Positions 1 to 64,000 of a stretch of 64,000 nt of DNA are shown one piece after another (the stretch's first letter is position 1; every line of letters starts with the position of its first letter). The DNA is from Buddleja alternifolia. Taxonomy: Eukaryota > Streptophyta > Magnoliopsida > Lamiales > Scrophulariaceae. Location: the NCBI GenBank assembly GCA_019426215.1, contig CM033391.1:10280708-10344707 (forward strand), in the 5' to 3' direction. The notes under the pieces are model-generated. The model did no database searches, was not told the origin of the DNA, and saw only the letters and a list, made by a program, of their open reading frames with translations. The position numbers and the translations under genes were made by a program.

Positions 1-3000
1 GTTTTAAGTGATCTAATTTTCCGAGCGAAGTGCACCTCTTCAGCAGGAGTCACCGTGGCCAAGTATAAGTTCTATGGGCCAAGAATCATCAACAATCTCT
101 TCAATCCACCCAAAGTTGGAGGTGCTGCTAGACCTCTCTCTGAGCGCCAAGTTGTACGTGCAGCATCAAATGAGGAGGTTGAGCGCCCAGATCAGGCGAA
201 GGCTAAACGTAATGTGAAGCGTCCCACTGTCACAAAGAAATGGGCTCCTCGAAAGCCCAAGGCTCAACCTATCAAAAGTGATGAAGAAGACGAGGACTCT
301 ATGCCCCTCATTAGTCGGAAGGATCTAGAAAAGGTCCTCAAAAATATCAACTTTGGAGAACCAGCAGTTCCACAGACTCAAGCGTCCCCAGCCGCAGGGG
401 TAAATATGAAGCGTATCTTCAAGAGACGTAAGCGTCCAACTGCTGCCATTTCTTCTGAGGCTACACACACGACACCAAGCGACCAAGCCATAGCTGCTAT
501 TCCGATATCATCTTTTGAACCACTAGTTGATGTCCATCTGGATGTTGATATGGCCAACATTGTGGCCATCGCACATGAAGCTGCCATCGAATCTGCAAAT
601 CTTGAGCCTGATGAACCTGAAATCCCAGGGGTTCAACCATTGCTTGCATTACCAAGTACAACAGAGGCACGCTCAGAAGGTCAGAGCGATGCTAACGACG
701 TTGTGATTCATCGACATTTCTTCCAGCTGGATCCCTTAAAGACCATCGATCACTCCGTCGATTATTTCCCTCCAGCGCCCACAGAAACCTTCATACCTAC
801 AGGATATAATGAAGAAAGTCTTATCAATGCTGAGAATGATATCGCCAAGCTCATAAAATTTGAGCTGGCTGTACGCAACACTCTATTTAACACAGCATTG
901 ACCCCAGCTGATAAAGCTCATTACACAGCTCCTGAACTCAGGAAGACTCCCAGAGCTGATGTTGATTTAGCTTATTATCTGGACTGTGGAACAGGCAAAC
1001 CCACTGGCTTCACTCTTAGAGACTACAACATCAGAGTCTATGAGCGTCAGGATAAGTTTGTGAACCCAACGGAAAAGCTACTAAACAGAGAAGGCTATTC
1101 TCACTCCCCAACACTGGTAAATAGCAAGGAAAACAAGCGCTCAGCTAATCCTCTCCTCTTGTGGAAGAATAAAGGAGTACATGTCGGTGAGCGTCCAGCT
1201 TCACTGACCGAGATGATTCAAATTGAAGCCGATGCATATTTTGACTGCGTCTGGAACGCTAACTACCAACCGGACAGGTATCGTTTTGAGTCCATCTGTG
1301 ATATTCATCACCAAGGATTTCGTGCTATACTTAATGCAGGAACTGAGTACTACATGACTGAGGTAAAATGGGCTGAAGCTTATATGGATGACAAGTATAA
1401 ATTTGAAGAATTGGTTAGCGCTCCCCATCTGTTCAGAATAGGGATCCATGATAAAAAGAGCAAATTTGCACGATACATGCTAAAGCAGCGTCAACATAAA
1501 CTTGGACGAGTTCTGAAGCTGCCTCTGATCCGCCACCAACCTGAACACCGTTTAAGGCAAGCGTTGTACAAACTGGCTAACTCTTTTCTACGCTTTGCTG
1601 ATCAAGCGTCTACCAGCGGTTCTTCTCCCCTGTCCTGTCTGAACTTCACCCCTAGCCACTGTGAAGACAACTTTTCTCTCATGATGACAATTATGCCTCC
1701 AGTCTCCCTATTCGACAAAATCTTCACAGAAAATCTGCGATAGTGGAATGGCTCTCGGATAAATCCTTTCAGAGGATATCCACTTCTTCCGTCTAATAGA
1801 CAAGAAGTCTTAAGTCACTATAATTTTGTTCTGACGCTGCTGGAAAGAACTCAAGTGCTTGCTTCAGCCATCTACCCATACTTGGAAGAGTATTACAGGC
1901 TCTATGTTCCCGACTCTCGGAAATCGAAGACTCTCCCAACAGATAGGCTAATTGGCTTCTCACAACACTATTGCCCAGATGCCTTGTTCTCCATCTGCCA
2001 AGCGCCTTCCAAAATATTTCCCACCCATGTGATGGATATCCTCGGGCCAATGTACATCAGGGCCATGGATAGTCCTATCAGCACATTCATTCAAGGTACT
2101 TATCTCCCCACTCTACATTTGAATGAACTTCTATAGTCTGCTACATATCCATATGCAGATGAGCCGCTTGCCAGCTTGGACTTTCGGTTTACGGACTTTA
2201 GCCGTATAGAGTCAGCATCTACTGCAGCACCAGCTGAAACGTTACCTGCTCCTGAGCGCTCACCAGAATCCCCTCAAGCGCCTAATCCCCCCAGTCCAAC
2301 TGAATCCGACTCTACTGCATCCACCGAGTCCAACAGTGCCCCAGAGCCTCGAGGAACAGTATTTGATCCTAATTATCAAGTACCTATTGAGTCTCTCAAA
2401 CACACATCCCGTTTTAAGCCTCGAGTTAGCACTGCGGTTCCCGACGCTCAAGCGTCCATGACTTAATGCCTCACTCAAATACAACAACTATCTACAGCTA
2501 CTCAGGCAAGTCATGTGGCTTTAACAAATGATCTAAACCACCGTTTCACGGCTCTTGAGACCTCTCTTACAGACGCTAATCACGCTCAACTACTGGTCAT
2601 GAAAGAACATTTCGACCAGCGTCTGACCACCCTTGAGGCCTCTGTCACTCAGATTGCTACTCAAGTCAGTCTTCTTACTCAGCATTTCATACAGACTGAT
2701 GATGGCAATAAGGGGGAAAAGAAGGGAGAGAAGAGGAAATCTTGAAATCCTCCTCCACCATACAAGCGCCAACATATTGATACTCCCCTCACACTAAGTA
2801 CAGAGCCAAGGTATCCCTATCCTTCTTGGGTAACTACCTTGGTGGGAGCGTCTAATAAAAAAGAAACCCCAAGAGTGATCTATCCAAATCTTCCATTACC
2901 TTCAAGAGCACTGCTTGAACAATTTGATATTCCTCTTCTCAGAGCGTCAATTCCAAAACCATCTGATCCAGCAGTCTTAGCCTTAGAAAGAAAAATGTCT

Positions 3001-3216
3001 GACTTTGACCAAACCTTCAGAATTTGCCTACGATACATAGGCATCAGTCCAGAGGAATGGGATAAGCAGTTCATTACCTTCAAGACACGACAAGTAAAAG
3101 AAAACAAACATATAATCAGTAAAGATCATGCTACGATGATGACCCTAGAAGATCAGATAACTGAAGCAATCCGTGCTGAAATGACTAAGAGATACAAGAT
3201 CAAATCACGATATTGA
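1..3216 (+). pseudogene. Sirevirus env-like ORF, element A (no frameshift, four in-frame stops)
   Basis: One reading frame stays open from the first base of the window to the stop at 3214-3216, broken only by TAG 1741, TAG 2134, TAA 2464 and TGA 2743. It therefore represents over 1000 codons without an indel. There is no ATG near 55, and the frame simply enters from upstream. Visible features are a basic, proline-rich stretch (KRPT, RKPK) followed by an acidic run near 270-300, a globular middle part (about 700-1600), a low-complexity Pro/Ser/Thr/Glu segment (2220-2350), a probable helical coiled-coil segment (2500-2700) and a conserved tail (2880-3210). The homologues in B and C share the tail and middle part. 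Sirevirus ORFs in this position are called env-like. I see no signal peptide or convincing transmembrane helix here, so a membrane role is unsupported. Confidence 0.75.
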
Positions 3217-3403
3217 TTTTTACTTGTGATTCTTTCATTTCAGTTGTAAAATGCTTGTACTATGAAAGATATATAGAAAATGCATTTTACAGCTGAAACA
3301 TCTCGTTGAAGCTCAAACTAACTTACTAACCTACGCTAACTCGTACTTTAGGTATCTAACGCTTGAACTAAATAGGTATTGCCATCATCAAAAAGGGGGA
3401 AAT
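3217..3403 (+). promoter_or_regulatory. Non-coding tail and polypurine tract of element A
   Basis: After the env-like stop there is a short non-coding stretch. It ends in CATCATCAAAAAGGGGGAAAT (polypurine run 3390-3402), directly followed by the LTR start TGTTAGG. The same CATCATCAAAAAGGGGGAAA precedes the 3' LTR of element C at 57143-57162. This is the plus-strand primer site in this family. Confidence 0.85.
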
Positions 3404-4229
3404 TGTTAGGAATTTCATGTTAGATGTTTTGATGATGACAAATAGGACTTCCTGTTAGACCCCGAAGACTGAAAGTATAAAAGCTTTCATAGAATATTGT
3501 GTACAAGTACCTGAAAGCTTATTTATCTTAGGCTTATAGTTTTTATCTTTGTAGAATTTTACACTAAGAATGTGATACTAAATCACTAAGGAGAAATCTG
3601 GGTGAGTCTACCAAGTGATAAAGTTGAAGATCAAGCGTCTGAAGCTACAGAAGATAAAGATCTCTTGAAGCGTCCGTCAAACGTTTTAGAAACTATTCCA
3701 GGTTACAACTCCAGCGCTCAAAATACGAATGGATAACTCAGGCCGAATACTCAACACTAAGTCAATGATGGAATTCTGAGTGAGCCTATCAAAGACAAGA
3801 TTGAAGAGTAAGCGTCTAAAATAAAGAGAAGAGACTCAGGATCAGTCCAAGCGTCTGTCCAATGCACGAGAAAAACTGTCCTCTTCAGCAAGCATCCAAA
3901 AGGCTAAACCAACACGACCTACAAAGAACGTAACCTGAAGATTCAAACCCAAATCTATCCAAAGACTTAAAGAATGCATGAATCAAACGGACAAATTATT
4001 TCCAACGGAAATAAGATAAGATACATTAAAAGTCGGATAAGTGCTATTAAAATATAAGCACTATAACGTATGGGTAAGCCATTCATTTGACCAAGACTGT
4101 CAGAAGTTATGAAACCAAGAACATGCCTAACTAATTAAGTATACCCAAAGTTAGAAATGTCAGAACTCAAGGAATGTTTGGGGAAACGAGATTCCAACCG
4201 TGTCAAACGGACAAAAACCACCAATACCT

Positions 4230-4237
4230 TATAAATA
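4230..4237 (+). promoter_or_regulatory. TATA box in LTR A
   Basis: TATAAATA sits in the same relative place as TATAAATA in the LTRs of B (26189), C 5' (35073) and C 3' (57809). It is the likely core promoter of the element. Confidence 0.6.
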
Positions 4238-4648
4238 GCCCTTTCAACAAATAAGTCAAATACACATAGAGCAAAAACCGTGACATATACAAGAGATATA
4301 CCTGAATATCCTAGTGTGAATAACAGTCACAACCTCTTGTATATAGAAAATTATACAAAAAGACACAAGAAAAGAATACCTACTTTGTTGAAAGAAAAGC
4401 TTACAAAAATCCATAGCCAAATATCCGTATAAGCTTTTCACAAATATTCCAGAGACAGTTAACTATATCTCAAACCCTTTTTGAAGACCCTACATTACTA
4501 TTGAGATATCCTCAAATTGTTTGAACTTCCCAAAACCAAACAAAGCCATTACAAAACCTTTCAACATCTTTCGTCTGAGTGAGAAAGTGTGTTGACTTAC
4601 AAGCGGCATTTTTGTGTAAAAGAAGCTTGTGGAAGAAGATCTCTATTG

Positions 4649-4772
4649 GAGCTGAAATCTGTGTGACCAAGGAGTTCCGGGATCAAGTGTAACTTGCATT
4701 ATTTCTGGGTGAAAGAAGCAAGGGGATAGAAGGTCTTTAGTGGAGCTGAAATCTGTGTGACCAAGGAGTTCC
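4649..4772 (+). repeat. 94-bp-period partial duplication inside LTR A
   Basis: The block GAGCTGAAATCTGTGTGACC followed by AAGGAGTTCC occurs at 4649 and again at 4743. The LTRs of C carry the matching block only once, so this is a local duplication in A. Confidence 0.75.
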
Positions 4773-5295
4773 AAGATCATATCCAACCTCTCTCTATTTT
4801 GTAGAAGTCTCTGTGTGATTCTTCGATAATCATCATAGTGGAAAACCTCTCTGATAAAGGGAGAAGAAGGACGTAGCTGGGATTACATCACCCAGTGAAC
4901 CTTACAAATATCTTGTGTCATTTACTGCTTTATTGTCTTATATTATACTATCATATTATATCTTGAAAAGACATTTAAAACTAATAAGCGACTAATTGGT
5001 TAAAACGAACGCTAAGCTATAAAAATATTTCCGTTGTGCTAACCCTGATTTAGTGACTAAACTCTACCCTACTTTGGTAAGTGTTGAAATCACCGAATCT
5101 AAGTTAACTTTTCTCAAGCGCCTGAAACTAGCGCTTAAGTCATCATCCCTGAAGCGCCGCACCCAGCGCTTAAAGCTTTCCGAGCGTTCAAATACCTCAC
5201 AGTAATACGAAAGTTTTTAGAAGTCGAAAAAGACTTCAGGGTCTATTCAACCCCCCCCCCTTCTAGACCCTTTCGTATACCATTTGGGACCAACA

Positions 5296-5520
5296 GATTT
5301 CTTTCTCTTTTTATTAATCACAAAGTGATTTTCAAATTTATGTATTAACTGTGTATATGACCCTATGGTGTCGGGTGCAAGACTTATGAACCAGTCCTGC
5401 GCCTGTCCCACTAGGGTGGTGATGAAGATTCTCACGTTGATCACATCCGTCTGTCCCTACAAAGACATTACCATTTCATCCAAAATGATCTGTAAGGGGT
5501 ATTTACTATTTGCTTCTTCT
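5296..5520 (-). pseudogene. Ty3/Gypsy gag fragment
   Basis: Read on the minus strand, this stretch encodes a piece typical of the Retrotrans_gag domain of plant Gypsy elements: a TDVINVRIFITTL-like segment, then AQDWFISLAPDTIGSYTQL, then HKFENHFVINKKRKK. The reading is continuous from about 5450 down to 5296 and then runs into LTR A. An upstream stop is visible near 5465, so the fragment is decayed. It is the older sequence into which element A jumped. No other part of this Gypsy element is seen. Confidence 0.75.
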
Positions 5521-5697
5521 TTTTTATTTAAATATCCTTAATATTAACTTAACCCCCCTCGGTCAGTTTCGGGAAAAAATTTACCCATTCATCGTTCAAT
5601 TTAAATCATGCATATTGGCATTTATTTGGATTTTTCTTGAAATATTATTTCTAGGTTTGAAATAAATAATTCTCAAATATGAAAATAATTTTCAAAT
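5521..5697. other. AT-rich spacer with an inverted MITE scrap
   Basis: No gene. At 5541-5567 it contains ACTTAACCCCCCTCGGTCAG plus a few more bases. This is the reverse complement of the interior of the neighbouring MITE (about 5733-5757), so a second, inverted fragment of that family lies here. Confidence 0.5.
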
Positions 5698-5855
5698 ATG
5701 AGGTGATGTGCACTTTGCCCCCTGTGTGTTGCCCGAAGCTGACCGAGGGGGTTAAGTGTACATATATGATAGGTTAGGGCGTTAAGTACAACTTTTAATA
5801 GGTAGGGGGCAAAGTGCACATCACGTCATAGGTTTGGGGGGGGGTAACTGCTATA
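5698..5855. mobile_element. MITE copy 1, split by Copia element X
   Basis: This contains GAGGTGATGTGCACTTTGCC at the left and its inverted match GGCAAAGTGCACATCACGTC at the right, plus a G-run and CTGCTATA. It is homologous to MITE copy 2 (15769-15991). Element X inserted inside its right terminus: the terminus reads ...CTGCTATA before X and CTATATTCTC after X, which together match ...CTGCTATTTTCTC of copy 2. The left terminal repeat is truncated. Confidence 0.65.
5851..5855. repeat. Target-site duplication of element X (left, CTATA)
   Basis: CTATA directly precedes the 5' LTR and is repeated at 15727-15731 directly after the 3' LTR. A 5-bp duplication is usual for Copia integration. Confidence 0.9.
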
Positions 5856-7998
5856 TGTTAGAGTTAGTGCCCGGCGCACCAATTATTGGGCGCCATTCTA
5901 TGTAATAGTAACTTTAGAGTTGAACAATCATTTTCTTGTAAATAAAGTCAATATCTTTTATAAGTATGGCATGTCTTTATTCTTAAATTAGTTTTTGCTT
6001 TGGCTTAGAATAAAGTCCCGAGGGATCACACATAGCTATGGGACATCATTGCACATTGGGTGTGGCAATGATGGAATATGTCTCGAAGGCGGTGATCTTT
6101 AAACAAATGTTCCAAGTCGTAAAAGGGTTCATCGAGATAAAGGGATATCGATGCAACCCAAAAGACTTGCTCATATGATGCATACTCTGGGAGAAGTGTA
6201 TCTTGTTCCATAGATACTGGCACGGTGAAAGCCAATGCATATATGAGGGTTTCCATTCTGGTGATGGGCGAACTGAACAACCCCATGGAAGTTTCTAAAA
6301 ATGGATTCCCAGTCGAATGTGGAACTTCCAGTGGTCGTGTAGTATAAGAGTAATCCTTATGGACCTAAGATTCCATTGGATGTCTTATGCGTAACCGCAC
6401 GTGTTCTTGATTTGTTACATGATCACTTTAGATGATCGAATATGGGCAAACTCAGACATATGCGTCTTACGTGGTAAGGCACGTGAGAATCGAGAGGAAT
6501 CTATCTCTGACATTAGCCTGTCGGTTAATCTCCTATGGTTACAGAGTGAATCGACTTAAGGAATCTTCGGCCAAAGTATGATATCTAAAGAGGCGTGGGG
6601 TTTCCTCGTTTAGATAGTCGAAGTCGATTTCACATAACGTGGGAAACATAGGATTGAATTAATAGAGCTTCGACCTTAGCCACTGCTCTAGATTCAATCG
6701 GGAGATTAGGTAGAGGGATCTTACTTATGCGAGGATCAAGATCGCAAAAGGCGTATCTTTACTTTCGTTTTATCTAGGTCTTCGGGACCCTATGCTAGGT
6801 GGGCAACCGCGATTTGTAAGTGCCGAGAATCAGCTTGGTGACTAATTCGAGGCTTGATTAAATCAAAGGATTGATTTAATCTAGTACTTTCCATTTTAGG
6901 AAGGTACACTAGCACTGTGGGAAGGTGTACTTACTACTAGATAGAAACGAGCCTAAGGGGTCACACACTTACTCGAGAGAGTCACTGTTTGAATAAGATG
7001 TGATTAATCAATTTCGAGGAAATTGAGGAAATTGGGAAAGTGTAGTACTTTCCTAATGTGGAATATAAATTAATTGAAGGATTCAATTAATTTTACACTT
7101 TTAATTAATCTTGTAGAATTAATTAAATTAATGGACCTAGTAGAGTCCAAGTATTTTATTTAATTGGGTAAAGCCCAAGTTAAATAAATAATATGTTGGA
7201 AATTAAATTGGTTGGATTTAATTAGACTTATATTTAATTGATGGGTTAAGCCTATAATTAAATTGAGAAGTCAAAATTAAATCCTAGAGCCCAATTCTTG
7301 AGTTGACCGATTTTTATGTCTTGCAATAAGGGAGGGGGCGATTTTACATGTGGTGGAGGAGGAAAGGAGTTTTCCCCTTCTCCAAGTCTTCATAGGATAA
7401 AGATTACTAGAGAGTTTAGGAGAAAGGAAGTTTCCTTTTCCTAATTGGACCCTAGGTAATCTTCACCTATAAATAAGAGATGAAGAAGACTAAAAGTATG
7501 ATGAATTTTTGCTGAAAATTTCGCCCCTCCAAGCACTCAAAAATCGGCCACCTTTTCTCCTCTTTCCAACAAGACGTCGTTCTATTCATGTGTTGAATTA
7601 AACGACTTAGAAATATTCCTACCCTTCACATATTCGAGCCTAAGGCAAGCTTAGAATTGTTTTGTTGTCTAGCACGCAAGGCAAAACAATTGGTGACTTG
7701 AACGAGGTGTGGATACATCTTAGAGGTGCGACGCTTGGAGCACTCTAAATCGAAAGATACGAAAAGACGACGGGCAATTTCTCACCCAAAGGAAATTGTG
7801 TGGATTTGCACCACAGGGTTGCTATGATCCAAAGCTCGAGGTGATAACGATATTTTCGAAAGGTATAATTTCGTTTACCTCCCTGTAAATTCGATCGAAC
7901 CAACCCATATTCCTGTTTTCGGGTGGTTGTACGTTTACTTATGTAAAATTTTAACTTCCGCTGCCACGAGCCACCCGAGGGAATGAGTCAACCCAACA
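5856..7998 (+). repeat. 5' LTR of Copia element X
   Basis: It starts TGTTAGAGTTAGTGCCC and ends GAGTCAACCCAACA. It matches 13584-15726 position by position (offset 7728) with about 31 substitutions. Small open frames such as the 86-codon minus-strand one (6026-6286), which recurs in the other LTR at 13754, are by-products of LTR identity and not genes. Confidence 0.95.
7468..7475 (+). promoter_or_regulatory. TATA box in 5' LTR of X
   Basis: TATAAATA lies 1612 bp into the LTR, with a likely transcription start about 30 bp further on. The identical box lies at 15196-15203 in the 3' LTR. Confidence 0.65.
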
Positions 7999-7999
7999 G

Positions 8000-8011
8000 T
8001 GGTATCAGAGC
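8000..8011 (+). promoter_or_regulatory. Primer binding site of X (initiator tRNA-Met type)
   Basis: TGGTATCAGAGC, then CATGG, begins one base after the 5' LTR. It is complementary to the 3' end of plant initiator tRNA-Met, the usual primer of Copia elements. Confidence 0.95.
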
Positions 8012-9687
8012 CATGGTTTGGCTCGATCGAATTTTTATGTGATTATGCATGCTTATTTTACGTTCTTGTTGTAAAATTGAAAGCATGATAATCAATATGT
8101 TCATTGTTAGACTAGGATTGATTTTGATTTGGGATGTTGTTTGATTTATTTTTTTTTCGACTTTGTTATTTAAAAAAATCATTGGTTTTAAAAATCATGA
8201 AATCTGAAATTTGGGTATATGATTGTATTTCGAAGTTTTGATTTGGTTTTGTGAAATCTCCTTTGGTGGGGTGTTGCAAGATGGTTAAACCGAAGGTTTA
8301 ATCATCAAGTAATATAACCCAGACCTTAGGAGAATTCAGATTCGTTAATCGAGACTTATAAGAATCACGAACGCGCGAAAAACTGATATGAAAACTAGCG
8401 CACAGCAACAGCCGCTGTATGTGGCGCCCAGGCGTGGTAAACAGAAAGCAAAAAAAAAAAAAAAAATTCTTTCCTTTCTTTGTACTTTCTGGAGGTGGGT
8501 GACCTAAAGACTTTACCTATGATGTTTTAGACTTGTAATTTCTAAGAAAGGTTTTAGAAATCGATATCGAACTTATCCCAATGATATTTGCAATCTAGTT
8601 TGAACGATGAATGGATAAAATTTACTTTATCGCATATATGTTTGTTGCTTGGCATGTTTATGTGATAAGGGGATAAACCACGAGCCTAGTCGTAGTATTG
8701 GTTTTCCATGTATGTAATTATTCTAGAGTTGTAAATAATTGCCGGTTTGGCTCTTTCCTTTTCGTATAGTAGATTAGTAGTTTTTGATATTCTATGTAAT
8801 CGAAGACGGAGCAAGGAGATGGAGCCAAGACTTGAAGACTTGTATGCTGAGACGATACCATTGTAATAGTCTAGGTTGTTTTTACTTTCTAGATTGTCCA
8901 AACGCACTTTGGCTCGAGTGGGTAAACTAGGTTAGGGCTCGAGGTGGTTCATCCTCAATTTTACCGCTTTGTGGATGTTTTATTTATCTGTCTATGATGA
9001 TTATGTGATGTAATGCATGCATAGGATAGATAATTATAACAAGATAATTAAATCTGATGAGACCCCCAATAAGTATGTTATAATTCCCTCCTGAGAAAAA
9101 TATTAGGCTTATGTGATAGTAAGAATAGAATTCTATTATCATGCCTTCCATCATAAGTATTCACCATGTGAAACGCCGCTAAAGGTTCAATCCTTTTGCT
9201 CAGAAAATGGGGTGGATTGGATCCGAGGTAGGCTGTGAGTGTTTACTAAGCACTACAGTGCCCCGTGGAAATCGGTTGGTTTCATTGCTTTGCTCAGAAA
9301 ATGGGGGCAATGAAATTGATGGTTATACATGGGATATTTGATGGGTCGAGCCTAACATCGTTCCTCATGTGTTAGCTCAGAAAATGGGGCACATGTGGGA
9401 GATGAGGATAAACCATCTTGAGAACTATCTAGAAGGATAGAAGGTCCGGTAAGGCTACTATTCAAAATCATCGTATGTTAGCTCAGAAAATGGGGCATAT
9501 GATGAAGTGAGAATAGATCTCAAACCCACTAAAGAGACTAACGTTTCTTCGAATCATGTCAAGAGGGTGATATGATTTGAGAAAAATAGTGGGAGACTTG
9601 TACAATTAAAGACCAAATTGTATAAGGACTTTATTTAGAAAATCCGTTATTGATTGTCTATTATGCATCTTTTGTAGATAAACGAAA
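8012..9687 (+). other. Long untranslated leader of element X
   Basis: A leader of almost 1.7 kb between PBS and the gag start, with no coding frame of note. It contains a small hairpin at 8283-8303 (TTAAACC/GGTTTAA), a short A-run near 8452-8466 and, at 9184-9505, an array of four hairpins with near-identical loops (listed separately). Its length is unusual for Copia and suggests functions in packaging or translation. Confidence 0.7.
9184..9505 (+). ncRNA. Array of four leader hairpins with a conserved loop and covarying stems
   Basis: The sequence GCTCAGAAAATGGGG occurs four times (about 9198, 9292, 9375, 9481), each time between inverted repeats that differ from copy to copy. Stem 1 is GGTTCAATCC (9184-9193) with GGATTGGATC (9214-9223). 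Stem 2 is TTTCATTGC (9280-9288) with GCAATGAAA (9307-9315). Stem 3 is CATGTG (9366-9371) with CACATG (9390-9395), extended outward by TTCC/GGGA. Stem 4 is TCATCGTATG (9468-9477) with CATATGATGA (9496-9505). The loop is constant while the stems change on both sides together, which is evidence for RNA structure. Each loop contains an ATG in good context (AAAATGGGG) opening short upstream ORFs of 44, 24, 18 and 6 codons (stops at 9339, 9373, 9438, 9508). Confidence 0.8.
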
Positions 9688-10500
9688 ATGGCCAATAATC
9701 CTTTCAAAACCCTAATTGAAACAAACAAATTGACTGGACCAAACTTTGAAGATTGGCTTCGTAACCTTAAGATTATCCTTTCGTGTGAAAGAAGACAATA
9801 TGTGCTTGATATACCGGTGCAAGATGAACCGAAAGAGGATTCATCTGATGATGAAAGTTCCAGTACCAGCAAGGGAAGGAAGATGACATGCAAGTGCGAT
9901 GTCTCATGTTGGCCTCTATGAGCAACGAGTTGCAGAGGCAACATGAGACGATCGAGAATGCTGCGTCGATCCTCCTTCATTTGCAAGAGCTATATGGCAC
10001 TAGAACTAGGCGAGAAAGATATGCTATCTCCAAGGAGCTCTTCAAAGCTCGAATGACTGAAAACTCTGATATAAGTGCACACGTACTTAAAATGATCAGG
10101 CTAATTGAAAAATTGGTTGGTCTAGGTGTGGCACTTGACAATGAGCTTTCTATGGATTTGGTCCTACAGTCATTGCCTAACTCTTATGATCAATTTGTGG
10201 TCAATTTCAACATGAACCAACTTGAAGCAAAGCTTCCTGAGCTGTTGAACATGTTGAAGACTGCTGAAAGCACCATCAAGAAGGATAAACCGGTGCTTCT
10301 TATGAATTCATCTTCTAAAGCCAATAAGGGCAACAAGAAGAAGAATAAGACTAAGAAGCCGAAAGGTAATGGTGGTGTAAAGAAGGTTAAGAAGCCAAAG
10401 TCTGAGAAGTCTGATAAGTGCCATAAATGTGGAAAAATTGGGCACTGGCAAAGGAACTGCAAAGAGCCTCGGGCTCAAGGTATGTTCTTTGTTGAAGTTA
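9688..10500 (+). pseudogene. gag of Copia element X (frameshifted)
   Basis: The start codon at 9688 (AAAATGGCC) opens MANNPFKTLIETNKLTGPN, a typical Copia gag N-terminus (nucleocapsid/capsid precursor). The first frame ends at 9919. From about 9888 the gag reading continues in another frame (CLMLASMSNELQRQHE...), so a frameshift lies between a serine/aspartate-rich stretch (about 9840-9880) and 9890. A CCHC zinc knuckle, CHKCGKIGHWQRNC, is at 10419-10460 behind a lysine-rich tract (10320-10410). Gag would form the virus-like particle and bind the element's RNA through the knuckle. Gag and pol are one continuous frame after the shift, as expected in Copia. Confidence 0.9.
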
Positions 10501-13500
10501 ACTTTACTGTTAACAATACTTCTTGGGTTCTTGACACTGGATGCGGTGTTCATATCTGTAATGATTTGCAGGTGATGGAAAGAACCAAGGAGCTAAGTAG
10601 AGGAGACATGACCCTGCGGATGGGGAATGGAGCATTGGTTGCTGCCAAAGTTGTGGGGACGATCTACTTAGAGTTAGGAGATAGGAAATTAGTTTTACAT
10701 TCCGTTTATTTTGTTCCTGAAATAATAAGAAATATTATCTTGATTCCGGTTTTAGATAGAGAAGGATATTGTTTTGAGATTCGTAATAAAAGTTTGCTTT
10801 TGTTTTATGAATCGTCTCTTATTATGGAATCTAAAATGGAGGATGGAATGTATACAATATCCCCAATAATTTCAAATCTCAATATTCAACAAAGTAACAA
10901 ACGTAAACAAGATAATCAAATAAGCACACAAATGTGGCACGAAAGACTTGGACATATTTCCAAAGAAAGAATTCGAACATTGGCAAAACATTTAGGTGTA
11001 AATGACTTAGATGAATTGTCAAGTTGCGAATCATGCCTTAAAGGAAAAATGACCAAGTTACCGTTTTCGGGGAAAGCGGAACGAGCCACAAAACCATTGG
11101 AATTAGTCCATACGGACGTGTGCGGGCCAATGAGTGTTGGCACTCAAGGTGGCCAAAGCTACTTCATAACTTTTACCGATGATTATTCACAGTATGGTTA
11201 TTTATATCTTATGAGATAAAAATTTGAATCCTTTGAGAAGTTTAAGGAGTTCAGAAACGAAGTAGAGGAGCAACTTGGTAGAAGTATTATGGCTCTTTGA
11301 TCGGATCGAGGAGGTGAATACTTGTTTACCGAGTTTCTTGATTATCTTAGAGAGAATGGAATTCTCTCACAGTGGACACCGCCTGGCACGCCTCAACATA
11401 ACGGGGTAGTCGAGCGAAGGAATCGAACATTGCTAGATATGGTTCGATCCATGATGTGTTTCACTAAAGTTCCTAAGTCCATGTGGGGCTATGCTCTTAA
11501 AACGGCTGTCTATCTGTTGAATAGATCACGTAGCAAGACGGCGCCCAATACCCCATACGAAAGTTGGTGTGGAAAGACGCCCTCATACAATCATTTGAGA
11601 ATATGGGGGTGTCCTGCTTATGTAAAGCATTTAGTGGGAGACAAATTGGACCCCAAGTCCTCTTTGTGCTATTTTGTAGGATATCCAAAGAAAACTGTTG
11701 GATATTACTTCTACATCCCAATGGAACAAAAGGTTATTGTTTCAAGAAATGCCAATTTCTTAGAGAGGGGTCACCTTCTAGATAGAAAAGGCGAGGTTGT
11801 AGAACTTGATAAGGTCCGTGAGAATGGATCAAGTCAAGAGATGCAAATTAACCCACCAGACACCAACGAGGCTACATCAGTGGCACCCATCGAAAACACA
11901 CAACCTTTGAGGAGATCAACGAGGATCCCAAAGGAGCCTGAAAGATGGCTAGGCCTATTGCAAGAGGAGGGTACTCAAGATCCTCCTCTAGACTCTGATC
12001 CGAAGAGTTTTAAGAGTGCAATGTCCGACATTGATTCGAGAAAATGGCTAGAGGCCATGACATCCGAAATGGACTCCATGTACTCTAACAAGGTTTGGAC
12101 CTTGGTTGACCCACCTGAGGGCATAAAGCCCATTGGCTGTAAGTGGGTCTACAAGCGAAAGCTTGGAGTCGATGGAGAGGTAGTAACCTATAAAGCTCGC
12201 CTTGTGGCAAAAGGATTCTCTCAAAGACAAGGAATTGACTATGAGGAAACCTTCTCGCCAGTAGCTATGCTGGCATTAGGATTATGCTTGCTATACCTGC
12301 ATATTTTGATTATGAAATATGGCAGATGGATGTAAAGACTGCATTCCTCAATGGAGAAATTGAGGAAGAGATTTACATGCAACAGCCAGAGGGCTTTACA
12401 TCCAAAGGGAGCGAACACAAAGTGTGTAAACTCCAAAGGTCCATTTATGGACTTAAACAAGCTTCTCGAAGTTGGAACAAACATTTTGACACTGTCATAC
12501 AAGAGTATGGATATGTTCAAAACTTTGAAGAGGCATGTGTGTATAAGAAATTCAGTGGGAGCGCAGTCACGTTCATCATACTTTACATCGATGACATCCT
12601 ACTAATTGGAAATGATGTAGGGATGATGCAGTTGACTAAAGTATGGCTCTCTAATAAATTCTCCATGAAAGATATGGGAGAGGCGTCCTACATACTCGGT
12701 AGGAAGATCTATAGAGATAGATCGAGTAGGATGCTAGGCCTCTCCCAATCTGCATATATCGATCGCGTACTCAAAAGATTTGAGATGGAAGAGTCCAAGA
12801 AGGGATTCTTGCCAATAGGACATGGTATCACACTTTCCAAGTCTATGTACCCAAAGACTGAGGAGGAAGAGTGAAAATGTCCAAAACTCCCTATGCTTCT
12901 GCGATAGGTAGTATCATGTATGCGATGATATGCACAAGACCCGATGTAGCCTATGCATTGAGTGCGTGCAGTCGATATCAAGCGAATCCAGGGATGGCAC
13001 ACTGGAGTTCGGTGAAAACAATCCTTAAGTATCTAAGAAGAACTAAGGAGTTGTTCTTGATATACGGACGAGGAGAATTGGAGTTAGAGGGGTTTACTGA
13101 TTCGAGTTTCCAATCCGACAAGGATGACTCGAAGTTGGTCTTTGGGTTTGTATTTGTGCTTAATGGCGGAGCGGTTAGCTGGAAGAGTTCCAAGCAAGCA
13201 ACCATAGCCGACTCCACCACTGAAGCAAAATTCATTGCAGCAAATGAGGCTGCAAAGGAAGCTATTTGGATGAGGAACTTCATCCAAGAATTGGGTGTCG
13301 TTCCATCCGTTGGGGATCCAGTAACGGTCTACTGTGATAACAACGGGGCTATTACGCAAGCAAAAGAGCCAAGGTCTCATCAGAAATCCAAACATGTTCT
13401 GAGGAAATTCCGATTGATACGAGAAATCATTGGAAGAGGAAACATGCGAATGGAGCGCGTAGACACAGCGGACAACATAGCGGACCCACTCACCAAACCC

Positions 13501-13569
13501 CTTAGCCAAAAGGTATTTGAAGGACATCTGGGAAGAATGGGCCTTAAGTACATGGGCAATTGGCGCTAG
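10500..13569 (+). pseudogene. pol of Copia element X (protease, integrase, RT, RNase H; broken)
   Basis: Domains in order: aspartic protease with DTG at 10533-10541 (WVLDTGCGVHICND); the GAG-pre-integrase motif MWHERLGHIS near 10932 and CESCLKGKM; integrase core with HTDVCGP and FTDDYSQYGY; RT with [12 protein letters not shown] near 12322 and YIDDILL near 12587; RNase H with GFTDSSF, EAKFIAANEAAKEA and YCDNNGAI; final ADPLTKPLS. Lesions are TAA 11217-11219, TGA 11298-11300 (both look like C-to-T changes of CAA and CGA), a frameshift around 12270-12285 before the RT active region, and a one-base frameshift near 12870 between RT and RNase H. As it stands it cannot make a functional polyprotein. 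Confidence 0.92.
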
Positions 13570-13583
13570 GGCAAGTGGGAGAT
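13569..13583 (+). promoter_or_regulatory. Polypurine tract of X
   Basis: GGGCAAGTGGGAGAT lies directly between the RNase H stop (TAG 13567) and the 3' LTR. It is the plus-strand primer site. Element G has the same GCAAGTGGGAGAT on the minus strand at 62720-62733. Confidence 0.85.
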
Positions 13584-15726
13584 TGTTAGAGTTAGTGCCC
13601 GGTGCACCAATTATTGGGCGCCATTCTATGTAATAGTAACTCTAAAGTTGAACAATCGTTTTCTTATAAATAAAGTCAATATCTTTTATAAGTATGGCAT
13701 GTCTTTATTCTTAAATTAGTTTTTACTTTGGCTTAGAATAAAGTCCCGAGGGATCACACATAGCTATGGGACATCATTGCACATTGGGTGTGGCAATGAT
13801 GGAATATGTCTCGAAGGCTGTGATCTTTAAACAAATGTTCCAAGTCGTAAAAGAGTTCATCGAGATAAAGGGATATCGATGCAACCCAAAAGACTTGCTC
13901 ATATAATGCATACTCTGGGAGAAGTGTATCTTGTTCCATAGATACTGGCACGGTGAAAGCCAATGCATATATGAGGGTTGCCATTCTGGTGATGGGCAAA
14001 CTGAACAACCCCATGGAAGTTTCTAAAAATGGATTCCCAGTCGAATGTGGAACTTCCAGTGGTCTTGTAGTATAAGAGTAATCCTTATGGACCTAAGATT
14101 CCATTGGATGTCTTATGCGTAACCGCACGTGTTCTTGATTTGTTACATGATCACTTTAGATGATCGAATATGGGCAAACTCAGACATATGCGTCTTACGT
14201 GGTAAGGCACGTGAGAATCGAGAGGAATCTATCTCTGACATTAGCCTGTCGGTTAATCTCCTATGGTTACATAGTGAATCGACGTAAGGAATCTTCGGTC
14301 AAAGTATGATATCTAAAGAGGCGTGGGGTTTCCTCGTTTAGATAGTCGAAGTCGATTTCACATAACGTGGGAAACATAGGATTGAATTAATAGAGCTTCG
14401 ACCTTAGCCACTGCTCTAGATTCAATCGGGAGATTAGGTAGAGGGATCTTACTTATGCGAGTATCAAGATCGCAAAAGGCGTATCTTTACTTTCGTTTTA
14501 TCTAGGTCTTCGGGACCCTATGCTAGGTGGGCAACCGCGATTTGTAAGTGCCGAGAATCAGCTTGGTGACTAATTCGAGGCTTGATTAAATCAAAGGATT
14601 GATTTAATCTAGTACTTTCCATTTTAGGAAGGTACACTAGCACTGTGGGAAGGTGTACTTACTACTAGATAGAAGCGAGCCTAAGGGGTCACACACTTAC
14701 TCGAGAGAGTCACTGTTTGAATAAGATGTGATTAATCAATTTCGAGGAAATTGAGGAAATTTGGAAAGTGTAGTACTTTCCTAATGTGGAATATAAATTA
14801 ATTGAAGGATTCAATTAATTTTACACTTTTAATTAATCTTGTAGAATTAATTAAATTAATGGACCTAGTAGAGTCCAAGTATTTTATTTAATTGGGTAAA
14901 GCCCAAGTTAAATAAATAATATGTTGGAAATTAAATTGGTTGGATTTAATTAGACTTGTATTTAATTGATGGCTTAAGCCTATAATTAAATTGAGAAGTC
15001 AAAATTAAATCCTAGAGCCCAATTCTTGAGTTGACCGATTTTTATGTCTTGCAATAAGGGAGGGGGTGATTTTACATGTGGTGGAGGAGGAAAAGAGTTT
15101 TCCCCTTCTCCAAATCTTCATAGGATAAAGATTACTAGAGAGTTTAGGAGAAAGGAAGTTTCCTTTTCCTAATTGGACTCTAGGTAATCTTCACCTATAA
15201 ATAAGAGATGAAGAAGACTAAAAGTATGATGAATTTTTGCTGAAAATTTCGCCCCTCCAAGCACTCAAAAATCGGCCACCTTTTCTCCTCTTTCCAACAA
15301 GACGTCGTTCTATTCATGTGTTGAATTAAACGACTTAGAAATATTCCTACCCTTCACATATTCAAGCTTAAGGCAAGCTTAGAATTGTTTTGTTGTCTAG
15401 CACGCAAGGCAAAACAATTGGTGACTTGAACGAGGTGTGGATACATCTTAGAGGTGCGACGCTTGGAGCACTCTAAATCGAAAGATACGAAAAGACGACG
15501 GGCAATTTCTCACCCAAAAGAAATTGTGTGGATTTGCACCACAGGGTTGCTGTGATCCAAAGCTCGAGGTGATAACAAAATTTTTGAAAGGTATAATTTC
15601 GTTTACCTCCCTGTAAATTCGATCGAACCAACCCATATTCCTGTTTTCGGGTGGTTGTACGTTTACTTATGTAAAATTTTAACTTCCGCTGCCACGAGCC
15701 ACCCGAGGGAATGAGTCAACCCAACA
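13584..15726 (+). repeat. 3' LTR of Copia element X
   Basis: 2143 bp, TGTTAGAG...CCCAACA, colinear with the 5' LTR without gaps. It contains TATAAATA at 15196-15203. It is followed by target duplication CTATA at 15727-15731. Confidence 0.95.
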
Positions 15727-15768
15727 CTATATTCTCTTAAGAATATTTGAATTTTTTTTTTAAAAAAA
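15727..15768. other. Right target duplication of X, end of MITE copy 1, T/A-rich spacer
   Basis: CTATA (15727-15731) is the right duplication. The following TTCTC completes the interrupted terminus of MITE copy 1. A T-run/A-run follows before MITE copy 2. Confidence 0.75.
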
Positions 15769-15991
15769 GAGAAAATAGCAGATACCCCCCCAACCTATGA
15801 GGTGATGTGCGCTTTGCCCCCTCACCGATGGGTTCGTAGCACTTTTCCCCTGTGTGCTGCCTGAAGCTGACCGAGGGGGTTAAGTGCACATATATGATAG
15901 GATAGGGTGTTAAGTGCAACTTTTAATAGGTTAGGGGGCAAATTGCAAATCACCTCATAGGTTGGGGGGGGGGGGTATCTGCTATTTTCTC
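15769..15991. mobile_element. MITE copy 2 with about 55-bp terminal inverted repeats
   Basis: The left end GAGAAAATAGCAGATACCCC and following bases to about 15823 are mirrored by ...GGGTATCTGCTATTTTCTC ending at 15991. The interior carries CTGACCGAGGGGGTTAAGTG, shared with MITE copy 1. It is 223 bp with no coding capacity. I do not see a clean target duplication in the A/T-rich flanks, so the superfamily is not certain. Confidence 0.75.
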
Positions 15992-16175
15992 ATTAATTAA
16001 TTGGACTCCAAGATAGAGAGGAAAGGCGTGTTGGGGCAAATTTTAGGGGATTCCTTCCTCAACTTCTTCATCAAGGTAAATCATTGGATCATTTGTTTAA
16101 TTAAGGAAAGATAAGTTACTTGGTATCTAAGTTTATTCCTTAAGGGATTATATGTATATTAGATATACCTACAAA

Positions 16176-16240
16176 ATAATATATATATATATATGTACAT
16201 AGGCATGTATATATGTGTATAGTGTGTATATATATATATT
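16176..16240. repeat. (TA)n microsatellite region
   Basis: Alternating TATATATA tracts interrupted by GTACATAGGCATG and TGTGTATAGTGTG. Confidence 0.85.
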
Positions 16241-16359
16241 ATTTACATATATTACATGGAAGAATCCTAGATAAGGTATATCTAGAAATAAGGAAAGAAT
16301 TAAATCTTGAAGATTTAATATTACCTTATATCTAAATATACTAGGGTTCGAATTCTATC

Positions 16360-16367
<8 letters not shown>

Positions 16368-16401
<34 letters not shown>
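16368..16401. repeat. (GT)n microsatellite
   Basis: An uninterrupted run of about 16 TG units just after a short ATATATAT tract. Confidence 0.9.
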
Positions 16402-16402
<1 letters not shown>

Positions 16403-16944
16403 TTAAAGAAGAGAAAATCACTTGTACCTACAATAGTAAAATCAGCCATCACCAAGAAATAAAGAGGAAAAATTATTTCTTCTTCTCACTCAAAATAGCC
16501 GTCCCTACATCAATATTCAAGGTGTAATTTTACTCATGTGTTGAGCTTAATTACTCACTAAATATATTCTCCTCCTTTACACATAAGCCCAGAAATCGTT
16601 TCTAGATTCGTTTTATTGGCTAGCACTGAAAATAGGACGTTTGGAGATTCAAAGGAGGTGTGGAATACTCTTAGAGGTGCAGCGATTGAGGTGCTACAAC
16701 CGGAGATACACAAGGGTGATTTATGTGGAAACGAGTACGGGTTTTGGAAGCTTGTAGCTGGTTGATTAAGATTCAACCGAAACTAAGATTCGCTATTGGT
16801 AATTTTTTATCTCAAGTTTTATTTAGAATGAATTAATCTAGCAAACTAAATCCATGTCGGGGGTTTTACCTTTATGCTTTCGTTGAGTGGCAAAATTTTA
16901 ATCTTCCACTGAGTTAGTCAACCCTGGGATTACTCAATCCTACA

Positions 16945-18732
16945 TTTGTGCCCCCTTCTAAGATTCCTAATTCTGAGGTTAATAAGATTATTATTGAAAG
17001 AAACACTAATAAATATGCAGAGAATGTTCATCATGAGCAAGTTGGAATTGTTGAATCACCTATGGAAGATGATGATGAAGGCCAAGCAGTGAATGACCCA
17101 AAGCCTCATCAAGACCTCGATCTTTTCAAACTAGATCTGAAATGGCTTCACAATCATCCACCTAGTCTTATTATTGGAGATCATAGTAATCCAGTAAGAA
17201 ATAGAGCAACTACATTTAATGAGGCTATGTTGCAAGTTTCTTTTCTCAAATGGCACCAGAGAAAGTGGAAGACACACTAAGTGGTTCAAGCTGGGTTGGA
17301 GCAATGCAAGAAGAGCTTACCCAATTCATTTGAAAGAAGTAACGTTGGATGCTAATACCAAGACCAAAAAGAGTTATTGGGACTAGATGGGTCTTTAGAA
17401 AAAAGAAGGATGAATATGGTATTGTTACAAGGAACAAATCCAGACTTGTCACTCAAGAATATTGACAAGAAGAGGGTATTGTCTTGAAGCGATCCAAATA
17501 TTTCTAGCATATGCAGTGTTCAAAAAGTTTAAGGTATATCAAATAGACGTGAAGAGTGCTTTTCTAAATGGTGAACTCCAAGAAGAAGTTTATGTGGAGC
17601 AACCTCCAGGATTTGTCAATGATCATGGTAAGGGTATGGTTTACGAGTTAGATAAGGCACTTTATCGCCTTAAGCCAGCTCACAGAGCCTAGTATGACAC
17701 TCTCTCTATTTTTTTTATTGGTAAAAACTTTTCAAAAGGCAGCATTGACACAACGTTATTAAAAATTACCAATGACGAATATATTCTCTAAGTCTAAATT
17801 TATGCTGACGATATTATATTTGGTTCTACTAATGAGCGTCTGTGTGAGAAATTTTCAAAAATGATGCAAGACCATTTGAAATGAGTATAATGGGTGAGTT
17901 AACATACTTTCTAAGCTTATAAGTTAAACAACTCCCTAATGACATATTCATTAACCACTAGAGATATGATTAGGAAATTTGGTATGAAAAATGCATTAAC
18001 GTCTAAAATTCCAATGAGCCAAACGCTTAAGCTAGACAAAGATGAAAATGGAAAAAAAGTAGATATAACTAATTATAGAAGTATAATTGGATCTTTTCTT
18101 TATCTTTCAGCTAGTAGACCTGATATAATATTTCAGTATGTATGAGTGCACGCTTTCAAGCTAATCCTAAACAATCACACTACATTGATGCAAAGAAAAT
18201 CCTTAAATACCTGAAAGGTACATAAAATGTGGGCTTATAGTGTCCAAGGGATTCAAATTTTGAAGTAATTGGTTATTTAGATGCAGATTTTGCAGGATGC
18301 AAAATTGATCGAAAAAGTATGAGTGGTATATGTCAATTTTTTGGTGATAGATTGGTTTCATGGCACAGTAAGAAAAGACAATCTATAGCAACGTCTACAG
18401 CTGAAGTAGAGTATGTTGTCACTGGAAGTTGTTGTGCCCAATTTCTTGGATGAGGAAACAACTTAGAGGTTATGGTGTGATCCTAGGTCCTATCCCATCT
18501 ATTGAGCTACCATAGCGCCCTAGCCATGACCCAAAATCCAATTCTTCATTTCAGAACCAAATATATTGCCATTAGATACCATTTCTTGTGTGACTATGTT
18601 TAAAAGAAAGATATATCTATGCACTTCATTGGAACTGAAAAATAATTGGTAGATATCTTCACTAAAGCGCTTAATGAACAACTTTTTCTCACTTTAAGAA
18701 GTGAATTAGGTATGATTGATTTAAACTCTTGA
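16945..18732 (+). pseudogene. pol remnant of element B (RT and RNase H)
   Basis: The start reads as the variable linker before RT (LIIGDHSNPVRNRATTFNEA near 17170-17225, matching LVIGDIGAHVRTRAATINEA of element C). RT motifs follow: [20 protein letters not shown] near 17540 and PPGF. A degenerate YADDIIF near 17800 corresponds to the catalytic YVDD, here with Ala for Val. RNase H traces follow (GYLDADFAGCKIDRKSMSG near 18268) and the terminal ELGMIDLNS before TGA 18730-18732. There are many in-frame stops and several frameshifts, and it is non-functional. Confidence 0.88.
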
Positions 18733-19436
18733 TTATGAAGCATCATAATTTATTAGGCATGTAATTTAGCGGGAATCCACCTTTAAATTTATGTCAAAAT
18801 GATTTAAAAAGTGGTAGCCAGATATCAAATTTTAGGGGAACCTTAAAATCGTACTTGTACAAGCCAGACGAGCGTCAATGATCAAAATCGTATTTACAAA
18901 ACCTTGCACAGATCATCAGCGCTTGTTAATTTTATGCATGATAAGTTGGATGTCTCTAACAAGTGATATTATCCTAGCGTTCAATAGTTTTCAAAGTATA
19001 TCACTAAGTGTTGAAATTATTCCTTTTAACGCTCAGTCCAATCCTTTTAAATTACAAGCATTGTTTTTACGCTACAGGGACGTGTTGGGTAAGCTCAACG
19101 ATTCCATTTTGATTGTTATCCACGAGCTCATATCAAATCAAACTGGCGAATAATCATAAATTTGCAAATGATGGTTCAATGCTAGTACACACTTGTATAC
19201 GTGTTAGTGTACCACAAGCGAGTGCACTACACGCTAAAAATGCAAACATTTTTTAAAAATTAACCGCGACCTGAATATATTATAAAAGGGAGTTACCAAA
19301 TGTACCTTACCCATTTTTTGTAATTTCACATTCACAGTTAAAGCTAAAAACGACTGAGATTCAATGCCTTTAAGTGTGGCCAAATCGCATTGATGAGAGA
19401 GGTTAAATTTTTCATCTCTTTCATTTAAACGGAAAA
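18733..19436 (+). other. Spacer between pol and env-like ORF, element B
   Basis: Non-coding. It is homologous to 52429-53278 of element C (shared 'GGGGGAATCCAC..TTTATGTC', 'TTAGGGG-AAC-TTAAA' and 'GTGTACCA'-type blocks). The 91-codon frame at 18878-19153 is not conserved in C, so I do not call it a gene. Confidence 0.6.
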
Positions 19437-21996
19437 TTGCAGAAAATTACTCTTCACTTTTACTCAAACTCTCTTCAAATTTTTATCTCTCAAAGAAAAA
19501 ACCTTGTTGAATCTCAAATCTCAGAAAATCCAAAAATGGCACTAAAGAAATCTACCGCTTCCAACTCTCAAGAACACAAGATCATTAAAGGTCTTGTTGT
19601 TGACTGGAAATTTATGTATGAGCAAATGTATATTCCAATGAAAGACATGTTGGACTCCATTGAGAAATCTATTCTAAAGACATTTCTGACCAGATTTTCT
19701 TATTAATTTAGAGACGAAGTTGCTGAGTTTTAGAAAAAGGCTAAGTTGTCTAAAGATAAGACTTCCATCTCATACAGATTTGGGTTCACAAAGAAGGACA
19801 AGATTTTTGAACTGACTCTGGTATCCATTGCCAAGAACATTAACTGTCCTAATAAAGGCGACTCAATTGAAACAGTCCCAGCAACTCTAATAGATGTTGT
19901 GTAGATTAGAATTAGGGCTGATGAAAATTCAAATTATAAGCCTCATCTCGATAAAAAGGAGATTCTTCCCAAATACAGACTGTTGGCAGACTTCTGTGAG
20001 AAGTTAATTGAGTGTAGAGTAGGAACATTTAACAAGGTTACTCCTCTTCAATTCTAGATGATGATGGCAATTATCATGGAAGTTAATGTGAACTAGAGAG
20101 CCTACATCTACAACCGATTCAGGGACTATTTGACCGCTACAAACAAGACCTATGGCATAGTTCTCAGTGATTTACTGTTTCGCTCTGATTAAACACTGTT
20201 GGTCAAGTGATGGCCAAGGCAAAATTTCTTGGACCCAGGTTGATCAAGAACCTGTTGAATGATCCAAGAGTTGGTGGAAGATCCGTACAAATAGCTGAGC
20301 ATCCACAACCTATCAGAAAAGATTCCGATGACTCGGCTACAAGTTATCCTCAGTGTTCAGTAAAAGAGGTTGTGAAGCATCCAACTCCAAAGAAGAAGAG
20401 GGCTCGTAGAAGGACCAAGGCACCCAAGATCCCATTACCTATCAAGGATGATGAAGAGACGGATGAGGATAAGGAAGACAAAGTTCTTCTTACAAAGTGT
20501 CCAAAGGTTGACTCAATAAAACTCAACATTGAAGAACCTAGGTCAACGCTTTATGCCAACAGTGCCAGAGCATCAAAGCCACAAATAATGCAAATTATGG
20601 TTGTTGAGGGTCCCTCGGTTAAAAGAGCTTTTCTGAGACCTGGAGGCTCTAACAAGAAAGAGCCAAAGAAGGTCCAGTCAGTGCCTGATGTTACCGAACC
20701 AACGTTTCCAAGCGTCGAAGCGCATTCTGACGTGACTTCGTTTAGAAAATCCTGAGACTAGCATACTAAAGGTTTAGAGTCCTAAAGTGTCTACTATCGA
20801 GAATAGTTCTCGGGATAAGTTTATTTCTTCCTATAGTGCTTTCCTTCCTGCATCTATAGAAGATCATGCTCTTATAGAGGATATTGTTTGTGCTACAGCT
20901 TTTCTTTCGGATGTTGTTGAATTAGAAGCAACATAAAGAGACATCGCACTTGATGTTTATCTTAAAAAAGAGGTGGAAATAGCTCACAAAGTTGAAGTCG
21001 AGGCGCTTTCTAACACTCAGAAAGTTGTTGTGGACACTGAGCGGCCTATTGTTGAAAGTGTCCCTCCACCATATTCTACATTCTTACCATAGAAAAGGCC
21101 AACACAATCAATCACACTGTAGATTACAAGCCTCCCATTCCAGAAGAAAAATTCATTCTGGCATATTACAGTGAAGCCAGATTTAACAATGGCGAGAATG
21201 AGATCGAATGGAAAATTCAGAAAGACGAGCTATACTGCCAGATTATTTTCAATCAGAAAATCTCAGAGTCTAAGTGTGCATATGACCTCAGCTTATCTAC
21301 TCGGGTTCTTGTTCAAGAAATCTCTCTTGTAGAATATCCTTTTGTGAAAAAGCTGAAGAAGCCAATTCTCTTGGCTGAAGTTGAAGAGAGATATTATAAC
21401 TTCCACATATAGAACAAACCCTCCAGGATTGTACAGAGGAATGAATGTATTGAATTTTATGAATCCCCTCTCTTCACACCATTCAACCCTTCTGAAGAGT
21501 CACTGAACAAAGAAGGATACTCGCACTTTCCAGCAAAAGAGCATAGTATCGAAAATCAAACTTCAGAGAGAGCCCTTAAACTTTGGAAGAATAAGGGTGT
21601 CGTTGTGCACACACGTCAAGAGTCCATCAAGGACTTAGTCATGGATGAAGCCGACACATTCTTCTAGAGTGTCTGGAATGCTAACTATCATATACACATA
21701 TGCATATTTGAAGGAATTTGTGATATCTATCATGATGGGCTCAAGGCTATCAGCAATGCTGCCTAGATTTTTGTTTAAATGAAGCCTCATGGGCTGAGTT
21801 TTATGTGGGCGACAAGTATACTTTTGAAGCACTAATTGCAGTTCCACATATTTTTGGTACGGGCATACAGGAACGGAAGTGTCAGTTTGCCACGTATTAC
21901 CTTACAAGGCATGCAGAAAGACTCATACCTATTGACAGGGTCCCTAGTGTCTGAAGTGAAACCGAAGCATTCCTGCGAAAAGCGTTGACAACACTT

Positions 21997-23374
21997 TGAC
22001 ACGATAGAACCTAACGCAATTCATAGAAATATTACTACTCGTATGTGTACTAATAGTGGATAAAAGTCTGGATGTCAAACCACAAGTACGGGTATTTCAG
22101 TTTAGATTTGTGAACAAACAATTAAAGTATAGATTGGTTTCAAACAAATGTACAAGGAACACAAGAGCAAGGATAAACAATTCATTGAAACTTTAAGTGA
22201 TAGAGATAACTAAGGCACATTCTAGGGCTCAATTTGATGTGTTATCTTTATAACATAGCTAATCGAAACATTAGACCTATGTTGCTATGGTGGAAGATCC
22301 TATGATATTAACTATCCGATCTCTTGCGATAGAAATCCTATGCCTAAATAATGCTCCCCAAAATATGTCTATTTGGGAATCTAATCATCAAGCATGCATT
22401 CACGATTGAAACTTACTCAACTAAGGTCGACTTACTTCACCCCATAATCTCTACCTATGTCCAGGGCAATTCCTATTAATCGGTTTATGTTGTGAATTTC
22501 TTGCACCCCAACTCAAGTTTCTTTCAAGACATTAATTTAGGAAATTTATCAAACATATGGAGATCAAGCATATGTAAGGAATATAAGCACAACTTCACAA
22601 CACATAGCAACACATGAATTAATTCAACAAATAACTATTATTAAGATACTTCACAAATTGGCCTTCACATGACCCTAGTTTTACAAGTTTAGCTCATAAT
22701 CAAAGGTACAAAGGAATCTAAGGCAATCATATATATATTCATAGGCAAAAGATTTAATGAAAGCATTTGAGGCCCTAATACACTTGATTGATGATGAATT
22801 TGGGTTTGAAACTTCAATCTCTTGCAATTCCTTCTCTTGTCCTTCCAAGTTGGTGTCAAAGTCAGGTTCAAGTCCCAAGAAATCCTTAAATTCTCTTGAA
22901 ATCCAAACCCTTCACTTGTCTTTTGATTAGGCATTTATACTCTTCAAGAACCGCAAGATCGGCGCCTAGGCGTGAGTGAGGCGATGCCCTGGCGTAGCTG
23001 ACGTGGTAAAACAAACTTAATGGAAAAAAGTTCGGCGCCCAGGCGCGGGATAGGTGACGCTCCGGAGCAAAATGAATGGAGCCTAGCCGTGGGTAAGTTG
23101 GTGCCTAGGCGCCAATGTGCATGGCTCCACCTTGTTTCTTGCTTGTTTGACACCTAGGCGTGAAGGGGTCCGTGCTTCGGCGTGGGAATGCGATGCATTT
23201 TGGAAAGAACTTGTTCTACACTTTCTTATTCCCCTCTTTCTTCATTTTCATCCATTTAAGGCCTGAAATCACTTAACGCACTATTTAAATGCACAAGTGG
23301 CATGAATCAAGCAATTAGTGAACCTAAAAGACTAACACAAAGAGCTTAAAAACGCGTAAAAACAACTCTTATCA
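21997..23374 (-). mobile_element. Solo LTR (minus) inside env-like ORF of element B
   Basis: On the minus strand it begins TGATAAGAGTTGTTTTTACG and ends CTATCGTGTCA (1378 bp, TG...CA). The flanking bases are CACTT (21992-21996) and CTCTT (23375-23379), an imperfect 5-bp duplication. Removing the insert and one duplicate rejoins the env-like reading. The same family, in plus orientation, starts at 40007 in element C. No internal coding sequence is present, so it is a solo LTR. The family is probably Ty3/Gypsy, a weak inference from the end sequence. Confidence 0.75.
22961..23185 (-). repeat. GC-rich GGCGCC(C/T)AGGCG motif cluster in the solo LTR
   Basis: GGCGCCTAGGCG (22961), GATGCCCTGGCG (22983), GGCGCCCAGGCGCG (23034), GTGCCTAGGCGCC (23101) and CACCTAGGCGTG (23151) recur in an otherwise AT-rich LTR. 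One related copy, GGCGCCCAGGCGTGG, is in the leader of X near 8422. Confidence 0.6.
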
Positions 23375-25382
23375 CTCTTGCAGATACTCCTCTAAATTTT
23401 TACTACAACCCTTTTGCAAGCGGTGAGTGGAAGCCAACCGTTCTCTCTGTCTCCGTCATCAAGTAGAAACAATTTGCAACCATTTGAAATTACAAGCGTC
23501 AATCAAGCTTTTTGGTCAAATCTCTACTCAAAATGTGTGAATTGCTTAAGGAGCAAATGCCAAGCCCTTAAAAGGATTCACTCTTCTTGACTCTATGAAT
23601 CAAAAGCTAAGCGCTCATTATAACTCTGTAGTCCCTCTTATTCCAGAAAGAAATCAGGCGATGGCTACAACAGTTTATCCTCACTTGGAAGAGTTTTACA
23701 ATCTTTTCATTAGTCTTCCAGCAATTCCTAGTTTCCCGTAAAGCTGCTAATTGCTTTCTCAAGATAGGAAAGTTCAAATGCAATCTTTCTCATTCCTGGA
23801 TCAAGCCAAATGATTAATTATAGGATATTATTGGTTAAATGTGGGTATTGGCACTAGATAGTCCCATCAGAAATTTTATTGATACTTTGTTTATGCTAAA
23901 AGTGAATGGCCGAGCTTATCCACTCCATCTCATATGCTCGAGCTAAGTCAAGACTCTTCTTACACATGCTGATGCTTGCCTTTTACAATAACTACTGTTC
24001 TTTTCTCTATCTTTTTGCACCATTGTTATGGCACTTGCAAGTTGTTGACTGAAGATGCCTATATTTCCTCTCCAAGGCATGTAGAAGAAGTTACCACTAA
24101 TGTTTGGTCCTCTGATGAAGAAAAAGAGACCATTCTTTATGATCACTTAGAGCTTGAGCTAGCTTTAAGCGCCAATACTGAAATGACAGATATTCCTTTA
24201 ATAAGCACTACAACTGAGTGCGTAACTGAGACTGCACAAGTAGCTGACACTACCACTGATAACTCTACTCCGCTTAAAGACATTTATGTGTCTGAGAGTG
24301 CAATTGAGGATGTCCCTAATTTTATTCATTCTGACAAGGCTCCAAACCCAGCCAAGGTTCATGCTTTTGATAAAACGACTTCAGTCTCCATTGAATTCCT
24401 GAAAAGCAAGCCCAAATTCAAGTTCAAAACTATTCTTCAAACTGTAATCTCAGAAGAAACTTGCAAGGATCTTCTAAAGGTCCTTGGTGAAACGTTGGAA
24501 GAAATGCGCAATCATGCAGAGAATAGCTCCAACAGCTTTCATTGGATCCAAGAAAACTTGTTGAGATTGAATCTACTAATCTAGAGTAGCATATAGATCA
24601 CTTTGTGTTGCAGCTGAGCATACGGTAGAAAAGTGTATTAAAAACATCACAGAGATCTCAGACACTCAACATGCTGGACTTGAGCAGATGAAAGAGCACT
24701 TTGACCAGTCCTTTCATGACTTAGCTTCATCTTTTGCCTCTCAGGTTACTACAATTTCTGACTTTATGATGAGAGATGATGGAAAGAAGGGGGAAAAGAA
24801 AAGGAAATACCGCAGTTCAAGAGCATCATCTTTAGGTTCTACGTGCCCAAAAGTGTCCATCCTTGAAGCACCCATTTGAACGCTACTGCCTCCTCCTTCT
24901 CCTCCAAGAGCTTTCATATATCCATTGTTTTTTCAAACGTCTATTGCTAAATCTGGTACAAGCATCCCTCCAAATTATCCTCCAATAAGAACTAGATCAG
25001 ATCTTCCGATTTCATCCCAAAGGTTGCTTAAATAGTTTGATCTCCAATCGGAACTCCTTTTACTTAGTGAACCCACTGGTGCCAAAACGCTAGCCTAAGA
25101 AAGGAAACTTTCTCCATTCATGAAAACATTTAGAATTGTTCTAAGGCATATGGGAATCTCTCCAAAAGAATGGGAAAAGCAATGGGCTTCTACATGCGTC
25201 TGACTAAAAATTTAAACAAGGGAGTCATTGATAAAGATCAAGCAACAATGATCAGAATGGATGAGAATATTACTCAAGCAATTCAAACTGAAATTAATAG
25301 ACATATGTCAATTGTACTTCAGAAAAATGAAGAAACTATGAAGAAACAAAGTCAAGAATCAAGGAGACGCAACTGGAAGTAA

Positions 25383-25583
25383 AGATTTGTTTATCTCTTT
25401 ATTTCTTGTAATTCTATTTTAGTTGTAATGCCTTGTAATCTTTTCAGCTAAAATATCTCGTTGAGGCTTAATCTAACCTTAACTAACCTTTATCAAACTA
25501 ATTCAAAGCTAACTATTATATCTTTGTTGTCTAACTCTTGAACTATAAAAGAGTAAGTATTGGCATCATCAAAAAAGGAAAAA
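25383..25583 (+). promoter_or_regulatory. Non-coding tail and degenerate polypurine tract of B
   Basis: It ends GGCATCATCAAAAAAGGAAAAA before TGTTAAG. This corresponds to CATCATCAAAAAGGGGGAAA in A and C with the G-run eroded. Confidence 0.7.
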
Positions 25584-27191
25584 TGTTAAGAAATTTTATG
25601 CTAGACGTTTTCATGATGACAATTAGATTTTTTGTTAAACCCCAAGTTGTGTAAGTTTAATTTCAATAGAAATTGTATATAGGCTTTGAAGTTATATTTG
25701 CATAAGGCATTTTCATTTACTTTAGATTGTTAGGCTAGTATCTGAACGCTTGAGTGTTGATAGAATTCTAGATAAGTCTATGAAGTTAAGTCTGAAGATC
25801 TAGCGCCTGAAGTCTTAAGAAGATGAAGATCTACAAAGCGTTAACTGAGCATCGAGTAATCTGAACATCGAGGCAGAGTTGAGTGTTGAAGATCATTCAA
25901 GGTTGAATTAGCATCTCTCAAGAAAGAGTTAAATGCAATTAATGATGAAGCATTAATGTTCAACTGACATTTAATTCAAATGCATTAAATGCTTATAAGA
26001 GCATTAAATGTGATAAAAACTCATTGACGTATGTATTAGCCTTTGTGATTGGACTCTCAACTCTTAGAGTTTGTGGCATCAACCTTTTGCAGCAGAAATT
26101 CAAGATAAAGGACGGAAAGTGGTTCACTCACCGAAGTGAATAGCACGTGTCTGCTTTGTGTCGGACGGAAACTTCTCCCAAGGTTGCCTATAAATAGGCC
26201 TTTTAGCAATAAGTCAAAATAGAACAGTCACAAGCTCACAGACGAAACCTATGTTGCATTAAAGTCCTATTCCTTAGATTTTCACAAAAGCTCGAGTTTT
26301 CATAGCCAACATTTTCAAGGTTTTCATTCATCCCTAAGACAATAAAAAATATCTCAACCATCTTCCCAAGCTCTACCTAAAAAAAATAAAGCGACTGGCC
26401 TTGAGGCACAAGGTTCTCTCGTACGTATCCAATCCTCTCGGTCATGAGAGCAGCTATCGTAGTCGTAGTTCTGACCTGAAGAGCGGCATAATTAGTTATT
26501 GGGATATTCTAAATTTTAATATTATCAAACAAACCTTTTGACAACCAAACATCTAACCTTTTAACTCTATGTGAAAGTTGAAGTTGAAGATCTCATTATT
26601 TCTGAAGAAGAGATAGTCAAAGGAGTTAAGAAACTCAAATTCATGTGATAAAGGAGCTTGAGGATACTTCCTTTGTTTTATTCATTGTATTGTAGAAAGT
26701 TGTCTATGTGAAACATCAAGGATCAATTAGTGAATTCCTCTAAGCGAAAACTGGACAAGAAAAACGTAGTTGGGATTACATCACCCAACGAACCTTACAA
26801 ATTATTGAGTTATTTACTTTATCATTTACTATTTTTAAAGCTTACCATTTATAAAAGCATATACATAACACTTTACGTTCCAAATCAAGCAAAGCAACTA
26901 AGTAAAATCTGAGCGCTCACTCTATAACTAAAAGAAGACTGAAAATCATTTTCGTTGTGTTAACTCTGATATAAGCACTAAAAGCTTAAACCTACTTTGG
27001 GTAAGCGTTCAAATCTCGTGCCTAAGTTATTTTTATAAAACAATCTTCAAATAGACACTTGCTAAGCATCTAGCTTTCTCAAGCGTTCAAAATATTTTGT
27101 GAAGTAAGAAAATTTTTTAAGTCCGAGTTAAAGGTCTATTCAACCTCCCTCTCCCTTTTACACCCTTTTCATCTGCCACTTGGGACAAACA
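25584..27191 (+). repeat. 3' LTR of Sirevirus-like element B
   Basis: TGTTAAGAAATTTTATGCTAG ... CACTTGGGACAAACA, 1608 bp. It shares the LTR blocks of A and C, including TATAAATA at 26189-26196 and 'GTTGGGATTACATCACCCAACGAACCTTACAA' near 26768. The 60-codon frame at 26730 is part of this LTR and not a gene. Confidence 0.85.
26189..26196 (+). promoter_or_regulatory. TATA box in LTR B
   Basis: TATAAATA in the position homologous to those of LTRs A and C. Confidence 0.55.
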
Positions 27192-28113
27192 AAGTTAATG
27201 GGCTAAATCAATTAAAGTTGAACTTTAATTGAGTAATTAATTAATTGAAAAAGTCCAATAATTAATTAAACTTTGATACAACCAAATAAATCGAGTAGGA
27301 TAATTTTTTTTATTCTCATAGCCTTAGTTGGACATGTAATAGGCGTGCGGATGGAAGGATTTCTTCCTTCCAAGTTTTGATTAATTAGAATCAAGGAAAG
27401 TCAAACATTGGACAAGGAAGAAAGAGTTTGCCTTGGTATTCTTACCTTATCCTATTTTGACTAAGGTGGAATCTTAACTTGTATAGAATACTAATCAAGG
27501 AATCAAATCTAGGTGATTTAATTCGACAAGGATAATTATTCTATATAAACTAGGGTAATATCTCTATATATGTGATGAGAAAAATCACAAGACACTTTTT
27601 TCTTCCTTATTGTTAATGCCTAAGAGAGAGAAAAATAGGAGAAAATTCATCATCCTTTTCTCCTAGTAAAACCGTCCCCTAGCCCCATTAAAGTGAAATG
27701 ATTTTTGTTATGTGTTGAGATTAATCACTCACTAAATACATTTCTACCACTTTTACTAAAAAGCATTTTAGTTTAGAAAATAATTAATTTGTTGGCAAGC
27801 ACTAAGAACGAATGAATCGAAGATTCAAAACAGGGTGTGGATACCATTAGCGGCACCACATTTGGAGTATTTGAACCAGAGACTCAAAGCAAATGAATTG
27901 CATTTTTCAACGGGGCGTGTAGAGGAGTTTGGGCTTGATAGTATGATCAATTCCACCGAAATATTTTAATCAAGCGATTTATGTATGTATATTTATCGCT
28001 TTATGTTTATCGTAGTGAATACAGAAAATTATAGTCACATTTGGTGGATGGCTTTAGATTTAAAAAATTTAAATTCTGCTACGTTAAGCCATTTCTGGGA
28101 TTAGTCAACCCAA
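27192..28113 (+). repeat. Partial Copia-type LTR F2
   Basis: No gene. It is AT-rich and ends ...CTGGGATTAGTCAACCCAACA, like LTR X (GAGTCAACCCAACA) and LTR F1. Shared internal blocks include ATGTGTTGAGATTAATCACTCACTAAATA and GTGTGGATACCATTAGCGGC. The 5' part is cut by the end of element B. Confidence 0.6.
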
Positions 28114-29527
28114 CAACAAGGTCTTTAGAGTGCCACCACAGTCATATCTTTTAAGTTAATAAGGTTTCAACCGATGCCCAAGCTCTAAACTCAGATGAGA
28201 AAATGATGGAGAAATTTTATTCACGGAAAGAATCGTAGTCTTGATAGGTTTGCTATAATCACTGGTGTCTAGGAAGTCGCGGCGACATTGCAAGACATTG
28301 AATCACAACCAATAAATATCTTGACTTAATACTTGATCAACTAATTCAAGACCTAATTAATTATTGAATAGTAATTAATTAAGGCGTGTTGGTATTGTCT
28401 AGCCATTTGGGGATTGGAATATTGCTAGCACACTAGTGAAGGGGTCACTCAATTAACTTACTTAAGTACTTTGGTTGGTGGGTTGTTTAATTCTTGGAAG
28501 ATTTAAATTACTAATTAATTCTTAATAAATTAACTGAGAATATAATTAATTGGAAAATTAATTAATTTATGGATATTATTAATTAAGTTGGATTTAATTA
28601 ATTATTTAAGTCTTGTAATTTAATTTAGTGTTAAATTGGATCAACACTACTTATTTATTTATAGGACTAATTAAATAAATGCATTGGGCTTGAGAGAATA
28701 CAAGAAAAGGTAAAACACTTGGGTGTACCCGGTGTGGTCCCATTTGGAAGCATCCACACACATAAAAAAATATAATAAAATAATATATTCAAAATAATAA
28801 TAAGTTATATAATAGTTTATTATATTTTTATTTGTGTGGGTGCACCCAAATGGGATCATACTCGGTTCACCCAAGTATTTTCCCAAGAAAAGAAGGAGGC
28901 CTACTAAAGATCGAGATCCCTCGTAGGGGACGACCATAATGAGTCTCTAAAGACCCAGTAAGCCTCCGCCCTCCTCAGTTCAATCTAGGGGTTTTTGTCT
29001 TCTTCCTTCTTTCTTATTCTCTGCATTAGAACCTATACAATATTTTTCCTACCCTCTTTTCTACTAGCCATAGGTGTGTATTTATAGATAGTACTAAAAG
29101 AAGTAAACAAGGGTGCAACTAAGGTGTGGGTACACTAAAAGAAATAACTTGCCCCACCAATATACTTAATAAATCTTTAGTATATATCTTCAGTATAATT
29201 TGATATTTTAATTTAAGAATTGGGAATCAAAATCCAAATCATTCAACGTATAACTCTCATTTTCTTCCAAATGATGTATTGGTATGTGTATTAAATTTCG
29301 ATGTATGGATGTGATTTGATTATTGTTTGCGTGAAATTCATGATGTTTGTCCATGCTTTTGGTTTATCACTTATTATATTATATGGATCTTAAATCAAGT
29401 TATTGCTTATGTAAAATTTAAGCATGTTTTTTAAGTAGATTTTAGCGGTCGATTGAGTTCAACAAGTTAAGCTTACTTCACTAGTTTGTGGTTCGGGTCG
29501 GGTCATTGGGGGTAAGGTAGTAAAACT
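28114..29527 (+). repeat. Partial Copia-type LTR H (E-family)
   Basis: No gene. It aligns with the 3' LTR of element E: 'CTCTAAACTCAGATGAGAAAATGATGGAG' here against 'TCTAGACTCAGACGGAAAAATGATGGAG' at about 60672, the AAGACCTAATTAATTATT block and 'TTTTGTCTTCTTC...GCATTAGAACC'. It lacks about the first 700 bp. It is followed by a primer-site-like sequence, so it could be the 5' LTR of element E. It holds a nested MITE. Confidence 0.55.
28709..28884. mobile_element. MITE of about 175 bp with about 50-bp inverted ends
   Basis: The left end AACACTTGGGTGTACCCGG ... CCCATTTGGAAGCATCCACACA is mirrored by TGTGTGGGTGCACCCAAATGGG ... CCAAGTATT. The flanks share AAGAAAAG (28702-28709 and 28885-28892), a 7-8 bp duplication that would suit a hAT-type MITE. 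It has no coding capacity. Confidence 0.75.
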
Positions 29528-29540
29528 CGGTATCAGTGTC
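29528..29540 (+). promoter_or_regulatory. Degenerate primer binding site after LTR H
   Basis: CGGTATCAGTGTC resembles TGGTATCAGAGC of the other elements with a few changes, and lies where LTR homology to E ends. Confidence 0.4.
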
Positions 29541-31287
29541 ATTATTAAGAATTTTGGGGATATTTAAAATTCCAGTTTTGATTTATAGAAATCATGGAAA
29601 TTTATAGAAATATTTGAAAATTTACAATGAAACTTTGGATAACTTTAATTATCATAATTATGCATCTATACATTAATAATATTTTATATATAATATATGC
29701 ATAATGAATCTTGTTAAATAGCATGAATAAAACATGTTGCGTAAAATATAAAATAAATATGATTTGGTAGTAAGATAATAATCAAATCTCATAAGAACTT
29801 CATTAAAATAAAATGTACCACAATTTTAATAAAAATCAGTATTCAAAACCACATCGATCTTCTAGGAGGATTTTTATGAGATTTTAGTAAAAATCATTTT
29901 TGCGTGTTTCTTTTCTAAGTCAGACCCAAATTTCTATTAACTTATTGCCTAATATCACTTCCAAATTCATAATTTAAATTTATTGCTTAATCGTTTACAT
30001 AATTTGTCATTTATTATCTTTCCTTTTAATATGAAGGATCATTTCATCCTAATTTTTAACTGTAAAATATTTAAAAATATAAAAAAATAAATTCTATTTT
30101 AAATTTTGGGAAATTTTGAGTTTCGGTCAAAATTTCAATGGATATTTAACAAATTAATTTAATATTATTTTAAATTTCGAAATCTTTATGTGTTTCGATA
30201 AGAATTTAAGGAAATTTTGGGTTTCAGTCAAAATTTCGGAAGACAATCTGCAAAATTGGATCGAAAGTTCGATTTTACTTCGGGACCCGGAAAACCCGAA
30301 ATTTCTAGGTTTTAGGCGAAATTTAAGACAATGGTTGCGGGTTGAGTCAAGTCATTGGATGAATTACTGAATTTTCACGACTCCAACAGGTTTAACGGGT
30401 TGAATCCAACTCCGTCGGTTTTTTGGTGGGCGGTGCAGGTTTCAAATTTTAATAAAGTAAATGAGGTGGGTAGCAGGTTTTGTCAAACTCGCTCCATTGT
30501 CATCCCTACTTAATACATGCATTTGTTACATTGAATTTGAACGAACTCGAATATTGCAAAAAATACCTACACAACCCTCTTTAATTTTTTAGATTAAGTT
30601 CTTAAGAAGTAGCCAACTTCAAAAATCAACCCTCCCGCTTCCCCACCTCCATCTTCCCATAACACAAACACACACTAGGCACAATTATTCGTTATTACAC
30701 TACATTGATCGATGTTGATACTCGATAGAGTCGAGACTTGGCCCCTATTACATTTAAGTCAAATAATCAGGCGGACAGATAATGAGATAAATGGTCACTA
30801 TGAATGCATAATCTGAACTACTTGTGCTTTTCTCTTTCGGTCTTAAAAAGGCAAATTTAAACTCGTTGGACTTTCATTTTTGGACCCATTAAAGATCTTA
30901 TCATCTTTTACTGATCATGACCCACTTGTTAGATATATATCTTCTTTTTTTAATTAAAGGCAACAGGAAGTTATAATTTGATTTTTTTATATAGTTAGTA
31001 CAGTTTCATTCACAAAATTATCAATAATTTTTTATATAGATCGGTCAACTTAAAGCGTAATAATGAAAAATTTATCATTATTTCAAAAACTGAATGAGAT
31101 ATTGTTAATTAATGATATAACAAACATAATTCAGATATGAGATTTCAGTTATATTAAAATTATAAGGATTTCGACTTCTATCCAAATTTAGCAAATGCAG
31201 CCCCAACTCCTATGGGACGCAGTAGTGGGAAATTTTCTGCAATGGGTGGAAGCCTAATAATTTGGGATAAAGAAATCATGATTAATT
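29541..31287. other. AT-rich non-coding stretch
   Basis: I see no gene, RNA gene or recognisable domain. A unit like GGAAATTTTGGGTTTC-GTCAAAATTT occurs twice (about 30109 and 30210) and gives rise to the 60-codon frame at 30188, which looks spurious. The first few hundred bases may be leader of the element that owned LTR H. Confidence 0.4.
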
Positions 31288-31665
31288 GAGCAAATTTTAC
31301 TAATAGTCCCTCTAGTTTTAACTTGTGTTATTTTGGCATTTAAAGTAACAAAAGTTACGCTTATCATCCTTAAGGTTTAATTTGTGTTTCATTTCATTTT
31401 TCATGCCATTTTCTAGTGAATTTTGGCTGGAGCAACATGTACCTCATATTACAATTTTAAACTTTAGAGACAAAAGCGAAACACAAATTAAGCTTGGCAT
31501 GTGAGGTGTACATGTTGCACGATCCGGAAAAAATTACTGAAAAATGACCTGCATGACGAAGTGATACACAAATAAAACTATAGGGACAATAGCGTAACAT
31601 TTGGTACTCTTAAGATCAAACTGATACAACGGTGAAACTACAGGACTATTAGTGACATTTGCCCC
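31288..31665. mobile_element. TIR element (MITE) with about 120-bp inverted ends
   Basis: The left end GCAAATTTTACTAATAGTCC... GTTACGCTTATC...TTTAATTTGTGTTTCA is mirrored by the right end (reverse complement GGGGCAAATGTCACTAATAG ... GTTACGCTATTGTCC ... TTTTATTTGTGTATCA). Long TIRs and absence of ORFs suggest a non-autonomous Mutator-type element. I do not find a clear 9-bp duplication. Confidence 0.65.
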
Positions 31666-31699
31666 TTACTAGGTATAACCAATTCATTTATGTCCCAAT

Positions 31700-32510
31700 A
31701 TGTTATTAATATAGATGAATAAATAAAATGGTCCTCTTATTTAGTATAATTATAGCATAGTCCGCTTATTTTGGGTCCATAACAAACACCCCCTCTTAAA
31801 TTAATGAAACCTTACATTTACCTCCATCTGACTACGTGACGAAAAGTGTGAAATGTCAATCTTACCATTGTTTTAAAAAAAAAAAAGGATAAACTACATT
31901 AACACCCTTTTTATTTTGTGTAATTACAATGTAATCCGCTTCATTGGATCATACAACAGACACCCCCTTTAATTACATAACCTTACATTCACTCCCGACT
32001 AACTTCTACTACTTTTTTTTTAATTTTTTTATATTTTTCAATGATACTTTTTTTTTATTATAACCTTATATATATTTGTTTTCTTTCAACTTATTTTAAT
32101 TTGCTAATTGATTTCATATTTTTTGAAAACTTACTAATTTAGATTTATCTACATTGAATTGTGATATTACTCCTAAAATAAATCAAAACCTTTCTAACAA
32201 ATAATCAAGTTGGCATTAAGCCGAATTGCACTTCATTATCTAGATGTTAACAAGTTTTTACGAACATAAATTAAAAGTTACAATTACATCCTCTTTAATA
32301 TAAAAAAATACATTCACCCCCTCAAGGGCAAGATAGGAGATCTAGAAAAATATTTTTTTTTGATGATATCAGCAAATTCCGCTAGTTTTTTTACGTAAGA
32401 GGGAGATTGTAAAGATTGTATTATAAGAGGAGGTATTTGTTATGTGCTCAAAATAAGTGGACGGGACTGTAATTATACTAAATAAGAGGGATAGTTAATG
32501 TAATTAACCC
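31700..32510. mobile_element. Cluster of related TIR elements
   Basis: The right end (32400-32510), reversed, reads TTAATTACATTAACTATCCC TCTTATTTAGTATAATTACAG... and pairs with two left-end copies. One begins at 31887 (GGATAAACTACATTAACACC). The other, at about 31720-31800, has CTCTTATTTAGTATAATTATAG and CCGCTTATTTTGGGTCCATAACAAACACC. So one element (31887-32510) sits beside or inside a remnant of a second copy. No coding sequence. Confidence 0.6.
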
Positions 32511-32997
32511 AAAATAAATTTAAAAATATTCATCTGCAAACAAACAAACAATATGCATAGTATGAAAATAAAGAAGAGAACATAAACTACCATAAATAAT
32601 GTGTCCAACTTTGGCTCTTACATACACTAATGTTCCAGTCGAATAGCGCACAATATTAAAGTTCACCAAGAAATAGTAAAATACTTTATTTCCTTCCAGA
32701 GATAACATGTGCTTAAAGCTAAATTATTGTGGGAAAAACACACGCCAAAATTACCATGAAATGAGAGGAAATCAACTTGCTGCCGAATATGCGGAGAAAA
32801 GACAATTATAAGTCCACTTCTCCACTGCAATAATCATTGTGATTTTCCAATCAACCTCAAAACTTGAGATATATATAACTCCTATTAGTTCATTTCATTG
32901 TGACTACACACGTGGAACGAGGATATGAATTCGAAGTCACTTTTAACATTAGCTTTGCCGCAAGTAACCCTAACTATGCATCCAAGAAAAATGCAAT
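32511..32997. other. Stretch without recognisable features
   Basis: Nothing identifiable. The 62-codon minus-strand frame at 32520-32708 shows no known motif. Confidence 0.4.
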
Positions 32998-34120
32998 ATT
33001 GGTCCCAAGTGGCATACGAAATGGATTTAAAAAGAGGGGTTGAATAGACCTTGCAATTTTCTCGAACTTCAAAAATTTTGTTGCCACAAAATATTTTGAA
33101 CGCTTTTAGAAAAGCTAAGCGCTTGGTCAAGCGATTGAATGGAGATAACCTAAACTTAGTAATTTAGCAATTATTAAAGTAGGGTGACGCTTAGATCTCT
33201 AAAATCAGGGTTAGCACAGCGAAAAAAAATTTAGGTTACTTAGCGTTCAGGTTTACCAATTAGTCACTTAGCTGATTTATATGCTTTTAAAAGATGTAAT
33301 GAAATGATAATGAAAGCAATAAAACAGTGAAGTAAATTACACAAGAAATTGAAAGATTCACTAAGTAATGTAATCTCAGCTACGTCTTTTTTCTCCTTTA
33401 CAATCGGGGGAATTCACTAAGTGATACTCAAAGCCTTCACACTGATAGCTTCTATATATGGTAAAAAACACAAAGATGGTCTTGAGCTCCTTGATCACAT
33501 AGACTTCAACTTCTTATAATTTCTTCACTATCAAGCTTCTTTCACCTAGAAATACTGTTTGATCTTCAACTTCTTCTTCACACAAATGAAGATGTTGGAG
33601 GATTGTCACTAGGATTTGTTTGATTTGGGAAGTTCAAACAACTTGGAATATCTCAATAATAGAGTAGGGTTCTTCTAACGAATATGTTTGAGATATTGTG
33701 ACTATCTTTGGGATTGAGGAAAAGCTTTAAAATTTTGAATATGGAGTTTATGAGCTTTTTTTGGAAGCATTTGGACTTGGATATTTTTTGGCAAAGGATT
33801 TTGCAATTAAGATTGAATGTATTTTCACGAATATTTCTGTGTATTAAGGTTTGCTGAGAAGTTCTATTTATAAGCAAATCTTGGGAAAAGTGTATGTTTG
33901 ATACATATGCAGACACGTGCCTTTCACTCGATTGAGTGGAGTGGAACTACTTCCAATATATAGCCTAAAATTTCAAAAGATAAAAATCAAGCCTAACAAA
34001 TAATAAACTTTCAACGCTTATGCTAATGTTCTATGAAAGCATACACTTACATTCTTTTGGGGTCTAACATAAAATCCTATCTTGTTATCATCAAAACTTT
34101 CAACATTAAATTTCTTAACA
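32998..34120 (-). repeat. Sirevirus-type LTR, minus orientation (solo or truncated)
   Basis: On the minus strand it starts TGTTAAGAAATTTAATGTTG, continues with AACAAGATAGGATTTTATGTTAGACCCC as in LTR C, has TATAAATA (plus 33865-33872), the 'GATTACAT' block and ends CACTTGGGACCAATA. It is about 1.1 kb, shorter than C. No polypurine tract or pol is attached on either side, so it is solo or a fragment. Confidence 0.8.
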
Positions 34121-34255
34121 CTAAAGTATTCATACTTTCCATAGTCTATATGCTCTCTATGTACTCCTTATTTACTTTCAGCCAATATTATTTTTTTTAT
34201 CTCCCAATGGCAATATTTGACATGAATAGCACGATAAATTGAAAAAACGTAATGA
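34121..34255. other. Short unassigned spacer
   Basis: AT-rich, with no recognisable content. Confidence 0.4.
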
Positions 34256-34435
34256 CATGATGAAGTTGTTGACCTTCAAGGTGCGCCTAGTAGCAAAGGG
34301 TTATACTCGACGACATGTGATTGACTATAAGGAAATCTTTTCGCCTGTGGCGATGCTTAAGTCCGTTAGGATACTTCTATCCATATCTTCATATCTCGAT
34401 TATGAGATTTAACAGATGAACGTAAAGACAGCAGT
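34256..34435 (+). pseudogene. RT fragment of Copia element E (left part)
   Basis: It encodes the start of the Copia RT domain: TFKVRLVAKGY, VIDYKEIFSPVAMLKSVRILL, then DYEI, a TAA stop and QMNVKTAV. The homologous part of X is at 12190-12350. The reading stops where the truncated LTR of Sirevirus C begins and resumes at 58666 (FLNG ... YMDQP), so C inserted into this RT. Confidence 0.85.
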
Positions 34436-35933
34436 TTTCATGTTAGATGTTTTGATAATGACAAGATAGGATTTTATGTTAGACCCCAAAAATATTGTAA
34501 GTTTATGTTTTCATAGAACAATTGTACAAGCGTTTGAAAGTTTGTTAATTTTGTTAGGCTTGTGATTTTTATCTTTGTAGATTTTAGACTAAGTATTAGA
34601 TACCGAGTTGCTAATAGAATTCTAGGCGAGTCCATTAGAGATAAAGTTGAAGATCAACGTCTGAAGTTAAGTGTAGATAAATATTTGTTCTTAGCGTCCG
34701 TCAAACGCTAAAGGATTGTTTCAGGGATTTTGAATCAAGCGCTCAAATGACTCAAGTGATCAAGGATCAGATTCACCTGAAATAAATTCTCAAGTCATGA
34801 AGGACTTAAATGCAATCATCAACGGGTATTTATTTCCAACGGGAAATAAATTCAAATGCATTAACTGTCTGATAAGTGCATTACATTTGATAAGCTATTA
34901 TGACCTGTGGACAAGCCACCTTTTGACTAGACTGTCAGATTTCAGAGTTCAAAACCTGGTCATGTCCAATCGGAACCAGCAAAAATTCTGGAATGTCAAA
35001 AATGGATTGCTTAACGCGTTGCGTGAGGTACACATGCCCACATGTGTCCAACAGACAAATCCCAAGAAACTCTATAAATAGTACCCTTCAGCAAACCCTA
35101 AAGATATATATGTACATACACAAGAAAAAGGTCAAAACTTTGCTGAAATTACTTGAAAGAAAAGCTTACAAACTCCATAGCCAAAATCCATCAAGGTTTT
35201 CATAGTACATTCCAAAGACAGTCGTAGATATCTCAAACCTCTTCAAAAAAGAACCCTAAATTCCTATTGAAATATCACAAGTGTTTTAAACTTTCCAACA
35301 TCAAACAAACCCATGACAAAACCCTCAACATCTTTCATCTGAGTGAGAAAGTTTGTTGATTCTACAAGCAACATTTGTGTGAGAGAAGCTTGTTGAAGAA
35401 GATCTCTATTGGAGCTGAACTCTGTGTGATTAACGAGCTCAAGATCGTCTTCCCTTTCATCTATTTTGTACAAGTTTCTGTGTAACTCTTCGATAATCAT
35501 TCTAATGAATTCCTCCAAGTGCAAAGGAAAAGAAGGACGTAGTTGGGATTACATCACCCAGTGAACCTTACAATATCTTGTGTTATTTGTTGTTTTACTG
35601 CTTTACTTTGCATTTTCATATTGTATCTTGAAAAAGCATTCAAAACAATTAAGCAACTAACTCAAGTTCAAAAAAACGCTAAGCTATAAAATCATTTTAG
35701 CTGTGCTAACCCCAATTAAGCGATTGAAACATTACCCTACTTTGGTAATTGTTGAAATCACTAAGTCTAAGTTATCTTACTTTAAGCGCCTGACCTAGCT
35801 CTAAGCTTTCTAAGCGTTCAAATTCTTCTAAGTAATACGAAAACTTTTTAAAGTCGAAAAAGACTTGAGGGTCTATTCAACTCCCCCTCCCCCCCACTTC
35901 TAGACCCTTTCGTATGCCACTTAGGACCATAAA
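34436..35933 (+). repeat. 5' LTR of Sirevirus C (first about 10 bp missing)
   Basis: Homology to the 3' LTR begins at TTTCATG (34436), which corresponds to 57173, so the terminal TGTTAGGAAA is lost. TATAAATA is at 35073-35080. It ends near GGACCATAAA before the primer site. The 60-94 codon frames in it are LTR by-products. Confidence 0.85.
35073..35080 (+). promoter_or_regulatory. TATA box, 5' LTR of Sirevirus C
   Basis: TATAAATA, matching 57809-57816 in the 3' LTR. Confidence 0.6.
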
Positions 35934-35934
35934 G

Positions 35935-35946
35935 TGATATCAGAGC
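35935..35946 (+). promoter_or_regulatory. Primer binding site of Sirevirus C
   Basis: TGATATCAGAGC, then GG, lies just after the LTR. It differs from the tRNA-Met complement TGGTATCAGAGC by one base. Confidence 0.85.
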
Positions 35947-36040
35947 GGTTAAAGTAAGAAACCTAAGTGTTTCCGAGCGTAACTGCTTATTTAGATCCAT
36001 TTTCTAAACTTAGTCACTTTATTTCTTTTAATCTCATATC

Positions 36041-38250
36041 ATGGATTTTAACAAGATCCCTAAGCTGATTAAGTCAAATTATGATTTATGGAAACTTAGA
36101 ACATTTGCATATTTATGTTCTTGTGATAATGAGATGTGTGATGTAATTATAGATGGCCCCATTCAGATCATGAAATTTATAACTAGAGCCCCTGGAGCGA
36201 CTGAAACTACTCCAGATGGTTATTTCGAGAAGCCTAAGTTAGAATGGATGCCAGAAGATCAGAAAAGAGCGAATCTAGATAATGTTGGACGAAGTGCTCT
36301 CTACTCAGCGTTAGGAGACAATGATGCATTGTTCAACAAGATCAAGCAATGTAAGACTTCAAAAGAGATATTGGGTAAGTTGGCTATCGTGTGGGAAGGT
36401 TCAGCACAGATGAAGGAGAACAAGCTATCCAAAGCCATGCAAAGATTTGAGCATTTCAAGATGCAACCCAATGAGACGCTAGATCAATTGGACGCAAGTT
36501 TCACTTTACTCATCACCGAGTTAGCGTCATTCGACGAGGAATTGACCAAGAAGAAAATGGTCAACAAGATATTCAGAAGTCTTCCAAGCAAGTATTTGAT
36601 TAAGACGATTGCCATGAGAGAATCATAGACTTTGGAGACTCTAACTCCAGAACATGTGTTTTCAGAGTTAAAGGCATTTTAGTTCGAATTAGGTGAAATC
36701 AGCGACACATTGACTTCAGCGACTGAATAAGGAGCTTTAATCGTTACTACCAAAAGTAAGGGTAAAGCGATTAGTGAGGTGAAATCAACGAAATCCAATG
36801 AGGAAAAAGAGCTGGCTTTATTGGTCAAGAAATTTCAAAGATATGAAAAGAGAAACCTTATTGGACAAACTTCATTTCAAACCCCTCCCCCTGTACCAGC
36901 GCCTCAGTATCAAGCGCCAGTGTATTCTGCACCTCAACCAGTAACGCCAGTTTCATACCAAGCGCCTCCGACTCCTACTTAGAATCTCTTAGTGCTAGTA
37001 GTTTCCAAAAGGTTATCAACTGAATAGAAAATGAAAACTAACCTTTGCTATAACTACAGGAAACCAGGGCACTACCAAGTAAATTGCCCTTATCCAAATG
37101 TGTCTAAGCCTACAAGGAAGACTATGCGGATAGAAACGAATTCAGGAGCAACCTTTGCTATCAAGGATTTCTAGCGGAATCTGAACTATTCTCCACACCT
37201 GAAGAGGACTTGGAATCATCAGATGAAAGCAATGATGACATCAAGCGACTCAGCTTTAATTTGTCTCATGGCTAGAGATGAAGAAGCGTTTGATGACTCG
37301 CTATCTAAGGTAAACACTTAATTATCTCATCCTCTTTCTTATGATGAATTACTTGACAAAGTAAATGAGTATTATAAAGATTTTCAAGATGCCGCTAAGT
37401 TATACCCAAATCACTTTGATATCATTTCATTGCTCACAAGTGACAAAATGACGCTCAAGGCAGAGTTCCAAATTCAGCAACAATGCATTGAGAAGAATCA
37501 ATCGCTTGAGAGTGAAATTATCCAACTGAAAAGTGATATTGATATAATAGTCAAGAGAGAAGCTGAATTGATCACCAAACTTGCCAAATCAGAGCAACTT
37601 GTCTCATCATTATCCAAAGCGTCAAGGATGCTAGATAATGTGACTGAGGTAACCAAACGTTTTGGTGAAAAGACCGATATAGGTTGCAATAAATTTGGTA
37701 AAAAATGAAAAACATCTAAGGTTACGGCAACCAACAAAGGAAAAAGTGTATTCTTTGTTGAGAAGAGTTTAAACTGTCAAAACGTTGAATGAACCTAAGG
37801 ACAATGGTAAGAGGCCAAATGAGAAGGTCAATACCAACTCAAGCAACAAGGAGAAGACAAAAGTGAATGAGTCACAAAAAAAGGTCCATCCAAACGCTCA
37901 AAAGGTTAAGGATAAACCATCCACAAGTAAATCAAACGCTAAGCGTCAATCGCCAAGAGCGACTCCTAAGCCAGTGCCAAGGAAATACCAGCATCAATAT
38001 CCCCAAAGATTTAGATCATATTATTGATACTATGATGATTATGATTATGATTACGACTATGATTACTATTATAATCGAGGATATTACTATACACCTAAAA
38101 ACACACACAAACACAAATCGAAACCCAAGAAGGCCAATCTTCCCGTAATAAACACAAGTCAAATATGGGCTCCAAAAGTTTTAATTCAAACTAAAGCTAC
38201 GAACTTTGAAGGACCCAAGACAAAATGGGTACCTAAAAAGAATTAGAACT
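36041..38250 (+). pseudogene. gag region of Sirevirus C (decayed)
   Basis: The ATG at 36041 opens MDFNKIPKLIKSNYDLWKLR, a Copia-type gag with a UBN2-like central part (LDQLDASFTLLITEL, MVNKIFRSLPSKY). In-frame stops follow at 36626 and shortly after, then the same frame continues through a proline/glutamine-rich segment to about 36982. The zinc knuckle near 37040 reads LCYNYRKPGHYQVNCPYP, so the second cysteine of CxxC is replaced by tyrosine. A coiled-coil stretch (37430-37700; EKNQSLESEIIQLKSDI) is typical of the long Sirevirus Gag. A Tyr/Asp-rich run (DYDYDYDYYY) follows near 38037-38080 after a frame change. Gag would build particles, but this copy is dead. Confidence 0.85.
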
Positions 38251-40006
38251 GCCCTTTAAATGTAGGTACCTAGAGCCAACACCGATACTTCAGTTTGGTA
38301 CATTGATAGTGGGTCATTAAGTCACATGATTGGCTCAAAGGATCTCTTGGTCAACTATCGTGCAACCAACGGTCCTCAAGTTATATTCTGTGATAACTCC
38401 AAAGGTAAAACCAAAGGTATAGGTATCATGTATAGGGGGAACATCATGATAAGTGATGTATATTATGTTGAGGGTCTTAAGCATAATTTGTTAAGCATTA
38501 GTCAATTTTGTTATAAAGGCTTTGAAGTCAAATTCTCAAGCAACTGTTGCTATGTTAACGACGCTAAGACTAAGTCTACTAAATTAAGAGGAAAAAGAAC
38601 AAACAATGTGTATTTAGTAGATTAGGATTCAACAATAGATAACAACCCTACAAGCTTTGTTGCTAAGAGTCAAAATGAATTGGGTTTGTTATGGCATAGA
38701 AAAATGAATCACCTCCACTTTAAGGCAATCTCTTAGTTAATATCGCTAAATCTAGTAGAGGGATTTCCTAAGGGTTCCTTTTAGAAAAATCACTTATGTG
38801 ATGCATGTCAAATGGGTAAATGAGTCAAATCTTCTTTTAAGAAGAAACTTCATCTATCTACTTCTAGAATTCTTCAACTACTGCATTTAGATTTGTTTGG
38901 TCCTATTCAAATCATGAGTGTTAGTGGTAAAAAGTACTCGCTAGTAATAGTCGATGATTTCTCTTGCTATACATGGGTAGAATTTCTAGCAACGAAAGAT
39001 GGAACTAGTGTCAAGCTCACAACACTAATTTGTCAATTACAAACATTGAAAGTTTTAAAGGTGATGAGAATTAGAAGCGATAGAGGAACTGAATTTACTA
39101 ACCATATTGTTGAGAACTTTTGTACAGATGTTGGAATACTTCATGAGTATTCCTTGCCTAGAACACCTTAATAGATTGGAGTGGCTAAACGACGGAACAG
39201 AACTCTTAAAGAGGCCGCTAGGACGATGTTAGCAGAGTCCAAGCTGCCTCAAAGGTTTTAGGCCGAAGCAATCAATACCGCTTGCTACACTCAGAACCCG
39301 TGTATGATCAACAAGCAACATGATAAGACACCATATGAATTGTTGAAGATACGTAAGTCAAACGTTTCATATTTTCATGTATTTGGTTCAAAATACTTCA
39401 TTCATAACAATGGATCCCAAAATCTAAGGACATTTGATCCTAAAGTGGATGAGGGAATCTTTCTAGGCTATGCTAAGAATGGAAAGAGTTTTCGCATCCT
39501 ATATAAGATCAAATCAAAGGTTGAAGAATCCATTCATGTTGTGTTTGATGATGCTAACCAAGAACCAAGTAAGGTTAATTCTGATGATGTAAGAATTTAA
39601 GATCTTGCCCAACAAGCAACACATATCAATCTTGGTGATGATAGTGATGATGATGAGATTTTTGTGCTAATCCTAAGGTTACTCGTGAGGTTACTAATGA
39701 TGATATTGTTGGAAATGCTAATGATCATGAAGAGAATGATCATCAAGAGCAAATTAGAACTGTGAATAAAGTAGCGACTGTGCAAGAGACAAATGATGGT
39801 CAAGCAATTGATAATCAAGAGTCTCTCAACCCGTTCCAACCAGATCGTAAATAGCTTAGAGATCATCGACCAGAGCTAGTTATTGGAGATATTGGAGCAC
39901 ATGTTAGAACTAGGGCCGCTACAATTAATGAGGCCATGTTCGCATGCTTTCCTATCTCAAATGGAACTAAAGAAAGTGGATGAAGCGCTCAATGATTCAA
40001 GTTGCG
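38251..40006 (+). pseudogene. Protease and integrase part of pol, Sirevirus C
   Basis: A protease-like WYIDSGSLSHMIG (DSG in place of the usual DTG, also found in active Copia proteases) is near 38301. The GAG-pre-integrase motif LWHRKMNHLHF is near 38688, followed by CDACQMGK. The integrase core is HLDLFGPIQIMSVSGKKY ... VIVDDFSCYTW near 38885-38970 and RSDRGTEF near 39076. Stops (mostly TAG) are scattered. The end (LVIGDIGAHVRTRAATINEA) is the linker before RT. The frame at 39991-40006 continues in phase at 50962, after the nested insertion and its duplicate are left out. Confidence 0.88.
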
Positions 40007-40480
40007 TGATAGGAGTCATTTTTACGTGTTTTTAAGCCCCTTTCCGTTTATGTTTTAGGTTCATTTATCGCTTGATTCTTCCCACATGTGCATTTAATTC
40101 GTGCATTAAGTGATTTCAGACCTTAAATGGATACAATCGAAGAACGGGCTGAAAAACGACTTATAAAACAAGTTTAGGCCAAGATGCTTTACACCTCCAC
40201 GACCAAACAAGCAAGAAATAAGTTGGAGTTAGCCAAGATCATGTTTTAGTACCATTTCCGCACACCTGGGCGCCAAATCAGAAACAATCTCCACGTTGGA
40301 ACGCCATTTGGATAACTTTAGAGACCTAATTTGATGAAGTGTCCTTCTACAAATTTTTATAGCTATGTCTTATCTTTACATGGGGACTTGAATCATCCAA
40401 TTCGGAGGTCTGTGGAGGAGTTTATGAATAAAACACTATCCCTACGCTGGAAAATACGAAAGTGGCAGCTCCCATTCTTA

Positions 40481-40641
40481 GTAGGTGGAAAACAAGAGAA
40501 TGGTAGTTCACATTCTTGGTAGGAGGAAAGTAAGAGAATGGTAGGTGGAAAACAAGAGAATGGTAGTTCACATTCTTGGTAGATGGAAAGCAAGAGAATG
40601 GTAGGTGGAAAGAAAAGAGAATGGAAGCACATGTTCTTGGT
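40481..40641 (+). repeat. 60-bp tandem repeat
   Basis: A 60-bp unit (GTAGGTGGAAAACAAGAGAA ... AAGAGAATG) occurs at 40481-40540 and 40541-40600 with only a few changes, and partially once more. A shorter GGTGGAAA-AAGAGAATGG subunit repeats inside it. Confidence 0.85.
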
Positions 40642-41319
40642 TGGTGAATTTTTTTGGCTATAAAAAGAGGATTGGATGCCATCCTACAAACACACTTGAA
40701 AACACATTCCCCACTGGGGGAGCCTAAACACATCCTATCATCATCTTCATCATCCTTAGATTAGTTATGAAGATTATCAAGAACCTTTGAAGGTGAAGAA
40801 ATCAAGAAACATGGAAGAGATGAAGATCGAAGTTCAACCATAAAATATACGAGGGAGTTTCTTAGATTTAGATTTGTTTTTGTCTATGAATATGAATCAT
40901 AATTTAAGTTCCTATCTTTTATCTTTTATGATGAAATAGATTCTTCGAACTAAGGCCATGTTGAGGCTAAATTATGATAATTGAGTTATAAATTGTGTTT
41001 TTCATATTAATTCTATTGTTGTTTTGTGTCTTGATCTTGTTTGAATGCATCATATGCTTAGCTACCATATGCATGATTTATTGCTTAAATTATTCGTTCG
41101 AGAGAAGGTAATTTAAGGTGCAAAAAGGATCATCACATAATCCGTAAAAAATAGGGAATTGCCCCTAGAGATAGGTAGAGATTCCCGGGTGCAGTTAGCC
41201 GGATTAATCCGGGGAAATTCTAGAACTTGAATGCATGATTGTTGGTTAGATTCTCGGATAGACATATCTAGAGAACCATCAATTAATCATAGGATTATTA
41301 CAGCCGAGAAATTGGGTAG

Positions 41320-41328
41320 TAATTATTT
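41320..41328. repeat. 9-bp target duplication, left (TAATTATTT)
   Basis: Perfectly repeated at 50624-50632. Nine bases is the duplication length made by Mutator-like transposases. Confidence 0.85.
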
Positions 41329-41689
41329 GGGAAAATTGGGGAAATAGCCCCATTTTACATAAGCTATTAAGCCTCTAGCCCCATTCCACAAAAATTTTAA
41401 GTGTCTAGCACCATAGAAATTGCACTTTAGTCCCTCAGATTTGCAAAAACAAGCCACTATTTTTGACTAAGTCAAAATAGCTAAAACCAAGCAAAAACCG
41501 ACACATGGCAAGTAATTTTTATTTTTTAAGTATTTATGCTTTGTTTTTATTTTCAATTTGGTCCCTTTAGTTTATTGTGAATTTATATAAACCCATGAGA
41601 GTAATTAGACATATTTTAAAGAAAAGGGAATCCCAACCCGCTTTTATAAATCTGCATAAAAACTTTTATTGCCTTCATAATTTACATAC
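41329..41689 (+). repeat. Left terminal region of the TIR element
   Basis: No gene. It holds the terminal inverted repeat and AT-rich sequence up to ORF1. A TATAAA at 41655 lies about 35 bp before the ORF1 ATG, but I do not see why it should act as a promoter. The boundary between transposon and viral leader cannot be placed from sequence alone. Confidence 0.5.
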
Positions 41690-42452
41690 ATGCCAATTCC
41701 TGCTCATATTTTAAGTGCTTTTATTGATTGTCTTAATACTTTAGAAAACTTAGATTATACTAATACAGAATTAATATTAGAATTACGAAATCAATTAATA
41801 ATTAGAAGAGAACATTGGGTTAATAATTATCTTAACATACCTCCTAGATTAAGAGATCACGAAAACTATATTAAGTACCTTTTAATATTGAATATATTAA
41901 TAGCAGCCTTTTATTAAAATAGCTTCTTCTAATTATAAAAGATTAGAATATCTAGATTTAGAATATAGTTTAGCCGATAGAACCGTAATCTCTTTAGATA
42001 AACATAAATTTATTTGTAGATTTGATTCAAGTTTTAAGCATAATTTACATTCAGAAAATAAACACTTAAATAGTTTAACAGATTTATTTATATCTTTAGC
42101 ATCAAACTTAGAAATAAATAACGCTAAACTTTGTAAAACGTTAGAATCATTAAAAGAAACCGTTTTAATAAATAAAGAAATAATAAAGAAGGGTGAAAAT
42201 AATAATTTAGATTATATTAAACAACAATCTGAGGAAACTCTAAAAATAGTTAAAAAATATAATAAGCTTTTCCCCACTAAAGACGAAATAATAGAGTTAA
42301 AATATAGCTTGGAAAGTAATAAGCTAAAACAATTAGAACTTGAAACTAAGAAAACTCTAAGCCAAGTAATAGAAAAAATAAATAAAGTTGAAGCTCAAAA
42401 CTTAGAAACAGGTAAAACACTAAAAAATATAGAACGAATAGTTAGTGGATGA
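41690..42452 (+). pseudogene. Caulimovirid ORF1 (one frameshift)
   Basis: The ATG at 41690 opens 75 codons to TAA 41915. The homologous reading then continues in a second frame from about 41905 to TGA 42450-42452, so a one-base indel lies near 41905-41915. The full frame would be about 250 codons. The second half (42120-42440) is rich in Lys, Glu and Leu and looks like a coiled coil. Its stop overlaps the next start as ATGA (42449-42452), the arrangement of ORF1/ORF2 in badnaviruses and Tungrovirus. The homologous badnaviral protein is of poorly known function and virion-associated in some species. Confidence 0.75.
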
Positions 42453-42787
42453 ATAGTCTAGACAATAGATTAGAATATAAAAGAGCCATTGAACAAGCAA
42501 ATAAATATCTATATACTGAAGAAGGATTTACTACCTATCAAGGAACTAGTAATTCAGATAAATTGTACCCTAAACTTTGGAATATTCAATTCGCTTTAAT
42601 TCTACAAATATTCGAAAGATTAGATAAGTTAGAAAATAAGTTGGAAAAATTAAGTACTAAAATAGACACAGTATCTCAAGTGATTAAAGGAGATTTACAA
42701 GATAGTATAGAAGAAAGATTATCAAATTTAGCACTAGAAGAATCTGAAAAACCTAAAAAAGAACCTAAAAAATATATATATTGGTAA
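42449..42787 (+). CDS. Caulimovirid ORF2, virion-associated-like protein (112 aa)
   Basis: An intact frame of 112 codons. The middle part (LQIFERLDKLENKLEKLSTKI) is a heptad-type coiled coil. The end is rich in Lys, Pro and Glu and very basic. Size, position between ORF1 and the polyprotein, coiled coil and basic tail match the small ORF2 protein of badnaviruses, which binds nucleic acid and associates with particles. It ends four bases before the polyprotein ATG (42791). Confidence 0.8.
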   Translation: MNSLDNRLEYKRAIEQANKYLYTEEGFTTYQGTSNSDKLYPKLWNIQFALILQIFERLDKLENKLEKLSTKIDTVSQVIKGDLQDSIEERLSNLALEESEKPKKEPKKYIYW

Positions 42788-42790
42788 AAA

Positions 42791-45700
42791 ATGATGAGAT
42801 CATTTAGTGGTACTAGTAGAACTATAAGTGAATCAAGTAATAAAGAAAAAGAGAAAGGAAAAATAAGTAATACTTTCACTAAACGAATGTTTAGAGGATC
42901 AGGAAGTCAAAGCTCAGCTAGAGAAGTAGAATTAGAAGAGATAATAGACGTAGAAGAAAATCTTAATTTATATAATAACAAGGGAATAGATAAGTTAAAA
43001 CCTAAAACATTATACAAAGTAGGAAAAATGGATTTTAACACACATTTAATCAAGAAATTTAGAGAAAAAGAAGTAAAAGTTACAACAAATGCTGAAAATA
43101 TAAGCCTAGTTAGCCCGGAATGTATAAAACAATTAAAACAATTAAAGCAAAAATATATACATTTAGGATTAATTATTGTAGGAATAAAAGGATTAACTAG
43201 AAAGGGAACCGGTGGAAAGGTTTTAGTTTTATTATTAGATAAGAGTTGGTCTGATGCTAGGAGAGCAGTATTTGCTAGTATGGAAATAGATATGACTAAT
43301 AATGTAGGAATATTTTATGTAGCTCCGAACATGATGAAAAGTATTAAAGATATTAATAAAATTACGATAGGATTACAAACTAGAGGATATGAAACATATG
43401 ATGGTAACAACTTAGTAGTTTCTATAGCATTTTTAGGAAGAGTAACCAATAATAGTTTTCCTCAATATAAAATTAATATAGATGGAATAATAGATGGATT
43501 AGCCTCAGTAGGAGTAAAAATGATTAAACCTTTAAATATAGATAATAACGATTTAAATGGAGAAGAATGGGAATTAACCAAGCATTTAGAAGAAAATGAG
43601 ACTGTCAAAGTTCCAGGAGAGAGTGTAATGTATACAAACAGTAGAGGTCAAACTTTTATTAGATTCCTTAATTACCAAAAACAAAATCCCAAAGAAAATT
43701 TAGAAGATCTAGAAGAAGAAACTGATAATGAAACTGAAACATGCTACATGAATATTATAGAAGAAGAAGTTAGAATAACTAGTAGATTTGCTAATTGGGA
43801 AATATTATCTGATATAGAAAGCGAAGAAGATGAAGAGGAAGAAAATATAGAAGAAATAGATGAAGAGATTAGACAATTAGAAAGTCAACTCAAAAATGAT
43901 TATAGACCAAAAAATATGGAAGAAATATTAAGAAAAAATTTTGAGATAAATAATTTAAGAGAATTAGTAGATGAAATGTATTTTGAAGCAATGAATTTAG
44001 ATATCAATTTAGAATCAGCTGAAGAAGAATTTAAACAATATTATAATATTGATTTAGTTGATGATATATGTTCAGGAAAAATAGAATTTGAAAAATTCTT
44101 TAAAAATAAAGAGAAAGGTAATAACGAAGTAGCTTTTATGGCAGATAGTCAAGCAAGTACTAGTAGTAATATAGGAAAAAGAACTAGAGTAGAACCAGAT
44201 TATAGTGAAGTTCCAGCTAGAAATGTAGAAATGAGTGGTAGACCAGAATGGAAAAGTCCCACATATGAATATGGATCAACCCAACCAAATAAATATATAG
44301 GATCAAGACAACCCATAGGAAAAACCATGAGTGGAACCATGTTAGTAATTGAATTAGGAAGTCCACAAATGTGGCCAGAAGAAATAAATATATGGGAACA
44401 ATGTGTAGTAAGACATTGGGAAATAAATAAAAAAGCAGATATGGATATGTTTAACTTTTTAGAAACCTGTTTAGGACCTACAGCATTATCTATCTGGCAA
44501 AGCAAGAAGAAGAAAGATCCTAATAGAATTAATGAAATAAAGGCCTTAGGAAATAATCCTTATAATTTTACTAGTTTTATTAGAACATTAATAATAGGTA
44601 TAGATCCAGGAAGAGAAAATACATTCATACAAGATACAGCACTTAGAAACCTAGAACAACTCACTATAACAGATATGAAATATATTATACCTTTTAGTCA
44701 AGATTTTACAAGATTAATAGGAGAAGCTAATAAAGCATTTGATGAAGAATTATGTAATAGGTATTTTACGAAATTACCACAAGATTTAGGAAAAAGAATA
44801 CATGAAGAATGGATAAAAACTAATGGCAATCTTACAGGATTAGGTATAGGACCTAGAGTACAATATACTTTCTTTAAACTTCAGGAATGGTGTAAAGAAG
44901 AATTTATTAGAGAACAAATTAGAAAGCAATCTTATGAGTTTTGTAGAAAAGCTATATACACCCCACAACAATATGGACAAAAGAATTACTTTAAGCCAAA
45001 ACGCAAAATATTAAGGAAATCAAATAAACCAAAATCTAGTTTTAGACAATATAGGCAAGGAAGAAAGCCACCTAATTATGTTAAAAAGCCATCAACAAGA
45101 AAATGCACATGTTATATTTGTGGAGATCCTAAACATTTAGCTAATAGATGTCCGAAAAGACAATTTAATATGGAAAGAGCAGCCATAGCAGAACAATTAG
45201 ATGAAGACGTAGTAAGTATAGACGGTAATGAAAGTGATAATGAAAGCATATTTAGTGTAGTAAGTGAAGAAGGACCAGAAATTCCAAATATAATAGAATA
45301 TACCTATATGAATAATTCATGTGAACATAAATATATAAATGGAAAGGGAACTATGAGTATAGCCTGTAGTATTTGTAGATTATATCCTGATATGCATTTA
45401 AGATATCAATGCAATATATGTTTTGACGAAATTTGTTTTATTTGTGCTAAAGACGTATATCATATAGAAACAGATGTATCTCTCAAACCTAGTAAAAAAC
45501 TAGAATCTATAGAAGTTCTAAGTCATAAAATAGAGAATTTAGATTTAAGAATACAATTAATAGAATTAAAAATAAAAAATAATGAAAACATAAATAGTCT
45601 TCAAAATAAAGGAAAAGGTGTAGTAATAGAAGAACTTGATGAAATTAACCAACAATTAGAAGAAACTCATTTACAAAACACAGCATATGAACCCCAACTA

Positions 45701-46828
45701 CAAGTACCCTATACTAGTAGTCTAATACTTTTAGATTGTCGAATATGGTGTAATCAAGAAAAATATATTGAAACTAAAGCCATTTTAGATACAGGAAGTA
45801 CAAAAAGCATGCTTAGCGCTAGTCTTGTGCCAAAAGATTTTGTAACACAACTAAGCTATACAGTTACTAGTAGAACTGCCGAAAATAGATTAATGAGAAT
45901 AACAAAAGAATTAATTAACATAGGGATACAATTTAAGGATTTTTCAGGAAATTATAGTAGTAAATATACATTAGGACAAGTACTTATAGCACCAGATAAC
46001 ATAAATAGCCATGAATTCCTTTTAGGACTAAACTTCATTTGTGCATTAAATGGTAGTATCTTAATAGGAAAAAATTATATTACTATTAGCAAACATAATT
46101 ATACTTTTCCAACTAATAGATACATTAAACAATCAGAGTTGACTGCGAAGCGTGGTGGACATGGTAATAATGAACTCGATTTTTTCAAAGAATTAGAACA
46201 AAATAATATAGAATCTGAAACTATAGATATCCTATTAGATGAAGAAATACGAGATATAGGAAAGGGATTAGAAGTTTTAAACCTAGAAAATGAAAGAATT
46301 TTGCATAAATTAGAAATGTTAGGATTTATAGGAGATGATTTAGCTAAAAACAAAGTAAACTATACTTTTAAACTAAACATATTAAACCCAGATATAGTTA
46401 TAAGAACAGCAGCTATAGAATATACTCCTGAAGATATAAAAGAATTCAAAACACAAATAAAAGAAATGTTGGAAATAGGTGTTATAAGAAGAAGTGATAG
46501 TCCTCATAGATCAGCAGCCTTTATAGTAAGAAATAATGCAGAAATAAAAAGAGGAAAACCTAGAATAGTATATAACTATAAGAGACTTAATGATAATACA
46601 GAAGATGATGCTTATAGAATACCTAATAAAGATGAGTTAATTAATCTTATACAAAATAAAAAGATATTTTCAAAATTTGATTTAAAAAGCGGATATAATC
46701 AAATTAAAATGGTAGAAGAAGACAAAAAATGGACAGCTTTCAGCTGTAGTGAAGGACATTTCGAGTGGAATGTTCTATCTTTTGGTTTAAAAAAATGCTC
46801 CAGCAATATTTCAAAGATTTATGGATAG
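42791..46828 (+). CDS. Caulimovirid ORF3 polyprotein, first part (movement, coat, protease, start of RT)
   Basis: 1345 codons without a stop. Residues about 70-250 form a 30K-type movement protein region. An acidic stretch (about 300-360) follows. The coat-protein region is at about 500-760, ending in a CCHC knuckle (CYICGDPKHLANRC, about 774-787). A second Cys/His cluster at about 845-890 (CEHKY...CSICRLYPDMHLRY...CNIC...CFIC) is the kind of extra Cys-rich motif known from badnaviruses. The protease DTG (AILDTGSTKSML) is at about 998. RT starts at about 1210 (KPRIVYNYKRLN, FDLKSGYNQIKM). The frame fails at an A-run (46789-46795) with one A too many, and the reading continues at 46821. It acts in cell-to-cell movement, encapsidation and reverse transcription. 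The gene is very AT-rich compared with its surroundings. Confidence 0.93.
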   Translation: MMRSFSGTSRTISESSNKEKEKGKISNTFTKRMFRGSGSQSSAREVELEEIIDVEENLNLYNNKGIDKLKPKTLYKVGKMDFNTHLIKKFREKEVKVTTNAENISLVSPECIKQLKQLKQKYIHLGLIIVGIKGLTRKGTGGKVLVLLLDKSWSDARRAVFASMEIDMTNNVGIFYVAPNMMKSIKDINKITIGLQTRGYETYDGNNLVVSIAFLGRVTNNSFPQYKINIDGIIDGLASVGVKMIKPLNIDNNDLNGEEWELTKHLEENETVKVPGESVMYTNSRGQTFIRFLNYQKQNPKENLEDLEEETDNETETCYMNIIEEEVRITSRFANWEILSDIESEEDEEEENIEEIDEEIRQLESQLKNDYRPKNMEEILRKNFEINNLRELVDEMYFEAMNLDINLESAEEEFKQYYNIDLVDDICSGKIEFEKFFKNKEKGNNEVAFMADSQASTSSNIGKRTRVEPDYSEVPARNVEMSGRPEWKSPTYEYGSTQPNKYIGSRQPIGKTMSGTMLVIELGSPQMWPEEINIWEQCVVRHWEINKKADMDMFNFLETCLGPTALSIWQSKKKKDPNRINEIKALGNNPYNFTSFIRTLIIGIDPGRENTFIQDTALRNLEQLTITDMKYIIPFSQDFTRLIGEANKAFDEELCNRYFTKLPQDLGKRIHEEWIKTNGNLTGLGIGPRVQYTFFKLQEWCKEEFIREQIRKQSYEFCRKAIYTPQQYGQKNYFKPKRKILRKSNKPKSSFRQYRQGRKPPNYVKKPSTRKCTCYICGDPKHLANRCPKRQFNMERAAIAEQLDEDVVSIDGNESDNESIFSVVSEEGPEIPNIIEYTYMNNSCEHKYINGKGTMSIACSICRLYPDMHLRYQCNICFDEICFICAKDVYHIETDVSLKPSKKLESIEVLSHKIENLDLRIQLIELKIKNNENINSLQNKGKGVVIEELDEINQQLEETHLQNTAYEPQLQVPYTSSLILLDCRIWCNQEKYIETKAILDTGSTKSMLSASLVPKDFVTQLSYTVTSRTAENRLMRITKELINIGIQFKDFSGNYSSKYTLGQVLIAPDNINSHEFLLGLNFICALNGSILIGKNYITISKHNYTFPTNRYIKQSELTAKRGGHGNNELDFFKELEQNNIESETIDILLDEEIRDIGKGLEVLNLENERILHKLEMLGFIGDDLAKNKVNYTFKLNILNPDIVIRTAAIEYTPEDIKEFKTQIKEMLEIGVIRRSDSPHRSAAFIVRNNAEIKRGKPRIVYNYKRLNDNTEDDAYRIPNKDELINLIQNKKIFSKFDLKSGYNQIKMVEEDKKWTAFSCSEGHFEWNVLSFGLKKCSSNISKIYG

Positions 46829-47774
46829 TATATTTAAACATTTAGATTTCTGTTTAGTATATATAGATGACATTTTAGTAGCTTCTGAAACTTTTAAGCA
46901 ACATCAAGATCATTTAAAACAAGTGTTTAATTTAATAGAAGAAAACGGAATAGTAGTATCTAAAAAGAAAATGGAACTTTTTAAGAGAAAAATAAGCTTT
47001 TTAGGTTTAGAAATAGGAAACGGACAAATTAAATTACAACCTCATATAGCTCAAAAAATTCTAGATTTCCCAGATAAATTAGAAAACTTAAAACAAATAC
47101 AAGCGTTTTTAGGAATATTAAATTACTCTAGAAAATTTATTCCTAAACTTAGTAAATTAGTCGGACCATTATATAAGAAAACAGGAAAATCAGGTCAAAG
47201 ACATTTTAATCAGGAAGATATTAACTTAGTCAGAAAAATTAAAGAAGTTGTTAAAGATTTAAAACCTTTAGAATTACCCTTAAGTACTGATTATGTTATA
47301 ATAGAAGTAGATAGCTCTATAGAAGGATGGGGAGCAATATTAAAATGTAAACCTCATAAATTTTCTCCAAAAAATGAAGAAAAAATATCAGCTTATTCCA
47401 GTGGTAATTTTAATAAAATAGGAAGTAATTGGACTAGCCTAGATTATGAAATAGCAGGGATAGTTAAAGCAATAGACCATTTTAGACTATATTTAAATAA
47501 ACCTTTTACCATTAGAACGGATTGTGAAGCTGTAGTTAGATTTATTAAAAATGAAAATTCTAGAAAACAAAACAATAAAAGATGGTTAAATTTTAAAAAT
47601 GCAATAGAAGGTAATGGATATAAAGTAGATTTTGAACATATTAAAGGATCAAACAATAGCATAGCAGATTTATTAAGCAGGCAATTAACTTTAATTTTGG
47701 GAAACAGATCATGGCTTCCAACGACCAAGACAACCAACAAACAAGACCTCCCTCTGCAACTTACAACCAAATAG
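46821..47774 (+). CDS. Caulimovirid ORF3, second part (RT palm and RNase H)
   Basis: This continues the polyprotein in another frame after the A-run. RT catalytic YIDD (LVYIDDILVAS) is near 46857-46889. The RT thumb/connection (QIQAFLGILNYSRKFIP) is near 47096. RNase H follows, with IIEVDSSIEGWGAIL near 47300, the TDCEA segment near 47518 and GSNNSIADLLSR near 47648. The last 29 codons run past the usual RNase H end and overlap the start of the next ORF (47711). It is 317 codons with no stops inside. The ATG at 46821 is only an internal methionine of RT. Confidence 0.92.
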   Translation: MDSIFKHLDFCLVYIDDILVASETFKQHQDHLKQVFNLIEENGIVVSKKKMELFKRKISFLGLEIGNGQIKLQPHIAQKILDFPDKLENLKQIQAFLGILNYSRKFIPKLSKLVGPLYKKTGKSGQRHFNQEDINLVRKIKEVVKDLKPLELPLSTDYVIIEVDSSIEGWGAILKCKPHKFSPKNEEKISAYSSGNFNKIGSNWTSLDYEIAGIVKAIDHFRLYLNKPFTIRTDCEAVVRFIKNENSRKQNNKRWLNFKNAIEGNGYKVDFEHIKGSNNSIADLLSRQLTLILGNRSWLPTTKTTNKQDLPLQLTTK

Positions 47775-48730
47775 TCCGAAGACCAGCTTTCAGGCCTAAT
47801 TTTCAACGAACTAGCCAGAATAGACCAGCATTCACAATAGAAACTCAGTTATTTAATCCAGCCACTCAAAAAGTTTTTAAAACCTTTGGCAAAATAGCAC
47901 TTCCAGTTAGACATAATTTCAAGCTCCCAAAAGATACCCCTCATATAACTGAAGAACAGAGTATCTTACTCAATGCTCTATGGGAAGCTCATCCTTCAAT
48001 CGGCAAATTAACAGCATTAAATGCATTATGTTTTTATTTCGAAAAAGAAAACAAAAATTTTCCAATAGAAGAAGCAGCAGTTTATCTTGTTATTAGAGGA
48101 GATCCAGTGGGAATCTTTGAAGATTATCAACGAGCAATACAAAGCATTCAGAAGGTAGCAAAGGGATACTTGGAGCCCTTTAAACATTTTCATGAAGCAG
48201 TAACAGCAGCAAGAAGAATTTTAGGCCCAAATTTTTACATACAGCCTAATGCCGAAAATGCAAAGCCCAAAATACTTTCAAAGGGAAAGAAACCCATAAA
48301 CCCAGATGTAGAAGCACTCGAAGATGACTTAGAGACTATAACTAAACAGTTTACCAACCTTAACAAATTTTATCAAGACCTTTTAGCCCAGCATCAAAAG
48401 TTATCAGCCCATTTAATAAACCCCAGACAAAATGATGTTCCTAAGGAGATTAAAAATAAATCCTACCAATTCTTGTCTATTCGAACTTTTTTTAACCCTT
48501 GCCAAACAGTTCTAGCTTTACCTGAAGAAATTCAGAGTATCATTTGGCAAAAAGCAGAAGATAGCTTTTACAAAAGAATGTTAAAAGTAGCCCAAATTAT
48601 TATCAATCAGCAGATAGAAGGAATAATTTCAAAGACTCGCCTACTACAATGGAAGGGAGAACCTATTCGCCACGAAGGATCATTAAAATTCTACACCCTA
48701 AAATATTTTCATGGCCTAATGTTCATATAG
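47711..48730 (+). CDS. Caulimovirid ORF4, transactivator/viroplasmin-like protein (first part)
   Basis: It starts inside the 3' end of ORF3 in a different frame (64-base overlap). Residues about 123-172 (VYLVIRGDPVGIFEDYQ...) resemble the small RNase-H-binding fold shared by eukaryotic RNase H1 and caulimovirus transactivator/viroplasmin (family PF01693): a Y-x-V start, a G-x-x-x-GI turn, an aromatic/acidic helix and a later F-x-x-x-x-EA. A predicted coiled-coil stretch is at about 210-240. In other genera this protein forms inclusion bodies and permits translation of downstream ORFs. The frame closes at 48728 after a probable indel, and homologous reading seems to continue in the next frame (48649-49332). 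The family call is by eye only. Confidence 0.6.
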   Translation: MASNDQDNQQTRPPSATYNQIVRRPAFRPNFQRTSQNRPAFTIETQLFNPATQKVFKTFGKIALPVRHNFKLPKDTPHITEEQSILLNALWEAHPSIGKLTALNALCFYFEKENKNFPIEEAAVYLVIRGDPVGIFEDYQRAIQSIQKVAKGYLEPFKHFHEAVTAARRILGPNFYIQPNAENAKPKILSKGKKPINPDVEALEDDLETITKQFTNLNKFYQDLLAQHQKLSAHLINPRQNDVPKEIKNKSYQFLSIRTFFNPCQTVLALPEEIQSIIWQKAEDSFYKRMLKVAQIIINQQIEGIISKTRLLQWKGEPIRHEGSLKFYTLKYFHGLMFI

Positions 48731-49332
48731 ACGCATCAGTTTTTAGAGAAGGATGGATAGATGAAGAATTCATCAGCGTTCAAAGGTTATTAGACTATGG
48801 TTTCATAGCAAAAATATTTGTATCAGATCCAGTACAAGTGACTCATATAGGTCGACATATTTCAGACGCTGTCAATTTTATATTCGAGCAACAAGCAGCA
48901 GAAAGTCTCAAGATTGACATAGTATCTCTACCTCCAATTTGGAACACTACAGGAATCGAAATAGGACATTCATTCTTTTCGATAACAGAGAATTATGAAA
49001 AATGGGAACCAATGTCAACATTGTGGAATTGTCCTGAAGCCATAAATCCTTTAGCCAATATAGAAGAGCTCAAATTAGCTTTGGAAATACGGAGGAAAAC
49101 GCAGCGACAGTATATGATGCCCAATTCAGATTCAGACCTCAAGCTTATTTTCCAGGCACCTCATCATAGCATATTTATTCCGGCCAAGAACAGATGCAAG
49201 ATTCGCCTTACTACTTTAGGAAAAAGAGCAATGACAAGTGTGGAATACCCACCAAGATATAATCCTGATATGTATAATCCTGATTCAGAATATAATCCAG
49301 ATCTAGAAGGAACCAGTCGAGATACATACTAG
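48649..49332 (+). CDS. Caulimovirid ORF4, continuation in a second frame
   Basis: 227 codons overlapping the end of the preceding frame by 82 bases, with the same base composition and no stops until TAG at 49330. The most economical reading is one ORF of about 540 codons broken by a single indel between 48640 and 48730, a size like known transactivator proteins. The C-terminal end has YNPDMYNPDSEYNPDLEG, a short repeated YNPD motif. A separate small ORF5 is a less likely alternative. Confidence 0.55.
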   Translation: MEGRTYSPRRIIKILHPKIFSWPNVHIDASVFREGWIDEEFISVQRLLDYGFIAKIFVSDPVQVTHIGRHISDAVNFIFEQQAAESLKIDIVSLPPIWNTTGIEIGHSFFSITENYEKWEPMSTLWNCPEAINPLANIEELKLALEIRRKTQRQYMMPNSDSDLKLIFQAPHHSIFIPAKNRCKIRLTTLGKRAMTSVEYPPRYNPDMYNPDSEYNPDLEGTSRDTY

Positions 49333-49690
49333 AAGACAAAAGCTTCAACAGTTCAGCAATAATGGTTAGCAGCACCAATAATTCAGCTACAAGACAAATT
49401 TAAAGAGATAGCTCATGAAGACAGCATTCAAAATTTCAGCAAAATAATGCATCTCCCAGACAAAAGTCATAAATGCATCAGCAGCAAGGACAATAATTTG
49501 CAGCAATAATTCAGCTATCAAACAAGGCACTGAATTCAAAGCAACAATCTCAGCAACTTTTGTACCATATTAACTGTTCACTATTGCCACCTATGTACTT
49601 CTTACTGTTTAGACACTGTTTGTAATAATGGCAGATCGGATGCCAAGTTTGTTCTTCATTTTGTTGTAAATTTAGTTCATGTCCGAGGCC

Positions 49691-49698
49691 TATAAAAG
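49691..49698 (+). promoter_or_regulatory. TATA box of the pregenomic RNA promoter
   Basis: TATAAAAG in GGCCTATAAAAGGACCTC. It is followed by a leader leading to the primer site 450 bases later, as in badnavirus-like genomes. Confidence 0.75.
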
Positions 49699-49786
49699 GA
49701 CCTCATCCCTCAGTTGTAAAAATTGCACCTTGACATTCTCCAACCCACACTTCTTGGTTGCTAGAGAATCTCTCATCTTTTCTTGT

Positions 49787-49792
49787 AATAAA
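49787..49792 (+). terminator. Viral poly(A) signal
   Basis: AATAAA in TTCTTGTAATAAAATATC, downstream of the expected RNA start, so it would be ignored on first passage and used on the second. Confidence 0.6.
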
Positions 49793-50149
49793 ATATCTTC
49801 TTGTGTGCAATAATATCTTGTAAGTTTTTATATGTTTTATAATGCATAGTGAGTAAACTCTCCCAGGGACGGGATTCCCCTACTATTTAAAAATGTTATA
49901 ACTCTCTCATGGTCAAAAAATACAAAAACATTAAAAATCGAAAAACCAAAAACATTAAAAATGCTCAAAATGATGATGAACAGTAGTAACATTCTACTGT
50001 TTCATCTTCTCAAAAATATGTTTCCGCTGTACAAATTATTGTTTTCAATAATATCTGATACTGCTTTGGGAAGATTTTGTTTACCGTCTCGGTGTTACTG
50101 GTCGGGAGACAAAATGTGCGGGATAATTCCCCCCAGTGTGCAAGCAAAA

Positions 50150-50161
50150 TGGTATCAGAGC
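50150..50161 (+). promoter_or_regulatory. Pararetrovirus minus-strand primer site (tRNA-Met)
   Basis: TGGTATCAGAGC, then TTGAG, is the conserved caulimovirid primer site complementary to initiator tRNA-Met, by convention position 1 of the genome. Here it lies downstream of all ORFs, so the circular genome was opened in the leader between this site and ORF1. Confidence 0.93.
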
Positions 50162-50623
50162 TTGAGTATTCTGAGTATGCTCTGTGGTCGCAGTTTAATC
50201 TGATCTTCCACATCAGAAAAGTGTTCTCAAGTTATGTTTCAAAACAGTGTTTTTAAGTTTAAATTATTAAATAAGTTAAGCACATATTTTGAAATTCAAA
50301 AGGGTAAGATAGGTACTTTACTCCAGATCCAACGTAAGTCTTCGTTTATGAAGCAATCGGATTTACAAAGCAACCCTCTTACATGAGAAATTTAGAATAG
50401 AATGCTTAACTCGTTAAATGATAAAAATTTGGTGACACTGTTCATATTTTATGTAATTATGTTGTTTTTTGTAAAAATCTATTTTATAAGGACCAAAGCT
50501 TAATAACTTCAAAAGTTACTGGACCCATGTGCAATTATAAGAAAGTGGTACAATACGAGGCTACAGTAGAGGTGCCATTTCCTTAAAAGACTTTCAAAAA
50601 AGGGCTATTTGGCTAAATGTCCC
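50162..50623 (+). other. Viral leader remnant and right terminal region of the TIR element
   Basis: No gene. The first few hundred bases are probably the 5' leader of the viral RNA. The last about 130 bases (from AGGACCAAAGC near 50490) look like transposon terminus and end in the inverted repeat at 50602-50623. Confidence 0.55.
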
Positions 50624-50956
50624 TAATTATTTAAGGTTTTTTCCACCAAAGCAACATTAGTCTAATAATATGAGAACATGTTTATAATGAAAATTGATTA
50701 AGTTATGCCAACACATGTGTCTTAGTTGCTCTTTTCCATAGCTATCTTGATTTCGACATCTTGTTTCTTATATCTTACTTCCATAATATTTTAGTTAATT
50801 CTTGTTTTAGTTTAAGTTCTTCAATTGCTTTAAAATCATAAACTAAAATACAAGTCCTTGAGGTTCGACAACCCGGATTTTATTGTCCACTTTATTACTA
50901 CACACGACCAGTCCACTTGCTGTTTAATACACGTAAGGATTTTTCGTGTCAAGTTT
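50624..50956 (+). repeat. Right duplication (TAATTATTT, 50624-50632) and right part of the split LTR
   Basis: The end of the LTR. 'AGTCCTTGAGGTTCGACAACCCGG...CCACTTTATTACTACACACGA' parallels the minus-strand copy in B ('ACTTGTGGTTTGACATCCAGAC...CCACTATTAGTACACATACGA'), and both reach CGTGTCA. The right TTGCG duplication lies at 50957-50961. Confidence 0.75.
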
Positions 50957-50961
50957 TTGCG

Positions 50962-52428
50962 CAAAAGCGATGCAAGAGGAGGTTAACCAATTTGAAAGAA
51001 GTAAGGTTTGGACGCTAGTATCAAGACCAACTCACCAAGGAGTTAGTGGGACTAGATGGGTTTTTAGGAACAAGATGGATGAAGATGGCATTGTTATAAG
51101 AAACAAAGCCAAACTAGTCGCTCAGGGTTATTGCCAAGAAGAGGGTATTGATTTTGATGAGACGTATGCCTCAGTAGCCCGTCTAGAAGCGATTCGGATG
51201 TTTCTAGTGTTTGCCGCATTCAACAAGTTCACAGTGTATCAAATGGACGTGAAGAGTGCTATCCTGAATGGTAAACTCCAAGAAGAAGTATATGTGGAGC
51301 AACCCCCAGGATTCATCAACAACCATGGGAAAAGTATGATCTACAAATTGGATAAGGCACTTTATGGTCTTAAACAAGCACCAAGGGCATGGTATGACAC
51401 TCTTTTTAACTTCCTTATAGGTAAAGGCTTTTCAAAAGGCAGCATTGATACAACATTATTTAAAATTACCCATAATGAAGATATTTTCTTAGTCCAAATT
51501 TATGTTGATGATATTATATTCGGATCTACTAATAAGCGATTGTGTGAGAAATTTTTGAAAATGATGCAAGATCAATTTGTAATGAGCATGTCCTTGGATT
51601 ACAAGTTAAACAACTCCCTAATGGCATATTTCTAAACCATGCTAAATATACATGAGATATGATTAAGAAATTTGGTATGGAAAATGCATCATCTTCAAAA
51701 ATTCCAATGAGCCAAACACTTAAGTTAGATAAAGATGAAAGTGGGAAGAAAAAAGATATCACTAACTATAGAGGTATCATTGGACCACTTCTTTATCTTC
51801 CCGCTAGTTGACCTAAGATTATGTTTTCGATATGCATGTGTGCACACTTTCAACTTGATCCAAAAGAATCACACTTAATTGCTACCAAGAAGATCCTTAA
51901 ATACCTAAAAAGGACATAAAATGTGGGCTTATGGTATCCAAGGGACTCTTTATTTGAACTAATTGGTTATTCAGACGCAGATTTTGTAGGATGCAAAATA
52001 GATAGAAAGAGTACCGGTGGTACATGTCAATTTCTAGGTGATAGACTGATTTTGTGGCATAGCAAGAAACAACAATCCATAGAAACTTCTACCGCTAAGG
52101 TAGAGTATGTAGCCGCTGGAAGCTGTTGTGCACAAATTCTTTGGATGAGGCAACAACTTGGAGATTATGGAACAATCTTAGGTCTTACCCAATCCACTGT
52201 GATAACCAAAGCGCTTTAGCTATGACCCAAAACCCAGTCCTTCATTCTAAAACTAAACACATTGACATTCGCTACCATTTCTTGTGTGATCATGTTTAAA
52301 AGAAAGATATCTCCATGCATTTCATCAGTACTAACAAACAAGTGGCAGATATCTTCACCAAAGCACTCAACGAACAACATTTTCTCACTTTGAGAAGTGA
52401 ATTAGGTATGATTGATTTAAACGCTTAA
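50962..52428 (+). pseudogene. RT and RNase H part of pol, Sirevirus C
   Basis: It resumes the pol frame after the nested insertion. [36 protein letters not shown] near 51235, [13 protein letters not shown] near 51370 and the catalytic YVDDIIF near 51500 are all present. The frame is intact to about 51590, then a gap/frameshift occurs ([13 protein letters not shown]) and RNase H follows in other frames (IGYSDADFVGCKIDRKSTGG near 51960; ADIFTKALNEQHFLTLRSEL near 52345). The stop is TAA at 52426. It is the best preserved RT among the Sirevirus copies here. Confidence 0.9.
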
Positions 52429-53278
52429 TCATAAAGCATCATATCTTTCATAGGCATATAATTTTGGGGGAATCCACTTTAATTTTATGTCTAAAGCATT
52501 TTTCCAAAATTGAAATAAGTTATCAATTTTAGGGGGAACTTTAAATTGTACTTATATCAACCAATAAGCATCTATGATCACAAATGATTTTTAAAATTCT
52601 ATGCATTGATCATTAGCGTTTATTTTTTATGCATGACAAAATCAATCTCTAATAAAGTTAAATAAAAATATCTTTTAAAGATCAAAAGCGATTGAATTTT
52701 ATTAAAAGATTTCAGTGTTAAGAATATTCCCACTTAAACGCTAAGTAAATTTCTCTGAAAATCGTGCATTGTTTTCATCGCTAAAAGGTAGCATGTGCAT
52801 AAGTCCAAAAAGATAAGATTTGATAACTGCCCACGCGTTCCTATCAAATCAAACTGACGGTCAATGATCACTATCTAAAAATAAGCGGTTCAGTAAATGC
52901 AGGTGTCTGGGTACGTGTCAGTGTACCATCAGGCGCGTGCAATTCACGCTGAATATTTTCAAAATCTCAAACGTTTTTGAAAAGTAACTACAAACTCCAA
53001 ATTTTTTATTTCACAGCAGTTAACCAAATTTATCGCGCCTTTTTACATCCGTCTTTATGATTAATCAACTCAGATTCAATTTTCTTTATTTTCAAAATTA
53101 ATTATTTTAATACGTGGCATTTATCTAAGAAATCGAGGAGTTGCTTTTGCCTTCTATTTAAACCCTTCAAATTTTTACAGAAAAGCTTTATCACTTTCAA
53201 ATTCTCTTTAGTGTAAAAATTCTGTCAAGGCAAAGAGGCTTTCTTCTAAAACTCTCTCAAAGCTTCAATCTTTCATCA
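52429..53278 (+). other. Spacer between pol and env-like ORF, Sirevirus C
   Basis: Non-coding. It is similar to 18733-19436 of element B (both have GGGGGAATCCACTTTAA-like and GTGTACCA sequences). It could hold splice or promoter signals for the downstream ORF, but I see no clear motif. Confidence 0.5.
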
Positions 53279-56200
53279 ATGGTGCCACCAAAGTCTTCGA
53301 AATATGCTGCCGGAAAATCTTCTAAGTCCAAAGCTGAAAAAGAAGTAACAGTCAATGCAGGATTTTTGGTAAACTGGGACTATCTCTTTGACAACCAAAA
53401 TTTCCATTTGAGAACCATTTTTCCTCTCATTGAAGAATCGGGTCTAAAAATAATGTTGACCTCCCATTTTTGATTCACGCAGAAGAAACCCTTTTCTTCT
53501 TTCAGAATGCTGCCATTTCCGATGACGGCAACTCCATTTCTTGCGTGTTTCCTTTTGGCAAAGAAACCTTCATTCTTACTCCTCAACTTTTGTTCACATT
53601 ACTACAACTACCTTCTCATGGTGGAGAAGTTTAATATGTGACCCTTGGAGATGCCACCAAGGTCTGGGATCTGGTCAAGAAAGATGAAATTGATGCAGCC
53701 TACACATCAATTTCAAGAAGAATGACATGAAGGGCAAATATGTCATTCTGGATGATATCTGCGCAAAGATGATTGAGTGCAGAAAATGAAGTTTTGATAA
53801 GGTGACCAACATACAATACAAGATGATGGTTCCTATTTTGACAAAGCTGAAGGTCAATTGGGCCAGATACGTGTTTCATCGCTTCAAGACAGCGATTAAA
53901 CAATCGATTAATCCCAATCTATACGGGATTATGTTGAGTCTTCTGTTAAGCGCTAGTGGTTACATTAATATCGCAGGTACAAAGGTTCCAGCACTTAAAT
54001 TCTACAGCAAGAAAATGATTGGCGAACTGCTAAAACCCAAGCGACGGAATGGTGCAGCGGTTCCCAATGAGGAACGTGAGCGAGTCCTTGCCAAAGGAAA
54101 TGTTCGCAGTGATGATGTGGAATAAGAGACATCGTCTTCATCATCATCATCAGAAGAAAAAGTGGTGGTTAAGCGACCTAAAAGAAAGATCGTATTGAAA
54201 ATCGTTGATCCATCAAAGCCAGCCAAAAACCAGAAGTCTCTCTTTCCTTCTCCCAAATTGCCTTTTTCCCCTCCAGCATTTAACTTCTCTCCAGAAGAAG
54301 AAAAAGTAGAAGAGGAAGAAGTACCGCTAGCATGCAAGCGTACTCTTTAGTCCACTCAAATAGGATCAACAAGTGCTCCAGCCGAGCCAGCGCTTGAAGA
54401 ACAAGCAAGTGTTCCTTTCCCTCTGCCTTCTGAAGTTGTTCCCAAATCAATTCACATTTCTGGAGCTCTTTCGACAGAATTAGCTAGCGATCGGGGTAAG
54501 TACTTGTCTCAGACAATGTAGTTTATCCTTTCCTGTGTTCTTCTTTTTAACGCTAGGATAAAATTATTCCTTTCAATATTTAGGGAACATACTATCCAGT
54601 ATACATTGAATTTATTAGAAGGATTCAAAATCCCTATTCGTGTTGATTCCCTTACTACGCTCATAAATCCTGAAGATGATGAAGTAGTTCTGGAGCCTAA
54701 GGATATGGACCAATCCAAAGATCAAGTGACTGAAACAGTCGAAGAGATTCCTCAAGGTAAGCGTTGTAGTATTTTTTTATCATCTATTTCTAGCGTGTAG
54801 AAATCTATTGTTTCTCAAATGCTTGCCTATATCAGCTCAAAATGTCCCAGATGCTGATGCAGCTCCACCTCCTGAGGTCAATGTTGAATTGGATGTAGAT
54901 ATGACAACAGTTGTGGACATAGCTAAAGAAATTACTCAAGTCCTTCCTGAAACTGAAACATCTCCAGTCAGTGAAGCGACTATTCATGCTAAGCGGTCGA
55001 TAGAAGTGGCCCCTATCCCAACCGAAGCAATTGCCATTGTCCCTACTCCAACCGGACCTCCTCTCCATGTAATCAACTTCTTTCCTCGGAGCTATGATGC
55101 AGATGTTGAATATTATTATGCCTCTAGAGAACATGACACCAAGAGTTTGGTTGAAATGGAGATCACCTTCCAAGATACTCTCCACGACCCTTCTCTTTCT
55201 AACTCATAGAAATTTGAGTTTTTTTAGGGTCTTACTGGCCTTGGTCATTACTCACTAGAGTGCCTGCAATCTCGTCTTGAATATATTCGGGAACAGCGAT
55301 CAACATTACAAATTTCAACCAAGAGCGTTTTAATTTCACAGGTCGCTCTGAAGAATCTTTCTATCCTCTTCGCCCAAACAAAATTGTCATCAAGAATCTC
55401 CACTTGGGTGATTGGCTGAAGAATCCAGATGAAGAGGATCTCAACAAATTAGGGTACTCTGCTCTTCCAAAAATCGTCAAATCCCCTCAGAATGCTCTAT
55501 CTCCTAAGCCTCTAAAACTATGGAAGAAAAGGACCAGTCATTGCTGAGCATCCTAATCCAATCAATTCTCGGCCAGAAGATGAAGCCCGTGAATATCTTG
55601 CAAGACTTTGGGAAGACGATTATGGAAGAGAATTTGAACGCTTTGAGAAGTACCTCGCCTCTAGAATACACAAAAAGAAATCTGACAAACTTGGAATGCG
55701 GTGGATGATGGATGCTGCTCAATGGGCTGAAGAATCTCTGCTGTATTTCTACAATCTTGAAGAGCTTGTGAGATATCCAATTCTATTTGAATTTGGACTA
55801 GAATACAGACATCGAGGATTTGCTATATTTTTACTTGAGCAGCGAAAGAATCTTGTTGGGAATATCAGCTCTTTACCTTTCTACAGACAACCTATCGAAC
55901 GCTATATTCACCAGCAGCTGGATCTGTTCATTAGAGAAAGACGCTATGTTTTTCATCCAGAGTTGACCAATCCTCCTCGTCCAGCGTTTGTTCAATGTAT
56001 CTTCTCATATCTGAATGAGGATGCATCTACAAGCAAGAGGGATGCCAAGCATCTTCCAAGTGAAGCTCATATGTTTTTGAATGATGATCATGCTGATATT
56101 CAGGGTTCATGCTCTCGATTCGCTGAATCCTCTCAAGAAATTATTCTTACTGTGGAACGACAGCGAGTCCTTGACATGAAACTTCAAGCGACTCAGTGTT

Positions 56201-56902
56201 CAAACAAAGTTCTTGATAAGATGGTTCCCCTCATTTCTGGGTTGTCTGAAGAGTTCAATCACTCCCTTTCTCAGAATGCATCTGTTGATATTGAACGACA
56301 TAATTCTTCCAATTTAGTTAATCAGAGTATCGCTCAAGAAGTTGCTCTATTAGTTGATGAGGTCGGACTTCTTAGCCGAGACATCACTAAACTCAGCGCC
56401 AAACTTGATGATGTTAAGAAGGGGGAAGAAGAGAAAGAAAAGTATCTTTTGTCCAAAGCCTAATGAAAAGCCGGGACGGAGCCAATTTCTAAGACTGACA
56501 ATAAGCATTGGCGCTCCATGTTTGAAGAGTTAGTAAAGTATAAAGAAGATGCTCACTAAGAAGCGCAACACAAGATACTACCAAGGCAGGCACAGGCTTC
56601 CGGACATTAATGTAGAATTTTTAGAAGGTATGGATTTTAATCCATACGTGGCACCTCTGAGAAGACCTCTCGATTGGAAACCTTTCAACAACCGAATGGG
56701 TGACATTTACCATGATCTTATCAGAACGCTAGGTATCCCTGCAAGGGCTTGGGTGGAAAGGTAACTGGAACTGAATCGTAGCGCAAAAAATCAATGTGAT
56801 GATGATGATGAAGTCTATCACACAACAATGATAGACATCGATCAAGTCCTGCTAGATCTAGCGAATGAAATTTATCAAGAAGAGGCTTCGAAGAAGCGAT
56901 AA
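53279..56902 (+). pseudogene. env-like ORF of Sirevirus C (decayed)
   Basis: The ATG at 53279 (MVPPKSSKYAAGKSSKSKAEKEV) is followed by NWDYLFDNQNFHLRTIFPLI, homologous to DWKFMYEQMYIPMKDMLDSI in B. Middle blocks are MMVPILTKLKVNWARYVFHRFK near 53823 and the basic segment PALKFYSKKMIGELLKPKRR near 53983, corresponding to the KYKFYGPR segment in A. An acidic run, then a long frame at 55696-56463 (255 codons) ending in coiled coil (LLVDEVGLLSRDITKLSAKLD). The tail runs from 56549 to TAA 56900. Several stops and frame changes break it. Candidate intron-like interruptions, for instance GGTAAGT at 54494 and GGTAAGC at 54755, lie between conserved blocks, so some gaps could be introns and not decay. 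Confidence 0.7.
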
Positions 56903-57162
56903 AGAAAATGATTATCTATTTTATTTGTTTGTGAAAGTTGTCGCTATTTATTTTTTTAGTATAAATCATGTATGCTTTAAATTCCATATATATGAATAAA
57001 TGATTTATTGTTGAAACATCTTGTTGAGGCTAGTCTAATATTAGCTAACATAACTAACTTTCTAAACGCTAACTTATGATTATTTTGGGCTTTTTTTCAA
57101 ACTCTTTATCTATAAAAGAGTTGTAAGAGTTAAGGTTTTGACATCATCAAAAAGGGGGAAAT
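56903..57162 (+). promoter_or_regulatory. Tail and polypurine tract of Sirevirus C
   Basis: A non-coding tail ending CATCATCAAAAAGGGGGAAAT before TGTTAGG. Same as element A. Confidence 0.85.
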
Positions 57163-58665
57163 TGTTAGGAAATTTCAGGTTATATGTTTTGATGATGACA
57201 AGATAGGAATTTATGTTAGACCCCAAATATAATGTAAGTTTATGTTTTCATAGAACAATTGCATAAGCGTTTGAAAGTTTGTAATTTTGTTAGGCTTGTA
57301 ATTTTTATTTTTGTAGATTTTAGACTAAGTATTAGATACCGAGTCGTTAATAGAATTTTAGGTGAGTCCATTAGAGATGAAGTTGAAGATCAGCGTATGT
57401 AGTCAAGTGAAGATAAAGATTTTTTCTTAGCGTCCGTCAAACGCTAAAGGACTGTTTCAGGGATATTGAATCAAGCGCTCAAATGACTCAAGTGATCAAG
57501 GATCAGATTCACCTGAAATAAATTCTCAAGTCATGAAGGACTTAAATCCAATCATCAACGGGTATTTATTTCCAACGGGAAATAAATTCAAATGCATTAA
57601 CTGTCTGATAAGTGCATTAAATTTGATAAGTTATTATGACCTATGGACAAGCCACCTTTTGACTAGACTGTCAGATTTCAGAGTTCAAAATCTGCTCATG
57701 TCCAATCGGAACCAGCAAAAATTCAGGAATGTCAAAAAGGGACTGTTTAATGCGTTGCGTGAGGTACACATGCCCACATGTGTCCAACAGACAAATCCCA
57801 AGAAACTCTATAAATAGTACCCTTCAGCAAACCCTAAAGATATATATGTACATACACAAGAAAAAGATCAAAACTTTGATGAAATTACTTGAAAGAAAAG
57901 CTTACAAACTCCATAGCCAAAATCCATCAAGGTTTTCATAATACATTCCAAAGACAGTCATAGATATCTCAAACCTCTTCAGAAAAGAACCCTAAATTCC
58001 TATTGAGATATCACAAGTGTTTTAAACTTTCCAACATCAAACAAACCCATGACAAAACCCTCAACATCTTTCATCTGAGTGAGAAAGTTTGTTGATTCTA
58101 CAAGCAACATTTGTGTGAGAGAAGCTTGTTGAAGAAGATCTCTATTGGAGCTGAAGTCTGTGTGATTAACGAGCTCAAGATCGTCTTCCCTTTCATCTAT
58201 TTTGTAGAAGTCTCTGTGTGACTCTTCGATAATCATCCTAGTGAATTCCTCCAAGTGCAAAGGAGAAGAAGGGGGTAGCTAGGATTATATCACCCAGTGA
58301 ACCTTACAATATCTTGTGTTATTTACTGTTTTACTGCCTTACGTTACATTTGCATATTATATCTTGAAAAAATATTTAAAACAATTATACGACTAACTCA
58401 AGTGCAAGAGAACGCTAAGCTATAAAATCACTTTCGCTGTTCTAACCTTGATTAAGCCATTGAAACATTACCCTACTTTGGTAATTGTTGAAATCACTAA
58501 GTCTAAGTTATCTTACGTTAAGCGCCTGACCTAGCGCTAAGCGTTCCAAGCGTTCAAATTCTTTAAAGTAATACGAAAACTTTGTAAACTCGAAAAAGAC
58601 TTCATGATTTATTCAACCCCCCCCCCACCCTTCTAGACCCTTTTGTATGCCACTTGGGACCATCA
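57163..58665 (+). repeat. 3' LTR of Sirevirus C
   Basis: TGTTAGGAAATTTCAGG ... CACTTGGGACCATCA, about 1503 bp, pair of the LTR at 34436-35933. TATAAATA is at 57809-57816 and a C-run at 58617-58626. The right edge may be 1-2 bases further: GTCTT follows at 58668 and GTTTT precedes the left LTR, a possible imperfect duplication. Confidence 0.88.
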
Positions 58666-59885
58666 ACGTCTTTCCTTAATGGGTAAATTGAGAAAAAGAT
58701 ATACATGGATCAGCCGGAAAACTTTGTACCCGGTGGGAGCGAGCACAGGGTGTGCAAGCTCTTGCTCCAGAGTTCGATCTTTAGCCTCAAACAAGCTTCT
58801 CGAAGCGTTCCTATGAAGCTGTTAAGGGTTACGATTTATGAAGACTTTTTATTAACCATGTGTGTATAAGAAAGTCAATGGAAGAGAAGTTTTCGTTTTA
58901 GTAATCTATGTTGATGACACCTTACTCATTGAGATGATATAGAGATGTTACAAGCAGCGAAGGGTTGGTTATCAATCAAATTCTCCGTGAAAGACATTGG
59001 AGATGCATCAAATGTGCTAAGTATACGGATATATTGAGACAGAGGAAGTAAGATGATGGAACACTCCCACTCTGCATACATAGGTTGGGTGCTAACTAGG
59101 TTCAACATGGAGAAGTTCAAGAAGGGATTCCTACCTATCAGACATGGCCTCTCTTTCTACAAGTGGATGTGCCCTAAGACGCCTAAAAAAAAAGAGAAGA
59201 TGTCTAACATACCTTATGCCTCGGTGATCATGAGCATAATGTATGTTATGTTACATACAAGACCAGACATGTCTTATGCCTTAGTGTGACAAGTTATTTC
59301 CAGTCTAATCTAGGGATGGATCACTGGATTGCCCTGAAGATGATCCTCAAGTACTTGAGGTGTACTAAGGATCTCTTTCTAGTATACGGGGGAGGAGAAT
59401 TGGAACTAGAATATTAGTCATACTCCAGATTTTAGTCAGACATAGATGATTCAAAGTCCATATCTGCATTTGTTTTTATACTCGAGGAGTGGTAAGATAG
59501 AAAAGCTCCAAGCAGGAAACTGCAACTGACTCTACCATGTAGGCTGAGTACATAGGTGTTGTAGAGGCAGTAAAGGAGGCAGTTTGGATAAGGAACTTTA
59601 TCTCGGAGCTGGATGTTGTTCCATCCATTGTAGGTTCAGTATGGTTATATTATGATACCAATGGAACTATAGCTCTTGCAAAAGACCCAAGGTCTCACCA
59701 ATGATCTAAGCATCCTGAGGAGATATCATCTAATCCGAGAGATCACCCATAGAGGCGAAGTTTGGATAGAACAAGTCGATTCAGTGGAAAATGTAGCAGA
59801 CGCCTCACTTAACCCCAGAGTCAAGTTGTATTCCAAGGACACTTGCAGAGGATGAGCCTTCAATATATGGGAAGTTGTCTCTATG
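58666..59885 (+). pseudogene. RT/RNase H of Copia element E (right part)
   Basis: It continues the RT interrupted at 34435: FLNG, then a stop, IYMDQP, LKQASR near 58787, VIYVDDTLL near 58902-58930 and SAYIGWVLTRFNMEKFKKGFLPIRHG near 59071. RNase H follows: MSIMYVMLHTRPDMSYAL near 59231, LKYLRCTKDLFLVYGG near 59350, AKDPRSH near 59677 and MSLQYMGS near 59850. There are many stops and frameshifts. Order and wording of motifs are closest to element X. Confidence 0.87.
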
Positions 59886-59896
59886 GCCATCGGGAG
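59886..59896 (+). promoter_or_regulatory. Polypurine tract of element E
   Basis: CATCGGGAGAT directly before the LTR start TGATAGTG. Confidence 0.65.
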
Positions 59897-61687
59897 ATTG
59901 ATAGTGTTAGGTGCCCGATGTGCCATTTAGTGGCTTGGCGTTAGCTTGTAAACACTATGATAGTCTTGTCTTATACTATATCATTTATGGTTTTATCAAT
60001 GTTTCTTTATCGTGTACACTGTCTTTAGTTTAGATAAATATCCCTTGGATTACTTATGGTTATAGAAGAGGTCACACACAATGGAGTGCCGACTATGGAA
60101 TGCTCCCGAGGGCTGTGATCCTAAAACTCTATCCCAAGTCATAAAGACCATGAGATGGTGAGATATCATCTCGTTAAGACTTGTTTGTGTGTGTCATTGT
60201 CATGGGAGAGTGCCTTGTTCCATGCCCATTGATCTAGGGTTCAGTGTATGCACAAAGATTCATACTTGGGTAAGCATGAGATTGAGCTGCCTTGTTAGGA
60301 TTGCGTGTTGAACTTGGAATCCTAGGGTTGCGTAGGTGTGAGGTTAATCCTTATTGACCTGCAGTGTCTTAGTTGTGACGTGTGCTATCTACTGCACTTT
60401 GATGTGCTTCATGATTTCAGGAGAATGACGAAATGTGATACAATGGTGTAGTCTCACAAACGAAACAGATGACACCAATAGGGGATCAATCGAAGATAGG
60501 ATACCTAGAACTTTCCTATGTTATTGTGTAATTTAAATGAGCGAGAAAGTCTCTGGACAAGGCAAAGTCTTCAATAAGGTTTTGGTGGTCCCTGCTTGGA
60601 AAACAACGTCATTAGAGTTCCAAGATAGTTATAGCTTTTTAGTTATTAGAGTTTTGACCGGTACCCAAAATCTAGACTCAGACGGAAAAATGATGGAGGG
60701 AATAGACTCATGCGAAGATCACAATTTGGATAGGTTTGTTGTTCATCATCAATATCTAAGAAATCATGGCGACGTTACTAGCTATTGAACCATGACCAAT
60801 AGGTGTCTTGAATTTATTGAGTGAGTTAATTAAAGACCTAATTAATTATTTGATTAAATAATTATTTGAGACAATTTTGGAATTGTCTAACCTTTGGGGA
60901 TAAGATCTATTGCTAGCTTATTAATGAGTGTAATGGGTCACACACTTTACTTATTGTATTACCATGGTAAAATTAATTCTTTGTGAATTAATTAATTAAA
61001 ATTAATTAGTTAGGGAAAAGGAATAAATTAATTAAGCAGACTTAATTAGTGAAAGTCTTATAATTTAATATATGGATTATTAAATTGGTAAAAGACTTGT
61101 TAATTAATTAGTGATCTAATTATTTAAATGGTCAGGGATGAATAAGGAAAAGAAGATTTCTAGGGGAACCCTAGCAGTAAGATCCTACTGAGGAGGCTTG
61201 TACAAGGGTTATAAATAACCCAGTGGTCGCCCCCCTCAATAAGGCACTTGGCATATTTTTTCTCTTTTTTTGTCTTCTCAGCATTAGAACCCTATGGATT
61301 ATTATTACTACCCCTTTCTTTAGAAGTCATATTTAATTATCTCTAGGCTGGCATTAAAAGAGATTATCAAGGATACGAGCTAAGGTGTGGATATCGTTGG
61401 TGACATTCTGGAAAGATAGAGTGTTTAAGCAGACAAATCCAAAAGGATTAGTTGGAGCAAAATCATCCTCTCCGTAAAGTCAAAGGCTTTTTCTACCCGG
61501 ATTATTTATTAGTGTTTCATCATCAAAAGGCAATTTTTTTTTTCAATATTACCTTCTGTATGTTTCGCATAATCGATAATTCCATATCTTGCCTTATCCT
61601 TATTTATGGATTTTGCATATTTAATTTTAATTCGTTGTTTTCATTGCGAGCACAATCCTGCGAAGTAAAACACAGTATCCAAACAAG
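59897..61687 (+). repeat. 3' LTR of Copia element E
   Basis: It starts TGATAGTGTTAGGTGCCCGA, paralleling TGTTAGAGTTAGTGCCCGG of X, and ends near GTATCCAAACA (about 1.8 kb). TATAAATA is at 61210-61217. LTR H (28114-29527) is homologous. The right edge is judged from where similarity to H ends. The 83- and 80-codon frames (60537, 61452) are LTR by-products. Confidence 0.7.
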
Positions 61688-62719
61688 GGTATGATACTTG
61701 ATTACTGAACTCATTTGCAAGTTATAGGGAGGTTCAATTGGGCATTGAACTTGGTAAGACTTTTATGACGTGAGCTTTGACATGGGAGTGTCAATCGAAC
61801 ACTATGGGTTAATGAAACCTTGTATCATAGATATATCAGTGGGACTGATGTGTTCAAACAAGACTCGCATCGGTTGTTGGGTTTCACTGCATGATAGTCA
61901 ATGATAAAATTGGTTGATTGTGATAGGCGTGATTGAACCTTAAACTGATGGATTACATTGAATATGTTCTTATGACATGGAGACTGTAATTATGAGATCA
62001 ACCTTGATGTGTTATGCTAGTGGGCAAGTAGCAGTCTTAACTGATCACCAAGATGGAATTTGTTCTCTCATAAGTGAATGAGGACGTTAAATCGTTACTA
62101 CTCGAGACAGTAAATCCCACATTGGCAATCACCGAACTATTGCCACTTGTACTTCTGAATTGCACTTCGAGGTTGATCTCACCAAAGGGTGAATTAGATC
62201 TAACTACTCTAATAACTTGTTCAGTGTCACAAGTCCAATCTTTGTCAATTCTCAAGTCTAAGGCTAATGCACTCTACCGGGACCAGTAATTCAATCATTG
62301 ATAGTAAATGAGTAATTGCCCATTTATTGAATTATGGCGACCATGTTCAAATATATCAATTCCATTGATATATCTATGCCTAAGCTCCCACCATCTAAAG
62401 TGACAGACTATCACTCCTTGTCAAAGCTTGCGTCATACAAATCTAGTCTTAATGTCCAATTAAGAGTCTTCGACTTGCGAACTCTAGTTGAAGTAAACAA
62501 GGAACCGATACTTCTAGTGTCTTTCTCCTCTAACCATAGAGGAGTAGAATCTCCCTGTTGATTACTCGGGACTTAATTTTTTATTACTTATATTAATGCC
62601 ATCAAGATTGATATGAACAAAACAAATGTCTATATTAATAAATAATAGTTTGTACAACATAAAGGTAAATTCCCTAATTAATCTAATTCCTCTATGGCAT
62701 GGAGGACATAATGCTAACA
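61688..62719 (-). repeat. 3' LTR of Copia element G (minus, left end uncertain)
   Basis: On the minus strand the LTR starts TGTTAGCATTATGTCCTCC at 62719, right after polypurine GCAAGTGGGAGAT. It contains AAGTCCCGAGTAATCAACAG near 62570, comparable to AAGTCCCGAGGGATCACAC in LTR X. It is cut at the left by LTR E or merges with it. No gene inside. Confidence 0.7.
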
Positions 62720-62733
62720 ATCTCCCACTTGCA
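62720..62733 (-). promoter_or_regulatory. Polypurine tract of element G
   Basis: Minus-strand TGCAAGTGGGAGAT, the same motif as in X. Confidence 0.8.
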
Positions 62734-64000
62734 CTCAATGCCAATCGCTATGGTATCTAATACCTATCTTCTCAAGATGTCGTCCTAACACTGCCTGTGA
62801 TAGTGGCTTGGTTAGTGGATCATGGATCAGCAATGTTATTTGCTGAATCTATTTTTTGCACAGCATCGTCGCCTCTTTCAATGATCTCTCTAATGATGTG
62901 GTATCTTCTCTCAATGTGGTTGGATTTACTATGAGACCTGGGTTCCTTAGCCTGGGCGATGGATCTATTGTTGTTACAGAAAAGTGGCATTTGTCCCGCC
63001 ATATGCTAGGAACTACTTGAAGTTCAGCTACAAACTTCTTTATCCAAACAACCTCTTTAGCCACCTCTGAAGCAACCATGTACTCAGCTTCGGTGGTTGA
63101 ATCAGCCGTCGTGCTTTGATTGAAACTTTTCCAAGACACTGCTCTACCATTTAAATCGAATACAAACCACGAGGTGGACTTACGATCATTGACGTTGGAT
63201 TGAAGGTCAGAGTCAGTATAAACTTCCACCTTTAGTTCTCTATCTCCATATGTTAAACACATATCCTTAGTTCTTATCAAGAACTTGAGGATACACTTCA
63301 CAACAATCTAGTGTTTTTTCCCTGGGTCAGCTTGAAACCTACTTACCACGCTCACAGCGTAGGCAATGTCTGGTCTGGTGCATAACATAGGTACATAAAA
63401 TTCCCTACTGTAGATGCATAGAGGACTCCACTCATTCTCTTATGATCATCCTCACTTTGAGGACTCATCGATTTAGAGAGATGAATTCCATGTCTTATGG
63501 GCAAGAGGCCTCTTTTAGAATCTTCCATTCTGAATCTTTTCAGAACCTTCTCTAAATAAAGAGCTTAGGAGAGGCCCATTTTCCTATTCTCTCTATCCCT
63601 GTAGATGCGAATTCTAAGGATATAGGTTGCTTTTCTTAAGTCCTTCAGGGAGAATGTTCTTGAGAGCCACATTTTGACCGAAGTCAACAGGCCTATATCA
63701 TTACCCATTAGTAGAATGTCATCTACATATAGGACCAGAAACGATATTTTACTCCCACTGGATTTCTTGTAAACGCATGTTTCATCTTTGTTCTTGATAA
63801 AGCCATGGTTACGAATTTCTTCATCAAAATGAAATTCCAGCTCCGCGATGCTTGTTTAAGTCCATAAATTGATCTATTCAATTTACACATCTTATGAGAA
63901 TCTTCATTGGATGCGAAACCTTTGGGTTGTTCCATATAGATGTCCTCCTCGAGCTATCCATTCAAGAATGCGGTCTTGACATCCATCTGCCAGATTTCAT
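62734..64000 (-). pseudogene. RT/RNase H of Copia element G (minus, continues beyond window)
   Basis: Read from right to left: [14 protein letters not shown], a TAG stop and then EEDIYMEQPKGF at 64000-63920, LNRSIYGLKQASRSWN near 63870, catalytic YVDDILL near 63730, then RNase H with VYTDSDLQSNVNDRKSTSWFV near 63210, TTADSTTEAEYMVASEVAKE near 63080, an altered 'CNNNRSIAQAKEPRSH' segment near 62960 and DSANNIADP near 62830. There are several stops and frame shifts. The rest of the element lies beyond the window. Confidence 0.9.

What the first reader, a model, noticed from the sequence alone, without database searches (positions are those of the whole stretch)
41329..50623. A Mutator-type TIR element appears to carry an almost whole pararetrovirus genome
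Seen: a perfect 9-bp duplication (TAATTATTT at 41320-41328 and 50624-50632), inverted ends that match at 17 of 22 positions, and an interrupted LTR that reads on across the empty site. Known: 9-bp duplications with GGG...CCC-type ends are the mark of Mutator-like elements, some of which (Pack-MULEs) carry captured host DNA. Inference: the cargo here is a caulimovirid with ORFs, promoter, poly(A) signal and primer site. Endogenous pararetroviruses normally enter by illegitimate joining and do not make target duplications, so a transposon vehicle would give viral DNA a cut-and-paste route.
Basis: partly seen in the sequence, partly recalled or inferred. Interest (0 to 1): 0.88.

Follow-up and report, generated by a model that had tools for sequence, protein, structure and literature searches.

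The report
Plant virus bounded by transposon ends
A kind of plant virus that has no known enzyme for entering chromosomes is found here, in many copies, between the ends of a jumping gene and with the footprint that such jumping genes leave, which suggests that it borrows the jumping gene's machinery to get into the genome.

Summary
The 9.3-kb unit at 41329-50623 belongs to a family with fixed ends. Of 19 closely related copies with both ends located, 17 have a perfect 9- or 10-bp target duplication, one has none, one runs into a scaffold gap. The content is a badnavirus-like caulimovirid; no transposase was recognised in it. The ends are Mutator-like: ends within 3 mismatches of 28 lie 7.6-10.2 kb downstream of a MULE transposase domain at four other places, in one arrangement.

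A passive cargo fits less well. Divergent copies differ from the window at dN/dS about 0.04-0.28 in the pieces measured (one 0.23 in RT), young copies are still constrained, and their variants are shuffled almost freely beyond 1 kb. I read this as repeated insertion from a replicating, recombining viral pool that carries the transposon ends, by a host MULE transposase (inferred).

Unresolved and against it: a primer-site 30-mer has 359 matches, and only 9 of 61 exact ones on C1-C6 have a listed right end nearby. I could not identify the rest.

The parts
41320..41328 (.). left copy of the target duplication, TAATTATTT
50624..50632 (.). right copy of the target duplication
41329..41356 (+). left Mutator-like end
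   Evidence: inverted match to the right end; 25 of 28 bases agree with the end of a MULE at C2
50596..50623 (-). right Mutator-like end
   Evidence: 22-mer has 174 genome matches at up to 3 mismatches, 0 in control; 94% identity in older copies over the last 30 bases
41357..41903 (+). left arm: rest of the leader before ORF1, with an imperfect tandem repeat at 41345-41414
41904..42452 (+). ORF1 (182 codons stop to stop, no Pfam match)
42449..42787 (+). ORF2 (112 aa, no match over a Pfam cut-off)
42791..46828 (+). ORF3, first part: movement protein, coat domain, A3B protease, first half of RT; the frame is broken inside RT in this copy
46821..47774 (+). ORF3, second part: second half of RT and RNase H
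47711..48730 (+). ORF X, 339 aa, unknown
   Evidence: no relative found; model pLDDT 39
48649..49332 (+). ORF Y, 227 aa, unknown
   Evidence: no relative found; model pLDDT 30
49691..49697 (+). TATA-like box
   Evidence: sequence; function inferred
49787..49792 (+). AATAAA, possible poly(A) signal
   Evidence: sequence; function inferred
50150..50161 (+). primer site TGGTATCAGAGC, recalled as complementary to initiator Met-tRNA
   Evidence: about 4 matches at up to 2 mismatches are expected by chance in the window, this one is exact and well placed
50243..50442 (+). leader hairpin
   Evidence: inverted repeat 50243-50282 / 50403-50442, 73% complementary; 93% conserved in older copies
50443..50595 (+). 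less conserved stretch between hairpin and right end, probably transposon-derived
   Evidence: 86-89% identity in older copies

Best explanation
The unit is an integrated genome of a badnavirus-like caulimovirid whose leader contains the two ends of a Mutator-like transposon. Shown: viral genes, fixed ends, 9-10 bp duplications, kinship of the ends to ends near MULE transposase domains, constraint on viral proteins, shuffled variants among copies. Inferred: the lineage multiplied as a circular episome with the two ends side by side in its leader; now and then a MULE transposase encoded elsewhere in the genome recognised the ends and inserted the DNA between them, so that it served as the integrase that the virus family lacks. 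Excision back to a circle is possible but not shown.
For: 17 of 19 young copies have perfect 9-10 bp duplications at identical ends. All 20 further regions fetched beside left ends (19 divergent, and C10) hold viral sequence, 18 by protein match, 2 by DNA match into ORF1. dN/dS against the window: MP 0.08-0.17 in 12 divergent copies, RT/RNase H 0.04-0.08 in 5 and 0.23 in 1, ORF2 0.07-0.19 in 16, ORF1 0.12-0.28 in 17. Young copies: pN/pS 0.19 (RT), 0.33 (X), 0.23 (Y); 27 of 46 shared variants synonymous where about a fifth is expected. Linkage falls from r2 0.30 below 50 bp to about 0.09 beyond 1 kb. Opposite ends are linked to each other. Four left-end-like sites lie downstream of MULE transposase domains, one read: 28 of 30 bases as in an old viral copy.
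Against: Only 9 of 61 exact primer-site matches on C1-C6 have a listed right end within 1.2 kb; if the others are viral, the virus also exists without these ends. No circular form was seen. Fifteen block pairs were tested without correction, and in the 18-copy set the second left block is also linked to X (8 of 1000), which a circle does not predict. Most older copies have no readable duplication. Which transposase acts is not shown. Gene conversion between integrated copies could mix variants too.
Confidence: 0.5

Rival explanations
1. Passive cargo: a non-autonomous MULE took in one viral genome, and the unit was then spread by transposase in trans like a Pack-MULE. The virus plays no part in its spread.
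For: Duplications, ends and absence of a recognised transposase fit. The deletion derivatives show that incomplete units persist.
Against: Constraint on viral proteins between subfamilies and within the young family, and near-free shuffling of variants, are not expected of a passenger copied by cut and paste.
Confidence: 0.25
2. Two-part system: a related virus without the transposon ends does the replicating, and the transposon-bounded units are refreshed from it by recombination or arise anew from it.
For: 359 matches of the primer-site 30-mer against 174 right ends; 52 of 61 exact ones on C1-C6 have no listed right end within 1.2 kb. The left and right arms are less conserved than the primer site and hairpin.
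Against: The left arm itself diverges along with the viral genes (82-94% identity in older copies), as if inherited with them. The loci without ends may be retrotransposons with a similar primer region; they were not read.
Confidence: 0.18
3. The virus brings its own integration enzyme, for example in ORF X or Y, and the ends are viral.
For: X and Y have no known relatives and are under some constraint in the young copies.
Against: No integrase or transposase domain in Pfam scans. Similar ends occur beside MULE transposase domains. The models of X and Y are too poor to judge.
Confidence: 0.05
4. Ordinary endogenous pararetrovirus joined by DNA repair; the duplication is chance.
For: C19 has none; most older copies have none readable.
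Against: 17 of 19 young copies have perfect duplications at identical ends.
Confidence: 0.01

Closest known systems
Caulimoviridae, badnavirus-like side, as endogenous caulimovirids (review PMC10377300: section 3.1 read in full, otherwise passages)
   Same: MP, coat domain, A3B protease, RT, RNase H, primer site, no integrase domain found; two small ORFs ahead of the polyprotein as recalled for badnaviruses
   Different: Fixed ends with 9-10 bp duplications; [quoted passage not shown]
Mutator-like elements and Pack-MULEs (PMC10741241, passages; maize Mu in the abstract of PMC2774946, listing)
   Same: 9-10 bp duplications, ends that begin GGG, non-autonomous unit with foreign content
   Different: Content is a nearly whole viral genome under constraint; the TIR is short (about 28 bp) and the two ends differ
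Teratorn, piggyBac-herpesvirus fusion of medaka (PMC10175614, passages)
   Same: A cut-and-paste transposon fused with a virus that spreads in the genome as a unit
   Different: Teratorn carries its own transposase and is a 180-kb herpesvirus; here the virus is reverse-transcribing, 9.3 kb, and no transposase was recognised inside
CAULIFINDER survey of caulimovirid elements (PMC9719215, passages)
   Same: Looks for repetitive endogenous caulimovirids in plant genomes
   Different: In its benchmark run it reports no evidence of chimeras of caulimovirid and transposable element; it looked for transposase proteins, which this unit would not show

Membership tests
Caulimoviridae | MP, coat, A3B protease, RT and RNase H domains | tested here: met
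   Pfam matches over cut-off
Caulimoviridae | tRNA primer site and leader hairpin downstream of the promoter region | tested here: met
Caulimoviridae | no integrase domain | tested here: met
   none in Pfam scans of the ORFs; X and Y unknown
Caulimoviridae | circular episomal DNA | tested here: inconclusive
   only indirect: linkage between opposite ends
Mutator-like elements | 9- to 11-bp target duplication (range recalled) | tested here: met
   17 of 19 young copies, 9 or 10 bp
Mutator-like elements | terminal inverted repeats related to those of MULEs with transposase | tested here: met
   short, not long, TIR
Mutator-like elements | encodes MULE transposase (autonomous members) | tested here: not met
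   none in the unit; hence at most a non-autonomous member
Pack-MULE | fragments of host genes as cargo | tested here: not met
   cargo is a nearly whole virus
Pack-MULE | cargo-free relatives with the same ends | tested here: inconclusive
   left-end-like pairs 4.5 kb apart at C8; their content was not read
Teratorn-type fusion | transposase gene inside the viral unit | tested here: not met

The most novel reading that the evidence does not exclude
A lineage of reverse-transcribing plant virus took Mutator transposon ends into its leader as a heritable part of its genome and, while its strains diverged to dS of about 0.3, used host MULE transposase as its integrase, going between a recombining circular episome and chromosomal insertions with target duplications: a pararetrovirus with a proviral stage run by a DNA transposon.
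Probability: 0.4. Interest if true: 0.95.

Novelty: new variant of a known kind. Interest (0 to 1): 0.85.

Why it matters
How caulimovirids, which lack an integrase, get into plant genomes is called speculative in a 2023 review (PMC10377300 section 3.1). A family of insertions with fixed ends and target duplications makes one route directly testable. The authors of the Teratorn review call Teratorn the first fusion of a cut-and-paste transposon and a DNA virus; this would be a reverse-transcribing plant counterpart, with the enzyme supplied from elsewhere. Nine literature searches listed no paper on a MULE-caulimovirid unit by title or abstract; the library holds open-licence PMC papers only, and of the listings I opened four papers.

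Tried and rejected
Chance duplication: rejected by the other copies. Long degenerate TIR, or a leader hairpin across the two ends: similarity beyond about 60 bases is near shuffled level; the two-strand fold of the arms (-212 kcal/mol, shuffles -186, sd 8) mixes in the hairpin inside the right arm and was not used. Viral relatives in IMG/VR: none confirmed. Function of X and Y: no relatives; models too poor, so no fold search was run. Tandem dimer at C10: rejected, the viral match stops inside the 18.7-kb span and the outer flanks share the duplication, so a nested insertion is more likely. Tandem at C4: a 100-N gap, not interpretable. Spread of the deletion subfamily by transposition: not supported; its flanks point to duplication or rearrangement. 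Right end and duplication of the young MULE family: not reached. The 4.5-kb pair at C8 shows no shared flank in the pieces read. Ages of 0.13-0.27 My for the median young copy rest on two recalled substitution rates and on singletons, some of which may be older than the insertion.
Full report
WHAT IS THERE. The stretch 41329-50623 lies between two perfect copies of TAATTATTT. Its ends are inverted and match at 17 of 22 and 22 of 36 positions; none of 300 shuffles reached the similarity of the first 25, 40 or 60 bases, while longer stretches are near shuffled level. Inside are two small open frames, a polyprotein frame with movement protein (PF01107), caulimovirus coat domain (PF22909), A3B protease (PF21024), RT and RNase H, and two unknown frames X and Y. 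The polyprotein frame of this copy is broken inside RT; other copies are not broken there (coordinates). A TATA-like box, an AATAAA and an exact primer site follow. The linear ends therefore fall in the viral leader, between primer site and first ORF. Named relatives of RT/RNase H are plant caulimovirid-like proteins, among them a fragment of pineapple bacilliform ER virus at 46% identity. The host genome has 853.6 Mb in 429 contigs; I did not identify it.

A FAMILY WITH FIXED ENDS. The left 300 bp gave 41 match rows in a capped list (40 of 323 candidates scored); 19 rows, the window included, are at 96% or more, and all 19 start at the first base. One search probed the expected right end at 20 other places, 18 young and 2 divergent: 17 young ones had it, the divergent C180 had the last 61 bp, and C10 and C12b had none there. 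C10's right end was found later, 18.7 kb from its left end. With the window this makes 19 young copies with both ends located. Seventeen have a perfect duplication, 13 of 9 bp and 4 of 10 bp; C19 has none; C4 runs into 100 N. C345:1507 has the same left flank as C264 and was not counted. Of ten older or rearranged copies with both flanks printed, C16c has 9 bp, C4b 8 bp, C14b shares 5 bp, and seven show none. Three of those seven (C12c, C12b, C12 at 3.5 Mb) share an internal deletion; the left flank of C12c ends in AATAAATAG, with which the right flanks of C12b and C180 begin, so later duplication or rearrangement is likely.

THE ENDS ARE MUTATOR-LIKE. The right-end 22-mer has 174 matches at up to 3 mismatches, none in the reversed control. 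The left-end pattern of older copies has 63, none in control. The genome has many MULE transposase domains: 150 scored of 2169 candidates. Four left-end matches that are not in the list lie 7.6-10.2 kb from such a domain, all four downstream of it and pointing inwards; with the 150 scored domains about 0.002 per site is expected on the inner side. One of the four ends was read: 28 of 30 bases agree with the left end of the old viral copy C14b, 26 of 30 with the window's left end, 23 of 30 with its right end. Another, young MULE family (26 transposase hits of one score, 15 in open frames of 871-882 aa) has a left end that agrees with the viral left end at 23 of 30 bases in one copy and 15 of 30 in a second; a Ulp1-type protease frame lies in the same unit. 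Its right end was not reached. So the ends belong to the MULE kind; which transposase acts is inferred.

NOT A SIMPLE PASSENGER. Twenty further regions beside left ends were fetched, 19 divergent and C10. All hold viral sequence: 18 by protein match to the four pieces tested, the other two (L051, L063) by DNA match into ORF1. Two left ends, C166 and C345:1507, were not examined inwards. Against the window, MP gives dN/dS 0.08-0.17 at dS 0.24-0.37 in 12 divergent copies; RT/RNase H 0.04-0.08 in five and 0.23 in the most distant one; ORF2 0.07-0.19 in 16 and ORF1 0.12-0.28 in 17 (young copies and the second C4 piece left out). Between older copies the median is 0.23 for MP (66 pairs, 0.12-0.44) and 0.22 for RT/RNase H (9 pairs with dS above 0.05); decay after integration raises these. 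Within the young family pN/pS is 0.19 (RT), 0.33 (X) and 0.23 (Y), over 153 pairs each. Shared variants are synonymous in 27 of 46 cases where about a fifth is expected; X alone is weak, 4 of 11. Singletons are synonymous in 56 of 133, many of them from the more distant copy C16b.

SHUFFLED COPIES. Among 18 young copies, 90 shared two-state sites give 2209 incompatible pairs of 4005, as many as random assignment (mean 2162); transversions alone, 119 of 276 against 116, say the same. Linkage falls from r2 0.30 below 50 bp to about 0.09 beyond 1 kb; repeated mutation alone would not make such a decay. In block permutations the first 500 bases and the next 952 are linked to the last 704 bases at the other end (6 of 1000 and 3 of 300 permutations with 18 copies; 26 and 6 of 1000 with 16; 28 and 3 of 1000 with 15). 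RT-X is not linked in any set; Y-R only in the 18-copy set (15 of 300). A circle in which the ends are neighbours would do this. But 15 block pairs were tested without correction, and in the 18-copy set the second left block is also linked to X (8 of 1000), so I call it suggestive.

WHERE THE TRANSPOSON STOPS. In 7 to 9 older copies, identity to the window is 96% at the primer site, 93% over the hairpin, 86-89% from 50441 to 50593 and 94% over the last 30 bases. The simplest reading is viral leader to about 50440, then transposon-derived sequence with a constrained terminus. On the left there is no such peak: 85% over the first 30 bases, 68% over the next 30, then 85-89%.

THE RESULT THAT DOES NOT FIT. 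A 30-mer over the primer site has 359 matches at up to 3 mismatches; of 61 exact ones on C1-C6 only 9 have a listed right end within 1.2 kb. The right-end list was cut among its 2-mismatch rows, so a few may be missed. The other 52 are either retrotransposons with a like primer region or viral copies without these ends. I could not tell: follow-up searches did not complete. If they are viral, the virus also lives without the ends and the two-part rival gains.

VERDICT. Structure, and movement as a unit with Mutator-type footprints: near certain. That the ends are part of a replicating viral lineage and that a host MULE transposase serves as integrase: the best reading, about one in two. The nearest known system is Teratorn. 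I rate it a new variant of a known kind, the transposon-virus fusion, in a reverse-transcribing plant virus and with the transposase supplied from elsewhere.

Noticed in passing
genome contigs C1-C6 and others: 359 matches of the 30-mer over the primer site; 52 of 61 exact ones on C1-C6 have no listed right end nearby. Two on C7 (12318878 and 12327554, same strand) are 8,676 bases apart.
   Followed up: partly
L120-L125 (C9, C14, C11): A young MULE family, more than 10 kb long, with a transposase of 871-882 aa in 15 of 26 equal-scoring hits and a Ulp1-type protease frame on the other strand; two copies are 98.7-99.8% identical in the best-matched parts.
   Followed up: partly
G000:C8:37047639-37056799: Two neighbouring pairs of left-end-like sites, each about 4.5 kb apart in inverted orientation; content not read.
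   Followed up: partly
L049, L066, L067, L068 (C12, C180): A subfamily with a shared internal deletion in the polyprotein, apparently spread by duplication or rearrangement on C12; L051 is a derivative of about 1.4 kb.
   Followed up: partly
window 9888-12874, 36041-36628, 50946-51635: Pieces of Copia-type retrotransposons (gag, integrase-region and RVT_2 domains).
   Followed up: no
window 55-1743: An open frame of 562 aa without Pfam match.
   Followed up: no
G000:C264:5264 and C345:1773-1800: The same insertion with the same left flank on two short contigs, probably duplicated or allelic sequence.
   Followed up: no
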